Program-made: the position numbers and the translations under genes
In this document: in pieces, positions 1-64,000 of the stretch
Layout of the letters: each line of letters opens with the position of its first letter
Position numbering within the stretch: the first letter of the stretch is position 1
NCBI GenBank assembly: GCA_944376195.1
Contig: CALWBW010000006.1
Span: 1 to 64,000 of the forward strand
From: an uncultured Clostridia bacterium
GTDB lineage: Bacteria > Bacillota > Clostridia > Oscillospirales > QAMX01
Length of the DNA stretch: 64,000 nt
Reading direction: 5' to 3'
Notes under the pieces: model-generated
What the model saw: the letters and a program-made list of their open reading frames with translations, nothing else
The model's database searches: none
Told to the model about the DNA's origin: nothing

Positions 1-90
1 ATACGTGGTGCTTTGGTAAATGGGCAGGACATGGGGTTCGCCGTTTTTTGGCTGATAGCCCGTATGCAGGCAAAGGGTGTCAATGTTCAT
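1..90 (-). CDS. metY: O-acetylhomoserine sulfhydrylase (MetY), N-terminal fragment
   Basis: This is the first 30 codons of a leftward gene that runs off the window edge. The start ATG is the complement of 88-90, preceded by AAGGAG (complement of about 102-107). The translation begins MNIDTLCLHTGYQP and continues to LPIYQSTTY. That is the usual N-terminus of PLP-dependent O-acetylhomoserine aminocarboxypropyltransferase, which makes homocysteine from O-acetylhomoserine and sulfide in the cytoplasm. The catalytic lysine lies outside the window, so the assignment rests only on the conserved N-terminus; a cystathionine gamma-synthase relative is the main alternative. Confidence 0.75.
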   Translation of the reverse strand, partial: MNIDTLCLHTGYQPKNGEPHVLPIYQSTTY

Positions 91-130
91 GTGGGAAATC
101 TCCTTGTTTATACAGGTCTATATCGGGAAT

Positions 131-169
131 AACATTTGCGGGCGGGGAACTGCCCCGCCCGCAAATGTT
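131..169. terminator. Strong 17-bp inverted repeat between metY and the isomerase gene
   Basis: Arms 131-147 (AACATTTGCGGGCGGGG) and 153-169 are perfectly complementary around a 5-nt loop. The T-rich tract (TTTCTTTTT) lies on the plus-strand side, although both flanking genes run leftward. The simplest reading is a terminator working in both directions. It could also stop antisense transcription or act in the metY leader. Confidence 0.5.
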
Positions 170-194
170 GTTTCTTTTTACGGGCGGATGGGGC

Positions 195-1160
195 CTACGC
201 CCACCACATCGCGCAGGTTTCCTCTTCCAGCAGGAGGGGCTTTAAAAACGCGATGGCTTTTTCAAGGCCTTCGCCGGCCGACATGAGGCCGTCTTCATGT
301 TCGATGCTGATCGCGCCGTCGTACCCCACCATGCGCAGATTGGAAAGAATATCGCGCCAGGTCCCCTCGCCGTGGCCATAGCCGACGGTGCGGAAAATCC
401 AGGAGCGCTCCAGCTCCTGCGAATAGTGTTTGGTGTCGAGTACGCCGTTTTTCGCGGTGTTAATGGGGTCTACGCGGGTATCCTTTGCGTGGAAATGATA
501 AATCGCGTCGCCCAGCGTGCGGATTGCCGCTACAATATCAATCCCCTGCCAGAAGAAATGGCTTGGATCGAGGTTTGCGCCGATGGCAGGACCTACCGCC
601 GCGCGCAGTTTTAAAAGTGTTTCGGGGTTATAGCAGCAGAAGCCCGGATGCAGCTCCAGCGCGATTTTATGGATGCCGTGCGCCTCGGCAAAGGCGGCGG
701 CCTTTTTCCAGTACGGAATCAGCACGTCGTTCCACTGATAGTCCAAAACCGCGAGGAAATCCTCCGGCCAGGGGCAGGTGACCCAGTTTGGATATTTGGA
801 TTCCGGACAGTCGCCCGGGCAGCCGGAGAAGGTGACCACCGTTTCCACCCCGAGTTTTTCCGCCAGCAAAACGCCATCCCGAAAGATTTTTTGATAGGCC
901 TCCGCCGTTTCCTGGTTCGGGTGGACGGGATTTCCGTGGCAGGAAAGGCCCGAAATTTCCATGTCGTACTTTTTCAGGAGGTCGCGGACCTTTTGCAGTT
1001 CCGTCTCGTCCGCCAAAAGCTGTTCGGCGTTTAAATGCCGGTTCCCGGAATAACCGCCGCAGGGAAGTTCCACGCTGTGAACGCCGTGTTCAGAGAGATA
1101 CCGCAGCGCGCCTTCCAGATCTGTGCCATATAAAACTGCCGTGAGAACGCTGAGCTTCAT
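195..1160 (-). CDS. Sugar phosphate isomerase/epimerase (AP endonuclease family 2 TIM barrel)
   Basis: The 321-residue protein is a xylose-isomerase-like TIM barrel, the fold of sugar epimerases and isomerases such as IolE and IolI. It starts MKLSVLTAVLYG. Expected metal ligands are visible in order: Glu in ALELHPG, Asp in ANLDPSHF, His in HFHAKD and Glu near the end in SIEHED. Length matches the family (280-330). There is no signal peptide, so it is cytoplasmic. The start at 1160 follows a purine-rich AGGAGGCGG-type ribosome binding site. It stands alone, with metY downstream on the same strand. Substrate cannot be told from sequence; inositol, hexulose or keto-sugar metabolism are all possible. 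Confidence 0.85.
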   Translation of the reverse strand: MKLSVLTAVLYGTDLEGALRYLSEHGVHSVELPCGGYSGNRHLNAEQLLADETELQKVRDLLKKYDMEISGLSCHGNPVHPNQETAEAYQKIFRDGVLLAEKLGVETVVTFSGCPGDCPESKYPNWVTCPWPEDFLAVLDYQWNDVLIPYWKKAAAFAEAHGIHKIALELHPGFCCYNPETLLKLRAAVGPAIGANLDPSHFFWQGIDIVAAIRTLGDAIYHFHAKDTRVDPINTAKNGVLDTKHYSQELERSWIFRTVGYGHGEGTWRDILSNLRMVGYDGAISIEHEDGLMSAGEGLEKAIAFLKPLLLEEETCAMWWA

Positions 1161-1471
1161 AACAAACCGCCTCCTAAAGAAAATTCGTCATTTGACAGAA
1201 CCAGTATAGTACAAACCTGTCCTTCTTTCAAGCAAAAGTTTCATTTTCAGGACTCGATGCGTTTTGCATTTGTTTTTTTCCTGCGAGGGAAATCTAAAAA
1301 ACCGGGACGGTTTTGGCCGTATTTCAAAACCCCATTTCTTTTGCGGAAAAGAAACGGGGTTTTGTATCCCCAAAGAAAGCCGCAAGGGAGGGGAGAACCG
1401 GCGCGCAAGACGGCCGGCACCCTCCCCTCCCTCGACCCACCCCTCCGAAAAGGCTGCGGCGTGGGGGCATG
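1161..1471. other. Intergenic stretch holding most of repeat copy A
   Basis: No coding sequence is supported here. Positions 1161-1318 contain the leader of the isomerase gene (its ribosome binding site is near 1170) and an AT-rich piece. From 1319 the stretch is made of the hairpin-rich repeat described separately. Long open frames on both strands arise from the repeat's lack of stops and show no family resemblance. Confidence 0.5.
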
Positions 1472-1502
1472 TTATGCGTGCTGTAAGTAGACCCGGCATT
1501 CT
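1319..1502. repeat. Hairpin-forming dispersed repeat, copy A
   Basis: This 184-bp block recurs at 2121-2304 in the same orientation with no indels and about 14 mismatches. It contains two stem-loops: one at 1326-1363 (AAAACCCC... / ...GGGGTTTT) and a larger one whose arms are GGGAGGGG with CCGGC, and GCCGG with CCCTCCCC. Mismatches concentrate in the last 45 bp. The block reaches into the 3' end of the SLOG gene, supplying its final ten or so codons. It resembles a non-autonomous MITE- or REP-like element rather than a coding unit. Confidence 0.8.
1326..1363 (-). terminator. Probable terminator of the SLOG gene (inside repeat copy A)
   Basis: The stem has 17 bp with a 4-nt loop. Read on the minus strand every position pairs (one G-U), and the arm ends in TTTT. 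Read on the plus strand the same position is an A-C mismatch, so the structure favours minus-strand transcripts leaving the gene at 1472-1807. Confidence 0.55.
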
Positions 1503-1807
1503 TTTTCCATCTTCTTGCAGTAGTCTATTACAAATTTCGTCCCCCGACTCTTTCCGTCCCAAAAGGCAATGACTAGGTCTGCATATTCGACGATTTGTAT
1601 ATTCCTTTTGAAAGGCGCCGCACGGCCGTATCGCTGGTACTGGGGCAGAAATTCCGTCAGTTTTATGCCATGTGAAAAAGCATATGTCCGCGCCGCCAAG
1701 TCCACGCCCTTTGCTCCCCCGGAAACGATTTCCGTCACTCTTTCCGGTAAGTATGGCGTAAAATCTGGGATCGTAAGACTCCTTGATCCGATGATCGCAA
1801 CCCTCAT
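1472..1807 (-). CDS. SLOG-fold (YspA/DUF2493-like) nucleotide-binding protein
   Basis: The 111-residue protein begins MRVAIIGSRSL and contains VSGGAKGVDLAARTYA and ADLVIAFWDGKSRGT. This is the DUF2493/cpYpsA pattern of the SLOG superfamily, related to DprA and LOG and thought to bind nucleotides or nucleotide-derived ligands. The ATG at 1807 is preferred over an upstream TTG because GAGGTG lies just ahead of it. It is divergent from a ribbon-helix-helix gene 107 bp away across an AT-rich control region. Its last codons lie inside the dispersed repeat. Such genes are common on plasmids and integrated elements. The exact role is unknown. Confidence 0.75.
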   Translation of the reverse strand: MRVAIIGSRSLTIPDFTPYLPERVTEIVSGGAKGVDLAARTYAFSHGIKLTEFLPQYQRYGRAAPFKRNIQIVEYADLVIAFWDGKSRGTKFVIDYCKKMEKECRVYLQHA

Positions 1808-1844
1808 CCTGCACCTCAATATCTATTTAGAATACAAATACATA

Positions 1845-1864
1845 TATAATTGTAATATATTATA
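1845..1864. promoter_or_regulatory. AT-rich inverted repeat with divergent -10 boxes
   Basis: TATAAT at 1845-1850 and ATTATA at 1859-1864 form an inverted repeat, giving a -10-like hexamer on each strand between the divergent SLOG and ribbon-helix-helix genes. The neighbourhood (1815-1900) is far more AT-rich than the rest of the window. Ribbon-helix-helix proteins often bind short palindromes in their own promoters, so this is a candidate autoregulatory operator. That step is inference. Confidence 0.4.
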
Positions 1865-1914
1865 TCGTTATGTGCAACAGTAAAATGAATATAGAATTGG
1901 AGGTGAGGCATGGC

Positions 1915-2100
1915 ATGAAAGAGAACAATTTAAAAATTAAAAAGCGTGGAGACGACGGAAACAAAGTCATTTCTCTGCGGATCAGCGTAGAACTGTTGCA
2001 CAAGCTGGATGCCATTGCGAAGGAGACCAATTACTCTCGAAACGAACTGATTAATCTGATTTTGGAACATAACATTGATCATATTGAAATTGAACCATAA
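1915..2100 (+). CDS. Ribbon-helix-helix DNA-binding protein
   Basis: The 61-residue protein is basic at its N-terminus. It then carries a ribbon-helix-helix core: strand VISLRIS, helix VELLHKLDAIAKE, turn TNYSRNE and helix LINLILEH. This is the CopG/Arc/MetJ-like fold, which binds DNA as a dimer and usually represses its own promoter. The ATG at 1915 follows GGAGGTGAG with 7-8 nt spacing; an earlier in-frame ATG at 1882 (and a GTG-type start at 1870) have no such site. It is divergent from the SLOG gene and flanked by the two repeat copies. It may be an antitoxin-like or plasmid-type regulator; no toxin is visible beyond the SLOG partner. Confidence 0.75.
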   Translation: MKENNLKIKKRGDDGNKVISLRISVELLHKLDAIAKETNYSRNELINLILEHNIDHIEIEP

Positions 2101-2120
2101 GATCGGACAACGATTTTGTC

Positions 2121-2304
2121 GTATTTCAAAACCCCATTTCTTTTACGGAAAAGAAACGGGGTTTTGTATCCCCAAAGAAAACCGCGAGGGAGGGGAGAAC
2201 CGGCACGCAAGACGGCCGGCACCCTCCCCTCCCTCGACCCACCCCTCCGGAAAGGCCGCGGAGCGGAGCTATGTTACGTGTGTTGTAAGTAGACCCGGCA
2301 TTTC
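2121..2304. repeat. Hairpin-forming dispersed repeat, copy B
   Basis: This is the second copy of the 184-bp block at 1319-1502, offset by exactly 802 bp. Both stem-loops are preserved. Several differences between copies fall in loops or exchange Watson-Crick for wobble pairs, which hints at selection for structure. It begins 20 bp after the ribbon-helix-helix stop codon, so the pair of copies brackets the SLOG/RHH module. Confidence 0.8.
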
Positions 2305-2371
2305 TTGGTTCGATTATCGCAGGAATCTTCCCACCCATCCGGAAGGATGCGGCGCGCTTTTCGGGGAGATT

Positions 2372-2526
2372 CCAAAGAGGGGCTCCCTCTTTGGCCGTTT
2401 CAAGGGGTCCGGGGGAAATCGGAATCCCCCGGCCGCCTTTTTCTTGGGAGGGCAGGAACCGTTTCTTTTTGGCGGCGCAAAAAGAAATGGTTCCTGAAAA
2501 TCCCCCTTTTTCCACCGTCACGGGGG
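2372..2526. repeat. Cluster of four stem-loops upstream of the ileS promoter
   Basis: Within 155 bp there are four separate hairpins: 2372-2394 (10-bp perfect stem, CCAAAGAGGG arm), 2409-2431 (CCGGGGGA / TCCCCCGG), 2454-2495 (17-bp stem, AGGAACCGTTTCTTTTT arm) and 2501-2526 (TCCCCC / GGGGGA). The third strongly resembles the first hairpin of the 184-bp repeats. All lie upstream of the ileS promoter, so they are not part of the T-box. No gene is supported between 2101 and 2858. Confidence 0.6.
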
Positions 2527-2534
2527 AAAACCCC

Positions 2535-2563
2535 TTGACAAACGTGCGATTTCGTTGTATAAC
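2535..2563 (+). promoter_or_regulatory. ileS promoter
   Basis: TTGACA (2535-2540) and TATAAC (2558-2563) are separated by 17 bp, a near-consensus housekeeping promoter placed directly before the T-box leader. Confidence 0.8.
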
Positions 2564-2569
2564 TAACCT

Positions 2570-2817
2570 GTTAAAGGCTGTGACGGAGAGCACTGTACGG
2601 CAAAAAGCGCAAAAAGCGAGTCGGGGATGGTGAAAGCCCGGCGGCGCGGCGGTACGGCAAATCACTCCTGAGCTGCGCGCCGAACGGCGCCGCGACGGTA
2701 CGCGGGTCCCAGTAAGCGTCGACGGATTCCCGCCGTTATCGGGGAGACGCATGACGGTGCGTGCAATAAGGTGGTATCGCGGGCAAAGCTCGTCCTTTTG
2801 CGGGACGGGCTTTTTTA
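2570..2817 (+). promoter_or_regulatory. T-box riboswitch (isoleucine) of ileS
   Basis: The leader has the T-box hallmarks. The T-box core AAGGTGGTATCGCGGG lies at 2768-2783, and its bulge TGGT can pair with the ACCA end of an A73 tRNA such as tRNA-Ile. A terminator follows at about 2788-2817 (arm GGGACGGGCT, then TTTTTT). A Stem I helix is closed by GGAG near 2585 and CTCC near 2666. The likely specifier is ATC at 2661-2663, an isoleucine codon. Uncharged tRNA-Ile should stabilise the antiterminator and raise ileS expression. Confidence 0.9.
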
Positions 2818-2858
2818 TATACCGCATGGATGATTGTGAAACTGCCGGGAGGGTGTTT

Positions 2859-5800
2859 ATGAAAAAACCTGATTTTATCCAGATGGAGCATGACATTCTG
2901 GACCTCTGGGAGCGGGAAGGCTTTCAGAAGAAGCTCATGAAGCAAAACGAAAACGGGCCGGTGTTCCGTTTCCTCGACGGGCCGATTACGGCAAATAACC
3001 CGATGGGCGTGCACCATGCCTGGGGCCGCAGTATCAAGGATATCATCCTGCGCTACCAGGGCATGACGGGCCATTCCTGCCATTACCGCAACGGCTTTGA
3101 CGGCCAGGGGCTTTGGGTGGAAGTCGAAGTGGAAAAAGAGCTGGGCTTTTCCGGCAAACGGGATATCGAGGCCTACGGCATGGATAAATTCACGCGCAAG
3201 TGCGTGGATCGTGTGAAAAAATTCTCCGGGATTATTACGGAACAGTCCAAACGCCTCGGTCAGTGGATGGACTGGGACAATTCCTATTACACCAATACCG
3301 ACGAAAATATCGAGGGAATTTGGCATTTCCTCAAAGTCTGCAACGACCGCGGCTGGATTACGACCGAAAACCGCCCGATGCCGTGGTGCCCGCGCTGCGG
3401 GACCTCGCTTTCTGAGCATGAGATGACCGGCTCGCATAAGGAAGTGACGCACACCTCCGTCTTTGTGCGTGTGCCGATGCTGGAGCGCGACTTTGACTTG
3501 CTTGTCTGGACCACCACGCCGTGGACGCTCTCGGCGAACGTAGCGCTTGCCGTGAACCCGGAACTGACGTATGTGAAAATCCTGACCGACGATTCCCCGC
3601 GCCCGCTTGTTTTGGCGAAAAACTCGCTCGGCTATATCGACGGCGCGAAAAACGTCCTCGAGACGCTCAAGGGCGAAGATCTGGTGGGCCTGACCTATGA
3701 GTCCATCTTCCCGATGCTGCCTGTGCAGCAGGGCGTCGAGCATAAGGTTGTGCCGTGGTATGACGTCGCGGCGGATGAAGGTTCCGGCGTTGTCCACATT
3801 GCCCCGGGATGCGGCGCGGAGGACTTTGAACTGGGCCGTTCGCTGGGCCTTGCCGAAATCTGTCCGATCGACGAATCCGGCAAAATTTATGAGAACTATG
3901 ATTTCCTCTCCGGACTGACCGCGGCGGAAGCGGCCCAGCCGGTGTTTGATAAGCTGAAAGAGCTCGGCAAACTCTATAAAACCATGGAGTTTACCCACAT
4001 GTACCCGGTTTGCTGGCGCTGCAAGAGCCAGGTGCTTTTCCGCCTTGTGGAGGAGTGGTACATCAAGACGGAGGAAATCCGTCCGCAGCTGATTCGTGCC
4101 GCCGAGGGCGTGACCTGGGACCCGCCCTACATCGGCAAGCGGATGCTGGACTGGCTCAACAACATGGGCGACTGGAATATCTCGCGTAAGCGCTATTACG
4201 GCCTGCCGCTGCCTTTCTATGTCTGCCCGGACTGCGGGAAGGTGACCGTCGTGGGCTCGCGCGCCGAACTGCGCGAATTGGCCGTCGACCCGGAAAAAGT
4301 CGACGCGCTGCCGGAACTGCACCGTCCCTGGATTGACGGGGTGACAATCCGCTGCCCCGGCTGCGGCGGCGAGGTCAGCCGCATCCCGTCCGTCGGCGAC
4401 GTATGGCTGGACGCCGGCATCACGCCGTTTTCGACGCTCGGCTACTTTAAAGACCGCGCGTACTGGGAGACACAGTTCCCGGCGGATTGGGTCACGGAAA
4501 TGCGGGAGCAGGTGCGCCTGTGGTTCTATTCGATTCTCTTTATGTCCGTCACGCTGACCGGCCGCGCGCCGTATAAACGCGTGCTGGCGTATAACTCCGT
4601 TGTGGCGGAGGACGGTTCGCGGTTCTCGAAGACCGGCTTTATGATCCGCTTTGACGAAGCCGCCGAACGCATCGGCGCGGACGCCATCCGCTATCTCTAT
4701 GCGGGCGCCAACGTCGCGTCCGACGTGCGCTTCGGCTATAATCTCGGCGACGAGGCCCGCCGCAAGATGCTGGGCCTGTGGAATATTTACACGTTCTTTG
4801 AGACTTACGCCGAAATCGACCAGCCGACCATCGGCGCGGAGCCTGCATATCAGAACCTCTCCGACCGCTGGCTGGCTTCCCGTGTGGCGGCGTTTGTGGA
4901 GTCCGCCACGCGTACCTATGAGAACTTCAACACGTCGGACGTGGTGCGTGCCTTTGAGCAGTGCGTGGACGATGTGTCGAACTGGTATGTCCGTATTAAC
5001 CGCCGCCGCTTCTGGAAGGAAGGGGAGGACGCGGACAAGCAGGAGGCTTATACAGCCCTCTTCCATGCCATCCGCCGGATCTGCGGCGTCATGGCGCCGA
5101 TCATCCCGTTCATGACGGAGTATATCTGGCAGAACATGGTGCGCAAATATCAGACGGACGCCGCTGAGAGCGTGCATCTGGCGGGCTTCCCGAAGGCCGG
5201 GGAAATCGATCAGGCCCTGCTCGACGCCACAGCTGCCGCGCGTGAGATCATCGCCACCGCGCTCAAGCTGCGAAACGAGCGCCAGATCAAGGTCCGTCAG
5301 CCGCTTGCGGCGCTTTATCTGCACAAATCGCTTGCGCAGGAGCTGGCGCCGTATCTCGCCGTGATGCGCGATGAGCTGAATGTCAAGGAAATTGTCTTTG
5401 TGGAAGATACGTCCTTACTGGAAGATCACTATTTGCAGCTCAACTTTAAGGTTGCGGGCCGCACGCTGAAGGGTGACTTGCAAAAGGTGAAGGGCCTGCT
5501 CGACGGCCTTACGGATGCGGAGATGGCTGCCGCCACCGCCCAGTGCATGGCGGGCGAGGCTGTGACAATTCCTGGCTACGAAACGCCGATTGCCGCGGAT
5601 CAGTTTAATCTTCTTTCCAAGACCAAGCCGAACATTGCCGCGCATATCACGGAGAAAATTGAGGAGCTTGTCGCTCTCGATGTGACCATTACCGACGCGC
5701 TGCGTGCCGAGGGCCTTTATCGCGATCTTTTGCGCAACTGCCAGGTGCTGCGCCGTGAGGCGGGCTTCCGCGTAGACGACCGCGTGCGCATTGCCGTCGC

Positions 5801-5954
5801 GACCGACGCGGCGGAGCTTGCCGCCGTGGTGGATGCCTATCGCGCTGATCTGGAGCGCGAGACCTTGGCTGTGCTGGGTGAGTCCGGCGAATACGTCCTG
5901 GAAAAGGATGTGGAAATCGGCGACTTTACCGCGCGGCTTAAAATTGCAAAATAA
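2859..5954 (+). CDS. ileS: Isoleucyl-tRNA synthetase, type 2-like, with GXHH signature
   Basis: The 1031-residue cytoplasmic class I synthetase joins isoleucine to tRNA-Ile. ATG 2859 follows GGGAGGG; a longer reading frame would overlap the T-box. The N-terminal Rossmann core has FLDGPITANNP followed by GVHH (residues 50-53) exactly where HxGH is expected, so the first and third signature positions are exchanged. The KMSKS loop reads SRFSKTG, lacking the first Lys-Met. The editing domain lies around residues 190-400, with Cys pairs CPRC, CPDC and CPGC suggesting zinc knuckles, and an anticodon-binding C-terminal half follows. Length fits the IleRS2 type. A GXHH-type IleRS2 has been described as highly mupirocin-resistant; that knowledge is from memory. 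The T-box supports the isoleucine assignment. Whether a second ileS exists cannot be seen. Confidence 0.92.
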   Translation: MKKPDFIQMEHDILDLWEREGFQKKLMKQNENGPVFRFLDGPITANNPMGVHHAWGRSIKDIILRYQGMTGHSCHYRNGFDGQGLWVEVEVEKELGFSGKRDIEAYGMDKFTRKCVDRVKKFSGIITEQSKRLGQWMDWDNSYYTNTDENIEGIWHFLKVCNDRGWITTENRPMPWCPRCGTSLSEHEMTGSHKEVTHTSVFVRVPMLERDFDLLVWTTTPWTLSANVALAVNPELTYVKILTDDSPRPLVLAKNSLGYIDGAKNVLETLKGEDLVGLTYESIFPMLPVQQGVEHKVVPWYDVAADEGSGVVHIAPGCGAEDFELGRSLGLAEICPIDESGKIYENYDFLSGLTAAEAAQPVFDKLKELGKLYKTMEFTHMYPVCWRCKSQVLFRLVEEWYIKTEEIRPQLIRAAEGVTWDPPYIGKRMLDWLNNMGDWNISRKRYYGLPLPFYVCPDCGKVTVVGSRAELRELAVDPEKVDALPELHRPWIDGVTIRCPGCGGEVSRIPSVGDVWLDAGITPFSTLGYFKDRAYWETQFPADWVTEMREQVRLWFYSILFMSVTLTGRAPYKRVLAYNSVVAEDGSRFSKTGFMIRFDEAAERIGADAIRYLYAGANVASDVRFGYNLGDEARRKMLGLWNIYTFFETYAEIDQPTIGAEPAYQNLSDRWLASRVAAFVESATRTYENFNTSDVVRAFEQCVDDVSNWYVRINRRRFWKEGEDADKQEAYTALFHAIRRICGVMAPIIPFMTEYIWQNMVRKYQTDAAESVHLAGFPKAGEIDQALLDATAAAREIIATALKLRNERQIKVRQPLAALYLHKSLAQELAPYLAVMRDELNVKEIVFVEDTSLLEDHYLQLNFKVAGRTLKGDLQKVKGLLDGLTDAEMAAATAQCMAGEAVTIPGYETPIAADQFNLLSKTKPNIAAHITEKIEELVALDVTITDALRAEGLYRDLLRNCQVLRREAGFRVDDRVRIAVATDAAELAAVVDAYRADLERETLAVLGESGEYVLEKDVEIGDFTARLKIAK

Positions 5955-5959
5955 GAGGA

Positions 5960-5990
5960 AAAGAGGGAAACGCACCGCGTTTCCCTCTTT
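5960..5990. terminator. Bidirectional terminator after ileS
   Basis: The arm AAAGAGGGAAACGC pairs with GCGTTTCCCTCTTT around a 3-nt loop, with A-run on the left and T-run on the right. It lies between the convergent ileS and nudC genes. Confidence 0.85.
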
Positions 5991-6018
5991 TTTACCGAAA
6001 ATCCGGATATTCGCACGT

Positions 6019-6048
6019 CTCCCCGGAAATGCTTCCGGGGAGTTTTTT
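6019..6048 (+). terminator. Second terminator, plus strand
   Basis: CTCCCCGGAA (6019-6028) and TTCCGGGGAG (6033-6042) form a 10-bp stem with a 4-nt loop followed by six T residues. It backs up the ileS terminator. Confidence 0.8.
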
Positions 6049-6868
6049 AAATCAGACCGCGCCGGAACGCGTCCATCATTTTTGCCGTCATGCTGATGTC
6101 GCCGCTGCGGTCCTGCACTTCCGCGCGCGGGACCCAGCGTGCCTCGGCCAGTTCGACGCCGTCTGCATGGAGGGTGTCGTCCCCGTCGAGGTCCGCAAAG
6201 AAGCCGATTAACAGCGACTGGGAATAGCCCCACGGCTGGTTGTCGTAATACTGGATGTTTTTCACGCGCACGCCGGTCTCTTCCATGACTTCACGCCGGA
6301 TGGTGGCCTCGAGCGATTCCCCAATTTCGCAAAAGCCTGCGATCAGGGCGTAATCGGAAAATCCGCGGCCCGCATAGCGGGTGAGCAGCAGGTTTTCGCC
6401 GTTGCGCACGCCGACAATGATGGCGACGGACATATCCGGATAGCGGATGTTGCCGCAATCCGGACAGACCATGGCGCGTTCGTCGGACTTATGTACCATG
6501 GGACGGCCGCAGGCGCCGCAGTAACGGGTATGGCCATACCAAACCGCGAGATGATAGGCCGTCACCCCTGCAAACGCCATCCAGAGCGGCGTGACGGCGC
6601 GCAGCGCGCGGGTGTGTCGGTACGTCAGCGCGTCCGTCTCCGCAGGCGTTCCCGGATGGAGGAAGAATCCGCGTCCGGAAATGGAGAACAAATATTGCAG
6701 CGAGTCCGGGTCTACGCCGGGAAGATCCGCAATTTGCGGAAGCTGTCCGTTTTCCATCTGGTTCAGGAGAATTTCATTTTTCCGAAAAGCCATCAGATAA
6801 TCTGAGGGCATGGCCGCACGCGGCGTATATTCGCAGCGGTATTCCTCCGGTTCTATATTGTGTAACAT
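6047..6868 (-). CDS. nudC: NAD(+) diphosphatase, NudC-type Nudix hydrolase
   Basis: The 273-residue protein hydrolyses NADH or NAD+ to NMN and AMP, and related enzymes remove NAD caps from RNA. A four-cysteine zinc ribbon (CGACGRP ... CPDCGNIRYP) lies in the middle, followed by the Nudix box GFCEIGESLEATIRREVMEE and the NudC-typical QPWGYSQSLLIGF segment. The ATG at 6868 shares one base with the stop codon of the upstream VOC gene (TGATG), with GAGG ahead of it, so the two are translationally coupled. A start 20 codons earlier would overlap the VOC gene and lacks support. Cytoplasmic; function is secure at family level. Confidence 0.9.
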   Translation of the reverse strand: MLHNIEPEEYRCEYTPRAAMPSDYLMAFRKNEILLNQMENGQLPQIADLPGVDPDSLQYLFSISGRGFFLHPGTPAETDALTYRHTRALRAVTPLWMAFAGVTAYHLAVWYGHTRYCGACGRPMVHKSDERAMVCPDCGNIRYPDMSVAIIVGVRNGENLLLTRYAGRGFSDYALIAGFCEIGESLEATIRREVMEETGVRVKNIQYYDNQPWGYSQSLLIGFFADLDGDDTLHADGVELAEARWVPRAEVQDRSGDISMTAKMMDAFRRGLI

Positions 6869-7281
6869 CAGTTCGCCTCGCCTAGTTCTTGAAAAAATTC
6901 GATGGTCTCGCCGCACGGGCCATTGCAAAATGCAACAAACGCCCGAAAAGGCGGATTGGTTGGCAACTCGCCGACGCGGGGCCCGGAGGTTACGGCGTAC
7001 CCCGCCGCCGCAAGGCGCGGCAGCAGTGCCTCCAAATCCTCGGTGGAAAGCGCGAGATGGTGCAGCGCGCCATCGTTTTGCACGCCGTCGTCCCGGAGTA
7101 CAACTTCCAAAATACAGTTCCCGGCAGATAAAAACGCACCGCGGCGCCCATCCGTATCCCAGGCGCGCACAGTCTCGCAGCCCAGCGTTTCGCAGTAAAA
7201 CGCCAGCGTTTTGTCAAACTGTTCCGGCGTGGTGGGATGCAGAGCGATATGGTGGACGCCGGTGATCCAGTGCTTTGTCAT
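6868..7281 (-). CDS. VOC superfamily (glyoxalase-like) protein
   Basis: The 137-residue protein starts MTKHWITGVHHIALH and has two beta-alpha-beta-beta-beta modules, with metal-ligand candidates HHIAL at the N-terminus, HHLALS in the centre and ETIEFFQE near the C-terminus. This fits the vicinal oxygen chelate fold found in glyoxalase I, methylmalonyl-CoA epimerase and antibiotic-binding proteins. It overlaps nudC by one base and is probably co-transcribed. The substrate is unknown. Lactoylglutathione lyase would be too specific a name. Confidence 0.85.
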   Translation of the reverse strand: MTKHWITGVHHIALHPTTPEQFDKTLAFYCETLGCETVRAWDTDGRRGAFLSAGNCILEVVLRDDGVQNDGALHHLALSTEDLEALLPRLAAAGYAVTSGPRVGELPTNPPFRAFVAFCNGPCGETIEFFQELGEAN

Positions 7282-7386
7282 AACAGGTCTCCTTCCGGAT
7301 CAAAATTTTACCGTTATTATACCGCGCGCAGGACGGCGGCGCAAGGGTGTACGAGGCGATTGCCGTCGTACCGGCGCGGAAAAAGA

Positions 7387-7415
7387 AAAAGAGGGGGAGT
7401 TCCCCCTCTTTTTTG
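7387..7415. terminator. Bidirectional terminator after the CE15-like gene
   Basis: AAAAGAGGGGGA and TCCCCCTCTTTT form a 12-bp inverted repeat with a very short loop, flanked by A- and T-runs. It lies just downstream of the leftward gene ending at 7423. Confidence 0.75.
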
Positions 7416-7422
7416 GCGGCAG

Positions 7423-8517
7423 TCAGCGTTTGCTTTCCACAAACTCGACGATTCGTTTCCAGTCCTCCGGGAAAAAGCCGTGGCCGCCCGCGCGCATTGC
7501 ATAGGCGATATTCCCTTCGTTGAAGAAGTCGCCGGGCACCGGATAGCGGTAACCGGGAACGGGGTGCGGCCCCTCATAGAGGAAGCCGGGTTTTCCCAAA
7601 AGTTCATGCGCGGGGCTGCCCGCGATGCAGGCCAGGAGTTCCCAATACGGGTCGCACCAGTAGTCTTCCAGCGCGCCGGTGACCAGCAGGTTGCGCGGTG
7701 CGAGCGCCGCCACGATAAAGTGCGCGTCAAAGGGCAGGTCGTCTTCCCGCCCGGCGTAGGTCCCGTATTTTTCGCAGAACCAATAGGGCGCGTATGTGGA
7801 GATATTCTGTACGGTTTCTCCAACTTTTCCGCGCACGATGGCCGTGCCGGCGGTACCGGAGCAGACGGATACGACATAGGGAATCCGCTCGTCGAAGAGC
7901 GCGCCGGCCAGCGCCGTTTTGCCGAAGCGCGAACAGCCGGCAATCACGGTATGGGGAAGGTCAAACCCGCCGCGCTGCTCGAGGTAGGTACGAATATCGC
8001 TCATGCAGCGTCCCCAGAGAAGCAGCTTTCCGGCATCGTCGGGCTGATGACCGTCCGGGTAGAGGACGGCGGGAAGTCCTTCATCATAACCGGGGCCGTC
8101 CGGCGAGATATCCGCGCACCAGAGGTGAGCCACGGCGAAACCATGTGCAAAGACCTCCGCCGGCGGCGCGGCAAGATAGCGCGGGTCATACTGCATGCCG
8201 ATGGTGATAATACAGGCAGGACACGCACAGTTTACCGGAAGGGAAAGCGTAAAGGGGAAGGAAAACGTGCCGGAAGGGTACGTCAGTTCCAGCGTGATCA
8301 TTTCCGAGCGCGCCGCACCGTGCTCCAGAAGGCCGAGATCTTCGCGTTTTACTTCCCGAATCGCGACAGGTTCCGGCGGCAGCTTGCCGTACAGTTCGCT
8401 TTGCAGAAGCGCCAAAATTTCCGCGCGGCGCTGCGGCCAGGTTTCGGCGGTGACGGCGGAACCGTCGTTGTGGCGCAGGACGTCGGGGAGTCCCAAATAC
8501 TTCAGTACCTGTTTCAT
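7423..8517 (-). CDS. CE15-like (glucuronoyl esterase family) alpha/beta hydrolase
   Basis: The 364-residue alpha/beta hydrolase carries the nucleophile elbow VIAGCSRFGKTAL. This matches the GCSRxGK signature of carbohydrate esterase family 15, with Ser near residue 196 followed by the oxyanion-hole Arg. A late His appears in AGGHGFFPEDW near the C-terminus. Known CE15 enzymes cleave ester bonds between lignin alcohols and 4-O-methyl-glucuronic acid on xylan. This one has no signal peptide, so it would act inside the cell on imported fragments or on a different ester. It is single-gene, between a terminator and the Rrf2 gene. Family call is firm, substrate is not. Confidence 0.8.
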   Translation of the reverse strand: MKQVLKYLGLPDVLRHNDGSAVTAETWPQRRAEILALLQSELYGKLPPEPVAIREVKREDLGLLEHGAARSEMITLELTYPSGTFSFPFTLSLPVNCACPACIITIGMQYDPRYLAAPPAEVFAHGFAVAHLWCADISPDGPGYDEGLPAVLYPDGHQPDDAGKLLLWGRCMSDIRTYLEQRGGFDLPHTVIAGCSRFGKTALAGALFDERIPYVVSVCSGTAGTAIVRGKVGETVQNISTYAPYWFCEKYGTYAGREDDLPFDAHFIVAALAPRNLLVTGALEDYWCDPYWELLACIAGSPAHELLGKPGFLYEGPHPVPGYRYPVPGDFFNEGNIAYAMRAGGHGFFPEDWKRIVEFVESKR

Positions 8518-8561
8518 GCGGGTTTCTCCTTTTCTTATAATTTCCGGGAACGCCGTAGGAT

Positions 8562-8996
8562 TTAATCCGATAACTCCCTGTTCTGCTGCGGCGTATTACG
8601 CAGCAGCATGGCCAGCGTGACGCTGTCGGCATACCGGTTAATCACCTCATAAAATCCCTCCCAAAAGGGGAGCGAGAGGCACTCGCTGCGCCGGGGGCAG
8701 GAATTTTCCGCACAGTCAAGGCAGGCCACGGGAACCAGCGGCCCTTCCACAGCGCGCAGGATTTCTCCCACACGGCAATCCTCCGGACGTACGGGAAGGC
8801 GGTATCCTCCGCCGGCGCCGCGCGTTGCGGCGAGCAGGCCCGCCCGGCACAATGCCGGGACGATCTGCTCCAGGTATTTTACGGTGATCCCCTGACGGGC
8901 GGCAATTTCCTTTAACGGAATGCTTCGATCGGTTCCCTGTGTGGCAATATCCAGCATGACGCGCAGCGCATAACGGCCTTTTGTCGAAATTTTCAT
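8562..8996 (-). CDS. Rrf2 family transcriptional regulator
   Basis: The 144-residue protein starts MKISTKGRYALRVMLDIA, the standard Rrf2 opening, then the winged-helix segment IPLKEIAARQGITVKYLEQIV and the wing RGAGGGYRL. Four cysteines follow in a CLDCAENSC ... C arrangement at the place where IscR, NsrR and RsrR hold an Fe-S cluster. A redox, iron-sulfur or cysteine-sensing role (CymR also belongs here) is therefore likely. ATG 8996 is chosen over a start six codons earlier because AGGAGCGCC precedes it. No iscS gene lies beside it, so its target is unknown. Confidence 0.88.
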   Translation of the reverse strand: MKISTKGRYALRVMLDIATQGTDRSIPLKEIAARQGITVKYLEQIVPALCRAGLLAATRGAGGGYRLPVRPEDCRVGEILRAVEGPLVPVACLDCAENSCPRRSECLSLPFWEGFYEVINRYADSVTLAMLLRNTPQQNRELSD

Positions 8997-9164
8997 AGGC
9001 GCTCCTGTTCCCAAAACGGGTTTTCTAGGTTAGTTATATCATTTCCGGTGTCGGAATGCAAGAGAAGACCCGGAAAGTTCGTTTGGAAAAACTTCGCACA
9101 AATTCACGCTTGACGGCATATGATGTCAATAGAAACCGCGTGGAATAACGGAAGGAGTACCGAT

Positions 9165-9458
9165 ATGGCGAATCAAGATTTTGAAACGTTGGCCCGCGCA
9201 CTGCTCTCCGGAAGGCAGGGACAGTCGGCTGCGGGTGCGATTGAAAAAATGGGAGTGTTGCTGAAAACGGAGGATGGGCAGCGGCTTTTGACGCTGCTGG
9301 CTTCCGGCGGCGCGGATACGATCAAGACGGCGGCGCAGGCGGCGCTGCGCGGCGATGAGGCGACGGCGCGCGCGGCAATGATGTCGCTGCTCGGCACGCG
9401 CGAGGGTGCGATGCTGGCAAAACGGTTGGCCGAAGCCATGAATAACGGCAAACGTTAG
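9165..9458 (+). CDS. Small alpha-helical protein of unknown function (first of trio)
   Basis: The 97-residue protein starts MANQDFETLARALLSG after GGAAGGAG. It is almost entirely alanine-, leucine- and glycine-rich helix, with LLKTEDGQRLLTLLASGG and LLGTREGAMLAKRLAEA as two similar helical units. No enzyme motif, signal peptide or membrane span is visible. I associate similar short proteins with Oscillospiraceae genomes, always in company with genes like the next two, but I know no function for them. Spacing to the next gene is 9 bp, so it is an operon. Confidence is for it being a real gene. Confidence 0.7.
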   Translation: MANQDFETLARALLSGRQGQSAAGAIEKMGVLLKTEDGQRLLTLLASGGADTIKTAAQAALRGDEATARAAMMSLLGTREGAMLAKRLAEAMNNGKR

Positions 9459-9467
9459 GAGGCGCGT

Positions 9468-9860
9468 ATGGATGAACTTGGCCGCGTGATCGCCAATTTG
9501 ATGAACTCGCTGCCCGAAAATCAAAGCGGCGCGGAAGCCTCCGCGCCGCCTGCCGCCCCCTTTGCCGGCGATACGGACGCCGGAAATTCTCAGGACGGTC
9601 TTTCCATGGCGGAAGGCGGCGAGGAGGGGAATCCACTGTCGTTTCTGTCCGGTCCGGGGGGCGGGGATTTGATGGGGATGCTGGGCGCAATGGGCGGCGG
9701 AATGCCGCATGACAACCACAAAATGCAGCTTTTAATCGCGCTGAAGCCCTATCTGCGTCCGGAGCGGTGTGAACGGGTCGACCGTTTGTGCCGTCTTTTG
9801 GATACAGCTTACGGAGTGCGCGGCGCGCTGCGCTCGCTGGGAGGGGTGTTCCATGTATAA
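9468..9860 (+). CDS. Protein of unknown function (second of trio)
   Basis: The 130-residue protein has an acidic, Gly/Ala/Pro-rich, probably disordered first 80 residues containing LSGPGGGDLMGMLGAMGGG. A conserved-looking helical C-terminus follows: NHKMQLLIALKPYLRPERC and RVDRLCRLLDTAYGVRGAL. Start ATG 9468 follows TAGGAGGCG. Its stop overlaps the start of the third gene by 8 bp, indicating coupled translation. No recognised domain; it looks like a scaffold or assembly factor rather than an enzyme. Confidence 0.7.
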   Translation: MDELGRVIANLMNSLPENQSGAEASAPPAAPFAGDTDAGNSQDGLSMAEGGEEGNPLSFLSGPGGGDLMGMLGAMGGGMPHDNHKMQLLIALKPYLRPERCERVDRLCRLLDTAYGVRGALRSLGGVFHV

Positions 9861-10245
9861 CCGGTATTCCTTACATATTGACGACGAATTCAGTCCGGTA
9901 CCCGCGTTTACAGGACCGCAGGACCATCCGGGCGGCGCGCATCCGCCGCACCGGCCCCCACACCCGGGTCCGCCGCCGCATGAACCACCGCACCGGCCTC
10001 CGCATCCGGGACCGCCCCCTCCCGCACCGCCGATGGATTGCCCACCGCCCATGTATCCGCCGGGAGGATCAGAATCCTCTATCCTGGGCACCCTGCGTTC
10101 CCTTCTGGGGAACTTCCGAATCCCCAAATTTGAACTTGACGACCTGCTGCTGCTCGCGGTCGCGTACTTAATCCTGCGAGAAAGCGGCGACGACGACCTG
10201 ATCCTGATTCTGGCGGCGCTCTTCTTTTTCGGATTGGCGGGATAG
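9853..10245 (+). CDS. Pro/His-rich protein with hydrophobic C-terminus (third of trio)
   Basis: The 130-residue protein has three parts: a short polar head, a middle of about 55 residues dominated by Pro, His and Gly (repeats such as PPHRPPHPGPPP), and a C-terminal part LDDLLLLAVAYLILRES then DDDLILILAALFFFGLAG. The C-terminus has two short hydrophobic helices separated by acidic residues. It overlaps the preceding gene by 8 bp. There is no cleavable signal peptide. The composition recalls membrane- or spore-coat-associated clostridial proteins, but this is only a resemblance. A shared terminator follows at once. Confidence 0.7.
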   Translation: MYNRYSLHIDDEFSPVPAFTGPQDHPGGAHPPHRPPHPGPPPHEPPHRPPHPGPPPPAPPMDCPPPMYPPGGSESSILGTLRSLLGNFRIPKFELDDLLLLAVAYLILRESGDDDLILILAALFFFGLAG

Positions 10246-10285
10246 AAAAACCCCCGCAGTGCAATTGCACTGCGGGGGACTTTTT
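10246..10285. terminator. Bidirectional terminator, 28-bp perfect palindrome
   Basis: Positions 10251-10278 form a perfect palindrome (arm CCCCCGCAGTGCAA), with AAAAA to the left and TTTTT to the right. It serves both the unknown trio and the convergent foldase gene. Confidence 0.9.
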
Positions 10286-10296
10286 ATAAAGTGCGC

Positions 10297-11895
10297 TTAC
10301 CGCGTAAGCTTGAAACCGGATTCAATCGTGGTGGCTTCGTAACCCGTCGTAACGTCCGTGCGCCAGGATTCATAAGCATCCGCACGCATCGCTTCGTCCA
10401 GCAGTTTTGCTTTGTAGTTCTCACCTAAGCCGGCAAAATACACGATATGCCAGCCGTATTCGGACTCCATCACTTCGCAGTCGCCGGTTTTGCGCGGCCC
10501 AAAGAGCCACTCATTAATCGGAGAGACCATCTGCCCCTGATAGACGTCCTCATAAAGGCCGCCGGTGGTGCCGTCACCGTCTGCGGAATAGGTATTGGCA
10601 AGAATTTCGAAATATTCCTCGGTGGAACCGTTCTCCACCCATTCGTCATAAAGTTCTTCCGCCTGCTCCTTCGCAGCTTCTTCCGCACCTTCTACCAGAT
10701 TACCGTCTTCGTCTTTTTCCGGCGCAATCAGAACGTGACGCATGTTGACCAACGGATAGTCGTTGTCGGTACGGGAAAGGAACATGGCGATATAGACTTC
10801 GCTGTCGCCCTCGATGACGGTGATATCGCCGGCGGTACGGGCGTCGTCAAAGAGCCAATCGGAGAGATCGGTGTTGGCAAAAGCACTGTAAGAGAGTCCA
10901 TTATAAAGGAAGGCGCTGCCGTCTTCATACTGAGACTGGGACTCCTCCGGTACAAGACTTACGACATAGTCGATGAAATCCTGCTCTGTTTCCACAGCAT
11001 CGTAAATGCCATTTGCAAGCTCCATGGCTTCCTCATAGGTACGCGTATCTGCTTCTGTGGTGTCGTCCGTGGTATCGGCGGTGTCGTCCGTAGTATCGAC
11101 AGTATCGTCCGTGGTATCGGCAGTGTCGTCCGTAGTATCGGCGGTATCGTCCGTGGTATCAGCGGTATCGTCCGTGGTTTCTTCCTCCGGTGTTTCGAAG
11201 GTGATCGGATAGATGCGCGCTGTCACGGAGTCAATTTCGTTGCGGTTTTCCGCATAATAGGCGTCGATTTCCTCATCCGTGAAGGTAAAGCCCGCTTCGA
11301 TGTCCTCCGCGTACGAAGTCGCAACGCTTACCGTGTTGAGCAGTTCCCGGTAGAGCTTCTCATTGACGCCCTTTCCGTAAATCGCGCCGAGGTAATTGTC
11401 CAGGCTATAGTGTGCATTTTCAGCAGCCGCTTCCATGCTGGAAAGGATATCTTCCATTTCCTGTTTGGCAGCGTCGTCAAGTTCGTAGCCGTTTTCCATG
11501 GCCGCGTCATAGAACGCGTAGATTTCCGTTAAATCGGAGAGCGTTGTTTCCGTCAAATACTCTTCCCAGGTCTGGGTTTCGGAGTACTGCTGTTCGGAAA
11601 GCGGTTTGGAGGTGTCGATCATCAGGCTGGCGTAGTCGCCATAGGTCTCCTGCAATGCGGAGAAGGTGTTCTGATAAACGTTTTGATAGTAGTAGTTGAA
11701 AGCGGCGACAGAAATGTCGTGATCTGCAATCTCCACTGCGGTTTTCTGCCGGTAATAGGTCGTAGATGTGAAATACGACACCAGGACAATCGCAACCAGA
11801 GCGGCTGCGCCCACAACAATCCCGATATTCCGCCACAGTTTGTTTCTGCGCGCTTTTTTCGCCGAGAGATTCCCGGACTTCTTGGTATCTGCCAT
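10297..11895 (-). CDS. Membrane-anchored PpiC-type peptidyl-prolyl isomerase (foldase)
   Basis: The 532-residue protein has a basic N-terminus (KKARRNKLWR), a single hydrophobic span (IGIVVGAAALVAIVLVSYF) and an extracellular SurA_N/PrsA-like helical region. A Thr/Asp-rich linker of about six TTDDTAD units follows near residues 240-280. Then comes a parvulin-like PPIase segment containing MRHVLIAPEKDEDGN, GTTGGLYEDVYQGQMV and GWHIVYFAG. It should assist folding of secreted proteins at the outer face of the membrane. PrsA is normally a lipoprotein, whereas this one lacks a lipobox and is anchored by a signal anchor. The large secreted proteins encoded downstream would be plausible clients. Confidence 0.85.
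   Translation of the reverse strand: MADTKKSGNLSAKKARRNKLWRNIGIVVGAAALVAIVLVSYFTSTTYYRQKTAVEIADHDISVAAFNYYYQNVYQNTFSALQETYGDYASLMIDTSKPLSEQQYSETQTWEEYLTETTLSDLTEIYAFYDAAMENGYELDDAAKQEMEDILSSMEAAAENAHYSLDNYLGAIYGKGVNEKLYRELLNTVSVATSYAEDIEAGFTFTDEEIDAYYAENRNEIDSVTARIYPITFETPEEETTDDTADTTDDTADTTDDTADTTDDTVDTTDDTADTTDDTTEADTRTYEEAMELANGIYDAVETEQDFIDYVVSLVPEESQSQYEDGSAFLYNGLSYSAFANTDLSDWLFDDARTAGDITVIEGDSEVYIAMFLSRTDNDYPLVNMRHVLIAPEKDEDGNLVEGAEEAAKEQAEELYDEWVENGSTEEYFEILANTYSADGDGTTGGLYEDVYQGQMVSPINEWLFGPRKTGDCEVMESEYGWHIVYFAGLGENYKAKLLDEAMRADAYESWRTDVTTGYEATTIESGFKLTR
11060..11180 (-). repeat. 21-bp tandem repeat coding for Thr/Asp linker
   Basis: About six imperfect 21-bp units encode TTDDTAD-type heptads in frame inside the foldase gene. 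Units differ only at a few third-codon or neighbouring positions, so copy number could vary between strains by slippage. Confidence 0.85.
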
Positions 11896-12056
11896 TGGTA
11901 AATCAGTCCTTTACTTATAATGACGCCTGCACGCATTTTCACACAAAACGGTGCATACCCGCTTATTATACGCGATAAAGCGCCGTCATGCAAGTCCAAT
12001 CCATGAAGTTTTCTCAAACTTTTGTGATTTTTTCCGTGAATGCGGCCGGCGCGCCT

Positions 12057-12788
12057 TCAAATTTTGGGGCGCTGAGAGGGATGGCATTCCGGTTCTTCCC
12101 GAAGCCGTGCGAAAAGCGGCGGAAGCTCTCGAAGATGCGAGACCGTGTAATCTACCGGGATATCCGCGCGTCCGGGTTTGCCGGAGGGGTTATACCAGCA
12201 GGTGCGGATTCCGGCGCGGATGCCGCCGCGCATATCTGAGGTGAGGCTGTCGCCGACGATGATGGCCGCGTCGCGCCGAAAGCCCGGAATTGCGGCAAAA
12301 CAGTGCGCAAAAAACGCGGGATCGGGTTTGTTGCAGCCGATTCGCTCGGAAATAAACGCGCCGCGGATGTACGGCGCAAAACCTGCGCGCGCAATGCAGC
12401 GGTCTTTCACGTCCGCGACGCCGTTTGACGCCAGATAAACGTCGTACCCCTGCGAAGAGAGCGTCATAAGCGTTTCCAGCGCGCCGGGCAGCAGAAAGAC
12501 CTGATCGCCCAACAGCGTTTCATAGCGCTCCCGGGCGCGTCCGGCGGAACGCGCAAGACCCAATTCGGCGAACAGGCGGACAAACCGCTGCGTGAGAACT
12601 TCCTCACGCGTGATTTCCCCTTCCTCCAGACGCGCCCACAGCGCGGCATTGATGGCGCTGTACCGGGCGAGGACGCCGTCGTCCGAGGGAACATCCAGTT
12701 CCGTCAGCGTCGTTCGCAGGGCCACAGCCTCCGCGCGGTGAAAATCAAACAGCGTGTCGTCAATATCGAGAAAGACAGTTTGCAGCAT
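12057..12788 (-). CDS. HAD superfamily hydrolase, YjjG-like noncanonical nucleotide phosphatase
   Basis: The 243-residue protein begins MLQTVFLDIDDTLFDFHRAE: HAD motif I DIDDT, then a helical cap. Motif II appears in YLASNGV, the motif III Lys in RIGCNKPDP and motif IV in IIVGDSLTSDMRGG. The DLDDTLFDF-type opening and length match YjjG/YfnB, which dephosphorylate noncanonical pyrimidine nucleotides or similar small substrates. It is cytoplasmic. It is transcribed away from the MATE operon, with its own promoter in the shared intergenic region. Exact substrate is not determined. Confidence 0.85.
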   Translation of the reverse strand: MLQTVFLDIDDTLFDFHRAEAVALRTTLTELDVPSDDGVLARYSAINAALWARLEEGEITREEVLTQRFVRLFAELGLARSAGRARERYETLLGDQVFLLPGALETLMTLSSQGYDVYLASNGVADVKDRCIARAGFAPYIRGAFISERIGCNKPDPAFFAHCFAAIPGFRRDAAIIVGDSLTSDMRGGIRAGIRTCWYNPSGKPGRADIPVDYTVSHLRELPPLFARLREEPECHPSQRPKI

Positions 12789-12855
12789 AACGGTTCTCCT
12801 TTATTAAATGAATGTCGCGTCATATCCAGGGACAGCCGGACAGGGAATTCATGTT

Positions 12856-12885
12856 ATTGTAGCACTCGAAAACCCGGTTTGACAA
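12856..12885 (-). promoter_or_regulatory. Promoter of the HAD phosphatase gene
   Basis: On the minus strand TTGTCA (complement of 12880-12885) and TACAAT (complement of 12856-12861) are 18 bp apart, about 70 bp upstream of the HAD start. Confidence 0.6.
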
Positions 12886-12913
12886 GTCCCGTTGAGGAGT
12901 GGGATTCCGGTGG

Positions 12914-12942
12914 TTGACAGCCCGGTACGCCTGTGCTATGCT
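12914..12942 (+). promoter_or_regulatory. Promoter of the MATE operon
   Basis: TTGACA (12914-12919) and TATGCT (12937-12942) are separated by 17 bp and stand 75 bp upstream of the first MATE start codon. Confidence 0.7.
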
Positions 12943-13017
12943 AAGGGCAGTGTGCCGGTTCGCGGCACATGCTTTTTTGCGTTTTAAGGAAAATTTTGAC
13001 GGTTTTTGAGGTGACGG

Positions 13018-14409
13018 ATGAAGGAGACTTTCCAAAGAAAAGTACTTGCGCCGCTGCGCGGATTGGCAAACGCGGACTTCTGGCGCGCTTTTTTCCCGCT
13101 GGTGATTCCAATCACCCTGCAGCAGATGCTCATCAGCTCCCTGAACCTGGTCGACACCCTGATGGTGGGCCGGCTGGGGGATAACGCGATTGCTTCGGTC
13201 GGCGTGGCAGGGCAGCTGTCCTTCTTTATGAATATTGTTCTGTTCGGCGTGGCGTCGGGCGGCGCCGTCTTCATCGCGCAGTATCACGGGGCGAACGATG
13301 TGAAAAATATCCGGCGTACATTCGGCATGGTGCTGTGCATCAACATGCCGCTGGCCCTTTGCATCTGCGGCGTTTGTTTCTTTGCGCCGGAACGGATCGC
13401 CTCTATTTTTACGGATGAGGAAGCGATGATCCGGGAAGCTGCGCAATATCTGGAAATCGCCTGTTTTGCCTATATCGGCGTCTCGCTCAGCCAGACGATG
13501 AGCGTGGTGCTCCGCTCCACGGAAAAAGTGCGCCTGCCCATGTTTGCCAGCATGGCTTCGTCCATTTTAAACGCGATTGTCAACTACATCCTGATTTTCG
13601 GAAAACTCGGATTCCCGGCCATGGGCGTCCGCGGCGCGGCGCTTGCCACAGTGATTTCCTCGTTTGTGAATGTGGGCGTGCTGCTGACGGTCAGCCTGAT
13701 TCAGAAAAACATCCTCATTGCCCCGCTGCGGGAGATTTTTTCACTCTCCCGGGACTTTGTCCGCCGCTTTATCGGACGCGCGGCGCCGGTCTTGGTCAAC
13801 GAGGGTCTCTGGTCAATGGGCGTTTTGGGCTATAACATGGTTTACGGCCGCATGGGGCAGGAAAACTATGCCGCCTTAACCATCTGCCGTACGGTGGAGG
13901 ATCTGGCGTTCATTTTCTTTGTGGGGATCTGCAACGCCTGCAATATCATGATCGGAAAACGTATCGGCGCGGGCGATTTGGAGGAATCCCGGGATTACGC
14001 CCGGCGTTTTATGCTGCTGATGCCGCTTATCAGTATAACGGTGGGATTGTGCATCATCCTGGGCAGGCCCGCGATCCTTTCGCTGTTCTCCGTGTCGGCG
14101 GGCGTACGGGAAACCGCTGCCGTCATTATGCTGATTTACGCGTTGGAAATCGGATTCCGCAATATTCCGTATATCGCCGTGGTCGGCGTGTTCCGCGCCG
14201 GGGGAGACACCCGCGCCGGCGTCCGGTACGACGGTCTCTGCCTGTACTGCATCGGGCTGCCTGTTGTGATTGTCACGGGGCTTTTCCTAAAATTGCCGTT
14301 TGTCCTGGTCTATCTGCTGATGCTGCTGTGTGAGGATGTCCCGAAATGTATCCTCTGCCTGCGCCATTTCCACAGTATGAAGTGGATTCAGCCCATTACA
14401 AACAAATAG
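13018..14409 (+). CDS. MATE family efflux transporter (first of tandem pair)
   Basis: The 463-residue integral membrane protein has the MATE arrangement of two six-helix bundles. Typical segments include FFPLVIPITLQQMLISSLN in helix 1, VDTLMVGRLGD and, at the start of the second half, APVLVNEGLWSMG. It would export drugs or metabolites with Na+ or H+ antiport. ATG 13018 follows GAGGTGACGG. The next gene begins 27 bp downstream and is homologous, so the two may act as a pair, though MATE proteins normally work singly. No dedicated regulator of MarR or TetR type is adjacent. Confidence 0.93.
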   Translation: MKETFQRKVLAPLRGLANADFWRAFFPLVIPITLQQMLISSLNLVDTLMVGRLGDNAIASVGVAGQLSFFMNIVLFGVASGGAVFIAQYHGANDVKNIRRTFGMVLCINMPLALCICGVCFFAPERIASIFTDEEAMIREAAQYLEIACFAYIGVSLSQTMSVVLRSTEKVRLPMFASMASSILNAIVNYILIFGKLGFPAMGVRGAALATVISSFVNVGVLLTVSLIQKNILIAPLREIFSLSRDFVRRFIGRAAPVLVNEGLWSMGVLGYNMVYGRMGQENYAALTICRTVEDLAFIFFVGICNACNIMIGKRIGAGDLEESRDYARRFMLLMPLISITVGLCIILGRPAILSLFSVSAGVRETAAVIMLIYALEIGFRNIPYIAVVGVFRAGGDTRAGVRYDGLCLYCIGLPVVIVTGLFLKLPFVLVYLLMLLCEDVPKCILCLRHFHSMKWIQPITNK

Positions 14410-14436
14410 GGCTTTTCAGAAAGGGGAATAAAAATC

Positions 14437-15807
14437 ATGAACCGTCTTTTTACCAGGGACAAGTCGTTTTACCGCACGTTTTTCCGCCTGACCTGCATCA
14501 TCGCGCTGCAAAATGTGTTGGTGTGCCTGGTCAACCTCGCCGATAACGTCATGATCGGCGCGTACAGCGAAAACGCCATGTCCGGCGTAGCGCTGGTGAA
14601 CCAGATCCAGTTTATGCTGCAGATGCTCGTGGCCGGCGCGGGAGAGGGTCTGATTGTCATGGCTTCGCGCTACTGGGGCGAACGAAACCTTGCCTCTATC
14701 CATAAAACCGTGTCGATCGGCATGTGGATGGGAATTGCGTTTTCCCTGCTTTTGTGGGCGCTGGTGTTCTTTTTCCCCATGCCTGTACTGCGGCTTTTGA
14801 CGCCGGAGGAACCTGTGCTTGCGGAGGCGGCGGTTTATCTGCGCATCGTCTGCTTCTCTTATATCTTCTTCGCCGTTACGCAGCTTTTGCTGGCTTCCAT
14901 GCGCAGCGTGGAGACGGTTAACGTGGGTTTTGCCGTTTCGATTGTCGCGCTGGTGGTCAATGTTTCCTTAAACTATGTCCTGATTTTCGGAAAGTTCGGT
15001 TTTCCGGAGCTGGGGACCGCGGGCGCCGCGTGGGCGACGCTGATTGCACGCATCGTGGAAACCATTGTTACCGTGCTCTATGTGCGCGTGATCGACCGGA
15101 AACTGCGGCTGCGGCTGCGGACGTTTTTGCATATCGACCTGTCGTTCCTGCGGCAGTACCTGCGCTATGGCGTGCCCGTTATTCTGTCGAGCGGCGTCTG
15201 GGGAATCGGTATGGCGGCGCAGACCGCCATCCTCGGCCATATGGGCGCGGCGTCTATCGCGGCAAACTCTATCGCTACAACTGCGTTTAATATCCTGACC
15301 GTAATAACGTACGGTTCGGCCAACGCCTCTCAGGTGATTATCGCGAAAACCATCGGCGAGCGGCGCGTGGACGACGCCCGGCAATATGCCAAAACATTTC
15401 AAATTCTGTTCCTCGGCATCGGCATCGTGACGGGCACTTTGATTTTCCTCCTGCGTGGGCCGATTGTCGGCATGTACAAGATCTCCGGCGAATCGGCGGC
15501 GCTGGCACGGGATTTTTTGGCGGTGCTGTCCGTTACCGTGGTGGGGACGTCTTATCAGATGTCCTGCCTGTGCGGGATTGTGCGCGGCGGCGGCGATACC
15601 CGGTTTGTGCTCTATAACGACATGATTTTCATGTGGGGCATCGTGCTTCCCCTGACGGCGCTCGCAGCGTTTGTCCTGCACTGGCCGCCGGTTGTGGTGT
15701 TTGCGTGCTTAAAGTCTGACCAGATCACGAAATGCGCGGTCGCCGTCGTAAAGGTGAACCGCTACCGCTGGATCAAGCGCTTTGACCAGGCGGGAGCCGG
15801 GAAATAA
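14437..15807 (+). CDS. MATE family efflux transporter (second of tandem pair)
   Basis: The 456-residue membrane protein is homologous to the preceding gene. Matching landmarks include FFRLTCIIALQNVLVCLVNLA, ADNVMIGAYSE, the Asn-rich NVSLNYVLIFGKFGFPELG and the second-half opening YGVPVILSSGVWGIG. It starts 27 bp after the first MATE stop with an AAAGGGG site. The two are clearly diverged, so the duplication is old or the gene pair was assembled. Substrate is unknown. Confidence 0.93.
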   Translation: MNRLFTRDKSFYRTFFRLTCIIALQNVLVCLVNLADNVMIGAYSENAMSGVALVNQIQFMLQMLVAGAGEGLIVMASRYWGERNLASIHKTVSIGMWMGIAFSLLLWALVFFFPMPVLRLLTPEEPVLAEAAVYLRIVCFSYIFFAVTQLLLASMRSVETVNVGFAVSIVALVVNVSLNYVLIFGKFGFPELGTAGAAWATLIARIVETIVTVLYVRVIDRKLRLRLRTFLHIDLSFLRQYLRYGVPVILSSGVWGIGMAAQTAILGHMGAASIAANSIATTAFNILTVITYGSANASQVIIAKTIGERRVDDARQYAKTFQILFLGIGIVTGTLIFLLRGPIVGMYKISGESAALARDFLAVLSVTVVGTSYQMSCLCGIVRGGGDTRFVLYNDMIFMWGIVLPLTALAAFVLHWPPVVVFACLKSDQITKCAVAVVKVNRYRWIKRFDQAGAGK

Positions 15808-15819
15808 CCGCGCTGCGGC

Positions 15820-15848
15820 TTGACTTCCCAGTCGAAAATTGGTAAACT
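15820..15848 (+). promoter_or_regulatory. Promoter of the LytTR regulator gene
   Basis: TTGACT (15820-15825) and TAAACT (15843-15848) are 17 bp apart, 78 bp upstream of the start codon. It lies just after the second MATE stop, so the regulator is likely its own unit. Confidence 0.65.
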
Positions 15849-15925
15849 GAATATATAACCGCACCGTGTTCCGAAACGGTTCGCGGCGCGCAGTTCATCT
15901 GATTGCCCGGAGGTGGATATGCGCT

Positions 15926-16672
15926 ATGCCTGAAAAACTATTGCCGCCTGTCCGAATCGCTGTTTGCGACGGCGTGGAAGAAGATCGGGACCGTACGCTT
16001 GCGATGGCGCACGAAATTTTGAAATCCGAGGGGGATTTTTGCACTTTTTTTGTGTATGACGAGGCGGAACTCCTTGTGGAAGTCTGCAAGGACGAGGCGG
16101 ATTTTCAATGTCTGCTTCTGGGTGTGTCGGAAGAAGAGGGGACCGGTTTGGCCGCAACGCTGCGCGACAGGGGCTTCGATGGGGCGATTGTACTGCTGTC
16201 CCGCAGTGCGGCGCTGGCGCCGTTGGGCTATGAAGTTGAGGCGGCGCGCTATCTGCTCAAGCCGCTCCAACGGGAAAAACTGCGCGAGGCATTGCTTTTC
16301 TGTTTGCACGCGGGATTGCGGGAGATTTTGCTCCCCATCGCGGGAGGAAGGCGACGGATTGCGTTGTCGGAACTGATGTTTGTGGAGACGTATGAACGCG
16401 GGGTACGTCTGTCGCTGACCAGCGGCGAGTGCCGTTCCTCCGTAAAAATTTCCGCGCTGGCTGCGGCGCTGCCGGAACGGCAGTTTGTATTTGTACACAG
16501 GACGCTTCTTGTCAATCTCGCGTTTGTGCAGTCCCTGCGCTATCGGGAGCTGACGCTGAAAACGGGAAGGGTACTTCCCGTCAGCAAGTACCGGCAGGCG
16601 GATGTGAAAGCCAGGCTCCAGCGCTGGCTCCGAAGTAACGCGGCTTCTTCGGGCGTGATATCGGCGCCCTGA
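15926..16672 (+). CDS. LytTR-type response regulator with degenerate receiver
   Basis: The 248-residue protein has an N-terminal CheY-like receiver (residues 8-125) and a C-terminal LytTR DNA-binding domain (about 135-240). The LytTR domain shows FVETYERGVRLSL, FVFVHRTLLVNLAFV and PVSKYRQADVK. The receiver keeps the first Asp (AVCDG) and the switch Lys (YLLKP). Where LDxxMP should hold the phosphorylated Asp it reads CLLLGVSEEEG, so the Asp is Gly. It probably works without phosphorylation. ATG 15926 follows GGAGGTGG. No histidine kinase is adjacent. The next gene is the giant surface protein, whose promoter carries a LytTR-style direct repeat, so direct control is a good hypothesis. Confidence 0.85.
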   Translation: MPEKLLPPVRIAVCDGVEEDRDRTLAMAHEILKSEGDFCTFFVYDEAELLVEVCKDEADFQCLLLGVSEEEGTGLAATLRDRGFDGAIVLLSRSAALAPLGYEVEAARYLLKPLQREKLREALLFCLHAGLREILLPIAGGRRRIALSELMFVETYERGVRLSLTSGECRSSVKISALAAALPERQFVFVHRTLLVNLAFVQSLRYRELTLKTGRVLPVSKYRQADVKARLQRWLRSNAASSGVISAP

Positions 16673-16724
16673 GCACCGGTTCGCGCGAAAAAAGCGCTTT
16701 ATTCCCCATATGAAAGAATCGGTT

Positions 16725-16762
16725 GCGCCGGGTCTTCTGTGAGAACACAGAGGGCCCGGCGC
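16725..16762 (+). terminator. Terminator of the LytTR gene
   Basis: GCGCCGGGTC and GGCCCGGCGC form the outer stem, with an inner CTGTG/CACAG helix and a GAAA-like loop, followed by TGTTTAT. The stem is strong, the T-tract weak. Confidence 0.7.
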
Positions 16763-16800
16763 TGTTTATCGGCCATATTTCGTGACGCCTGTAGCAAAAG

Positions 16801-16831
16801 CGACCATTCGCGCGCAAAAAACGTCCATTCG
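16801..16831 (+). promoter_or_regulatory. Paired direct repeat, candidate LytTR binding site
   Basis: CGACCATTCG (16801-16810) and CGTCCATTCG (16822-16831) differ at one base and are exactly 21 bp apart, two helical turns, so both lie on the same DNA face. Two imperfect half-sites of about 9-10 bp with this period are the classic target of LytTR regulators such as AgrA, ComE and BlpR. The second half-site ends 11 bp before a -35 box, the usual activator position. The regulator gene itself lies just upstream. Confidence 0.7.
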
Positions 16832-16842
16832 AACAAATTAAC

Positions 16843-16871
16843 TTGATTTTGGAAAATCATTCTTTTAAGAT
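16843..16871 (+). promoter_or_regulatory. Candidate promoter of the giant surface-protein gene
   Basis: TTGATT (16843-16848) and TAAGAT (16866-16871) are 17 bp apart. The leader to the start codon would be about 140 nt. A second -10-like TAAAAT at 16981 has no matching -35 box. Confidence 0.5.
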
Positions 16872-17020
16872 AGTATTACATATCTTGTATTATGTCCATC
16901 TTTGTGAAAATTTTTCCAGATTCTCCGGCGGATTTTGTGTGTGGGCGCAGGTATTCCGGAAAAAACACGGAAAACCGTGATAAAATAGATCGCAAAATTG
17001 ATACATAGGAGGAAAAACAG

Positions 17021-20000
17021 ATGAGTAAAACACGAACGCGTGTGTGGAGCATAGTTCTTGCTTTTGCAATGGTCGTGAGTTTGCTTCCTGCAACGGCGTT
17101 GGCGACTGGCGGCGGCACCGGTACGGTGGGTGATCCGTATCTGGTAGCAAATGCGCAAGACATGACCGACGCGCTGGACCAGAGTGGTCCGGAGATTTAC
17201 ATCCGGCTGTCCGGCAGTTTTACAGTGGACACTGCGCAAAACTGGACCATTGGCAGCGGGAAATCCGTTGTGCTGGATCTTGCAGGGCATACGCTGACGA
17301 ATACCCATGACGCGTCAAACTACTATGTTTTAAAGGTAAATGGCGGGTCATTGACGTTAGAGGACTCTTCGCCTGCGAAAACGGGTACAATTGACGTCAA
17401 CGGTTCAAACAGCTACGGCATTCAGATTTTGGGCACTGGGAGTACCTTCATTATGAATGGCGGTACGGTCACGTCCGAAGGTAAGTGTGCCCTGGATATG
17501 AATTATTTTACCCAAAATGCCATTGTCGAGATAAATGGCGGCAAGCTGGCTACGGAGAAGCATACGAATGCGGCAATTAACGTTCGTGGTAGCAACACAA
17601 CGTTTACCATGCATGGCGGTGAAATTGACAACCCGTCTGGCATGTGGGCGGTGTTTGCAAACGCTAGTAGTTCAGCTCCCGTAGATTCCCTGACGCTTAC
17701 GTTTGACGGCGGTACGATTACCTCGAATAAAACAGGTATCTATATCGATTATCCGATTACGGTGAATTTTGGCGGTACAGCTGAAGTTGACGCAAGCGGC
17801 TATGGCATTAATATGAGCGGCACCGGCGTTCTTAATATGACCGGCGGTACGGTTCAGAGCGATAGTGCTGCGATTTATTCGGATGAGAGTAGCGTGGTCA
17901 AAGTTTCAGGCGGTAGTCTCACGGGTGCCCAAGCCTTAAAAATTACTGAGGGTAGTACCGCGCAGATTACCAATGGTACGTTTACTGGTGATGTGCAGGG
18001 AGACACTTCCAACATCACCATCGAGGGCGGTACCTTTAAGGATGATGTTACCGAGTATCTGCCGGAAGGCATGGGTCAGGATAGCATCACCGGCGAAATT
18101 ACTGTTTCCGGTGACGCGGAGGCCAGCATTGGCAACCGTGGCTATCTGACGTTGGAAGAGGCGCTTGAGAAGGCGACTTCCGGCGATGTGATTCTGCTGC
18201 GGAAAAACGTGGAGCTTGACGATACGCTGACGATTAACTCGACGAAGTCGGGCATTACGATCGACGGCGCCGGGCAGTATACGATTTCCCCGAGTTCCAG
18301 TTTTACTTCGGGAAATGATCTGGTGTTGGTTACGGGTGACAACGTGACGATCCGGAATCTCACTGTGGATGGTAAAAATACGGCGAAACATGGTATCCAG
18401 TTCTATTGCGCGGCAAACGGCGCAATTGAGAATGTGACGTCCCAAAATAATAATATGGGGTGTGGCATTTTGATCAACGCCTCGACGGTGACGGCAAGCG
18501 GAACCATTAAGTTTGAGAATAACGGCTGGGGCAACGCGATCAACGTCGGGTTTGGCAGCGGTATCAATGACGCGCCCGGCGCATCCTTGGATGTGACGAA
18601 TGCGAAGCTTGAGGGCGTTACGGCCATTTACGCGGACGCGAGTGACGTGCAGCGCGCGGGAGAATATAGCGGCCCGGGCGGCCCTGTGACGATCACGGTC
18701 AAAGACGCGAATGGCAAGTATGTCGCCATCGCGGACGATGCGTTCCCTGTATACTTCATCCCCGAAGCAGTAGCTGCGGCAAACACCGTGATCACGGTGG
18801 AAAATCCGGACGGCGAGGTTCTGCGCTATACAAAGACGACCTCCCTGCCGGCCGCCATTGATGCGGCAAAAGACGGCGCGGTGATTACGCTGGCTGACGG
18901 CGACTATGACGTCACGACGAACCGGGAGAGTGATTCGACTTACGGTTCCGATTTGATTATTGACAAGGATAACGTGACGATCCAGGCCGCGGACGGCGCA
19001 ACGCCGGTTATCTATGGCTTTACGAATAAGTATAGCGGCGGAACCGGTGACGAAGGCATTTGCGGACAGAGCACGGTCTTTGTCTCGGGCCGCAATGTAA
19101 CCCTGCAGGACCTGACGATTATGCCGTTGGGCGCCTATGCCGGTCCTGGGCTTGACTCCAAGGCGGTTGAGGTCACAAAGGGCGCGACGGGCTTTGTCAT
19201 GGCCGGTTGCGAAATTACCGGGAATAAGTTTGAAAAAGACGATCAGGGCGCCCATGGAACGACGGGCGGCGGACTGGTCTATTTTGAGACGAACGACGCG
19301 ACGCTTGACCTGAATAGCTTCGGTGCGGGCACAACTGTTCTCGGCGGTTGGCTTACGAGCAACGAGGACGATGGGTATTACAGCGTAGACGCTTCCGGCA
19401 ACTACTGGGGCGAGAATGCTGACTATGATGATGTTGCTGCGATGCTTGGCGACGGCGCCACGGTGAACGACTGGTATACTCATCGTGATGCGGATGGAAA
19501 TCTCTCCGGCCTGCGGGTCGAAGGCGGCGTCCTGATCGTGGCGGATCCGAATATAACCGGTGCAACCGTCAGGTTCCCCGACGCGATTTCGGGCGATGAT
19601 TATGAAGTTGCCTCCGGCGGCCAGGTTAACTTCACGATCACGCTGGAAGACGAGACGGAAGTGCAGGACGTTTACGCGGCCTACAGCCCCGACGGGACGG
19701 GAACGCGTTATCTGACGGTGACACCTGTCACGTCGACCATTTATACCTTCACGGCTCCGGACGCTGCGGACTTCAGTGCGGGCGTGGACAAGACCGTTAC
19801 GGTCTATGTCACCACGAACTCCAAGTCTGAGGTTACGCTTGATCTGGACCTTCGCGGCACGAAGGAAGACGAGACTTCCGGCAGCGCTCCGAGTCCGGAT
19901 TACATTACCGCAGGTTCGACCTTGACGGCGGTTGTCACCGTTCAGGACGAAACTGGAAATGATATTACGGACGCGACCGGCGCCGGTGTGCAGTTCACCT

Positions 20001-23000
20001 GGCCGGACGGTACGATTACCTATGGTTATGTGAACGGGAACGGCACGGCTACCTCGCAGTGGACGCCTTCCGATGCGTTTGCAAACGGTCTCTACGTGGG
20101 CGACAGTGATTGGACTGCACGTCAGAAAGAGGTAACGGTCGAGTTCTTCGGCACGGAAAAATACAAGAGTGCGACGACTCAGGAAACCGTGACGATCAAG
20201 AGCCGGACGATTGCACCGGTGGCAGATCTTGCGATTGTTGCAAAGTCGGCCGATAGCGACATCAACGTGCAGCAACTGGAAGTTCTCTCTACTTATGCAC
20301 TGAGCTTGAGCGAGAACGACTATCCTGTTTTGAACGCTCAGGGCGTTAAGCTGCAGAATAATATAGATTATACCTTTACCTGGTATGTCAATAACGGAAA
20401 CGGCGAGTGGACCGAGCTTACAGATGTAAGCGCTGTCACGCCGAAAAATATTAATACAAAGTACAAAGTAGTCTTCACGCCGATCGGCGAGTATTCGCTG
20501 GGCGGATTTGAACTTGTGATCGGCTGCGGCGAACTCAAGGGAACGACTGTTACGACGACAACCAATGTCGATGCCAATCAGCCGCTTTACGAGGGACAGT
20601 TCCTCCGCGTTACGGCGGCCGTGGTGGATGAGGACGACAATGCTGTCACGAGCGGCGAAGTTGTCTTCTATGCCGAGCGCCAGGGTGAGCCGTGGACTCC
20701 CACGGAGTTGGGACGCGTCGCGCTGGTGAACGACGGCAGCGCCGCGCTCTCCCTGACGAACCTCCCCGCCGGTGAGTACGCGATTGCGGCGTACTATCTG
20801 GGCGCCGAGGGCGTATATGCGGCGTCCGAAGGCAAATCCCCTGCATTTGAAATTCAGAGCGCCACTCTTCCTGAGACCGGATGGTCGATCAAGATTGGCG
20901 ACGGTTCTGAAACGAATATCAGCGTAGGCGAAGAGACGACGCTGTCGATTTCCGCACCGGCTGGTGTGGTAGCGGCGGACTATCGTGTCGAATGGCTGGT
21001 GTCGAAGGACGGCGGCGTAACCTGGCTGCTGGCCGGAAACGACGCGACGCTGACCATCACGCCTGCGAACAATCTCTATCAGTATCGTGCACTTGTCTAC
21101 CCGGCAGGCAATTATACCCAGCCGGTAAACGGCATTGCCCTGACGAAGGTGACGGCATCTGCGAATGATCAGATTGAAACAAAGCTGTCCCTTACCATGA
21201 TGCCGGAGTCCGTCTTTGAAGGCGAGACGTTTGTCCTGCGCGCGCAGGTAATGGCGGGCACCGTTCCGGTAACGGGCGGTTATGTCACCTTTACGACTGA
21301 TGATGGATTCAGCTATGCCGCGCCGGTTGACGCCGCGGGTTATGCAGAAGCCACCATTCTGGGCGGCGTATCTGAAAAAACCGTCTATACGGCGACTTAC
21401 ACCGACCCGAGCAAGATTTATAAAGATTCTACGGGCACCTTGACTGTAACGCCGAACACCCGTGAAATCGAGATGAAAGCGGCCTATATCAAGGCTGATC
21501 CTGCAGACTTTACGGTTGGCACCGCGGTAGTTTTGACGCCGCCTGCGGTGTTTGCGAAGGATAGCAATACCCAGCTTACAGCGGGCCGCGACTTCTACTA
21601 TCAGTGGCAGTACAGCACCGACTATGTAGGAGGTGCAGGCGATTATACTGCTACGTGGCTGAACTTCAGCGCTCCGTTGGCTGGCGGTTCGGCAGACGAA
21701 AACGCGATCCGCGTGACCATCGGCGACGCCAACACGGCGTTCCGCGTCATTGCGGTACCGTACGGCAATTATCAGTACCCGGCCGGCGGTGTGGTTACGG
21801 AGCCGATCTGCGGGAATGCAGATAAGATTTCCACTATAGCCAGCGTGTCCATCAGAAGCCTTGAAAACGGCAAGGAAATCTTTGATGGCGACGAGGTTGT
21901 CCTTACCGCGGCGGTTATGTATGGTGCGAATCTCCCTGTAACCGAAGGCTTTGTGCAGTTCAGTGTTACAAATGCTAGTGGACTTGAGACCGTTCTGGGC
22001 ACAGTGCTCTTGAACGACAAAGGCGTAGCGACTCTGACGACCACGGCTTACGCAGATCAGATGGAGTCGGTCACCGCAACGTACTTTGGCACCAGCAAGT
22101 ACCAAGCGAGCAAGAATACTGCTAACCTCAACATCAATTCCGCGACGATTGCGGTTCAGACCAAAATTATTGGCACATTTGCAGTAAACGAGGAGACTTC
22201 CGTCACTCTGCCGGTTGTGACCGACGCGGATGTTACGACGCAAGTTCTTACGAAGGACGTCGACTACTATATCGTGTGGTATGTAGACGACGGCGAGGGC
22301 TGGTATGAACTGATTGATCCTGAATATGCGAATGGTTCCTTGAAGTTCACGCCGGCAAATGAGAATACCCGTCTTGCGGCGGTTGTCTTCCCGATGGGCG
22401 ACTACATGTTCCCGGTCGACGGCATTGCGGCCGGTGTAATCGGCGATGCGACGAAGGTTACGACCGCAACGACGCTTACGACCTCCGGCGATTGGCACGA
22501 GGGCAGCACGATCACCCTGACGGCAGCTGTCAAGGCCGATCAAACGGAAGTGCTCGACGGTAAGGTGGAGTTCTACGCCACGATCGGCGGCACGGCGTCT
22601 GTCATGATTGGTTCTGCCGCGCTGAACAAAAACGGCGAAGCGGTTTTGACCTACACGCTCCCCGCCTACAATGCGACGAATAACAGCATTTCCTTTGCGG
22701 CAAATTATATTGGCACGGATGTGTATGCCGCTTCTGAAGCTACTGCTTCCGACGGCAAGATCCTGTCCGCGACGATTACCTTTGGCGCTGATCCGAAGAT
22801 TACGATTGCAGACAGCAAGAATACCGAAGTTGATCCGGAGAATGTCCAGGTCGGCGCCGAGTATACCCTCACCGCTCCTGATGTCTACGAGACCGGTAAC
22901 CTCACTACTCCGCTGACCTACGGCAAGGATTACTACTATGTCTGGCAGTACTCCGAAGACGGCAAGACGTGGGAGACGGTTTACTCCACGATGGAGAATG

Positions 23001-26000
23001 GCGGAAATGTTTATGAAAACGCTGTGTTCGGCAACGAAAACGCCGAATATCGCGCTGTAGCGTATCCGATCATTGCCTCCGGCACGACGTACCGTTATCC
23101 TGCAACCGGTATCGTGGTTGCCACTTCCCTGCAGGCAAAGACGATTGCTACCACCACGACGCTCACAATCGGCAACGCCTATGTGGTGAGTGGCGGCACG
23201 AACATCTATCCGGAAGGCCGTACCATTACCCTGACGGCTACGGTTCTTGAACAGGATGATTCCAGCGTACCGGCATACGGCGCAGTGAAGTTCTATTATA
23301 AGAATGCTTCTACACCGGCCAGCACGCCGGTTCTCCTGGGCACGATGAGCCTGGATCCGGGCGGCAGCGCAACTCTGAGCATTGCGGCTCCTGCTGCCAT
23401 CGGTAGTGCGTACATCTTCTACGCAGAGTTTGAGGGCAATACGGTGTATGCTGCCTCTAGCTCTGATAACACAAAAGGCAACGTCTTTGTTCTCCCGAAC
23501 GAGATTGCGCTGACCGGCGCCATCGCAATTTATGACGCAGATGGCAACGAGGTTGCCGCTGCTGACGCAGTTGTCGGCACAGCTTACACGCTGAAGGGCG
23601 CAACTGCCACTGTGAACACGCCTAACAGATCTGATCTTCAGTACATCAATGCTGTTAACGCTGCGGTTGCAGCTGGCGAGGCGCCTGCTTACTACAGCTA
23701 CGTCTGGCAGAAGTCTGAGGACGGCGGCAAGACGTGGACGAACCTTGCAAACAACACCGATACCCTGACAGATGTCACCTTTGATTCTTCCCTGACCGTG
23801 TACCGCCTGGCGGCGTTCCCGGTCGAGAGCACCGGTTGGGTTGCCCCGGCCGAGGGTGTTACCTCCAACGAAGTTTCTGTTGGCAAACAGAGCACAGATG
23901 TGACCATTACCCTTACGGATGTCGCGACTGGTACGGTTCTTGCTAACAAGAGCAATGCGTTTGAGGGCACCGAAGTACAGGTGACTGTGGATGTCTCTAA
24001 GGTTGCAGACAAACTGGGCACCGACGGCACAGTCAAGCTAGTGTTAGTGCGTGGGCATTCTGCTAACCCGAATAGAGAGCGGATCGAAATCGGCAGTGCG
24101 GACGTGAATAACGCCGGTAAGGCGGTCTTCACCGTTGTCCTGCCTGCATACAGCTACGATCCTGCAAATGGTTTGAGCAACCAGATTAACTTTGAGGTCA
24201 CGTTCACAGGCGACGATTACTTCGAAGGCGATATGTTGAATGTGGGCGAGACGTACCTCAAGCTTGCCTCTGCTGCTATCACGTGGAAGGATGAAACCGG
24301 CACCTTTACGGATGCTGTGAAGTCGATCACCATCTACGAAGGCACCAAGGCAGAGGGTACCACGGTTACCGAGATGGCCGCAAACGGTACCTATACGCTG
24401 GCAATCCCTGCAATTTATGCCGGTGATGTATACGATAGCGGCGTACGTAAGAATGAGCAGCTGACGGTAAACAAAGATTACACCGTTGCATGGCAGGTCC
24501 GCATGACGGGCGAGGATGCCGCTACCTGGCGTACGCTGGACGGCGCATCCGGTGATACCTACACGGTCACCTGCACGGAAGGCCAGGAGAAGTACAGCTA
24601 CCGCGCCGTGATCACGCCGATGGGCGATTACAGCAAGGCAATGGATTTGATCTTTGGCGAACTGACCCCGTCCGCAACGCTTACCACGCTTGCAACTGCG
24701 GACACCGAGCTTGCCGCAACCACCACGACGCTTGCAGTCAGCGGTACGGTTGCTGAGGATGACAGTGTTGCAATCGGCGGCGATACGCCGTTTACAGCGG
24801 TTGGTGAGCACCAGACCCAGTACGAGGGCGCGAATGTGACCCTGACGGCGACGGTTGAAAATGCTGACGGCAAGGTGAACGACGGCCTGGTATACTTCTA
24901 TCGCAATGGCGAAAAGCTAAACGACGTGGGCGTCAAGGTTGACGCAAACGGTGTTGCGACCCTGACGGTTGCGACTTCCGCGTGGGACGATGCGAAGTCC
25001 GCGACGGAGAACGTTGACAGCTACTATGCTGACTACGAAGGCACGACGGTCTTTGATAAGTCCTCCTCCAAGATTGTTGATCCTGACACCAGCGATGTGA
25101 AGGGTCTTGTGGACGTCTATGTCCGCTCCACCACAATCGCAACCCCGCGTATCAGTGCAACCTACAAGGATGGCACGGATACCACGACAAAATATACCAC
25201 CAGCGATGCAAACCTGGAAGGCCTGCCCGCTGCTGTGGAAATGACCTTTGCGCTTGTTCAGAATAACACCTCCGCGATTAGCGGCTATTCTGTCACCGCG
25301 ACCGACGGCCGTTGGCTGAAGGAAGGCGTTGACTTCACGATGCAGTGGTACCGTGAGAACCCGGATGTTATCGAGGGTGGCAGCGAGTCCAATGTCAACG
25401 TGGCGATCGACGGCGCTACCGAGTCGTCCTATGTCAAGGATGCCTCCAGCCTGGCACAGAAGTTCAGCATCTTCCTCACCGCAATCGGCAATATGAAGAC
25501 CGGTGCGTGGTCGAAGCAGGCCATTATCGGCGATGCTGCAACGCCTGAGCTCGCGCTTGACATCGACTATAGCTTTGAGCCTGACGCAGCGGAACTGGAA
25601 GAAGGTGTTGTCGCCACTGCCGGCGCGCATTACGGCGATATCGTGACCCTGACCGCAACGGTGAAGGGCGACGAAGCCGCCAAGGCGCTCCCGACCGGCA
25701 CGGTAACCTTCTACTACCGTACGAGCGATAATAACTGGACGCAGCTTGGCGATCCGGTATCCCTGGTACAGAAAGATACCGCTGAGAACAAGCTTGTAGC
25801 AATCGCAACTTATACGCTTGACACAACCAAGATTCCGTTTAATATCACGGGCATCAGCTTCTCCTATAGCGGCGACTCCTTCTACAAAGCATTTGAGATG
25901 GTTGACGCGCAGAAGGATAACGCTGCAACCTATGAAGCCTTTAAGCTCTGGTCAATCCAGATCAGCAACCCGATTCGTGAAGACATCAACATGACGGGCT

Positions 26001-29000
26001 ACACTCCGGATTATAACGATCCTGCCTGCTATCCGGACGGCGTATCCTATGGCAACCTCGGCATTACGATTTATAAAGTAAACGCTGACGGTACCCAGGG
26101 TGACGAAGTCCAGGCTAATGCTACTACGGGCAAGAAGGAATTGCAGGCTGAGACCGAGTACATCTTGGAGATTCAGGATGTCTACACCAAGAGCGGCGAA
26201 AAGCTGAACCTTGCGAAGGATAACTCCGCGGATATCACCGTTGAGTGGTATAAGAGCACGGATAACGGCAAGACCTGGGGTCCGCTGCCTGAGACGGAGT
26301 ACACGAATCTTGATGCCAAGACCATTCAGGTAACGCCTGCAACGAAGGATTACCAGTACATGGTCAAGATCATCACGACTCCTTCCTTCTATAACTCCCA
26401 GTTCCCCGAGCTCGAAGATTTCGAGTATTCGGAGGATGGCGTTGTCATCACAACCTTGCAGGATGTCACGGTTTCCGTGACGGCGAAGACCGAAACCCCG
26501 GTGAACGGCAAAGATAACTGGGTCTACCAGGCCAACCCGATTACCCTCTTCGCGACGGTATCTCCTGTGGAGGCCGGTGAGCCGACCGGCACGGTGGAGT
26601 TCTACTATACTGTTCTGCAGGATGGCGCAACGGTGAATGATGACGGTACGATTACCGATAGCGAAGGCAATGCCATTGATCTTGACGCAGTCACCTGGAC
26701 GGCAGTTGTCTCCGATGGTACGGACGGCGGCAATACCGCGAACCTCGTTGAGACGACCTCCGCAACAGACGTCGACGCTGTGATGGTGGCCGAACTGACG
26801 ACCTCCAGTCTCCCGGTTGATAAGGACGGCACGTATAGCAACATCGTCATCAAGGCAGTCTATCTGGGAGATGCGACCTTCAAGACCATGTCGAACATCA
26901 CTTCCGGTGATTCGGGTGCTGATAGAATCGCATCCAGCGAGATCGTCGTCTTCTCCTCGAAGATCCTGCAAAATGAGTATATCCCGAATCACGTCCTGAC
27001 GTTTACAAAGGCTGCAGACGGTACGATTACCGGCTGGACGTATGAAGGCGTAGCCGGCGATCTGTACGACGGCGTGATTATCACCGCAAAGACGCTGAAG
27101 TCCGATGGTACTTCCACTGTGATTACGCTGAACCCGGTTTATACAATCGACGCGAACGACCGTGATCACGCGATCTTCACCACTCCGGGTGATCTCGCCG
27201 CGATTTACACGCTGACGGCCGGTGTGGATTACGAGGTCGAGTGGCAGTACTGCGCAAACTATGAAGCGTACAAGCAGTATCTGAGCGATCCTGCGACCTA
27301 CGATAAGAACTGGCAGCAGGTTGACGATTCCCTCGTGAGCAACTACTGCACCGTCGAGCAGGTACAGGGCTACGCTTATCGCGCAGTCGTCACCCCGCTT
27401 GGCACGGAAAAGGCACAGCAGTCCTTCCAGGATGCTGACCGGATTTATTCCAACATCCTCGTGGTCGAAGCGGCAGACGCGCGTCTTCTGACGAACATCC
27501 GCAACGCTTCCTCCGCTTCCGCAAACGGCGATACCGTCTATGTTGACGCGATCGTGATGGGCGGAACGACCACGCCGATTGGCAATGTCACCCTCACGGT
27601 CACAGAGAAGAGAACCGACGCGGTTGTCTTCACTGAGACACAGAATCTGGTAAACGGCTGGACCACCTTCAAGTGGGAGAAGGTACAGCCCGGCGAGTAT
27701 ACGCTGGAGCTCGCCCTTGACGGCAACAATGGTTATGAAGCTGCTCCGATTACGGAGGATTACATTGTCCGCTTCACTGCACAGGATCAGTTGGGCGACG
27801 CCGGCGTGCCTGGTCTCCTCACCCTTACAGTGAATAATCCTGAAACGACTTATAACGGCCAGGTCCAGATGCTGGGCGCGGACGATGTCACGCTGACCGG
27901 CTTCACCGCTAACTACAGCGAATGGAAAGACATGGCGCTTGCCACGCTCACCTTCCAGTACTACGACGAGGACGGCAACCGCGTTGCGGAGCCGAAGGAT
28001 GCCGGAACGTATCAGGTGAAGGCCTACCTGCCTGAGTCCATGTATTGGGGCTATGTCGCGGCAGAAGGCACCTACACGATTGCACAGCGCGAGGTCAAGA
28101 TTAGCGACGTGATTGCCCAGGATAAGGTCTATAACGGCGACACGACGGCCAATATCCAGACCATCGAACTTGCATTGAGCCAGATTGACGATACGACCGG
28201 CCTGCCGACCGGTGATACCGGCCTGGTGGAAGGCGACAGCCTGTATGTGCAGGCAAATGGCGTCCTGAGCGGCGCGAATGCCGGTGAGCAGAAGTTGACG
28301 CTTGATGGCCTCACGCTGATGGGACCTGACGCGAACAACTACGTCATTGCAAACCCGGATTACAGCGAATCCTTTACCGTTTCCCGCAACATGCTGAAGA
28401 CCAGCGCGGTCACTGCCATTACCGCAGCGCCTGGTTACGAGTTGACGGACCTCCAGTTCTATATGATCGACCAGTATGGTACCCGTATTACCACAAAGGA
28501 TGCCGAGATCACGTATCTCTATCATGACGGTAACGATATCACACCGGTTGAAAATACAAATCTGCCTGGTGAGTACACTGTCCTGATCAGCATGGACGAG
28601 ACGAACTATAATGGCGGCGCAGCCCTGTCCCTTTACATTGTCGAGGATCGCGGCACAGCACAGTCTGTAGGCACTGTTGAGACCAACCTGACCAGCGCGG
28701 TTGTCGAAATCTCCTACACCTATCACGTCTACGACGGCACGGCGAAGTCCGTAACGGTTACGCCGGCTGACGCGACGGTAGAATACGCCGGCGCGGATGG
28801 CGTGTACAGAACGGCCGCTCCGACGGATGCCGGACGCTACATGGTGCGCGCAACGAAGGGAGACATGAGCTATTACGGCATCATGACCATCGTGAAGGGC
28901 GAACCGCAGTTCGACATCACCGCAATCTCTGCTACGTACACCGGCAGCCGCTATAACGGCGGCGTGGACGTAGACGATCTGGATCAGATCCTTACAGACA

Positions 29001-31330
29001 GCAACCCCGGTTGGAACTTTGCCGATCCTTACGAAGGCGGATACCTGACCTATGTGGGCGGCAGCATTGTGGGCTATGACTACAACGCACCGCGTGACGT
29101 CAGCTATGACCTCGACGGCGCGGCCTACGACGACAGCGTGACTTCCGGCGCGTACGGCACATACGTTGTGACGGCGCATTATCCGGAGACGGCGAACACC
29201 GTGGCAGTCACGGCTTCTGCCGAGTATGAAATCACCAAAGCAGCTCTTACCATTACAGGCGACGATATCTATACCCGCCGCTTTGATACGCACTCCAAGC
29301 TGACGGCGACCTACGAAGGCTTCGTAGGCGAGGTGGGCAGCCCGGACAGCGAATTGCGCGACCTGATCGCATTGCCGACCTTCCAGCTGAGCGAAGACCT
29401 CGAGTTGACCGGCGAGTCCCTGACGAACGTCGGTAACCTCCCGATCATCCTGAGCAAGGCCAATGCCCGCAACTACGAGATCACGTATGTGAACGGTATC
29501 GCGAGCACGGCGGCAGACTCTACCCAGGACGATCTGGCGATCCGCGGCATCCCGTCCACGATCTACTACGGCGACAGCTTCCAGCTCTTCCTCTATGGCA
29601 GCAGCGATGGAACGACGACCAACGAGTCCAGCGCCGTCACATGGACGAGCAGCGATCCTGCTATTGCAACGATTGACAAATTCGGCAAGGTCACGATCAC
29701 CGGTGTTGGCAAGTTCACCATCACGGCAGTTCGTGGCGATGATCCGGATACGCAGATCGAGATCACAAGCGCAGATCTTACCGCGCTGGCGCGCCGCAAT
29801 GACTTTGTGGTCGCACGCGAGGATGTGCTCTATGACGGTACTGAAAAGACCGTTGGCGCTGATCTGAAGTTCTATTACATGTCGCATGGCACGCGCTTTG
29901 TAAACGACAATCCGCCGCCTGTTTCCATCACACTGAAGGGCACGGATGCTGGTGAGTACCTCGTAGGAATCAGCTACTTTGATCCTACTGCGACGGAAAC
30001 CCTTGTCTCCGGCAGCGCATTGCTTGCCATCCACAGAGCGCAGGCGACTGTGACGACTGTGGCCGCGACGAAGGAATACGGCGATGAAAATCCGGCATTC
30101 ACCTATGAAACGAACCCGGATGGCGTTTTGACAGGTGCGCGTGTTGAAACCTCCGCGTTTAAAGACAGCGATACCGGCGTCTATGAACTGCTGGTTGCCG
30201 GCGGCACTGCCGATCGCAACTATGTGCTCGCCTATGCGCTGGGTGATGTAAACGCAGACTTCACGGTAACCAAGAAAGATCTGACCTTCAAGGTTGGCAG
30301 CCTGGCTGGTACAAATGGCCAGACCAAGCAGTGGCGTACGATTACGAAGGACGGCACGCGGGGTTATGTGGCGACCATCGACCTGGCTACCGCAGTGTTC
30401 GAGCAGGACGGCGATCGTGTATTCGGTGAGCGCAACCAGATCTTGGATTACGAGGTGGACGGCCTCATTCCGGGCGATTCCCTCGTAGACCTGTGGGATG
30501 CAAGCGCTCGTGACGAAAATATGTGGTTTGCCAAGCTGAATGAGGACTTTGCCCTCAGCGCCGAAGCTGCCGCAAACCGCGAGCTTGACGGCACGACGCA
30601 GATTGACCACGAAGTCGGTACGATTGATCACGCGAAGATTGAAGAGGATATTGAGGAAGCATGGTATGAGATTACCGGCAACACCTCTTCCCGTAACTAC
30701 AACGTAACGTATGAGAACGGTACGCAGAATGTCACGCAGCGTGAGGTTTCGATTGCGAACACCGTGGTTGCGGTACCTGCCGGAACGACAGCGGAAGATC
30801 TGATTACGGTTATCGGACCGCAGCTTTCCATCACCGGCCTTGCCGCGAACCTGAACCACAACTACACGGATCTCTTGCTTGACGTTGAAGCGGCAGTTGA
30901 TACCGCGGCCGGCGCCGATCAGCAGACCGTGAAGCTCACATGCGGCAATACGAACTATGTGCTGGACGACGCGAAATCCACCATTACGGTTGTCATCGGT
31001 GAGGTAACCGGTAACGGCTACTTCATTGAGAAGACAGAGGAGTATACCATCCTGCGCCTGCAGCGTACGCTCGATCTTGCAGACGGTACGACTCATGTTG
31101 AGGCGGCTACCGGAATTGTGGATCTTGAGTTGACGATTAAGGACAGCCAAACGGAAGATGAACTGGTAGTCGGTGTGATGACTGAGATTACGAAGGACAG
31201 CCCCGACTGGAACGATGCATGGGATACGAACTATGCGTACTATATCCTGCGGCATGAGTCCGTGGATGGTCACAAGACGCGCTACAGACTCGAAGCTACC
31301 GGTTATAACTTTAATTACACGAACAACTGA
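17021..31330 (+). CDS. Giant secreted multi-domain surface protein (4769 residues)
   Basis: A Sec signal peptide (basic MSKTRTRVW, hydrophobic core, cleavage near ALA-TG) starts a 4769-residue extracellular protein. Residues about 50-370 and 370-860 form right-handed beta-helix regions rich in MNGGTV-, FDGGTI- and VSGGSL-type turns. From about 860 to 3600 there are roughly eleven copies of an Ig-like domain (pattern YEG..VTLTATV...G.V.FY) alternating with a second Ig-like type (pattern DYYY.WQ.S.DGG.TW). The C-terminal 1100 residues contain YDG-like (DKVYNGDTTA, near 3700), BIG2-like (WTSSDPAIATIDKFGKVT, near 4205) and MBG-like (KEYGDENPAFTY, near 4350) domains. No LPXTG, SLH, choline-binding or dockerin module ends it. 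ATG follows AGGAGG. The SLH protein encoded 30 bp downstream may provide attachment. Adhesin or S-layer-associated stalk is the likely role. Confidence 0.9.
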   Translation: MSKTRTRVWSIVLAFAMVVSLLPATALATGGGTGTVGDPYLVANAQDMTDALDQSGPEIYIRLSGSFTVDTAQNWTIGSGKSVVLDLAGHTLTNTHDASNYYVLKVNGGSLTLEDSSPAKTGTIDVNGSNSYGIQILGTGSTFIMNGGTVTSEGKCALDMNYFTQNAIVEINGGKLATEKHTNAAINVRGSNTTFTMHGGEIDNPSGMWAVFANASSSAPVDSLTLTFDGGTITSNKTGIYIDYPITVNFGGTAEVDASGYGINMSGTGVLNMTGGTVQSDSAAIYSDESSVVKVSGGSLTGAQALKITEGSTAQITNGTFTGDVQGDTSNITIEGGTFKDDVTEYLPEGMGQDSITGEITVSGDAEASIGNRGYLTLEEALEKATSGDVILLRKNVELDDTLTINSTKSGITIDGAGQYTISPSSSFTSGNDLVLVTGDNVTIRNLTVDGKNTAKHGIQFYCAANGAIENVTSQNNNMGCGILINASTVTASGTIKFENNGWGNAINVGFGSGINDAPGASLDVTNAKLEGVTAIYADASDVQRAGEYSGPGGPVTITVKDANGKYVAIADDAFPVYFIPEAVAAANTVITVENPDGEVLRYTKTTSLPAAIDAAKDGAVITLADGDYDVTTNRESDSTYGSDLIIDKDNVTIQAADGATPVIYGFTNKYSGGTGDEGICGQSTVFVSGRNVTLQDLTIMPLGAYAGPGLDSKAVEVTKGATGFVMAGCEITGNKFEKDDQGAHGTTGGGLVYFETNDATLDLNSFGAGTTVLGGWLTSNEDDGYYSVDASGNYWGENADYDDVAAMLGDGATVNDWYTHRDADGNLSGLRVEGGVLIVADPNITGATVRFPDAISGDDYEVASGGQVNFTITLEDETEVQDVYAAYSPDGTGTRYLTVTPVTSTIYTFTAPDAADFSAGVDKTVTVYVTTNSKSEVTLDLDLRGTKEDETSGSAPSPDYITAGSTLTAVVTVQDETGNDITDATGAGVQFTWPDGTITYGYVNGNGTATSQWTPSDAFANGLYVGDSDWTARQKEVTVEFFGTEKYKSATTQETVTIKSRTIAPVADLAIVAKSADSDINVQQLEVLSTYALSLSENDYPVLNAQGVKLQNNIDYTFTWYVNNGNGEWTELTDVSAVTPKNINTKYKVVFTPIGEYSLGGFELVIGCGELKGTTVTTTTNVDANQPLYEGQFLRVTAAVVDEDDNAVTSGEVVFYAERQGEPWTPTELGRVALVNDGSAALSLTNLPAGEYAIAAYYLGAEGVYAASEGKSPAFEIQSATLPETGWSIKIGDGSETNISVGEETTLSISAPAGVVAADYRVEWLVSKDGGVTWLLAGNDATLTITPANNLYQYRALVYPAGNYTQPVNGIALTKVTASANDQIETKLSLTMMPESVFEGETFVLRAQVMAGTVPVTGGYVTFTTDDGFSYAAPVDAAGYAEATILGGVSEKTVYTATYTDPSKIYKDSTGTLTVTPNTREIEMKAAYIKADPADFTVGTAVVLTPPAVFAKDSNTQLTAGRDFYYQWQYSTDYVGGAGDYTATWLNFSAPLAGGSADENAIRVTIGDANTAFRVIAVPYGNYQYPAGGVVTEPICGNADKISTIASVSIRSLENGKEIFDGDEVVLTAAVMYGANLPVTEGFVQFSVTNASGLETVLGTVLLNDKGVATLTTTAYADQMESVTATYFGTSKYQASKNTANLNINSATIAVQTKIIGTFAVNEETSVTLPVVTDADVTTQVLTKDVDYYIVWYVDDGEGWYELIDPEYANGSLKFTPANENTRLAAVVFPMGDYMFPVDGIAAGVIGDATKVTTATTLTTSGDWHEGSTITLTAAVKADQTEVLDGKVEFYATIGGTASVMIGSAALNKNGEAVLTYTLPAYNATNNSISFAANYIGTDVYAASEATASDGKILSATITFGADPKITIADSKNTEVDPENVQVGAEYTLTAPDVYETGNLTTPLTYGKDYYYVWQYSEDGKTWETVYSTMENGGNVYENAVFGNENAEYRAVAYPIIASGTTYRYPATGIVVATSLQAKTIATTTTLTIGNAYVVSGGTNIYPEGRTITLTATVLEQDDSSVPAYGAVKFYYKNASTPASTPVLLGTMSLDPGGSATLSIAAPAAIGSAYIFYAEFEGNTVYAASSSDNTKGNVFVLPNEIALTGAIAIYDADGNEVAAADAVVGTAYTLKGATATVNTPNRSDLQYINAVNAAVAAGEAPAYYSYVWQKSEDGGKTWTNLANNTDTLTDVTFDSSLTVYRLAAFPVESTGWVAPAEGVTSNEVSVGKQSTDVTITLTDVATGTVLANKSNAFEGTEVQVTVDVSKVADKLGTDGTVKLVLVRGHSANPNRERIEIGSADVNNAGKAVFTVVLPAYSYDPANGLSNQINFEVTFTGDDYFEGDMLNVGETYLKLASAAITWKDETGTFTDAVKSITIYEGTKAEGTTVTEMAANGTYTLAIPAIYAGDVYDSGVRKNEQLTVNKDYTVAWQVRMTGEDAATWRTLDGASGDTYTVTCTEGQEKYSYRAVITPMGDYSKAMDLIFGELTPSATLTTLATADTELAATTTTLAVSGTVAEDDSVAIGGDTPFTAVGEHQTQYEGANVTLTATVENADGKVNDGLVYFYRNGEKLNDVGVKVDANGVATLTVATSAWDDAKSATENVDSYYADYEGTTVFDKSSSKIVDPDTSDVKGLVDVYVRSTTIATPRISATYKDGTDTTTKYTTSDANLEGLPAAVEMTFALVQNNTSAISGYSVTATDGRWLKEGVDFTMQWYRENPDVIEGGSESNVNVAIDGATESSYVKDASSLAQKFSIFLTAIGNMKTGAWSKQAIIGDAATPELALDIDYSFEPDAAELEEGVVATAGAHYGDIVTLTATVKGDEAAKALPTGTVTFYYRTSDNNWTQLGDPVSLVQKDTAENKLVAIATYTLDTTKIPFNITGISFSYSGDSFYKAFEMVDAQKDNAATYEAFKLWSIQISNPIREDINMTGYTPDYNDPACYPDGVSYGNLGITIYKVNADGTQGDEVQANATTGKKELQAETEYILEIQDVYTKSGEKLNLAKDNSADITVEWYKSTDNGKTWGPLPETEYTNLDAKTIQVTPATKDYQYMVKIITTPSFYNSQFPELEDFEYSEDGVVITTLQDVTVSVTAKTETPVNGKDNWVYQANPITLFATVSPVEAGEPTGTVEFYYTVLQDGATVNDDGTITDSEGNAIDLDAVTWTAVVSDGTDGGNTANLVETTSATDVDAVMVAELTTSSLPVDKDGTYSNIVIKAVYLGDATFKTMSNITSGDSGADRIASSEIVVFSSKILQNEYIPNHVLTFTKAADGTITGWTYEGVAGDLYDGVIITAKTLKSDGTSTVITLNPVYTIDANDRDHAIFTTPGDLAAIYTLTAGVDYEVEWQYCANYEAYKQYLSDPATYDKNWQQVDDSLVSNYCTVEQVQGYAYRAVVTPLGTEKAQQSFQDADRIYSNILVVEAADARLLTNIRNASSASANGDTVYVDAIVMGGTTTPIGNVTLTVTEKRTDAVVFTETQNLVNGWTTFKWEKVQPGEYTLELALDGNNGYEAAPITEDYIVRFTAQDQLGDAGVPGLLTLTVNNPETTYNGQVQMLGADDVTLTGFTANYSEWKDMALATLTFQYYDEDGNRVAEPKDAGTYQVKAYLPESMYWGYVAAEGTYTIAQREVKISDVIAQDKVYNGDTTANIQTIELALSQIDDTTGLPTGDTGLVEGDSLYVQANGVLSGANAGEQKLTLDGLTLMGPDANNYVIANPDYSESFTVSRNMLKTSAVTAITAAPGYELTDLQFYMIDQYGTRITTKDAEITYLYHDGNDITPVENTNLPGEYTVLISMDETNYNGGAALSLYIVEDRGTAQSVGTVETNLTSAVVEISYTYHVYDGTAKSVTVTPADATVEYAGADGVYRTAAPTDAGRYMVRATKGDMSYYGIMTIVKGEPQFDITAISATYTGSRYNGGVDVDDLDQILTDSNPGWNFADPYEGGYLTYVGGSIVGYDYNAPRDVSYDLDGAAYDDSVTSGAYGTYVVTAHYPETANTVAVTASAEYEITKAALTITGDDIYTRRFDTHSKLTATYEGFVGEVGSPDSELRDLIALPTFQLSEDLELTGESLTNVGNLPIILSKANARNYEITYVNGIASTAADSTQDDLAIRGIPSTIYYGDSFQLFLYGSSDGTTTNESSAVTWTSSDPAIATIDKFGKVTITGVGKFTITAVRGDDPDTQIEITSADLTALARRNDFVVAREDVLYDGTEKTVGADLKFYYMSHGTRFVNDNPPPVSITLKGTDAGEYLVGISYFDPTATETLVSGSALLAIHRAQATVTTVAATKEYGDENPAFTYETNPDGVLTGARVETSAFKDSDTGVYELLVAGGTADRNYVLAYALGDVNADFTVTKKDLTFKVGSLAGTNGQTKQWRTITKDGTRGYVATIDLATAVFEQDGDRVFGERNQILDYEVDGLIPGDSLVDLWDASARDENMWFAKLNEDFALSAEAAANRELDGTTQIDHEVGTIDHAKIEEDIEEAWYEITGNTSSRNYNVTYENGTQNVTQREVSIANTVVAVPAGTTAEDLITVIGPQLSITGLAANLNHNYTDLLLDVEAAVDTAAGADQQTVKLTCGNTNYVLDDAKSTITVVIGEVTGNGYFIEKTEEYTILRLQRTLDLADGTTHVEAATGIVDLELTIKDSQTEDELVVGVMTEITKDSPDWNDAWDTNYAYYILRHESVDGHKTRYRLEATGYNFNYTNN

Positions 31331-31360
31331 GTCCATTCCGATTGAGAAAGGAGAACTGAC

Positions 31361-32455
31361 ATGATGCAACGTAAAAACCATTTTTGGACGCTGTTACTGT
31401 CCCTGATTCTGGTGTTTTCCTTTGCCTGCGGTCTGACGGCCGGAGCAATCGATGTGGACATCGGTGGCTCTGAAGGAGACTTCACGGGTGACGACGATAA
31501 TCCAACCACGAATAAGCCCTCTGTAACCCTCGTGCAAGTCAAATTTGAGTCGGACGACACGTATGGTACGCTGGACGGAAAGACGCAGCTTTCGCTGACT
31601 TCCGGTTCCAAGATTCCGAGCGCCAGCATTCCGAACGTGATTGAAGTAACGACGGGCAGCTTCCTCGGTTGGGTAATTAAAGGCGAGGAGAGCAAGGGCA
31701 TTGTCGATTTGGAGACTTACCGTGTCACCAAAGACATCGTCTTGGTTGCCGTATATGATCAGAATGTAACCCCGGACGATTCCGTTGAGGATGAGGAGGA
31801 CGCCGCGGAAGCGGCGTCCGAGGGGCTCTTGAACAAGGACGATCACATTGCCTATATGCAGGGCGACGACAACAACAATTTCCGTCCCTCCGATTCCCTG
31901 ACCCGCGCCGAGGCCTGCACAGTGTTCTATAACCTGTTGCTGGACAAGGATGTTAAGATCACGAAGTCCTTTGCGGATGTGGATCCTGACGCGTGGTATG
32001 GCACGCCGGTTCTGACGCTGGCGAGCCTGGGTATTCTGAACGGCTATGAGGACGGCACGTTCCTTCCGAATGCGCCGATTTCCCGTGCTGAATTCGTCGC
32101 GATTGCTTCTCGTTTCGAAGAAGTAGAGCCCGGCGTTTTGAATTTCTCAGATGTCCCGGAGGACAACTGGGCCTATGATTCCATCGCCTCCGCAGTGGCA
32201 AAGGGATGGGTTTCCGGCCTGCCGGATGGCACCTTTGGTCTGAACATGCAGATTGATCGTGCGTCCGTCACGCGTATTGTTAACGCCATGTTGGATCGTA
32301 CGCCGGATGAGGACTACATCGATACGCACGATGTCCGCACCTTTGACGATCTGGATAAGACGAATTGGGCGTACTACGAGATCATGGAAGCGACGAACGC
32401 GCATGATTATGTTGCGGACGGCGACGGAGAAACCTGGGTAGCGCTTGCTGATTAA
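31361..32455 (+). CDS. Secreted SLH-domain protein
   Basis: The 364-residue protein has its own signal peptide (MMQRKNHFW, hydrophobic run, cleavage near AGA). A beta-rich module follows (VTLVQVKFESDDTYGTLDG to ILVAVYDQN, resembling a Listeria-Bacteroides-type repeat). After an acidic linker come three SLH repeats from about residue 160 to the end. The repeats show LTRAE, ISRAE and IDRAS at the motif normally read as TRAE, with FADV, FSDV and FDDL openings. SLH repeats bind pyruvylated secondary cell-wall polymers. It starts 30 bp after the giant gene with AAAGGAG, so they are an operon. Because it has a separate signal peptide and ribosome binding site, it is not a frameshifted tail of the giant protein. 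An anchoring partner role is inference. Confidence 0.93.
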   Translation: MMQRKNHFWTLLLSLILVFSFACGLTAGAIDVDIGGSEGDFTGDDDNPTTNKPSVTLVQVKFESDDTYGTLDGKTQLSLTSGSKIPSASIPNVIEVTTGSFLGWVIKGEESKGIVDLETYRVTKDIVLVAVYDQNVTPDDSVEDEEDAAEAASEGLLNKDDHIAYMQGDDNNNFRPSDSLTRAEACTVFYNLLLDKDVKITKSFADVDPDAWYGTPVLTLASLGILNGYEDGTFLPNAPISRAEFVAIASRFEEVEPGVLNFSDVPEDNWAYDSIASAVAKGWVSGLPDGTFGLNMQIDRASVTRIVNAMLDRTPDEDYIDTHDVRTFDDLDKTNWAYYEIMEATNAHDYVADGDGETWVALAD

Positions 32456-32485
32456 AAGCAGTGATCCCGAAACTGTATCAGCACA

Positions 32486-32519
32486 AAACCCGGTGTGGCC
32501 GAAAGGCTGCACCGGGTTT
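32486..32519 (+). terminator. Terminator of the giant/SLH operon
   Basis: AAACCCGGTGTGGCC pairs with GGCTGCACCGGGTTT around GAAA, followed by further T residues. A second plus-strand hairpin with T-run follows at 32557-32579. Confidence 0.9.
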
Positions 32520-32556
32520 TTCATTTCCTATGTTCAAGGTTTGGGACGAATGCAGG

Positions 32557-32579
32557 AAGCCACAAGGTGGCTTTCTTTT
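32557..32579 (+). terminator. Second terminator after the SLH gene
   Basis: AAGCCAC (32557-32563) and GTGGCTT (32567-32573) form a small stem followed by TCTTTT. It backs up the first terminator. Confidence 0.6.
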
Positions 32580-32624
32580 GCGTGAGGATTGCGTAAAGCA
32601 GGCGTTCATTCGAAAATAAGGCAT

Positions 32625-32653
32625 AAAAAAAGCCGGAGGATCACGCCTCCGGC
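32625..32653 (-). terminator. Minus-strand terminator of the candidate RNA
   Basis: On the minus strand GCCGGAGG pairs with CCTCCGGC and is followed by TTTTTTT. No leftward protein gene lies upstream of it, which is the main reason to suspect an RNA gene. Confidence 0.7.
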
Positions 32654-32688
32654 GTATTTTGTTGGTTAAACGGCAAAAATGGATGCAA

Positions 32689-32736
32689 AATAGCCCTTGA
32701 TGAACTTGCTTTTCCTGCAACTCATCAAGGGCTATT
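32689..32736. repeat. 15-bp perfect stem with nested helix
   Basis: AATAGCCCTTGATGA (32689-32703) and its exact complement (32722-32736) enclose an 18-nt loop that contains a further TTGC/GCAA pairing. On the minus strand the right arm runs into TTTT, so it may act as a first terminator, a structured RNA end or a MITE-like terminal repeat. Confidence 0.75.
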
Positions 32737-33101
32737 CCGCCGCAAAGGTCGGTTCCATTCGTGCTTAACCTCGCTTTCTACGGATTGAAAATGCCTTTTC
32801 CTTTTGCAATTTGAACTTTACCTCAAAAGTTTCAGATTTTTTGATTCAATTTCCCTTAAAGCCATTCATGAAAGTCGAACTGTTAAAGCTTTCTCTTCAT
32901 TCGGCATTTCACGGGAAAAATCATCTTGTTCTGTTTTTCTTCTGACCTTTTGCTGCTTTGCTCAAATCTGCTTCTTTCTTGACAACGCTTTTCTCCTTGT
33001 ATTACATCGAAGAAGTTCGTTGCCTGGAAATTTCATCTCCTCTTGTTCACACATTCGGTTTTGAAATTCCTCTGGAAAAGTTCATTTCCTTTTGTGTCTT
33101 T

Positions 33102-33130
33102 ATTATACGTCCGATACGCAGAAATTACAA
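33102..33130 (-). promoter_or_regulatory. Minus-strand promoter in the AT-rich region
   Basis: TTGTAA (complement of 33125-33130) and TATAAT (complement of 33102-33107) are 17 bp apart. It points toward the terminator at 32625-32653. Confidence 0.6.
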
Positions 33131-33205
33131 GATGGAATAATGGATAAAAAAGTTCCAAGTTTCCTGTGCAAACGGGAGAATTTCATCTCAAAAAAGAGCA
33201 AAATA

Positions 33206-33234
33206 TTGCTTTTCAATTTTAGTTGTGCTATACT
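33206..33234 (+). promoter_or_regulatory. Plus-strand promoter candidate in the AT-rich region
   Basis: TTGCTT (33206-33211) and TATACT (33229-33234) are 17 bp apart. Downstream lies a short GGGGCG/CGTCCC hairpin and a 32-codon open frame (33342-33440) lacking a ribosome binding site. What it transcribes is unclear. Confidence 0.4.
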
Positions 33235-33487
33235 GAATCTGTTGGGGCGTTTTACGTCCCTTTTGCTTTTGTTTGGCGGAATGATAAGTCTTGCACGCTA
33301 CCGTGCGTACTCTTAACAGAATCAAGAAGACAAACTCTTCCATGGCAGCTGTTTTCGCGTCGACAGACACCTGTATGGCAGAATTGCAATTTGAATGGGA
33401 GAATTGTGCCGATGAGCAGGGGCAATTTGTTTTGAAATGATTTACTAGATGTCTGACGGATGCATGAATACAGTGTTTTTTCAAACG

Positions 33488-33523
33488 AAAACCCCCGAAC
33501 GCGGTTTGCGCACCGGGGTTTTT
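33488..33523 (-). terminator. Terminator of the tRNA-Leu gene
   Basis: AAAACCCC and GGGGTTTT arms enclose a GC-rich inner helix. The minus-strand reading ends in a T-run just after the tRNA 3' end. Confidence 0.75.
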
Positions 33524-33527
33524 GTTA

Positions 33528-33612
33528 TGGTACGGGTAGTGGGGGTCGAACCCACACGCCTTGCGGCACAGGAACCTAAATCCTGCACGTCTGCCAATTC
33601 CGCCATACCCGC
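33528..33612 (-). tRNA. tRNA-Leu (anticodon UAG)
   Basis: The 85-nt gene begins GCGGGTATGGCGGAATTGGC and ends TACCCGTACCA, with CCA encoded. The anticodon loop TTTAGGT sits between GCAGGA and TCCTGT and gives anticodon TAG, which reads CUN leucine codons. A long variable arm (GCCGCAAGGC region) and the T-arm GGGTTCGACCC complete the class II tRNA-Leu fold. Position 1-72 is a G-U pair. Confidence 0.95.
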
Positions 33613-33660
33613 AAATGAGATCCGATGAAGTCCGGATCCGCACGCCTGCCCCAGAGAAAG

Positions 33661-34356
33661 TCAACTTACTTCGCCGTCTACAATCAAACGGCTTTCCCCT
33701 GCGCGAAGAGCTGCGACAAACTCCTCACCCGTACGCACACGGTGCGGAAACGCCAGACCTGCACGGCCGATTCCTGCGTAATCATCCCAGTGCGCGTCTG
33801 CGCCGGAGGTGCGAAGCAGACCCAGACGGTCGGCCAGCGCTGCGGATTTTGCGTTTGCCTCAGGCGGATCGGAGTAGTTAAAAACCTCCACGGCGTCGCA
33901 GACGGAGAGATCCGGCTCATAAAAAGCCGCCATGTAGGAACGAAAGCGGTAGGGGTGCGCATGGGAGATCAGGCCGCCCGCCGCGTGAACGCGCCGTCCG
34001 AATTCCACCAGGGGGAGCCGGTCTATTTCGGGATTTGCTTTCCAAAACGCTATGCCGACCCCATAGATGAGGACTTCTTTCCAATGGCCGTAGTTGTGCT
34101 CCATGCCGAAGAGAAGGTCAAATCCCAGTTCGTCCGCGACCGGCTTTGCAGAGAGAAACGCCTCATAGTAGCGCTGCATCCGCGCTTCCCAGGAAAGCTT
34201 CCGCGGGATTGCGGAGTTCCCGGAGACGAAGTGATCGGTAAGTACGCCGCCGGCATACCCCGCTGCGTGATAAGCGCGCACCATGTCGGCTGCGCTGGAT
34301 TTGCCGCAGGCGCTGCCTTCGCAGGAATGCATATGCGTTTCATACCGGTACCACAT
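33661..34356 (-). CDS. PHP-domain metal-dependent hydrolase
   Basis: The 231-residue protein opens ETHMHSCEGSACG, the HxH motif of PHP phosphoesterases. It continues with LTDHFVSGN, LLFGMEHNYG, HAAGGLISHAHPYR and TSGADAHWDD, which supply the remaining His, Glu and Asp metal ligands. Length fits stand-alone PHP proteins such as YciV-type 3',5'-nucleoside bisphosphate phosphatases or histidinol-phosphate-phosphatase relatives. It stands 48 bp upstream of the tRNA-Leu gene on the same strand and could be co-transcribed with it. Substrate is unknown. Confidence 0.85.
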   Translation of the reverse strand: MWYRYETHMHSCEGSACGKSSAADMVRAYHAAGYAGGVLTDHFVSGNSAIPRKLSWEARMQRYYEAFLSAKPVADELGFDLLFGMEHNYGHWKEVLIYGVGIAFWKANPEIDRLPLVEFGRRVHAAGGLISHAHPYRFRSYMAAFYEPDLSVCDAVEVFNYSDPPEANAKSAALADRLGLLRTSGADAHWDDYAGIGRAGLAFPHRVRTGEEFVAALRAGESRLIVDGEVS

Positions 34357-34429
34357 GAAAACCCGACCTTCCCGGCCTTAGAATGGTCTTATTTTAGCAC
34401 CGAATTGCCGGGTTTGTCAAGGGCGGCGA

Positions 34430-34459
34430 TTGACAAGGACGTCTGCGGCGTATTATAAT
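34430..34459 (+). promoter_or_regulatory. asnA promoter
   Basis: TTGACA (34430-34435) and TATAAT (34454-34459) match consensus exactly with an 18-bp spacer, 55 bp upstream of the asnA start. Confidence 0.85.
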
Positions 34460-34513
34460 AAAAGAATCTTGAAACCGCATGTTGAGATTTTTACAATAAC
34501 GGGGGAATTCCAT

Positions 34514-35521
34514 ATGAGCAAAACCAGGATACCGGAGGGATACCAGCCGCAGCTGGACCTTTACCGCACACAGGACGCGATTGCCCTGATTAAGCGCACG
34601 TTTGAGGATTCGCTTTCCATGGCCCTGAATTTAAAGCGCGTGTCCGCGCCGCTTTTTGTCGAGGCGGCAACGGGGCTGAATGATGATTTAAACGGCGTAG
34701 AACGGCCTGTCAGCTTTGATATCAAGGAAACCGGTACGGATGCCCAGGTGGTGCATTCCCTGGCAAAATGGAAGCGTATGGCCCTGCATCGCTATGGATT
34801 CCGCCCGGGTGAGGGTCTTTATACGGATATGAACGCGATCCGGCGCGACGAAGAGATGGATAACCTGCACTCCATCTATGTCGACCAGTGGGACTGGGAA
34901 AAGGTGATTACGCCCGAACAGCGCACGATTGCCTATTTGACGGATGCTGTGCGTCGGATTATCGACGCGATCAGCATTACGCGCGATGTATTAACCTGCC
35001 GGTATGAGGGCGTTTCTTCGGATATCGACCGCAACATTGCCGTCATTTCCACGCAGGAGCTCGAAGACCTGTATCCGTCGCTGTCCCCGCGCGAGCGCGA
35101 GGACCGGTTTGTGCGTGAACACCGCACGACGTTTTTGACGCAGGTGGGCAAAAAGCTCCGTTCCGGGACACGGCACGACGGCCGCGCACCGGACTATGAC
35201 GATTGGGAGTTAAACGGAGATATCCTCTTGTGGTCCGACGTGCTGGACCGCGCCATTGAAATTTCCAGCATGGGCATACGCGTCAGCCCGGAATCGCTGG
35301 ACCGTCAGCTTACCGAGGCCGGCTGCGACGACCGCCGTACGCTGGATTTCCACCGTGCGCTTTTAGCCGGGGAACTGCCGCTGACCATCGGCGGCGGAAT
35401 CGGACAGTCGCGGCTTTGCATGGCGCTTTTGGGCAAGGCGCATATCGGCGAGGTACAGGCGTCTGTATGGGATGAGGAAACCCGCGCCGCGTGCGTTCGC
35501 GCAGGAATTGAATTGCTGTGA
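34514..35521 (+). CDS. asnA: Aspartate-ammonia ligase (asparagine synthetase A)
   Basis: The 335-residue enzyme makes asparagine from aspartate, ammonia and ATP in the cytoplasm. It is related to class II aminoacyl-tRNA synthetases. Recognisable segments are LKRVSAPLFVEAATGLNDDLNG, PVSFDIKETG, HSLAKWKRMAL, SIYVDQWDWEKVI and the C-terminal LPLTIGGGIGQSRLCM. ATG 34514 lies after GGGGGAATTCC; an earlier in-frame ATG lies in the promoter. Length equals the family norm of about 330. A strong promoter and terminator show it is a single-gene unit. No T-box or other leader control is visible. Confidence 0.95.
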   Translation: MSKTRIPEGYQPQLDLYRTQDAIALIKRTFEDSLSMALNLKRVSAPLFVEAATGLNDDLNGVERPVSFDIKETGTDAQVVHSLAKWKRMALHRYGFRPGEGLYTDMNAIRRDEEMDNLHSIYVDQWDWEKVITPEQRTIAYLTDAVRRIIDAISITRDVLTCRYEGVSSDIDRNIAVISTQELEDLYPSLSPREREDRFVREHRTTFLTQVGKKLRSGTRHDGRAPDYDDWELNGDILLWSDVLDRAIEISSMGIRVSPESLDRQLTEAGCDDRRTLDFHRALLAGELPLTIGGGIGQSRLCMALLGKAHIGEVQASVWDEETRAACVRAGIELL

Positions 35522-35533
35522 TTTCCCGTATTT

Positions 35534-35565
35534 CCGGCATGGGGGCTTCCCATGCCGGATTTTTT
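35534..35565 (+). terminator. asnA terminator
   Basis: CCGGCATGGG and CCCATGCCGG form a 10-bp stem with a 5-nt loop followed by ATTTTTT. Confidence 0.9.
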
Positions 35566-35571
35566 GTCCCC

Positions 35572-35600
35572 TTGTCAGACGGCATGCGGCGCGGTATAAT
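35572..35600 (+). promoter_or_regulatory. Promoter of the TetR-family gene
   Basis: TTGTCA (35572-35577) and TATAAT (35595-35600) are 17 bp apart, directly after the asnA terminator. Confidence 0.7.
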
Positions 35601-35679
35601 GAACCCGTACGGACAGGCAGGTGCCCGCCGGGAAAGGCGGCGGGTTCCGGTGGTTTTTTGATGGGACGGAGGTTCGCCC

Positions 35680-36267
35680 GTGGTGAGCGAAGAAAGGGAA
35701 AAAACGGCGACAATGCGCGAAAAGCTGATCCTTGCGGGGATCCGGGTGATTGAGGAAAACGGCGTGAGCGGATTTTCCATCCGGCGGACTGCTGCGGCCT
35801 GCGGCGTTTCCTGCGCCGCGCCTTATAAGCATTTCCGGGACAAAGAGGATTTGATGACGGCGATTATCCGCTATATCAGGGATCGCTGGCACGAGCGGCA
35901 GCTGGAACTTTTAAAGGAGTTTGCGGGAGAATGCGTGCGGCGGCAGCTCATTGAGATCAGTCTGGCCTATATCCGCTTTTTGATGGATAATCCCCACTTT
36001 CGCTCGATCATTATGATAAAAGACCCCGCCATGCTGCCGGAGCAGGTGCGGTTGAAGTCGGAACTGAGCGGCGTGGTACGCGGGTTGATTGACCAGTACT
36101 GCCGGGAAACCGGCATGTCGGAGGAACGCCGTCAGGTGAAGACCTTTATTATTCGTTCCCTGATCTATGGGGCGGCGCTGATGTTTGACAACGGCGAAAT
36201 CGCGTATAACGATTACAATTTTGGATTGATTGCGGCGGCAATCGACCGGGAATTTGATCTGGAATAA
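35680..36267 (+). CDS. TetR/AcrR family transcriptional regulator
   Basis: The 195-residue protein has an N-terminal helix-turn-helix (AGIRVIEENGVSGFSIRRTA, then CGVSCAAPYKHFRDKEDLM) typical of TetR proteins. An all-helical ligand-binding half follows, with a WHERQ stretch and IYGAALMFDNGE near the end. Start is GTG, either 35680 or 35683, after GGACGGAGG. The conserved Tyr-Lys-His-Phe recognition helix is intact. The next gene, an oligoendopeptidase, starts about 110 bp downstream on the same strand. No transporter is adjacent, so the regulon is unknown. Confidence 0.88.
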   Translation: MVSEEREKTATMREKLILAGIRVIEENGVSGFSIRRTAAACGVSCAAPYKHFRDKEDLMTAIIRYIRDRWHERQLELLKEFAGECVRRQLIEISLAYIRFLMDNPHFRSIIMIKDPAMLPEQVRLKSELSGVVRGLIDQYCRETGMSEERRQVKTFIIRSLIYGAALMFDNGEIAYNDYNFGLIAAAIDREFDLE

Positions 36268-36374
36268 ACCGGCTCGCGTGGGAGACTGCGTTTCTTCCGG
36301 GCGCGCCGGTTTTTAAAAAGGCGCCGCCCCGGACGGCAGGTTCGGTAAGACGGCGGAATTTGGGAGGGTGTACC

Positions 36375-38078
36375 ATGAAATTTTCGGAAATGGCATATGA
36401 GCGTCCTGATTTGGAGGCGCTGAAACAACAGATGGCGGAGTTGACCAAACGCCTGCAAAATGCCGCGGACTATCCGGCAGCCCGGGAGGTGTTTTTGGAG
36501 AAAGAACGGTTTATGCGGCATGTCTCGACACTTTCCACGCTCGCCAGTATCCGCCACAGTATCGACACACGCGATGCGTTTTACGACGGCGAGGCTGCGT
36601 TCTGGAATGCCGCGTCTCCACAGCTGGAGGAATATGCCCAGGCGTGGACGCGCGCGATGCTGGATTCGCCGTACCGCCCGGACTTTACGGCGGAGTACGG
36701 GGCGCTGATGTTTCAAAACGCGGAGCTGGAGCAGAAGACGTTTTCCCCGGAGATCATCCCGGAACTGCAGCGGGAAAACGATTTGACGCAGGAGTATGAA
36801 AAACTGCTTGCCTCCGCGCAGATTCCTTTTGAGGGCAAGACGTATACGCTTTCGCAGATCACGCCGTTTAAAAATGATCCGGACGATGCGCGCCGTCTGG
36901 CCGCCTGGCGTGCGGAGGGACAGTGGTATCGGGACCATCAGGACAAGCTGGACGGGATTTATGACGAACTGGTCCATCTGCGCGACGCGATGGGCCGGAA
37001 ATTGGGGTATGACGGATATACGGAGCTGGGGTACTACCGCATGGGCCGCAACTGTTATACCAAGGCGGATGTGGAAAAATTCCGCGCGGCGGTTGTGCGG
37101 TATCTGGTACCGGTGGCGGACCGGATTTACCGGAAGCAGGCTGCCCGTCTGGGGAAGACCTATCCGATGAGCTTTGCCGACAATGCGCTTCAATTCCGCT
37201 CCGGCAACCCCAAACCCTGCGGCACGCCGGAGGAAATCCTTGCGCAGGGCAGGCGCTTTTATGACGCGCTTTCGCCGGAAACGGGAGAATTTTTCCGTAT
37301 GATGACGGACTGCGAACTGCTGGACGTCCTTTCGACGGAAGGCAAGGCGGGCGGCGGGTACTGCACCAGCCTGGGCGATTACGGCGTGCCTTTCATCTTC
37401 GCCAATTTCAACGGGACGCAGCATGACGTAGAGGTGGTGACGCACGAGGCGGGCCATGCGTTTGCTGCCTACTGCAACCGTACCCGTGTTCCTGCATCGT
37501 ATATCTGGCCCAGCCTGGAAGCGTGCGAGGTACATTCCATGTCGATGGAGTTCTTTGCGTGGCCCTGGGCGGAGGGCTTCTTCGGCCAGGATACGCGTAA
37601 GTTCTATTATAGCCATCTCTCAGGCGCGCTGACCTTTATCCCCTATGGCACCTTAGTCGACCATTTCCAGCATGTCGTGTATGAAAAGCCGGATATGACC
37701 CCGATAGAACGCCATGCGGTGTGGCGCGAACTCCTCGGCGTGTACATGCCGTGGATGAAGCTCGACGGGGAGATCCCGTTTTACAGCGACGGGGAGGGTT
37801 GGCAGCGGCAGCACCATATTTACTCCAGCCCGTTTTATTATATCGACTACTGTCTGGCGCAGACGGTGGCGCTGCAGTTCTGGGCAAAGCTGCAGGCAGA
37901 CCGCAAGGATGCCTGGGCGCACTACATGGCCTATACGAAGCAGGGAGGCAGCCGCGTTTTTACGGAACTGCTCCAAAACGCCGGGCTTGACAGCCCCTTT
38001 GCGGAGTCCTGCCTGCGTACGGCCTGCGCGGCGGCGGATCGTTGGCTGGAGGACTTCGATTTATCTGGAATCGTATGA
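36375..38078 (+). CDS. M3 family oligoendopeptidase (PepF-like)
   Basis: The 567-residue zinc peptidase has the active-site helix VVTHEAGHAFAAY (HExxH near residue 356) with a downstream Glu in SLEACEVHSMSMEFF, typical of M3B oligoendopeptidases. It lacks a signal peptide, so it cuts short imported or recycled peptides in the cytoplasm. ATG 36375 follows TGGGAGGG; the first five codons of the longer frame precede this site. It ends 400 bp before an oligopeptide ABC transporter operon, a sensible functional neighbour. C-terminal YYIDYCLAQTVALQFW is also a family hallmark. Confidence 0.93.
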   Translation: MKFSEMAYERPDLEALKQQMAELTKRLQNAADYPAAREVFLEKERFMRHVSTLSTLASIRHSIDTRDAFYDGEAAFWNAASPQLEEYAQAWTRAMLDSPYRPDFTAEYGALMFQNAELEQKTFSPEIIPELQRENDLTQEYEKLLASAQIPFEGKTYTLSQITPFKNDPDDARRLAAWRAEGQWYRDHQDKLDGIYDELVHLRDAMGRKLGYDGYTELGYYRMGRNCYTKADVEKFRAAVVRYLVPVADRIYRKQAARLGKTYPMSFADNALQFRSGNPKPCGTPEEILAQGRRFYDALSPETGEFFRMMTDCELLDVLSTEGKAGGGYCTSLGDYGVPFIFANFNGTQHDVEVVTHEAGHAFAAYCNRTRVPASYIWPSLEACEVHSMSMEFFAWPWAEGFFGQDTRKFYYSHLSGALTFIPYGTLVDHFQHVVYEKPDMTPIERHAVWRELLGVYMPWMKLDGEIPFYSDGEGWQRQHHIYSSPFYYIDYCLAQTVALQFWAKLQADRKDAWAHYMAYTKQGGSRVFTELLQNAGLDSPFAESCLRTACAAADRWLEDFDLSGIV

Positions 38079-38486
38079 TTTTATTTCGATAAACTGTTAT
38101 CTCTCTGAAGTGTGAAAAAAATTCGTTTTTTTCGTGAGGAAAAAATCCGTCCGGTTTGACTAATTTGGGAAAGGAGGCTGCTTTTCTTCGATAAAATTGG
38201 GCAATATGACGGCAGAAATGTTCGAATTTAAAGGGATATTGACGATTTTTAAAATTGACATGCGTGCAAAAAAACGTTAAAATATACCCAACTTTTAAAA
38301 AAGCGGTTATGGCCGCCTGCAAAAGAAAATCGCCGTGATCAGGGGGTACCCCCTGATCGTGCTTGTGACACAAGCACGATTAAGGTTTATCCTGTCGGGG
38401 TTTGCCTGAACGACGTGAAGAAAGTGCTATGTACGAACCGCTTTGCCGGGATCGTTTGCATAGAAATTTGAAGGAGGTTTTCTTGT
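38079..38486 (+). promoter_or_regulatory. Regulatory region and leader of the peptide-transporter operon
   Basis: The 408-bp gap holds no protein gene. TTGACA (38255-38260) and TAAAAT (38278-38283) are spaced 17 bp, a strong promoter. The transcript would have a leader of about 200 nt. It contains a small GCGG/CCGC stem near 38303, two adjacent perfect palindromes (separate entry) and a strong GAAGGAGG ribosome binding site before the first gene. Confidence 0.75.
38337..38380 (+). promoter_or_regulatory. Two abutting perfect palindromes in the transporter leader
   Basis: The first palindrome (38337-38358, arm GATCAGGGGGT) is perfect over 22 bp. The second (38356-38380, arm ATCGTGCTTGTG) is perfect over 25 bp with one central base; the two share three bases. 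They lie 50-95 nt downstream of the likely transcription start. No T-run follows, so a simple terminator is unlikely. Either a repressor operator pair or an RNA element controlling stability or translation would fit. Confidence 0.75.
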
Positions 38487-41069
38487 ATGAAGAAGACAAT
38501 TGCGCTGCTTTTGGCAATCGTCTTGATCGTTTCCATGTTTGCCGCCTGTTCCAATACGGACGAAAACACGGAAGACAACGCAAACAATACCGTTGTCGAC
38601 AATAACGAGACAGATGATACCACGGGCAATACGGACGACAGTGACGCCGCCAATACAGAGGTCACTTATACGTATGAGGACTCCGTCGTCACGATGGCGA
38701 CCAACTGGAACCCGCATACCTATCAGACACAAGACGACGGGTATCCCAGTGATACCGGCCGTATTGCCATTGGCCTTTACGACCTCGTCTTTAACGATGA
38801 GCTGCATCCCGTTGAGGGGAAAGACCCCTTCACCGGATACAAGGTCATCCCGGAGATGGCTGCGTCTGACCCTGTCGATGTGACGGAGCAGGTGAAGGCT
38901 GAGCATCCGGAGTTCGGGATTCCGGAGTCTGCCACATCCGGTTATGCCTATACCATCGACCTGAACCCCAACGCCACCTGGGAAGACGGCACGCCGATCA
39001 ATGCGGATACCTATGTGTATTCCATGAAGCAGCTTTTGAACCCGGATCTTTTGAACTACCGCGCATCTGACTACTATGCCGGCCAGTTCTGCATCGCGGG
39101 CGCTGAGGCATATGCAAACGCCGGCAATACCGCTTGGGCCGACTCTCTTGGCGCCTATGCGGTTGCGGACCTTGTAAAGGGCGAAGACGGTTACTACTAT
39201 ACCGCCGACGGCAAGTCTGTCGGTATCGGCCTTGATATCGCGCTGGATTGGCTCGGCGGCGATACGATGGTCAATTATGTGGAAGGTTACGGCGCGGATT
39301 ACTTCGACGTAACCAACTGGGAGACCCTGGTTGGCATGATGAACGAGAAGGGCGTTGTGCTGTTAAACGACGAGACTCTTGCCCTGTTCACGCCGGTTAC
39401 GACGGGGAACGAAGCCTGGGGCGAGACGGAAGCCGACCTGCCGAACTACTTTGTTATCGGCACGGATTATCCGGAAGTGGAATATGACGGCACCGTCGGT
39501 CTTTATAAGTCCGGCGACTATCAGATCACGCTTGTTCTTGGCAAAGCTCTCGCAGGCTTTAACCTTTACTACAACCTGGTCATGAACAAATGGATCGTTT
39601 ACGAGCCGTACTACGAGGCTTGCCTGACAGAGACGAACGGCGTGTGGTCCAGCACGTACTGCACCAGCGTGGAGACGACCATGTCCTATGGCCCGTACAA
39701 GATGACGGAGTACCAGACCGACAAGTTCATGAAGTTCGAGAAGAACGAGAACTGGTATGGTTGGACGGACGGCCAGCATCAGTATGTAGACCCGACGGAT
39801 GGCCAGACCTATGACATGTATCAGACCGATGTCATCGAGTGCGAAGTGGTTGCGGAAGCCGCTACCCAAAAGCTCATGTTCTTAAAGGGCGAACTGATGA
39901 CCTACGGCCTGCAGGCTGACGACTTTGCCACGTATCGCAACAGCGACTATGTGTACTTCACGCCGAATGAGACGATCTTCTTCCTGATCCTCAACGGCTA
40001 TAAGGACGCAATCGACGGCCGTGAGGCTGCCGCTGACTTTGATACCTCGGCATATGACCTTCAGACCATGACGCTTCTGTCCTTCCGTAAGGCAGTTGCC
40101 GTCACATATGATAAGGAACTCTTTGCGAGCACGGTTTCTCCGGCCCGTTCCGGCGGTTACGGCATCATCGGTAACGCCTATGTGTACGATGTAGATACCG
40201 GCGCCCTGTACCGTGATACCGATCAGGCCAAGCAGGCTCTGTGCGACTTCTATTCTGTGGATGTTTCCGCTTATGCGAGCCTGGACGAGGCAGTGGATTC
40301 CATCACCGGTTATGATCCGGAAACCGCGAAGGAACTCTACACGGAGGCCTTTAATGAGGCCATTGAGGCCGGTTACATCACCGACGCCGATGGCGACGGC
40401 ATTTCCGACCAGACTGTGCAGATTGAGTACTGCATTTCTTCGGACAGCGACTTTATGACCCAGACGATCGATTACCTCAACGAGAAGATGGCGGAAGTCA
40501 CCGAGGGTACGCCGTTTGAGGGCAAGGTGGTCTTTACCAAGTCTGCGCCTTACGGCAACGACTGGTCCGACAAGATCAAAGCCGGTTTGTCCGATACGGT
40601 TCTCGCCGGCTGGTCCGGTTCCGTTCTGGATCCGTTTGGTCTGACCGACCTGTATGTCAATCCGAGTTATCAGTATGACGCCGCGTGGTTCAACGCTTCC
40701 ACGGTGAATATGACGCTGGCAATCGACGGAACGGATGTGACCATGAACCTGAAGCAGTGGTCCGACGCGCTGAACGGCACGACGGTGTCTGTTGACGGCG
40801 TGGAGTATAACTTCGGTGACGGCATGGCAGACGTCGATACCCGCCTGAATATTCTGGCTGCGATTGAGACGCAGGTTCTGGGGACGTATAACTATATCCC
40901 GATGCTGCAGGATGCCGGCGCTGAGCTGCTGACCCAGAAGGCTTACTATGTGATCGAAGAGTACAATCCGATCATGGGCCGCGGCGGTATCCAGTATTTG
41001 AGATACAACTATGACGACGCGGCATGGGCGGACTATGTTGCTGAAAACGGCGGAGAGCTCCAGTATTAA
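38487..41069 (+). CDS. Oligopeptide ABC transporter substrate-binding lipoprotein (oversized)
   Basis: The 860-residue protein has a lipoprotein signal peptide with lipobox MFAAC at residues 16-20, followed by an acidic Asn/Asp/Thr linker. It then matches the SBP family 5 (OppA/DppA) fold: YTYEDSVVTMATNWNPHTYQ, LNPNATWEDGTPINADTYVYS, YGPYKMTEYQTDKFMKFEKN and a C-terminal NYIPMLQDAGAELL. Typical family members have 520-600 residues, so about 280 extra residues are present, mainly between the two lobes (around residues 180-290) and in the central region. It is tethered outside the membrane and delivers peptides to the permeases encoded downstream. Start follows GAAGGAGG. Confidence 0.9.
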   Translation: MKKTIALLLAIVLIVSMFAACSNTDENTEDNANNTVVDNNETDDTTGNTDDSDAANTEVTYTYEDSVVTMATNWNPHTYQTQDDGYPSDTGRIAIGLYDLVFNDELHPVEGKDPFTGYKVIPEMAASDPVDVTEQVKAEHPEFGIPESATSGYAYTIDLNPNATWEDGTPINADTYVYSMKQLLNPDLLNYRASDYYAGQFCIAGAEAYANAGNTAWADSLGAYAVADLVKGEDGYYYTADGKSVGIGLDIALDWLGGDTMVNYVEGYGADYFDVTNWETLVGMMNEKGVVLLNDETLALFTPVTTGNEAWGETEADLPNYFVIGTDYPEVEYDGTVGLYKSGDYQITLVLGKALAGFNLYYNLVMNKWIVYEPYYEACLTETNGVWSSTYCTSVETTMSYGPYKMTEYQTDKFMKFEKNENWYGWTDGQHQYVDPTDGQTYDMYQTDVIECEVVAEAATQKLMFLKGELMTYGLQADDFATYRNSDYVYFTPNETIFFLILNGYKDAIDGREAAADFDTSAYDLQTMTLLSFRKAVAVTYDKELFASTVSPARSGGYGIIGNAYVYDVDTGALYRDTDQAKQALCDFYSVDVSAYASLDEAVDSITGYDPETAKELYTEAFNEAIEAGYITDADGDGISDQTVQIEYCISSDSDFMTQTIDYLNEKMAEVTEGTPFEGKVVFTKSAPYGNDWSDKIKAGLSDTVLAGWSGSVLDPFGLTDLYVNPSYQYDAAWFNASTVNMTLAIDGTDVTMNLKQWSDALNGTTVSVDGVEYNFGDGMADVDTRLNILAAIETQVLGTYNYIPMLQDAGAELLTQKAYYVIEEYNPIMGRGGIQYLRYNYDDAAWADYVAENGGELQY

Positions 41070-41127
41070 GTTTTAATGGGCCCTTTTGGGCGGATTTTTA
41101 GAAGCTTTTTCTGGCTCTGATAACCAA

Positions 41128-41165
41128 ACACTGTTGCTGGGGTGTATTTACCCCGGCAACAGTGT
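41128..41165 (+). terminator. Intercistronic hairpin between SBP and permease genes
   Basis: ACACTGTTGCTGGGGT pairs with ACCCCGGCAACAGTGT around GTATTT, followed by only a weak T-rich stretch. Such a stem-loop after the first gene commonly stabilises the SBP message or partly terminates it, so that more SBP than membrane subunits is made. Confidence 0.7.
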
Positions 41166-41248
41166 CGTATTTTATATTCTCACAGCGTCAAATCCAGTCA
41201 TGAGCCTTATCGCGTGTGGGAGAGAATTTGTTCAATGGGAGGATACCT

Positions 41249-42202
41249 ATGGCCAAATATGTTGTACAAAGAGTCCTGCTCATGCTGATAACGCTCCTCA
41301 TTATTACCTGTATATGCTTTGTGCTGATCCGGATGCTGCCGCCTGCGGAGCTGCCGTTAAACGACATCCATACGCAGGTGATTGAGGCGCGCCGTGAAGC
41401 GCAGGGCTATAATGAACCGTACATGGTGCAATTCGGGATCTTTTTGAAGAATATTTTCACGAAATGGGACTGGGGTATCAGCGATAAGCTGTATTTTGGC
41501 CAGGATGTTGCCAGCATTTTTGCGGAGAAGCTGCCGGCTACCATTTTTGTTAACCTGTATTCGATCCTGCTCAGTATCCCGTTGGGCATTGCGCTCGGTA
41601 TTTTTGCCGCTTTGAAAAAGAATACCTGGGTGGATTACTCGATCTCCACATTGACTATGGTGGTCATTTCTGTTCCAAGCTTTGTGTTTGCATTTTTGAT
41701 TCAGTATTTCCTGTCTTATAAGTTGGGCTGGTTCCCCTTCCTGATGAAAGCGGGAAAGGATTATTTATCCTGGAGCATGTTCGTCAGTATGCTCCCGACG
41801 GTGATGTCGCTTTCGTTCGGCGTTATTGCGAGTTTTACGCGCACGACCCGCGCCGAACTGACGGAAGTGCTGACAAGCGAGTTCATGTTGCTTGCCCGCA
41901 CAAAAGGTTTGACAAAGGCGCAGGCGACGGTACGCCACGCCCTGAAAAACTGCATGGTTGTCGTATTGCCGGCGATTTTTGGCGAGTTTATCGGCATTAT
42001 GTCCGGTTCGCTGGTCATTGAAAAAATCTTTGCCGTTCCCGGCGTCGGCGGACTTTATTTGAACGCGATCAACGCGCGCGATTATCCCATTTTTATTATG
42101 GTATCGTGTTTTTACACGGCGGTGAGTTTGTTGGCAAGTATCGTGATCGATATCAGCTATGGCTTTATTGATCCGCGTATTAGAATGGGGTCGAAAAAAT
42201 GA
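41249..42202 (+). CDS. Oligopeptide ABC transporter permease (OppB/DppB type)
   Basis: The 317-residue membrane protein has a first helix RVLLMLITLLIITCICFVLI and five further spans. The EAA coupling region reads EFMLLARTKGLTKAQATVRHALKN, and the end shows EKIFAVPGVGGLYLNAINARDYP. These are hallmarks of the B-type permease of peptide importers. ATG 41249 follows TGGGAGG; the longer frame starting eleven codons earlier lacks a site. Length is normal, in contrast to the other subunits of this operon. Its TGA overlaps the next ATG by four bases. Confidence 0.94.
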   Translation: MAKYVVQRVLLMLITLLIITCICFVLIRMLPPAELPLNDIHTQVIEARREAQGYNEPYMVQFGIFLKNIFTKWDWGISDKLYFGQDVASIFAEKLPATIFVNLYSILLSIPLGIALGIFAALKKNTWVDYSISTLTMVVISVPSFVFAFLIQYFLSYKLGWFPFLMKAGKDYLSWSMFVSMLPTVMSLSFGVIASFTRTTRAELTEVLTSEFMLLARTKGLTKAQATVRHALKNCMVVVLPAIFGEFIGIMSGSLVIEKIFAVPGVGGLYLNAINARDYPIFIMVSCFYTAVSLLASIVIDISYGFIDPRIRMGSKK

Positions 42203-43743
42203 GCATGCAGAATGATGTGAAATTTGAAAAAATTCCGGCGGAAAAATTTGCGTTTGTCCAGCTGGATACGAATATACACGACAAAAAACTCGAGACGAAG
42301 TCCCGCGGCTATCTTGCGGATGCGTTTTTGCGCTTTAAAAAGAATAAGTCTTCTTTAATCGCGGCGGTTATTATCATTTTTCTCCTGCTTTTTGCCCTGA
42401 TTTCCCCGATGGTTTCGCCGTATACCATCAATGACAAGGACCCGGTTTACACCAGTTATCCGCCCTATGTGCCTGCGATTGCAGAGCTGGGCTGGGGTAT
42501 TTTTGACGGCGCGACGACCCATGCCAGCCAGAATGATCTGGCGATGAGCGCCTGGAAGGGCATTGCCGTGGAGACCGGCATGAACCCGGTACTGGGGATT
42601 GTAAACGTCAATACGACGTATGTCATGTACCGCGGCCAGCAGAAGGCGAATAACACCTATACGATTGAAACCAACCGCTATTTCGAAACCGGAATCGTCT
42701 ATCGTGTCTTCAAGTATTCCGAATTTGAGGCGATTCAGCAGTGGCAGAACGAGACGGGAATTCAGGTGATTTACCCGTACGTGGAGTCAAAGGATATCTG
42801 CGATATTACGGATAACCCGAATATCTGGTATCAGGTTTCGGATTCCAAGGGTACGCCTGTGCTGGATGAAAACGGTGACTTTATTCCCGCGTATTCTCAG
42901 AATACCGCGCTCGAGGGCGCGCCATATGACAGCATCCGGATCGAGGGCGACGACGGCAGCTATATCTATAGCGCGAAAAAATCCGGCGCGGTCCAGTGCC
43001 GTGTCAGCTATTATAACTATTATATTTATCAAAACGGCATGGAGCCGACTTACCTGTTTGGGACAAACTCCCTTGGGCAAGACCTCTTCTCTGCCATTGG
43101 TATCGGCGCGCGGTTCTCTATTATTTTTGCGATCCTCGTGTCCGCTATCAACCTGACTATCGGTGCGATTTACGGTGCGATTCAGGGCTATTACGGCGGC
43201 CGCGTCGACCTGGCGATGGACCGTGTGTCGGATATTCTCTCCGGTATGCCGTTTATTGTGTGCACCACCCTGTTCCAGCTTCATTTGGGGCAGAAAGTGG
43301 GCGTGGTACCGGCCTTCCTATTTGCCTTTGTCCTGACGGGGTGGATCGGTATGGCCGCGCTGACCAGAAAACAGTTCTATCGCTTTAAGGGGCAGGAGTT
43401 TGTGCTGGCGGCGCGTACGCTGGGCGCCTCCGACCGCCGGCTGATGTTTAAGCATATTTTCCCGAACGCGCTGGGTACGATTATCACCAGCTGCGCGTTG
43501 ATTATTCCGAGCGTCATCAGCTCCGAAACGCAATTGACCTATTTGGGGATCATCAACTTGCAGGAGTTTGCCGGTACCAGTATCGGTACGCTGATGAGCC
43601 AGGGACAGGTTTCCATGACGACGGCGCCGCACGGCATGTTCTTCCCCTCGATTTTCGTGTCGCTGCTCCTGATTTCGTTTAACCTGTTCGGTAACGGCCT
43701 GCGCGACGCCTTCAACCCGTCGACGAGAGGAGTGGATGACTGA
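42199..43743 (+). CDS. Oligopeptide ABC transporter permease (OppC type) with large outer insert
   Basis: The 514-residue membrane protein is the partner permease. An N-terminal cytoplasmic segment and helix 1 (SSLIAAVIIIFLLLFALISP) are followed by about 200 residues (roughly 75-280) that a usual OppC of about 300 residues lacks. The insert is polar, Tyr-rich and predicted outside the membrane. Then come NSLGQDLFSAIGIGARFSI, the remaining spans and the EAA region EFVLAARTLGASDRRLMFKHI. The insert sits where it could touch the enlarged substrate-binding protein. ATGA overlap with oppB indicates coupling. Confidence 0.92.
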   Translation: MSMQNDVKFEKIPAEKFAFVQLDTNIHDKKLETKSRGYLADAFLRFKKNKSSLIAAVIIIFLLLFALISPMVSPYTINDKDPVYTSYPPYVPAIAELGWGIFDGATTHASQNDLAMSAWKGIAVETGMNPVLGIVNVNTTYVMYRGQQKANNTYTIETNRYFETGIVYRVFKYSEFEAIQQWQNETGIQVIYPYVESKDICDITDNPNIWYQVSDSKGTPVLDENGDFIPAYSQNTALEGAPYDSIRIEGDDGSYIYSAKKSGAVQCRVSYYNYYIYQNGMEPTYLFGTNSLGQDLFSAIGIGARFSIIFAILVSAINLTIGAIYGAIQGYYGGRVDLAMDRVSDILSGMPFIVCTTLFQLHLGQKVGVVPAFLFAFVLTGWIGMAALTRKQFYRFKGQEFVLAARTLGASDRRLMFKHIFPNALGTIITSCALIIPSVISSETQLTYLGIINLQEFAGTSIGTLMSQGQVSMTTAPHGMFFPSIFVSLLLISFNLFGNGLRDAFNPSTRGVDD

Positions 43744-43745
43744 GT

Positions 43746-45911
43746 ATGGAGATGAAGTTACAAGTCAGGGATCTCAGAATCTCGTTCCGCACGACAAACG
43801 GAAAGGTACAGGCGGTCCGGGGAATTAATTTTGATCTTGCGAAGGGCGAGACGCTGGCCATCGTCGGCGAATCCGGCTCCGGAAAATCCGTCACCTCCAA
43901 GGCAATCCTGGGCATTCAGGCGGGAAATGCCATCACGGAGGCGGGGGAGATTATTTATGACGGCCGGGATCTTTTGAAAATCTCGGAAGAAGAGTTTCAT
44001 AAAATCCGCGGCGATAAAATCGCGATGATCTTCCAGGACCCGATGTCCAGCTTAAACCCGATTGTCAAAATCGGGCGTCAGCTTACCGAGGCCATGATCC
44101 TGAAGGGGAAGGCCCGGCAGAAGGAAAGCCGCACAGCCTTTAATACCTATCTGGCCAATTTAAACAAGAGCATGGTGACGGCCGTCGCGGGGTCCGACAG
44201 CGCAAAAGCGGCGGATCTGACGGCAAAATGCAAAAAATTCGATAAATTTGAGTTCCAGCATATTAAACTGGAAGCTGCCTTCAATGCCGCGCGCGAAGCG
44301 GCGGTGGAAGCTGCCGAGGATATTGAAGTATTGGCGTTTGAGCTGGAGAAAAATGCGGCGAAAGACGCGCTGTACCGTGTGAAGCAGGTTATGCGCCTGG
44401 CGCAGGCGTCTTTGCATGAGTACGTTGTTCGGGAAGACGCCGATCGCCTGCGTACACTGGCCGCTTCTTTGAGCGGGCAGCTGCGGGAGGGCAAAAAATC
44501 CGGGAATCATGCTGCGCTGGTTGCCAGCCTGCGGGAGTTGCAGGGTATTTTGAAAAAAGCCGCGGCGCTGCCGGAACCGAATTTCTTCCGTATGGGATAT
44601 TATCTGACCTTTGCGGGAAAGCCGCTGCCGAAAATGCCGGTAGAAGAACTCAACGCCTTCCTGGGCGAGTATCTGGACCGTGAGTTCATGCTCGACTTTA
44701 TGGAGAATGCAAAGCAGGGTTTAAAGTATTCCGCAGAGGAAGCCTATCGCGGGATGGAGGAGGCTGTGCGCGCGCTGCGCGAAGCACTGCCGGTTTTTGA
44801 GAAGAGCCCGCTGGAACGCGCGGCCTGCACTCATGCGCAGAAGCTCCTATCGGAAAAGGTGAAGGCTGCCATTGACCCCCTCGCGATTGTGAAAGACAGC
44901 CTGAGTTATACATTCGATTCCAGCATGAAGAGCGAAATTGACCGGTATTTTTCCTCGATTGGGAAAAATGCGAAGGCGGAAAAAGCGTATCGCCGCAACC
45001 AGGCAAAGTATGACCGTTTGGTCAAGCGTGGGAAAACGCCGGATTGGACCGTTGCGGCGGCTTCTGTCACGGACCTTGAACTGGTGCGCCAGAACCTCTG
45101 CCATTTGATCACGCGCCTGGCTGAACACTATGAGCAGCTGCTTGCAGAGCGCGGGAGCCGTGACTTTGAGAAAGAAGCGCTTGCCGTTATTGACTATCTG
45201 AAGGAAAATGCGTCCGGTGTGGTTGCCAAAGTGACGAAACGTCTTGCAAAGGCGCGCGCCATCAAGCTGATGGAGGAAGTCGGCATCGCCGAACCCCGGA
45301 AGCGCTATAATCAGTATCCCTTTGAATTTTCCGGCGGCATGCGGCAGCGTATCGTGATTGCCATTGCGTTGGCGGCAAACCCGGATATTCTGATCTGCGA
45401 TGAGCCGACAACGGCTTTGGACGTGACAATCCAGTCGCAGATTCTGGAACTGATTAACAAGCTGAAGGCGGAGCGTCAGCTTTCCGTCATTTTTATCACG
45501 CACGATTTGGGCGTTGTGGCCAATATGGCCGACCGTGTCGCCGTCATGTACGCAGGAAAGATTGTAGAGTATGGTACGGCGGAGGATGTTTTCTATCATG
45601 CGGCGCATCCGTATACCTGGGCGCTGTTGTCGTCCATGCCGGACCTTGACACCAATGAAAAGCTGGAGGCAATTCCCGGAACGCCGCCGAATATGATTTA
45701 TCCGCCGGTTGGGGATGCATTTGCCGCCCGAAACAAATATGCCATGCAGATTGACTTCGAGCGTCAGCCGCCCATGTTCCAGATCAGCGATACCCATTTT
45801 GCCGCCACCTGGCTGCTGCATCCCGACGCGCCGAAGGTCGAGCCGCCGAAGATTATCCAAGATAGAATCGCCAGAATGAAGAGTAAAAGAGGGGTGGAAG
45901 ATGCTGAATAA
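43746..45911 (+). CDS. Oligopeptide ABC transporter ATPase (OppD type) with ~375-residue insert
   Basis: The 721-residue ATPase energises the importer. Walker A is GESGSGKS (residues 41-48), the Q-loop [11 protein letters not shown] near 98, the signature FSGGMRQR near 530 and Walker [13 protein letters not shown] near 550, followed by ITHDLG. The C-terminal oligopeptide-transporter extension ([20 protein letters not shown]) is present but lacks the usual iron-sulfur-type Cys cluster. Between the Q-loop and the signature, residues about 117-495 form an inserted Lys/Glu/Ala-rich helical domain; normal OppD has about 330 residues. The insert interrupts the helical subdomain that contacts the permeases. 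GAGTGG-type spacing and the overlap with the next gene show an operon. Confidence 0.92.
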
Positions 45912-47145
45912 TCAGGAAACGCTATTAAAGGTGGAGCATCTCTGCCAGTATTTTAAAATGGAGGGCGGCGAGTTAAAGGCCGTCGACGACGTCAGTTTTG
46001 AGATTCACGAGGGGGAAGTATTCGGCCTTGTGGGTGAATCCGGCTGCGGAAAGACTACGACTGGCCGCTCGATCATCAAGTTATATAATATTACGTCCGG
46101 AAACGTGTATTTCCGGGGCATCCGGATTGCGGCAGGAAAACGATCTTACCGGGACGCCATTGCTGCCGCCCGGACGGCCTATCAGACCCGTCTGAAGGAA
46201 CTGGATGCGGGGACGCTTTCCAAAGCCGACCGTGACGCTGCGGCAGCCGCCGCAAAAACGGAGATGGAGCGGGTGATTGCGGAGAACCGGGAGCAGTTGA
46301 AAAAGGCGGACGCTGATCAGAAGGACTGTGACCGGCGGTATGCCGAATGGCAGGCGCAAAAGCTTGCGGAAGAGTACCGTCCGAAGATTGACGCGGCGGC
46401 CGGTGCGGAGAAGGAACGTCTGCAAAAGGAGTACCGGGAAAAACTGCGCCGCGCCAAGAAGACCAAGCTGGTGACGCGGATCCAGATGATTTTCCAGGAC
46501 CCGATTGCCTCGTTGAATCCCCGCATGACGGTGCGTGAAATCATTTCCGAGGGTTTGATTATCCAGGGTGAACGCGACCGCAAGGTGATTGATGAACGCG
46601 TGTATGAAATGCTGGAATTGGTGGGACTGGTGCGCGAACATGCGGACCGCTATCCGCACGAATTTTCCGGCGGCCAGCGGCAGAGAATCGGTGTCGCGCG
46701 TGCAATCATTATGAATCCGGATTTGATTATTGCCGATGAACCGGTTTCCGCGCTGGACGTTTCCATCCAGGCGCAGGTGATTAACCTGCTGAACGACCTG
46801 CGGCGGCGCTTCGGCCTGACGATCCTCTTTATCGCGCATGATCTCTCGGTTGTGAAATATTTTTCCGACCGCATCGGCGTGATGTACTATGGGAAAATGG
46901 TCGAACTGGCCTCATCCGACGAGTTGTTCCGAAATCCCTTGCATCCGTATACGAAGTCCCTTCTTTCTGCAATTCCGCTGCCGGATCCGATCTACGAAAA
47001 GAGCAGGAAGAGAATTGTCTATAACCCGCTTGCCGAGCATGATTATACGGTAGACAAGCCGTCGTTCCGCGAAATTCGGCCCGGACATTTTGTGCAGTGC
47101 AACGACGCGGAATTTGAGCGGTACAGCCGCGAGATCAAAGACTGA
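45901..47145 (+). CDS. Oligopeptide ABC transporter ATPase (OppF type) with coiled-coil insert
   Basis: The 414-residue ATPase pairs with OppD. Walker A is GESGCGKT, the Q-loop IFQDPIASLNP, the signature FSGGQRQR and Walker B LIIADEPVSALD, then IAHDLS. Between Walker A and the Q-loop, residues about 77-192 form an inserted, strongly charged coiled-coil-like segment (AIAAARTAYQTRLKELDAG to EKLRRAKKTK). Usual OppF length is about 310-330. It overlaps the oppD gene by 11 bp and the following membrane-protein gene by one base. The insert occupies the same lobe as that in OppD, so the two may pair with each other. Confidence 0.93.
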   Translation: MLNNQETLLKVEHLCQYFKMEGGELKAVDDVSFEIHEGEVFGLVGESGCGKTTTGRSIIKLYNITSGNVYFRGIRIAAGKRSYRDAIAAARTAYQTRLKELDAGTLSKADRDAAAAAAKTEMERVIAENREQLKKADADQKDCDRRYAEWQAQKLAEEYRPKIDAAAGAEKERLQKEYREKLRRAKKTKLVTRIQMIFQDPIASLNPRMTVREIISEGLIIQGERDRKVIDERVYEMLELVGLVREHADRYPHEFSGGQRQRIGVARAIIMNPDLIIADEPVSALDVSIQAQVINLLNDLRRRFGLTILFIAHDLSVVKYFSDRIGVMYYGKMVELASSDELFRNPLHPYTKSLLSAIPLPDPIYEKSRKRIVYNPLAEHDYTVDKPSFREIRPGHFVQCNDAEFERYSREIKD

Positions 47146-47540
47146 TGAAAAGAACCCAAAAATCTTTTTGGATTTCTCTTGCGGTCGGCCTTTTGCCGGT
47201 GCTGGCCGTCTGGTATTTTAACGCCTCATCCGGCAGAAGTCTGGCGCATTTGCTCTGCGATTGTTTTTTCGTCGCAGGTGTTCTAGTCGCCGGAAGCGGC
47301 GGACTGCTCTTTGTCCGGAACCAGGGGATGTTTGACCTCATGAGCTTTGGCGTGATGATGGTGCTGCATATCCACTGGCCGTGGACGGCGCCGCGTACGG
47401 CGGAACAGGGAAAGGAAACCTTTGCGGCCTACCGGGAACGCAAACGCGAAGAGCGCCGGTCGCCGGCGGGTGTTTTGTGGGCGGGCGCTGTGTATCTGGC
47501 GCTCTCCGTTTTGATGCTGGTGCTGTCGAGATTAGGATGA
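47145..47540 (+). CDS. DUF3899-like small membrane protein
   Basis: The 131-residue protein has three hydrophobic spans: ISLAVGLLPVLAVWYF, LLCDCFFVAGVLVAGSGGLLF and, at the end, GAVYLALSVLMLVLSRLG. A basic loop (AYRERKREERR) lies before the last span. The LLFVRNQGMFDLMSFG segment resembles DUF3899. Start ATG shares its first base with the oppF stop, so it is the last gene of the transporter operon. Function unknown; DUF3899 proteins occur as free-standing genes elsewhere, so the link to transport is only positional. Confidence 0.75.
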   Translation: MKRTQKSFWISLAVGLLPVLAVWYFNASSGRSLAHLLCDCFFVAGVLVAGSGGLLFVRNQGMFDLMSFGVMMVLHIHWPWTAPRTAEQGKETFAAYRERKREERRSPAGVLWAGAVYLALSVLMLVLSRLG

Positions 47541-47565
47541 ATCCTTTTGGATGTAAATGAAGAAA

Positions 47566-47601
47566 GAAACCGCAGTGGAAAAATCCACTGCGGTTTCTTT
47601 T
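47566..47601. terminator. Terminator of the transporter operon
   Basis: GAAACCGCAGTGGA pairs with TCCACTGCGGTTTC around AAAA, then TTTT. It lies between the operon and the convergent rny gene; a second T-rich region downstream may serve rny. Confidence 0.85.
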
Positions 47602-47776
47602 GAAAATTGCGCATTTTTGCGTCTATTTACTCCGCGAAACGTATTATCTGCATTTTGTTTTATATGATTCCCGCATACAAAGAAATCCCCGGCAAACCTC
47701 TTTTTCGGCCTGACGGGGAGAGTTCTTTCCAAGTATGTTGTATGCTGCATGAAGTTTGCGCATTTTATGGCAAGTC

Positions 47777-49303
47777 TTACTTGGCGTAATCCACGGCCCG
47801 CGTTTCGCGCATGACACTGACTTTGATCTGGCCCGGATATTCCAGTTCGGACTCGATCTTTTTGGCAAGGTCGTGGGCAAGCAAGACGATGTTGTCGTCG
47901 TTTACTTCTTCAGGATTTACCATGATACGGATTTCACGGCCGGCCTGGATAGCATAGGACTTTTCAACACCGGGGAATTCGTTTGCAATAGCCTCAAGTC
48001 TTTCAAGGCGCTTGATGTAAGCTTCCAGATTTTCACGTCTGGCACCGGGACGTGCTGCGGAGATGGCGTCCGCCGCCTGTACAATACAAGCAATTGCGGT
48101 TTCCGGCTCCACATCACCGTGGTGCGCCTGGATTGCATGGATGACTTCGCGGTTTTCGCGGTACTTCCGGGCAAGATCTACGCCGATTTGGACATGGGAC
48201 CCTTCCGTCTCATGATCGACTGCTTTGCCGATATCATGCAGCAGGCCAGCGCGTTTGGCAAGCGTGATATCAAGACCCAGCTCTGCGGCGAGAATACCGG
48301 CGACATGGGAGACTTCAATGGAGTGCTGCAGAACGTTCTGTCCATAACTGGTACGATAGTGCATCCTGCCAAGAAGCCGGACAAGTTCGGGATGGAGTCC
48401 CTGCACGCCGGTTTCAAATACGGCGCGCTCGCCCTCGCTTTTGATGACGTTGTCCACTTCACGGCGCGATTTTTCAATCATTTCCTCAATACGTGCCGGA
48501 TGAATGCGCCCGTCTATAATCAGTTTTTCCAGCGTCAAGCGGGCAATTTCGCGGCGGACCGGATCAAAACTCGAAAGTGTAATGGCTTCCGGCGTATCGT
48601 CGATAATGAGATCCACGCCCGTCATCGTCTCAAGCGTCCGGATATTGCGGCCTTCACGGCCAATGATGCGTCCTTTCATTTCGTCGTTTGGCAACGGGAC
48701 AACGCTGATTGCGGCCTCCGACACATGGTCGGCAGCGCATTTCTGAATTGCCAGCGAGATATATTCGCGCGCCTTACGTTCGGCGTTTTCCTTCAATTCC
48801 TGGTCGATTTCGCGGATCTTCACGGCAGCTTCATGCCGTGCGTCGGTTTCAATCATACGAATGAGGTACTCTTTAGCCTCTTCTACGGTGAATCCGGAAA
48901 TCTTTTCGAGCATTTCCATCTCGTTTTTCTTGACTTCGCGGATTTCCTCGTTCATTTCCTCGGCTTCTTTTATTTTCCGATTAAGGGTTTCCTCTTTTTT
49001 CTCTGCGGCGTCATGCTTTCGCTCTAAACTCTCTTCCTTTTGCTGTAAACGGCGCTCTTGCTTGGAAAGTTCACTTCTGCGCTCCTTGATTTCCCGTTCG
49101 AGCTCCGTGCGGTTTTTCTGGATTTCTTCGCGTGCTTCTACAATAGCTTCGCGCTTTTTCGACTCGGCCTGCTTGACCGCGTTTGCGACAATCTGACGGG
49201 CTTCTTCCTCGGCTCCGCCGATTTTTTGCTCGGCAATCTTGCGGCGATGTTCCATACCGATATTGAACGCGACGACCGCTGCGACCGCCGCGAGTATCAA
49301 CAT
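47777..49303 (-). CDS. rny: Ribonuclease Y
   Basis: The 508-residue endonuclease starts bulk mRNA decay at the membrane. It has an N-terminal membrane span, a long coiled coil (about residues 20-190, very Glu/Lys/Arg-rich), a KH domain containing [17 protein letters not shown] and an HD domain with [12 protein letters not shown] and [12 protein letters not shown] as the metal site. The ATG at 49303 leaves a short span. The frame stays open upstream and encodes further hydrophobic residues ([13 protein letters not shown]) up to an AAAGGAGG site at 49351-49357. No ATG, GTG or TTG stands at the right distance; ATC at 49342 does. The true start may therefore be a rare codon. Confidence 0.95.
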
Positions 49304-49483
49304 TCCGACGATGGTGAGTATCAGGGCAAGTATACTTACGATACCGATCTCCTCCTTTATTCAATTGTTGTATACGCCGCCTAGTGAGAAGCGGCAAAAT
49401 CAGGTAAATTTAAAAGGAAAGTTTGGAAAAGAGTGAATAGCAGTGTATAAAAATAAGAGGTATGGCCAATTGTACCTTCTTTT

Positions 49484-49512
49484 ATTTTACTGCGTAAAAG
49501 TGTACTTGTCAA
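49484..49512 (-). promoter_or_regulatory. rny promoter
   Basis: On the minus strand TTGACA (complement of 49507-49512) and TAAAAT (complement of 49484-49489) are 17 bp apart, giving a leader of about 130 nt. Confidence 0.75.
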
Positions 49513-49619
49513 GGAATAAAATGCGAAAACAGGTCAAATGGAACCATGTCGGAAAGGCAGTGCAGGGCAGTGTATAATTTTCCCCGCCGCGGAAAAAATA
49601 ATCCCGAAGGAGGGGGCAT

Positions 49620-49730
49620 ATGAGAGCGGAAAAAAAGCCTGCGCCGGTGCGGCGCGTGTATGCGCCGCAGGGTGAAACTCTGGAACGTTTGATGATACGG
49701 TACCTGTCCACGCAGGAAGGCGGACGGTAA
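49620..49730 (+). CDS. 36-residue small protein upstream of the recombinase
   Basis: ATG 49620 follows GAAGGAGGGGG, an excellent ribosome binding site. The frame encodes MRAEKKPAPVRRVYAPQGE and ends in TAA at 49730, directly abutting the recombinase ATG. The product is basic with one amphipathic helix (ETLERLMIRYLS). Zero-base spacing and the lack of a separate recombinase site suggest translational coupling. Possible roles are a recombination directionality factor-like helper or a simple leader peptide. No family recognised. Confidence 0.6.
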   Translation: MRAEKKPAPVRRVYAPQGETLERLMIRYLSTQEGGR

Positions 49731-51284
49731 ATGGGCAGGCGCGGAAAGAAGCAGGGCGGTGCGGAGACAGAATTCCGCGCCGCCCTTTATATCCGGCTTT
49801 CGCGCGAGGACGGCGACCGGGAAGAGAGCGACAGCGTTGCAAACCAGCGCGCCCTTTTGACGGAGTACGCCCGCGCGGAGGAAAGTATCGCGTATTTTGA
49901 GCTTTTTATTGACGACGGATATTCCGGAACGGATTTTGACCGTCCGGGATTCCAGCGTATGTTGGAGGCGCTGCGCACGCGCAGGCTGAATTGCGTCGTT
50001 GTAAAGGATCTCTCCCGTTTCGGGCGAAATTATATCGATACCGGGCGCTTTCTGGAGCAGGAATTTCCACTTTTGGGCGTCCGGTTTATTTCGCTGGGGG
50101 ATGATATCGACAGTTGGGCGCGGCCTGCGCAGTCCAACACCATTTTGGTTCCGTTCAAGAACCTCATCAACGACGAATACAGCCGCGACATTTCGCAAAA
50201 AATCCGTGCCGCGCTGGACTCCAAGCGCCGGCGCGGAGAATTTATTGGTTCGCATCCGCCGTATGGATACCAACGCGCGGAGGAAAACCACGCGCATTTG
50301 ATCGTCGATCCGAATACGGCCGGGATTGTGCGGCGTATTTTTGCCGAGTTTTTATCCGGCCGGGCCAAAACGGCGATTGCCCGGGAACTCAACGCGGAAG
50401 GGATCCCTTCTCCCGCGGCGATGCGCCGTGGGGAGCGGGGATTGTGGAGTTATTCTTCCGTTGACCATATTTTGCGAAACCCGGTTTACCGTGGCGATCT
50501 GGTGCAGGGCCGGTATGGGAATATCAGCTATAAGCTCCAGAAAACGCGGCGGCGTCCGGAGGAGCGATGGTTCGTTGTACGCGGAACCCATGAAGCGCTC
50601 ATCGCTCCGGAGGAATTCGACCGCGCGCAGGCGTTGATGGAGACGGATACCCGTGCGGACGCCCGGGGAAATGTGCATCCGCTGGCAGGATTGGTGCGCT
50701 GCGCCGAATGCGGACGCGCCCTTTCCCGCCGCCGCGTACGTCATGCCTACGGCGTATATGAGTACTATCTCTGTCCCACTTACAAACAATCGCATACGGC
50801 GTGTACGCCGCATTCCGTGCGTGTTGATCTGGTGGAGCGGGAGGTTTTGGCGGCTATTCGGGAGGAAATCCGCGCGGCGGTGGATTTTTCGCGCGTTGCG
50901 TCGGAACTGGGGAAGGACCGGCGTGAAAAAAATCAATTGGCTGCGCTGGAGCGGTCGCTTTCCCGGGTTATGGAGCGCAAACGCGGAATTTATAGCGATT
51001 GGAAAGACGGGGAATTGACGCGGGAAGAATATCTTTCCTTTAAAGAGGGGTATGACCGGGAAGAAACCGAACTGCGCCGGCAGATAGAAGCGGAACGCTC
51101 CCGGGCAAAAACGGCGGACAAAGCGGGGGAATGGGCGAAGCTTGCCGCGCTGGCATACCCGGAAACCCTGGAGCGTGGTCTGGCAGCCGCGCTTTTGCGC
51201 CGTGTGCTGGTTCATGCGGATGGATCGTTGACGGTGGAATTCCGGTTCCGGCGGGAAGATGCCGGGGACGGGACTTCTTTATAA
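49731..51284 (+). CDS. Large serine recombinase
   Basis: The 517-residue protein has an N-terminal resolvase domain with catalytic Ser24 in ALYIRLSREDG, Arg-containing VVKDLSRFGRNYIDTG and helix E. A recombinase domain follows (PPYGYQRAEE, GLWSYSSVDHILRNPVYRG). A zinc ribbon (CAECGRAL ... CPTYKQSHTACTPH) and a coiled coil complete the integrase-type architecture used by phages, ICEs and the sporulation recombinase SpoIVCA. Length matches the family (450-550). There is no other mobile gene beside it, and its GC content is like that of its neighbours. No att core was found by eye. It may be the relic of an excised element or a domesticated enzyme. Confidence 0.92.
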   Translation: MGRRGKKQGGAETEFRAALYIRLSREDGDREESDSVANQRALLTEYARAEESIAYFELFIDDGYSGTDFDRPGFQRMLEALRTRRLNCVVVKDLSRFGRNYIDTGRFLEQEFPLLGVRFISLGDDIDSWARPAQSNTILVPFKNLINDEYSRDISQKIRAALDSKRRRGEFIGSHPPYGYQRAEENHAHLIVDPNTAGIVRRIFAEFLSGRAKTAIARELNAEGIPSPAAMRRGERGLWSYSSVDHILRNPVYRGDLVQGRYGNISYKLQKTRRRPEERWFVVRGTHEALIAPEEFDRAQALMETDTRADARGNVHPLAGLVRCAECGRALSRRRVRHAYGVYEYYLCPTYKQSHTACTPHSVRVDLVEREVLAAIREEIRAAVDFSRVASELGKDRREKNQLAALERSLSRVMERKRGIYSDWKDGELTREEYLSFKEGYDREETELRRQIEAERSRAKTADKAGEWAKLAALAYPETLERGLAAALLRRVLVHADGSLTVEFRFRREDAGDGTSL

Positions 51285-51323
51285 AACACACCGCGCCGTC
51301 TTTTTAGACGGTGCGGTGTGTTT
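51284..51323. terminator. Bidirectional terminator between recombinase and protease genes
   Basis: AAACACACCGCGCCGTC pairs with GACGGTGCGGTGTGTTT around a short T-rich loop. It overlaps the stop codons of both convergent genes. Confidence 0.85.
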
Positions 51324-51993
51324 CTTCGTTTATTTTCTGATGCAGCCAGTCAAGCGCCTGAGAAAGGCCGCCGACTTCGTCAATCAACCCTTCGGCGACT
51401 GCTTTTTCTCCATCCAGCACGGTCCCGACATCCGTTGTCAGTTCTCCCGTATTCAACATGAAAGCACGCAGGCGTTCGTCCGAAATCTGAGAGTTGGATG
51501 TGATAAACCGGATAATCCGTTCCTGAATCCGCACGAAATTTTCAAATGTCTGCGGCGCGCCGACCACCAGCCCGGAAAAACGGACCGGGTGAATGGTCAT
51601 CGTGGCGGACGGTACGATAAACGACCGCTGGGCCGCAACCGCCAGCGGTACGCCGATAGAGTGTCCGCCGCCCAGTACAAGTGACGCCGTGGGCGTTTTC
51701 ATGCTGGCAATCAGCTCCGCGAGCGCCAGCCCCGCTTCCACATCCCCACCGATGGTGTTTAACAGCAGCAAAAGCCCCCGGATTTCCGGGCTTTCCTCAA
51801 TGGCGGCGAGCTGCGGGATCATGTGCTCATACTTGGTTGCTTTGCTCTGGTTGGGCAAAGTGGTATGTCCCTCGATTTGCCCAATGATGGTCATGCAGTG
51901 AATCAACCCATGACCACCCGACACCGTGACCGCACCGTCCTGCCGGTCTTTTTCCCCGGTCTCCTGCGGCTGGTTTTCCTGTTCTTCGCTCAT
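51304..51993 (-). CDS. ClpP-class serine protease, TepA-like
   Basis: The 229-residue protein has a charged, probably disordered N-terminus and then a ClpP/crotonase fold: IIGQIEGHT, LLLLNTIGGDVEAGLALAE (oxyanion region), nucleophile Ser in GGGHSIGVPLAVAA and His in TIHPVRFSG. This matches the translocation-enhancing protein TepA/YmfB of Firmicutes, a soluble cytoplasmic relative of ClpP without a known AAA partner. The N-terminal lead QENQPQETGEKD is typical. It converges on the recombinase gene with a shared terminator. The role of TepA itself is only loosely defined (secretion or spore-related). Confidence 0.85.
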   Translation of the reverse strand: MSEEQENQPQETGEKDRQDGAVTVSGGHGLIHCMTIIGQIEGHTTLPNQSKATKYEHMIPQLAAIEESPEIRGLLLLLNTIGGDVEAGLALAELIASMKTPTASLVLGGGHSIGVPLAVAAQRSFIVPSATMTIHPVRFSGLVVGAPQTFENFVRIQERIIRFITSNSQISDERLRAFMLNTGELTTDVGTVLDGEKAVAEGLIDEVGGLSQALDWLHQKINEETHRTV

Positions 51994-52054
51994 ATTCCGT
52001 TCCTCCTGGAAGCCAGACTGATTCCGGCTTTAGGATGCACGGCCTGCGGAGAGA

Positions 52055-52810
52055 TTATACCTCCAGAATGTCGGGCAATTCTTCCCGCAGTCTGCCATAG
52101 GGCAAAAACGATTCGGATACGCCTTCCCGTTCGGCGGTCTCCAGCTTCTCCCGGATCGTATAAGCGTCGTCGTAGAGCACGAAATGCGTCATGCCGTCCG
52201 GGGTTTGATACGTAAAATATTTGGCGGCCAGTTCGCGGGAATAATAGCTCATCAAACCGCCGTCTAACAAAGAGGCGAGCCGGGTTTGCGAGATGGTTTC
52301 GCCCTGCCCGTTTGAGGGCAGCGTGAAATCTACGCTCAGCGGCACAATTTCAAGCGCCGTACGGTCCTCATAGCGTTCCCGGAGTTCGCGCAGATAGAGG
52401 GAAAAGGATCCTCCGGTCACTTCGCTGGTAGAGAGCACGGTGACTCCGCCGGTATCCAGCAGGGGATTGGTATAAAGCGTGATGCCGCGCTCGGAAAGCC
52501 GGGGCGCGAGCGAAGCAATCAAAAATTCCGCCGCGGGCGTACGCTCGTCAAAATCCAGGTAAACGCCCTCATACGCGTGCGCGGTACATTCCGCCGTTAC
52601 GGCGCCCACAAGCGCGGCGGGATCGGAAAGCCGCGGCGCGCCGCCCATGACCGCCATCACGCCGCCTGTCGCCTGGCCCAAGGCGTTGCTTTTGAGGAGG
52701 ACGCCGGACGGAGAAATTCGATAGGCAAGATAGGCAAGACGCAGGCCGAGGCCTGTGCACTCCGCTGCTTCCGCGGCCGTTACGGCGAGTGTGATCCGGT
52801 CCGTTCTCAT
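52055..52810 (-). CDS. Possible GH18-like TIM-barrel protein, degenerate
   Basis: The 251-residue protein is not firmly recognised. EGVYLDFDER resembles the DGVDLDFE active-site strand of glycoside hydrolase family 18. The closing GMTHFVLYDDAYTIREKLETAEREG resembles the last strand and helix of spore-cortex GH18 enzymes such as SleL/YaaH. The catalytic DxxDxDxE order is incomplete (the final Glu is present as DFDE). There is no signal peptide and no LysM domain. It may be a non-catalytic binder or a spore-interior protein. Another possibility is an unrelated TIM barrel. It shares no obvious operon; the next gene upstream is divergent. Confidence 0.5.
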   Translation of the reverse strand: MRTDRITLAVTAAEAAECTGLGLRLAYLAYRISPSGVLLKSNALGQATGGVMAVMGGAPRLSDPAALVGAVTAECTAHAYEGVYLDFDERTPAAEFLIASLAPRLSERGITLYTNPLLDTGGVTVLSTSEVTGGSFSLYLRELRERYEDRTALEIVPLSVDFTLPSNGQGETISQTRLASLLDGGLMSYYSRELAAKYFTYQTPDGMTHFVLYDDAYTIREKLETAEREGVSESFLPYGRLREELPDILEV

Positions 52811-52841
52811 GGGAAACCCTCTTTTCCTTCTGATTGGATTG

Positions 52842-52850
52842 TGGTATAAT
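52842..52850 (+). promoter_or_regulatory. Extended -10 promoter of the yqeG-pepP operon
   Basis: TGGTATAAT at 52842-52850 (TG-N-TATAAT) is an extended -10 element about 90 bp before the TTG start. No good -35 hexamer is visible, which extended -10 promoters tolerate. Confidence 0.5.
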
Positions 52851-52937
52851 ACCGGCAGGCGGACTTTAAATGTGCCGCCTGATTTTGATGCTTATTTTTA
52901 TGCGAAGACTGCTGTGGTTATGACGGGAGGTGGCGCG

Positions 52938-53429
52938 TTGGCACATGGCATTACGCCGGACCGGCGGGTGACGGGAATCCGCGAGGTGACCCCGTCTTAT
53001 TTGCACGATTGGGGTGTGCGCGGCGTCATTGTGGATTTAGACAATACGCTGGCGCTTCCGGACGATCTGTGTCCAACGCCGGATGGCGCGGCCTGGCTGG
53101 GTTCCATGCGGGAGGCCGGGATTCCCGTTGTGGTGGTGTCCAATAATTCCCGGGAGCGGGTGGAAGCGTTCTGCCGTCCGCTCGGCGTGGATTTTGTCCA
53201 TAAAAGCGGAAAACCCTTTGGCAGGGGGATGGAACGCGCAGTGGAAAAACTTGGGATGCCGCGCGAGCAGGCTGTGCTGATCGGGGATCAGCTTTTTACG
53301 GATGTACTGGCGGCGTCGTATCACCGGATACGGTGTGTACTGACGGAACCGGTCGTACTGGAAACAGGGCTATTTTTCAGGTTAAAGCGCGCGTTGGAAC
53401 GTGCGGCGGACCGAAAAGGGAGGAAATAG
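52938..53429 (+). CDS. YqeG family HAD IIIA-type phosphatase
   Basis: The 163-residue protein has the YqeG layout: ITPDRRVTGIREVTPSYLHDWGVRG, then HAD motif I VDLDNTL, motif II VVSNNSRERV, the Lys of HKSGKPFGRG and motif IV LIGDQLFTDV. Start is taken as TTG 52938, 7 nt after GGGAGG; upstream ATG codons lack sites and would extend the protein beyond family length. YqeG relatives include mitochondrial phosphatidylglycerophosphate phosphatase, so a lipid or small phosphate substrate is possible. It precedes the M24 peptidase by 2 bp, forming an operon. Confidence 0.85.
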   Translation: MAHGITPDRRVTGIREVTPSYLHDWGVRGVIVDLDNTLALPDDLCPTPDGAAWLGSMREAGIPVVVVSNNSRERVEAFCRPLGVDFVHKSGKPFGRGMERAVEKLGMPREQAVLIGDQLFTDVLAASYHRIRCVLTEPVVLETGLFFRLKRALERAADRKGRK

Positions 53430-53431
53430 AG

Positions 53432-54505
53432 ATGTTTGAAGAAAATTGTAAGGGGATTATCGGCGCGCTGCCGGACGCGCCGTATGACGCGGTTTTGCTG
53501 ACGTCGGCGCAGAACCGGTTTTACGCGACGGGCTTTCACTCCTCGGCGGGTGTGGCGCTGATTTCTGCGCACCGCGCGGTGTTTGCAACGGATTTTCGGT
53601 ATTTTGAGGATGCGGGCTCCAAAATCAAAGGTTTTGAACTGGTGATGACGTCGGCCGATCGCACGTATACGGATATTATCAATGAATTTTGCCGTGCGGA
53701 AGGCGTCGAAACGCTGGCGTTTGAGGCGGAGTCCATGAGCTATGCGCAGTACTGTGCGTATGCCGAAAAACTGTCGGCGCGGCTGGTGCCGGAAGACGGT
53801 CTGCTGGCGCGCCTGCGTCACTGCAAGCGTCCGTTTGAACTCGAACGGATTGAGGCCGCACAGCGGATTGCGGAGGGCGCTTTCCAGAAGATCCTAGATT
53901 ACATCAAACCAGGCGTCCGTGAGCGTGACATTGCTGCGGAACTGGATTACCAGATGCGCCTGGGCGGCGCGACGGCTTGCTCGTTTGACACCATTGTGGT
54001 GTCCGGCGAAAACGGCTCGCTGTGTCATGGCGTGCCGGGGGACCGCGTGGTGCGTGACGGGGATTTCGTGACGATGGACTTTGGCGCGCTGTGGGGCGGT
54101 TACTGTTCCGATATGACGCGTACGGTCGCGGTGGGCCATGTGTCGGATGAACAGCGCAAGGTATACGACACCGTTTTGCGCGCGCAGGAGGCCGGACTTG
54201 CCGCCGCGCATGCGGGCGTGATCGGTGCGCAGCTGCATCGCGCTGCGGCGGATGTCATTGAGAAGGCCGGGTATGGCGCGTATTTTGGCCACAGCCTGGG
54301 CCATAGCCTGGGCATCGACGTGCACGACGGGCTCGGCGCGCAGCCGACCAACCCGAACCCCCTGCCGGAGGGCGTGGTGGTCACGATTGAGCCGGGCATT
54401 TACATCCCGGGCAAGTTCGGCGTGCGGATTGAGGATTTTGTGGTGCTGACGAAAGATGGATGCCGGAATTTCACGCGTGCGCCAAAAGAGTTACTGATTC
54501 TCTGA
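53432..54505 (+). CDS. Xaa-Pro aminopeptidase (M24B family)
   Basis: The 357-residue enzyme has an N-terminal creatinase-like domain (LTSAQNRFYATGFHSSAG) and a pita-bread metallopeptidase domain. Ligands appear in order: Asp in FVTMDFGALWGGYCSDMTRT, His in GHSLGHSLGIDVHDG, Glu in VVTIEPGIYIPGKFG and Glu in GVRIEDFVVLT. It removes N-terminal residues preceding proline from peptides in the cytoplasm. ATG 53432 follows GGGAGG. Length equals YqhT/PepQ-type relatives of Firmicutes, where efp often comes next; efp is absent here. It fits with the peptide-import and oligoendopeptidase genes upstream. Confidence 0.93.
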   Translation: MFEENCKGIIGALPDAPYDAVLLTSAQNRFYATGFHSSAGVALISAHRAVFATDFRYFEDAGSKIKGFELVMTSADRTYTDIINEFCRAEGVETLAFEAESMSYAQYCAYAEKLSARLVPEDGLLARLRHCKRPFELERIEAAQRIAEGAFQKILDYIKPGVRERDIAAELDYQMRLGGATACSFDTIVVSGENGSLCHGVPGDRVVRDGDFVTMDFGALWGGYCSDMTRTVAVGHVSDEQRKVYDTVLRAQEAGLAAAHAGVIGAQLHRAAADVIEKAGYGAYFGHSLGHSLGIDVHDGLGAQPTNPNPLPEGVVVTIEPGIYIPGKFGVRIEDFVVLTKDGCRNFTRAPKELLIL

Positions 54506-54547
54506 TTTGGCCGGATTTCTCCCGCTATTTTGAAAATATTATCGTTC

Positions 54548-54589
54548 TTCACAAAAATACTTGTGAAAAAATACGCCGTATGGTATCTT
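54548..54589 (+). promoter_or_regulatory. Promoter with overlapping palindromic operator
   Basis: TTCACAA (54548-54554) and TTGTGAA (54561-54567) form a perfect inverted repeat with a 6-bp spacer. The right arm overlaps a -35-like TTGTGA (54561-54566), which is 17 bp from TATCTT (54584-54589). A repressor binding this palindrome would block transcription of the beta-helix gene. No cognate regulator is adjacent. Confidence 0.45.
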
Positions 54590-54613
54590 TAGTACAAAGA
54601 GACCATGCGGCGT
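54573..54613 (+). terminator. 12-bp stem-loop before the beta-helix gene
   Basis: ACGCCGTATGGT (54573-54584) pairs with ACCATGCGGCGT (54602-54613; one G-U pair), followed by TTTCATATT. It is well placed to terminate the M24 peptidase transcript, and would lie partly in the promoter of the next gene. Confidence 0.55.
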
Positions 54614-54635
54614 TTCATATTGAAGGAGGAGAATT

Positions 54636-56549
54636 ATGGCTTATCAAAACGACCAGTATTCCATCCTGCCCGATGGAAAACAATTTGCATTCTGGGACAT
54701 TGAGACGGAATTCCAGAAGACCTATTACGTTTCCAAAGCTGCCGGTGCGTCCGATGACAATCCCGGTACGGCGGAAGCTCCGTTTGCCACGATTTCAAAG
54801 GCCGCCGAAGTGCTGGGCCCCGGCGAGCGCGTGGTAATTGGCGGCGGTGTGTACGACGAGTTTGTACGTCCGGTGCGCGGCGGCGAGTGTCCGAAGAGCA
54901 TGATCAGCTATGAAGCGGCGCCAGGTGAACGCGTAATCCTGACGGGCGCGAAGGAGTACAAAAACGGGTTTACCGACCAGTGCGAGTATCGCACCATCGG
55001 CCTGGGCGTGTACTATAACTACACGACGGACTATGATGAGAACGCGAAATGCTGGCAGGGCAGCTTTGAGCGCGATGATTTTGACAAAATTAACCCGTTT
55101 GCCATGGTCAACTGTGCCAGCCAGCCCTTTGGCGGGTGTGAGTTCTGGTTTGAATACCTGCCGCGTGAAAAGGACTGGCAGCCCTTCTTAAAGCGCCGCG
55201 GCCTCATTATGGTGGATGGCGAACCGCTGCAGCAGGTGAACTTCAGCCATCAGCTCTCCCAGGTCCCGGGTTCTTACTGGGTGGAGGACTCCGGCTATAA
55301 GTTTATCATTCGCTTAAAGGACGACGGCGATCCCCGCGATCATAAGATCACCTATACCTGCCGCGATCAGCTCTTCTCCCCGAAGGAGTCCGGGCTGGGC
55401 TATATCCGCGTAAAAGGGCTGGAGTTTGAATTTGTCGGAAACGGCTGCCCGGGTTCTCAAAAGGGCGCGCTTTCCACGCACTGTGGCCATCACTGGATCA
55501 TTGAAGACAATACGGTTCGCTGGGCAAACGGCCTTGGCATCGACATCGGCAACGAGTCGCCCATGCGCGTGAGCGATATCCAGCGTGAGACGCATATGAT
55601 CGTGCGCCGTAACCATGTTAGCTACTGCGGCGTGTGTGGCATCGCCGGTCTTGGAAAGAATTACGGCATCCTGCTCGAGGGCAACGTCCTTGACCACAAC
55701 TGTTGGCACGACATTGAGTATAACTATGAATCCGGCGCCATCAAGGTGCACGGCGTCCACGACGGCCTCATCCGTTATAATGTGATCACGAATAACGGTT
55801 ACGGCCCGGGCATCTGGACGGACTACGCCAATGCCAACGAGCGCATTTGCTATAATACCATTGTCAACTGCAAGAGCATGGTCATGGGCGCCATCTTTAT
55901 TGAAGCGACGGATATTCCCTGCCGTACGGACCATAACATTATCATTAATGGCGGCGCGGATCCGACTGGTTCCATCCCGCAGCGTACTTCCGGCGGCGGA
56001 CACGGTTTCTACCAGCACGACTCGGACAACCTCATCACAGAGGAGAACATTATGCTGGGTCTCGACGGCGCGGGCGTCTTCCTGAACTGGGGCGATCCGA
56101 TCCGTATCTGCAACGGCCATGGCCCGTTGGGGTATGGGCACAAGGTGTGGCGCAACGTCATTGCGGACTGCGGCCGCGGGTATGTGATGCCGACCGAGCA
56201 TAACGAGGCCGACGGCAACGTCCTGGGCGCCGGCAGTTTCAGCGAGAAATACTGCATCAGCATCGAGCGCAACAACCAGATTTACGAGCGTCTTGACATG
56301 CGCTCTGCGCGCAGCTTCCACGGCTGGGAGCAGAACGGCCGCATGTGCGACATCGACTACGACGTTTGCCTCGACTGCATGAAGCTGACCATGCGTTATA
56401 CGGTGGGAGACGACACGCTGGAGCAGGTGTACGACCTGACGCAGCAGGCGCGGCTTGACCTGAGCCCCGTCTTCGACTTCCTTGCTGCGCGCGACTGCTC
56501 GGCGTATGAGGCTCCGGTGCGCGTAAGCAAAAAGTATTTCAAAAAATAA
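54636..56549 (+). CDS. Right-handed beta-helix protein (GH141/polysaccharide-lyase-like)
   Basis: The 637-residue protein opens YYVSKAAGASDDNPGTAEAP, followed by PFATISKAAEVLGPGERVVIGGGVYDE. This is the start of pectate-lyase-like beta-helix glycosidases such as family GH141. The helix coils run from about residue 250 to 520 with repeats such as HWIIEDNTVRWANG, MIVRRNHVSYCGVCG and GLIRYNVITNNGYG. There is no signal peptide, so it would act on imported oligosaccharides inside the cell. A short C-terminal beta domain ends VSKKYFKK. It is a single-gene unit after a palindromic operator-like site. Glycoside hydrolase, epimerase or lyase activity cannot be separated by eye. Confidence 0.8.
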   Translation: MAYQNDQYSILPDGKQFAFWDIETEFQKTYYVSKAAGASDDNPGTAEAPFATISKAAEVLGPGERVVIGGGVYDEFVRPVRGGECPKSMISYEAAPGERVILTGAKEYKNGFTDQCEYRTIGLGVYYNYTTDYDENAKCWQGSFERDDFDKINPFAMVNCASQPFGGCEFWFEYLPREKDWQPFLKRRGLIMVDGEPLQQVNFSHQLSQVPGSYWVEDSGYKFIIRLKDDGDPRDHKITYTCRDQLFSPKESGLGYIRVKGLEFEFVGNGCPGSQKGALSTHCGHHWIIEDNTVRWANGLGIDIGNESPMRVSDIQRETHMIVRRNHVSYCGVCGIAGLGKNYGILLEGNVLDHNCWHDIEYNYESGAIKVHGVHDGLIRYNVITNNGYGPGIWTDYANANERICYNTIVNCKSMVMGAIFIEATDIPCRTDHNIIINGGADPTGSIPQRTSGGGHGFYQHDSDNLITEENIMLGLDGAGVFLNWGDPIRICNGHGPLGYGHKVWRNVIADCGRGYVMPTEHNEADGNVLGAGSFSEKYCISIERNNQIYERLDMRSARSFHGWEQNGRMCDIDYDVCLDCMKLTMRYTVGDDTLEQVYDLTQQARLDLSPVFDFLAARDCSAYEAPVRVSKKYFKK

Positions 56550-56564
56550 ACGGATATCCAGGCA

Positions 56565-56600
56565 GCCCCCGTTCCAGGATGATTGGAACGGGGGCGTTTT
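56565..56600 (+). terminator. Terminator of the beta-helix gene
   Basis: GCCCCCGTTCCA and TGGAACGGGGGC form a 12-bp stem followed by GTTTTG. Confidence 0.8.
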
Positions 56601-56703
56601 GTGTCAAACGGCTTTTCAAATCGGGAAAACCGGCGTATACTGGAGGCAGAAAAAATACCCCGCTATGCGGCGGACGGGTACGGCAGAAAGGCGGTAGGCG
56701 TGT

Positions 56704-57450
56704 ATGACGCAGATGGAAACATTACGAAATATCATTCAGGAAAGCAGGATTTTGTGCGTGTTTACCGGCGCGGGGATCAGTTGTCCTTCCGGGATTCCGG
56801 ATTTTCGCTCCGCAAACGGAATTTATGCGACCAAAGCGGGCGATTACGCGCCGGAGGAAATCATTTCTCACTCTTTTTTCCTGGCCCACCCGGACCTGTT
56901 TTATGCATTTTACCGGGAGAAAATGCTCTATCCGGACGCGCAGCCAAACGCCGCGCACCGCTATTTCGCGGCGCTTCAGACCGAAAACCGGCGCGTGGCG
57001 GTGGTGACGCAGAATATTGACGGCCTGCATCAGGCAGCCGGCAGCCGGGAAGTGTATGAATTGCATGGAAGCGCGCTGCGCAATTTTTGTATGCGCTGCG
57101 GCCGCCGCTTTGGGATGGAGGCCGTTTTAAAGCCCGGCATTCCCCGCTGTCCGGATTGCGGCGGCCTGATCCGTCCGGATGTGGTACTTTATGAGGAACC
57201 GCTTGATGAGACGGTGGTCTCGCGTGCGATTGCCGCCATTCGTGCTGCGGACACGATGCTGGTGGTGGGAACGTCGCTGGTCGTGTATCCGGCGGCCATG
57301 TATGTGCGGTATTTCCGCGGCCGTCACCTGGTGCTCATCAACCGGTCGGAAACGTCGTATGACGGGGAAGCGGAGCTGACGTTTCATGAGGATATCATAG
57401 ACGTCATATCCGCTCTCAAAGAGCAGGAAGCGCCGGACTCCCGGATGTAA
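56704..57450 (+). CDS. cobB: Sir2-family NAD-dependent protein deacylase
   Basis: The 248-residue sirtuin removes acyl groups from protein lysines using NAD+. Signature parts are FTGAGISCPSGIPDFRS (NAD pocket), VVTQNIDGLHQAAGS, catalytic His in YELHGSALRNFC and the zinc ribbon CMRCGRR ... CPDCGGLIRP. Then come VVGTSLVVYPAA and the C-terminal strand. All catalytic positions are present. ATG 56704 lies after GAAAGGCGG; a second in-frame ATG at 56713 is possible. It is a single gene with terminator, and the NudC NAD hydrolase elsewhere in the window is the only other NAD-linked gene. Confidence 0.93.
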   Translation: MTQMETLRNIIQESRILCVFTGAGISCPSGIPDFRSANGIYATKAGDYAPEEIISHSFFLAHPDLFYAFYREKMLYPDAQPNAAHRYFAALQTENRRVAVVTQNIDGLHQAAGSREVYELHGSALRNFCMRCGRRFGMEAVLKPGIPRCPDCGGLIRPDVVLYEEPLDETVVSRAIAAIRAADTMLVVGTSLVVYPAAMYVRYFRGRHLVLINRSETSYDGEAELTFHEDIIDVISALKEQEAPDSRM

Positions 57451-57469
57451 CGGCGCCGCGGGACAGACG

Positions 57470-57511
57470 AAAAAACGGACGGCAGGATTTATGTCCTGCC
57501 GTCCGTTTTTT
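57470..57511. terminator. Bidirectional terminator between cobB and the PFL gene
   Basis: AAAAAACGGACGGCAGGA pairs with TCCTGCCGTCCGTTTTTT around a 6-nt loop, flanked by A and T runs; it serves both convergent genes. Confidence 0.9.
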
Positions 57512-57542
57512 AACGGATGCCGAAATGCCGCGCCAAGCTTTG

Positions 57543-58901
57543 TCAGTTGCGCAGGCTGTGGATCGGCGCGGGGATGCGTCCGCCACGCGCGATAAAGCGC
57601 GCAGGAGAGGTGCGCCCCACCTCCATGACAGGCGCGGAGCCCAGAAGTCCGCCGAATTCCACTTCATCGCCCACCTTGCAGCCATAGGCCGGGATGAGCC
57701 GGCAGGCCGTCGTTTTATTGTTGGCTACGCCGATGGAAATTTCGTCCGCAATGATGGCGCAGATGGTTTCCTCGCTCGTGTCGCCGGGAATGGCAATCAT
57801 ATCGAGGCCGACGGAACAGACTGCCGTCATCGCCTCCAGCTTATCCAGATGCAGTACGCCCGCGCGCACCGCGTCGATCATGCCGGCGTCCTCACTGACC
57901 GGGATAAATGCGCCGGAAAGACCGCCAACCTGGCTGGACGCCATGACGCCGCCTTTTTTCACCGCGTCGTTCAGCATGGCAAGCGCCGCCGTGGTTCCCG
58001 GACCACCACAGCAGGCAAGCCCCATTTCCTCCAGGATGTGCGCAACGCTGTCGCCCACTTCCGGCGTCGGGGCAAGGGAAAGGTCTACGATGCCAAACGG
58101 CACGCCCAGACGCGCCGAAGCCTCGTTTGCCACCAGCTGTCCCACGCGTGTGATCTTAAAGGCCGTCCGTTTGATGATTTCCGAGAGTTCCGCGAGAGAA
58201 CAGTCGCCCGCGCGCGCAATCGCAGAACGTACCACGCCGGGTCCGGAAACGCCCACATTAATCGCGCAGTCCGGTTCTCCCACGCCGTGGAACGCGCCCG
58301 CCATAAAGGGGTTGTCCTCCGGGACGTTTGCGAAAACGACCAGCTTTGCCGGACCGATGGAGTCCCGGTCGCGGGTTAAATACGCCGCTTTCTTAATGAC
58401 GCCGCCCATGAGCGCTACGGCGTCCATATTGATCCCCGCCTTGGTGGTCGCCACGTTGACGGAGGAGCAGACGCGCTCCGTAGAGGCAAGCGCCTCGGGA
58501 ATGGAATCGATGAGCGCGCGGTCGCCGGGTGTGAATCCCTTATGTACCAGCGCGGAAAAACCGCCGATAAAATTTACGCCGGTCACTGCCGCCGCGCGGT
58601 CCAGGGTCTGGGCAATGGGTGTGTAATCCCGGGCGCCGCAGGCGTCCGCGACGATGGCAATCGGCGTGACGGAAATACGCTTATTGATGATGGGAATGCC
58701 GAAATCGCGCTCGATATCCTCGCCCGTGCGCACCAGATGCTCCGCGGTTTTTGTGATTTTATCATAGATGCGCGTGCAGAGACGGTTCATGTCTTCCGCC
58801 GCACAGTCGCGCAGGGAAATTCCCATGGTAATCGTACGAATATCAAGATGTTCCTCACGGATCATCTTGATGGTTTCCAAAATATCTCCGGTATTAATCA
58901 T
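57543..58901 (-). CDS. PFL family protein (UPF0210/DUF711)
   Basis: The 452-residue protein opens [17 protein letters not shown] and contains [32 protein letters not shown] and [15 protein letters not shown], standard for the PFL-like DUF711 family. The fold is related to pyruvate formate-lyase, but no glycyl-radical motif is present, and the family's activity is not established. The ATG at 58901 follows GAGGTG; three upstream codons overlap that site. It follows the ACT-domain gene by 12 bp, an arrangement conserved in many Firmicutes and archaea, so the ACT protein probably senses an amino acid or similar ligand for it. Confidence 0.9.
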
Positions 58902-58913
58902 ACGCCGCACCTC

Positions 58914-59183
58914 TTACACTGTGTGCATGGCGTTAAAGATTTCTTCGTGCACGGCGCTGATTTGTACGCCGATTTCGGTTCCCAGCGCTTCCAGCTCGTT
59001 TTGCAGGTCGCGGAACGGCACGCTGCACGCGGAAATATCGGCAAACATCACCATGGCGAAGATGTCGCCCAGGACGCTTTGCGTGATATCCAGGATGTTG
59101 ACGTTGTGCCGCGAGAGAACGGCGGAAGTTTTGGCGATGATACCCACGGTATCGTGGCCGATGACGGTGATAACTGCTCTCAT
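58914..59183 (-). CDS. ACT-domain protein (UPF0237)
   Basis: The 89-residue protein consists of one ACT domain: MRAVITVIGHDTVGIIAKTSA, then NVNILDITQSVLGDIFAMVM and the second helix-strand unit. ACT domains bind amino acids or related small ligands and usually act as dimers. Start follows GGAGGG. It is paired with the DUF711 gene immediately downstream and lies 24 bp after the hemW stop, so all may share transcripts with the hemW-lepA-recN cluster. Confidence 0.92.
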   Translation of the reverse strand: MRAVITVIGHDTVGIIAKTSAVLSRHNVNILDITQSVLGDIFAMVMFADISACSVPFRDLQNELEALGTEIGVQISAVHEEIFNAMHTV

Positions 59184-59207
59184 AAAGAGCCCTCCTTTAA
59201 ACCCCGT

Positions 59208-60344
59208 TTAGTCGGGAATAATGCCGAAAAGTTCAGAAATGATTGCATTTGAGACAAACATGCCGCGCGGCGTTAAGAGATAGCGTGGTCCCTCCCGCCG
59301 TACGAGCCCATGCGGGACATACTTTTCCAAAATAGCGGCGGCGTCTGCCTGCATTCCGTCCGGCAGGACGGCCGGGTCCAACCCGCGTGTTGTGCGCAGG
59401 CCGAGCATGATGTCTTCCTCGAGCGCATCGCGTACGGAGAGCGTGAGACGCTCCTTTTCCCGATATACGCCGCGTGTGTAGGCGGCGGTATCATCCGCCC
59501 AGGCCCAACGCACGCCGCCCGAAAACGAATGCGCGGAGGGGCCGAAGCCCAGATACGGCGCGCCGATCCAGTATTTGCGGTTATGACGCGATGCACGGCC
59601 CGGCAGCGCAAAATTGGAAATTTCATATTGCCGGTACCCTGCCGCCGCCAGAGTATCCACGGCGTAAAGATATTGCTGCAGACACGTCTCGTCGTCCGGC
59701 AGTTCTCCGAAAAACACGAAAAGCGGCGTGCCGGGTTCAAGTTTCAGCGCGTAGCAGGAGAGATGCTCCGGCGCAAGCGCCAAAAGGTCTTCTATGCTTT
59801 TGTGCCAGGTATCCATTCCCTGCCCCGGCAGGCCGTACATCAAATCGAGCGTGAGATTTTCAAAGCCCACGCAGCGCGCAGCCAATACGGCCCTGCGTGC
59901 GTCTTCAAACCGGTGGCGGCGCCCCAGAAGCGCCAGTTCCGCATCGGAGGAGGATTGCACGCCGAAGGACAACCGGTTAAAGCCGGCGGCGTATAGAATG
60001 GCAAGCGCCGGAAGGAAGGCGTTCCCGCCGTCCTGAGGGCGCAGGCAGAGATCGCCGGGATTGGCCTCCAGCGTGATCTCGGCATCCGGGTCGAGCGCAA
60101 AGGTTTCGCGCACGGCGGCCAGGATCCGCACCAGGTTGCGAACGCCGAGCACCGTCGGCGTACCGCCGCCGAAGTAGACGGTGTCCGCCCCTCGCCCCGC
60201 CATCTCAGACGAACGGATGTGCGCACAGAGCGCATCTGCGTAGGCGTCCATGGCCTCCGGTGTGCCGGGCGCGGAGTAAAAATCGCAGTAGGCGCATTTT
60301 TTCACACAGAATGGGGTGTGCAGATAAATTCCAAGTTTACTCAT
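59208..60344 (-). CDS. hemW: HemW-type radical SAM haem chaperone
   Basis: The 378-residue protein starts [20 protein letters not shown], with Cys13, Cys17 and Cys20 forming the 4Fe-4S radical-SAM motif. Next come [36 protein letters not shown] and the C-terminal HemW domain [20 protein letters not shown]. HemW was long annotated as oxygen-independent coproporphyrinogen oxidase but is thought to insert haem into target proteins. The fourth Cys of true HemN (CxxxCxxCxC) is absent (CDF), supporting HemW. Its start overlaps the lepA stop by 8 bp. Confidence 0.93.
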
Positions 60345-62139
60345 CGAATTTCAAAACTGCCATGAAGGCCTCATGCGGCACATCGACGGAGCCGAGCGAA
60401 CGCATTTTCTTTTTGCCTTCCTTCTGCTTTTCCAGAAGTTTTTTCTTACGGGTGATATCACCGCCGTAGCACTTTGCCAACACATCCTTGCGCAGGGCCT
60501 TTACGGTTTCGCGCGCAATGATTTTACCGCCGATACAGGCCTGCACCGGGATTTCAAAGAGCTGGCGCGGGATGTTTTCCTTTAATTTTTCGCAGATCCG
60601 GCGGGCGCGGGGATAGGCCTCCTCACGGAATACGATAAAGGAGAGCGCGTCCACGATCTCGCCGTTGAGCATGATATCCAGCTTCACAAGATCGCTCTTG
60701 CGGTAGCCCAGGAATTCGTAGTCAAGCGACGCATAGCCGCGTGTGCGGGACTTCAGCGCGTCGAAGAAATCGTAGATAATTTCATTCAGCGGCAGCTCAT
60801 AGTGGATTTCCACGCGCGTCTTGTCCAGATACGTCATATCGCGAAATACCCCGCGGCGCTGCTGGCATAACTCCATGATATTGCCGACGTAATCGGTCGG
60901 CGTCATAATGTTGGCGCGGACAAACGGTTCCTCCGCGTAATCGATTAAAGCGGGATCCGGAAATTTTAATGGGTTTTCAATCACCTGCTCTTCGCCGTTT
61001 GTCAGATGCACGTGATACACAACGCTGGGCGCTGTCGTAATCAGGTCGATATTAAATTCCCGTTCTATGCGCTCAATGATAATTTCCATGTGCAAAAGCC
61101 CCAAGAACCCGCAGCGGAAGCCAAATCCGAGCGCCGTGGAGGTTTCCGGTTCATAGGAGAGAGAGGCGTCGTTTAACACGAGCTTGTCGAGCGCGTCATG
61201 CAGATCGTCGTAGCGTGCGCCGTCGGCGGGATAAACGCCAGAATAGACCATCGACTGCACCTTGCGGTAGCCGGGAAGCGCTTCTGCGGCAGGGCGGGCG
61301 GCGAGTGTGACGGTATCGCCGACGTGCGTATCGCCGAGCGACTTGATGCTCGCCGTAAAATACCCGACTTCGCCGGCCGTAAGGCAGTCGGCAGGTTCGA
61401 GCGACAGCGCGCGCATGTAGCCGGTTTCCACCACTTCAAATTTCGCGCCGGTCGCCATCATGAGCACCGTATCGCCCGTACGCAGCGTCCCTTCCATCAC
61501 GCGGATATAGACAATGACGCCGCGGTAGCTGTCATACTGGCTGTCGAAAATGAGCGCTTGTAACGGCGCCGAGGGATCGCCCCCGGGAGGCGGGATGTCT
61601 CGCACGATCCGTTCCGGAACTTCGTGGATATTGATGTTGTTTTTCGCGGAAATTTCCGGCGCATCCTCGGCGACAATTCCGATGATGTCCTCAATTTCCT
61701 GCTTTACGCGCGCGGGATCGGCGGCAGGCAGGTCAATTTTATTGATGACCGGAACGATTTCCAGATTGTTCTCAATGGCAAGATACGTATTGGCCAGCGT
61801 CTGCGCCTCAACGCCCTGGGACGCGTCCACGATGAGCACCGCGCCTTCGCAGGCGGCCAGCGAACGGCTGACTTCGTAGTTAAAGTCGACATGGCCGGGC
61901 GTATCGATCAAATTGAAGTGGTACGTCTGGCCGTCGTCGGCCTTATACTCCAGCCGTACGGCGCGAGCTTTGATGGTGATCCCGCGTTCCCGTTCCAAGT
62001 CCATGTTGTCCAGAAGCTGGCTTTCCATATCGCGTTTTTCCACGGAGCCCGTCAGTTCCAAGAGCCGGTCGGCAAGCGTGGACTTCCCGTGGTCGATATG
62101 GGCAATGATGGAGAAATTGCGGATATTTTTCTGATCCAT
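60337..62139 (-). CDS. lepA: Elongation factor 4 (LepA)
   Basis: The 600-residue ribosome-associated GTPase begins [29 protein letters not shown]1 is [10 protein letters not shown]2 is in RERGITIK, G3 DTPGH and G4 NKID. The EF-G-like domains and the LepA-specific C-terminal domain follow, the last including [24 protein letters not shown]. It is thought to back-translocate or rescue stalled ribosomes and is membrane-associated under some conditions. ATG 62139 is chosen because the family always starts near this point and an AGGAG site precedes it; a longer frame runs into recN. Co-transcribed with recN and hemW, a common gene order. Confidence 0.96.
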
Positions 62140-62152
62140 GTAGGAGAACTCC

Positions 62153-63868
62153 TCAGTGTGAAAATTCGGATAATGTCTGTTTAAACGCTTCGGCCTCGGC
62201 GAGCAATTCGCGCGCCGCGGCAAACGACGCTTCTCCCGCGGCTTCGCCGGCGCTGATCCGCGCCAGTTCGCGCACGCGTCCTTCCGGGTCGAGCGGCGTA
62301 ATTTTCGTGTAAGCCCGTCCGGCCGTCTCCGCTTTTTCTATTAAAAACTGGCGGTCGGCCATGGCGGCAATTTGTGTCAGATGCGTCACGCACAGCACCT
62401 GGCGTCCGCGCGAGAGCTGGGCCAGTTTACGCGCGACCTTTTGTGCGGCGCGGCCGGATATTCCGGTATCCACTTCGTCAAACACCAGCGTGCGCACGCC
62501 GTCGCCCTCCGCCAGGACGTTTTTCAGCGCCAGCATCACGCGCGACAACTCGCCGCCCGACGCCACGCGGGAGAGCGGCTTGGGATCCTCGCCGGCATTT
62601 ACAGAGATGTAAAACGTCACATGGTCGATGCCGTCCGGCGCGAGCGCGGGAGATTCCTCCCCCGGTTGTGTCAGGCGGATTTCAAACCGGGCGCGCGGCA
62701 TGTCGAGGTAGGCAAGTTCTGCGCGGATCCGCGTTTCCAGTTCCCGCGCCGCCGCCGTGCGGACGGCGGAGAGGGTTTTCGCCAGGGAAAGCGCCGCGGC
62801 GTACTGTTTTGCCGCCAGCGTTTCCAGATGCGCAATGCGGTCGTTCGCGTATTCCATTTGATCGAGTTCTGCACGGCACTTTTCCAAATACGCAAGCATA
62901 TCCGCCACCGTGCCGCCATACCGCTTGGAAAGGCGGGAAATGACTTCAAGCCGCGCCTGGATTTCATCCAGTTCCCGCTGGGAATACCCCAAACCGTCGC
63001 CTACGGCCATGACTTCCCGCGCGGCATCTTCAAGGCGGTAGGCAAGATCGGAGAGTTCCGCAGCCTGCGCCGCCAGTCCCTCATCGTAGCGCGCCGCGCG
63101 TTCCACCGCGCGCGCCGCCTGAAACACGGCCGCAACGGCGCCGCCGCCGTCCTCTTCGCCATAGAGGGCTTCCGTCGCCTCGCCGACGGCCTGCGTAATG
63201 TGCTCCGCGTTTGCGAGGAGCCGGCGGCGCGCCTCCAGCTCATCGTCTTCGCCTTCCCGCAGGTCGGCGCGTTCCAATTGGGCGATCTGATAGCGCAGCA
63301 TATCCATCCGGCGCGTTTTTTCCGCATCATCCAGGGAAAGCTGCGCAATTTCCCGGAGGGTTTTCTGGTGTGCCGTATAGGCTTCCCGATACGCCGTCCG
63401 CGCTTCCTCCGAACGTGCGAAGGCGTCCAGATACCGAATGTGTGTGGCGTCGTCCAGAAGCTGTTGACTGTCGTGCTGCCCGTGGATATGAATGAGGTAG
63501 GGCGCTGCGCTGCGCAGGATGGCGGCCGTCGCAGGCCGTCCGCCTACGCGGCAGGACCCGCGCCCGTCTGCGGCGATCTCCCGCTGGATCAGCAGGCAGC
63601 CATCCTCGTCCGGCGCAAGGCCCAGCGCATCCAGCGCTGCAAGGGACTGGGGCGACAGGTCGCAAAACAGCGCCGTGACCGAGGCGCGGGACGCGCCGGT
63701 ACGCACCAGCCCCCGGCTGGTTCTTGCGCCCAGCACGGCGCCGATTGCGTCGACTACAATGGATTTTCCCGCGCCGGTTTCGCCCGTCAGGACATTCAAT
63801 CCTTCATCGAACGCGATATCGGCAGATTCGACAACCGCGATATTTTCAATATGGAGTGTGGAGAGCAT
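62153..63868 (-). CDS. recN: DNA repair protein RecN
   Basis: The 571-residue SMC-like ATPase helps repair double-strand breaks. Walker A is GETGAGKS (residues 29-36) after [21 protein letters not shown] long coiled coil occupies the centre (about residues 150-370), and the C-terminal half carries the signature [15 protein letters not shown] and Walker [14 protein letters not shown], then [16 protein letters not shown]. Length fits the family of 550-570. Start follows GAAGGGGG. The order argR-recN is a hallmark of Clostridia and supports the partial gene at the window edge. Confidence 0.95.
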
Positions 63869-63895
63869 AAAAACCCCCTTCTTTTTGGAAACTGC

Positions 63896-64000
63896 TCAGC
63901 TCAAAAGGGCACGCGCTTCCTCGCGGAAAGATTTCGCCTTTTCCGTGGAGGACATGACGACAAACACCGTATCGTCGCCCGCAATGGATCCGACGATATC
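63896..64000 (-). CDS. argR: Arginine repressor ArgR, C-terminal fragment
   Basis: This is the last 34 codons of a leftward gene cut by the window edge: DIVGSIAGDDTVFVVMSS ... REEARALLS. The segment matches the C-terminal arginine-binding hexamerisation domain of ArgR/AhrC (the IVGTIAGDDTIFVV motif, with the Asp pair that contacts arginine). Position directly upstream of recN is the usual one. The DNA-binding half lies outside the window. Confidence 0.85.
   Translation of the reverse strand, partial: DIVGSIAGDDTVFVVMSSTEKAKSFREEARALLS

Follow-up and report, generated by a model that had tools for sequence, protein, structure and literature searches.

The window, a 64,000-nucleotide stretch of DNA, encodes a giant secreted stalk protein that has no anchor in its own chain. 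We propose that this protein is nevertheless probably anchored, because an SLH protein encoded by the next gene, 30 bases downstream, would supply the attachment to the cell wall and because the same pairing recurs in all five genomes in which the base of the stalk was found. On balance we favour a modular surface adhesin made by two genes, in which the C-terminal base of the giant would be held by the operon-encoded SLH protein through physical binding. The initial annotation had described a secreted, anchorless chain; its anatomy of the chain stood in most respects, while the downstream partner, which starts 30 bases past the coordinates given there, had been missed. Anchorless giant stalk proteins can easily be dismissed as secreted or truncated, whereas in this case a separate gene seems to encode the anchor.

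The window lies on contig 6 (70,969 bases) of a 2.2 Mb assembly of 83 contigs that is 94% complete. Assemblies were used as deposited. The features of the two genes are collected in the table below.

Features of the giant gene and its SLH partner gene in the window
Feature	Positions	Strand	Basis or remark
AGGAGG ribosome-binding site of the giant gene	17007..17012	+	sequence reading
Giant stalk gene	17021..31330	+	ATG to TGA, 4769 aa
Signal peptide, residues 1-28	17021..17104	+	sequence and hydrophobicity
Beta-helix 1 of the head, residues about 38-372	17132..18136	+	model and fold comparison
Probable beta-helix 2 and 3, residues about 375-842	18143..19546	+	sequence pattern; low-confidence model
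Ladder, residues 951-3575: 11 Ig-like type-A and 10 probably Ig-like type-B domains	19871..27745	+	profiles, model
Residues about 3046-4764, common to all five giants (from B9 to the C-terminal end)	26156..31312	+	
Conserved C-terminal module without Pfam family, residues 4482-4769	30464..31327	+	candidate docking site
C-terminal end LEATGYNFNYTNN, AxGY motif common to all giants	31289..31327	+	
AAAGGAG ribosome-binding site of the partner gene	31347..31353	+	sequence reading
SLH partner gene, 364 aa	31361..32455	+	30 bases past the giant stop
Hairpin and T-run after the partner gene, terminator-like	32489..32521	+	sequence reading

Anatomy of the giant

The giant ORF is a real gene. It has an independent colinear relative in L052, an uncultured Oscillospiraceae MAG, whose giant is 47% identical to residues 843-4764 of the window protein. 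Comparison of the two genes showed that codon position 3 is the most divergent (0.59 versus 0.36 and 0.34) and that 1012 of 1953 identical residues are encoded by different codons. The artefactual reading frame that the initial annotation had considered was thus not found. The GC content of the gene (GC 0.55, GC3 0.65) is like that of neighbouring genes, and its codon usage correlates with theirs at 0.94, the first 400 codons being somewhat deviant. Two long frames are open on the opposite strand of the giant (17936-22543 and 25952-31381, minus strand, 1535 and 1809 aa), and the L052 giant likewise faces an antisense open frame (L052 1073-9649, minus strand, 2858 aa). These frames look like shadow ORFs, since the codon-position differences favour the plus strand as coding.

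The translated protein has a computed mass of 507 kDa and a pI of 4.1. Its signal peptide is the sole 19-residue stretch above a Kyte-Doolittle value of 1.6. The giant has no hydrophobic segment outside the signal peptide, hence no C-terminal membrane tail, and its only LPETG is internal, at residue 1283, which rules out a sortase anchor. SLH is absent from the polypeptide in Pfam searches. An anchor was likewise absent by Pfam from every giant scanned, G002 and G305 included, and no match to the profile of the C-terminal module belongs to an anchor-bearing frame. The chain is therefore without an anchor of its own, as first described, and fusion to a wall anchor was found in no relative.

Behind the head, domains of types A and B alternate strictly in profiles built from the protein itself, in close agreement with the eleven or so alternating pairs read initially. 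Domains A1 and B9 were found by these profiles although they served as seeds in neither the window protein nor that of L052, so that the alternation was not simply put in by hand. In 100 shuffled proteins no ladder domain was detected below an E-value of 0.01, and comparison of the type-A and type-B profiles revealed no match between them. Type A is Big_3_5-like (Pfam Big_3_5, 88 bits for a cut-off of 35.5, in ten stretches). Type B has no Pfam family of its own; in L052, a short Asp-box (BNR) motif match is situated within a B domain.

A structure model of A5-B5-A6, computed with 20 aligned ladder units, is nearly all beta with a mean pLDDT of 90.7. Its A domain superimposes on intimin D0-D1 (Z 10.5, rmsd 2.6 Å, 92 residues), and the A-B-A model matches 6xi3, an extender tandem of a large adhesion protein, with a Z of 10.2. 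Superposition of the entire model on multi-domain Ig-like chains leaves a large overall rmsd, probably due to differing angles between domains. Type B is confidently modelled as all-beta and is a candidate Ig-like domain; the matches to multi-Ig chains cover the A-B-A model as one piece. An Ig-like domain measures 3.5-4.5 nm in length, so that by arithmetic the ladder alone would extend over about 75-95 nm. The giant thus resembles the Ig-ladder adhesins of Gram-negative bacteria (intimin, large extender-repeat adhesins) in its Ig-like extender domains, but it would be anchored differently, and its ladder is built of two alternating types with copies sharing only about 29% identity.

This divergence among the ladder domains, the lack of any internal blastp match reaching 1e-3 within the giant and the absence of any DNA repeat exceeding 27 bases from its gene make a collapse of repeats in the assembly unlikely. 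Seventeen of the 21 window domains find their best match in the L052 domain of the same number, and recent tandem expansion was rejected along with collapse on these grounds. The individual domains of the 21-domain ladder have been preserved at about 50% identity, which suggests selection on the length of the stalk.

The base behind the ladder consists of MBG/YDG-like, Big_2 and MBG_2 domains followed by the C-terminal module. The YDG/MBG/BIG2-like domains named initially were recovered: MBG_2 and Big_2 score above the Pfam cut-offs in the giant and MBG_3 just below, while YDG passes in L052, in a region that aligns to the window giant. We found no relatives of the C-terminal module in viral contigs, nor of the last 969 residues of the giant in plasmids. 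Neither the type-B profile nor the C-terminal module nor the head gave a significant match among the sequences of solved structures.

The downstream SLH gene and its conservation

Besides its signal peptide, the partner protein contains an acidic linker, a module of some 100 residues and three SLH repeats, which Pfam detects in three stretches (103 bits for a cut-off of 20.8, E 6e-30). The signal peptide was read in the translation as a positively charged start and a hydrophobic leader. A scan gave a strong terminator-like hairpin ahead of the giant gene, at 16725-16762; the hairpin behind the partner gene was found by sequence reading and is not listed in the scan of the plus strand. Flanking hairpins of this kind fit a two-gene operon, in which giant and partner would be co-transcribed. 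Two MATE-family transporters and a LytTR regulator are encoded directly upstream of the operon, at 13018-16669.

L052 was the only full relative obtained by scanning a genome collection. Its giant of 4319 aa has the same ladder of 11 A and 10 B domains but begins with roughly 350 residues that bear no relation to the window head, and an SLH protein of 300 aa is encoded 31 bases downstream. The composition of the stalk, unrecognised in the initial annotation, is thus not unique, although the head differs. Whole-genome searches added three relatives: G002, of the same genus as the window (giant of 2775 aa), G305 (2976 aa) and G365, whose giant is split over two contigs. In the short ladders of G305 and G365 two A and two B domains were detected, and the G305 giant contains six Listeria-Bacteroides repeats, best at residues 416-480. 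Four partners match Pfam SLH (6e-30, 1.7e-37, 8.8e-7 and 2.7e-11), and that of G365 is 93% identical to the G305 partner. An anchorless giant followed by a small secreted SLH protein was therefore found in each of the five genomes that have the base (window, L052, G002, G305 and G365). The base is conserved across these giants, whereas the head varies and the ladder is shorter than that of the window in three of the four relatives: the pairing persists across genera in spite of changes in head and stalk length.

A survey with the C-terminal profile gave a strong match in 4 of 394 genomes of the order, the window genome included, and in 2 of 87 genomes of the family of G305; 351 genomes drawn from the class otherwise yielded marginal partial matches only, absence in all these genomes being subject to assembly completeness. 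In G002, the tRNA-Leu/asnA flank (window 33524-35522) is conserved, with 78% DNA identity and an AsnA 91% identical, but the giant operon is absent from this site. The G002 giant is located on another contig and is about 25-29% identical to that of the window, while L052, with an AsnA only 63% identical, has a giant 47% identical. This discordance makes horizontal exchange or differential loss likely in the history of the giant. In G002, whose giant neighbourhood differs from that of the window, giant and partner (L097 1456-4216) adjoin apparent nusG and ribosomal protein genes, recognised from their first residues only.

The SLH part of the window partner is 43% identical to that of the L052 partner (8e-45), and its 100-residue module is 37% identical to that of the G002 partner over 78 residues. 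A profile of the G002, G305 and G365 modules scores 19.6 bits on the window module, versus 9.3 bits for the best of 500 shuffles, and the module is absent from the L052 partner. By these comparisons the partner is modular itself, and a single docking domain is not proven. The closest relatives of its SLH part are SLH arrays inside other large frames (50% identity in G073), so that partner modules seem to have been exchanged.

Proposed attachment of the stalk

In the mechanism that we propose, the giant would be exported through its signal peptide and would fold into a fibre with the beta-helix head at the N-terminus, the alternating ladder as a spacer and the conserved base at the C-terminus. 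The partner would be secreted separately, bind the cell wall via its SLH repeats and grip the giant non-covalently at the base. The head would then face outward, a layout already suggested in the initial annotation and which we judge plausible, and would probably bind glycans or another surface.

Anchoring by the partner is supported by the three SLH repeats, the signal peptide and the own ribosome-binding site of this protein, encoded immediately behind the giant, by the pairing in five of five genomes, by the anchorless chain of every giant scanned, by the C-terminal module and AxGY motif common to the giants, and by a base that stays constant behind variable ladders and heads. Two observations count against it: no cohesin, dockerin or other known docking pair was detected, and the L052 partner lacks the 100-residue module found in other partners. 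Given how common SLH genes are in these genomes, they could also neighbour the giant for another reason. The window genome (G000) contains about 20 different SLH-bearing open frames, several of 1170-1898 codons; with only so many in 2.2 Mb, repeated adjacency by chance is unlikely. The missing anchor, the missing docking pair and the variable non-SLH part of the partners would also fit an extracellular matrix fibre, either released or loosely retained, with the SLH protein as a separate surface protein that only shares the operon. We consider this unlikely, as the SLH pairing is kept in five genomes while giant identity falls to about 25%, and survives a change of chromosomal site even inside one genus.

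Anchoring through a partner is known from the Clostridium thermocellum cellulosome, where an SLH-bearing anchoring scaffoldin holds the scaffold through a non-covalent cohesin-dockerin contact (PMC12484212). The window similarly encodes a large secreted scaffold without an anchor and a separate secreted SLH protein, which would hold it. The system is not a member of the cellulosome scaffoldins, however, since Pfam searches detected no cohesin or dockerin in giant or partner (E up to 1) or in the relatives (E 0.1); moreover a scaffoldin is a row of cohesins, whereas the giant consists of an Ig ladder carrying a beta-helix head. It is possible, although we put it forward only tentatively, that the C-terminal module of the giants and their SLH partners constitute a dedicated docking pair of a new, non-covalent type, analogous to cohesin and dockerin, through which stalks and heads would be interchangeable on a small wall anchor. 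If the two proteins bind, this would be a case of non-covalent surface docking outside cellulosomes, and modular adhesins of uncultured bacteria would become open to testing. No description of the pairing of a giant with an SLH partner was found in the open-access papers searched.

The SLH array of the partner is of the same kind as those in large SLH frames of the order (for example G054 and G057; 3684-4366 codons), but in the window it is carried by a separate protein with its own signal peptide. In many genomes of the order, arrays similar to it form part of far larger open frames, and the two window ORFs are in one frame with 30 bases between them, as they would be if a single SLH-anchored giant had been split here by a recent stop codon or an assembly error. 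We regard this as very improbable. The partner has its own ribosome-binding site and signal peptide; L052 is split identically, but in a different frame; and G002, G305 and G365 are also split, with other spacings and a signal peptide on each partner. A recent nonsense mutation was rejected because of these other frames and spacings.

Candidate functions of the head

Of the two or three beta-helix regions read initially, the first is supported by a structure model, just as the Big_3_5 ladder is upheld by profile searches and models. The single-sequence model of this region (pLDDT about 70-85) aligns to solved right-handed beta-helices with a Z of about 26 over 285-313 residues and an rmsd of about 3 Å, which points to a right-handed parallel beta-helix. 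Beta-helix 2 and 3 were assigned from the sequence pattern only, the model being poor there, and the corresponding residues do not align to L052.

The best matches of beta-helix 1 include tailspikes and adhesins. The head model aligns to the beta-helix adhesins PfbA of Streptococcus pneumoniae (Z 24.6, rmsd 3.0 Å, 310 residues) and pertactin (Z 24-26, rmsd about 3 Å), with identities of only 10-14% and in a fold common to many enzymes, so that function is not implied. These matches to beta-helix adhesins and to polysaccharide-active proteins were counted in favour of an adhesin, and glycan binding by the head is a reasonable guess from the model. C-5 epimerases, PL6 lyases, GH110 enzymes and tailspike depolymerases are also among the best structural neighbours, and the giant might instead display a catalytic head of the lyase, epimerase or glycosidase type, with the stalk as a spacer and the SLH partner as the anchor. 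We consider such a surface enzyme improbable, since the head matches no Pfam enzyme family, shares only a common fold with these neighbours at the same low identity, and is replaced by other heads on relatives with the same base.

A search of phages with the head gave one partial match: an unannotated phage record from human faeces (MT836106.1, 6256-6630) is 37% identical to part of beta-helix 1. Pieces of the window head also match other large open frames in five genomes of the order (L112-L117), which is consistent with an exchange of head modules.
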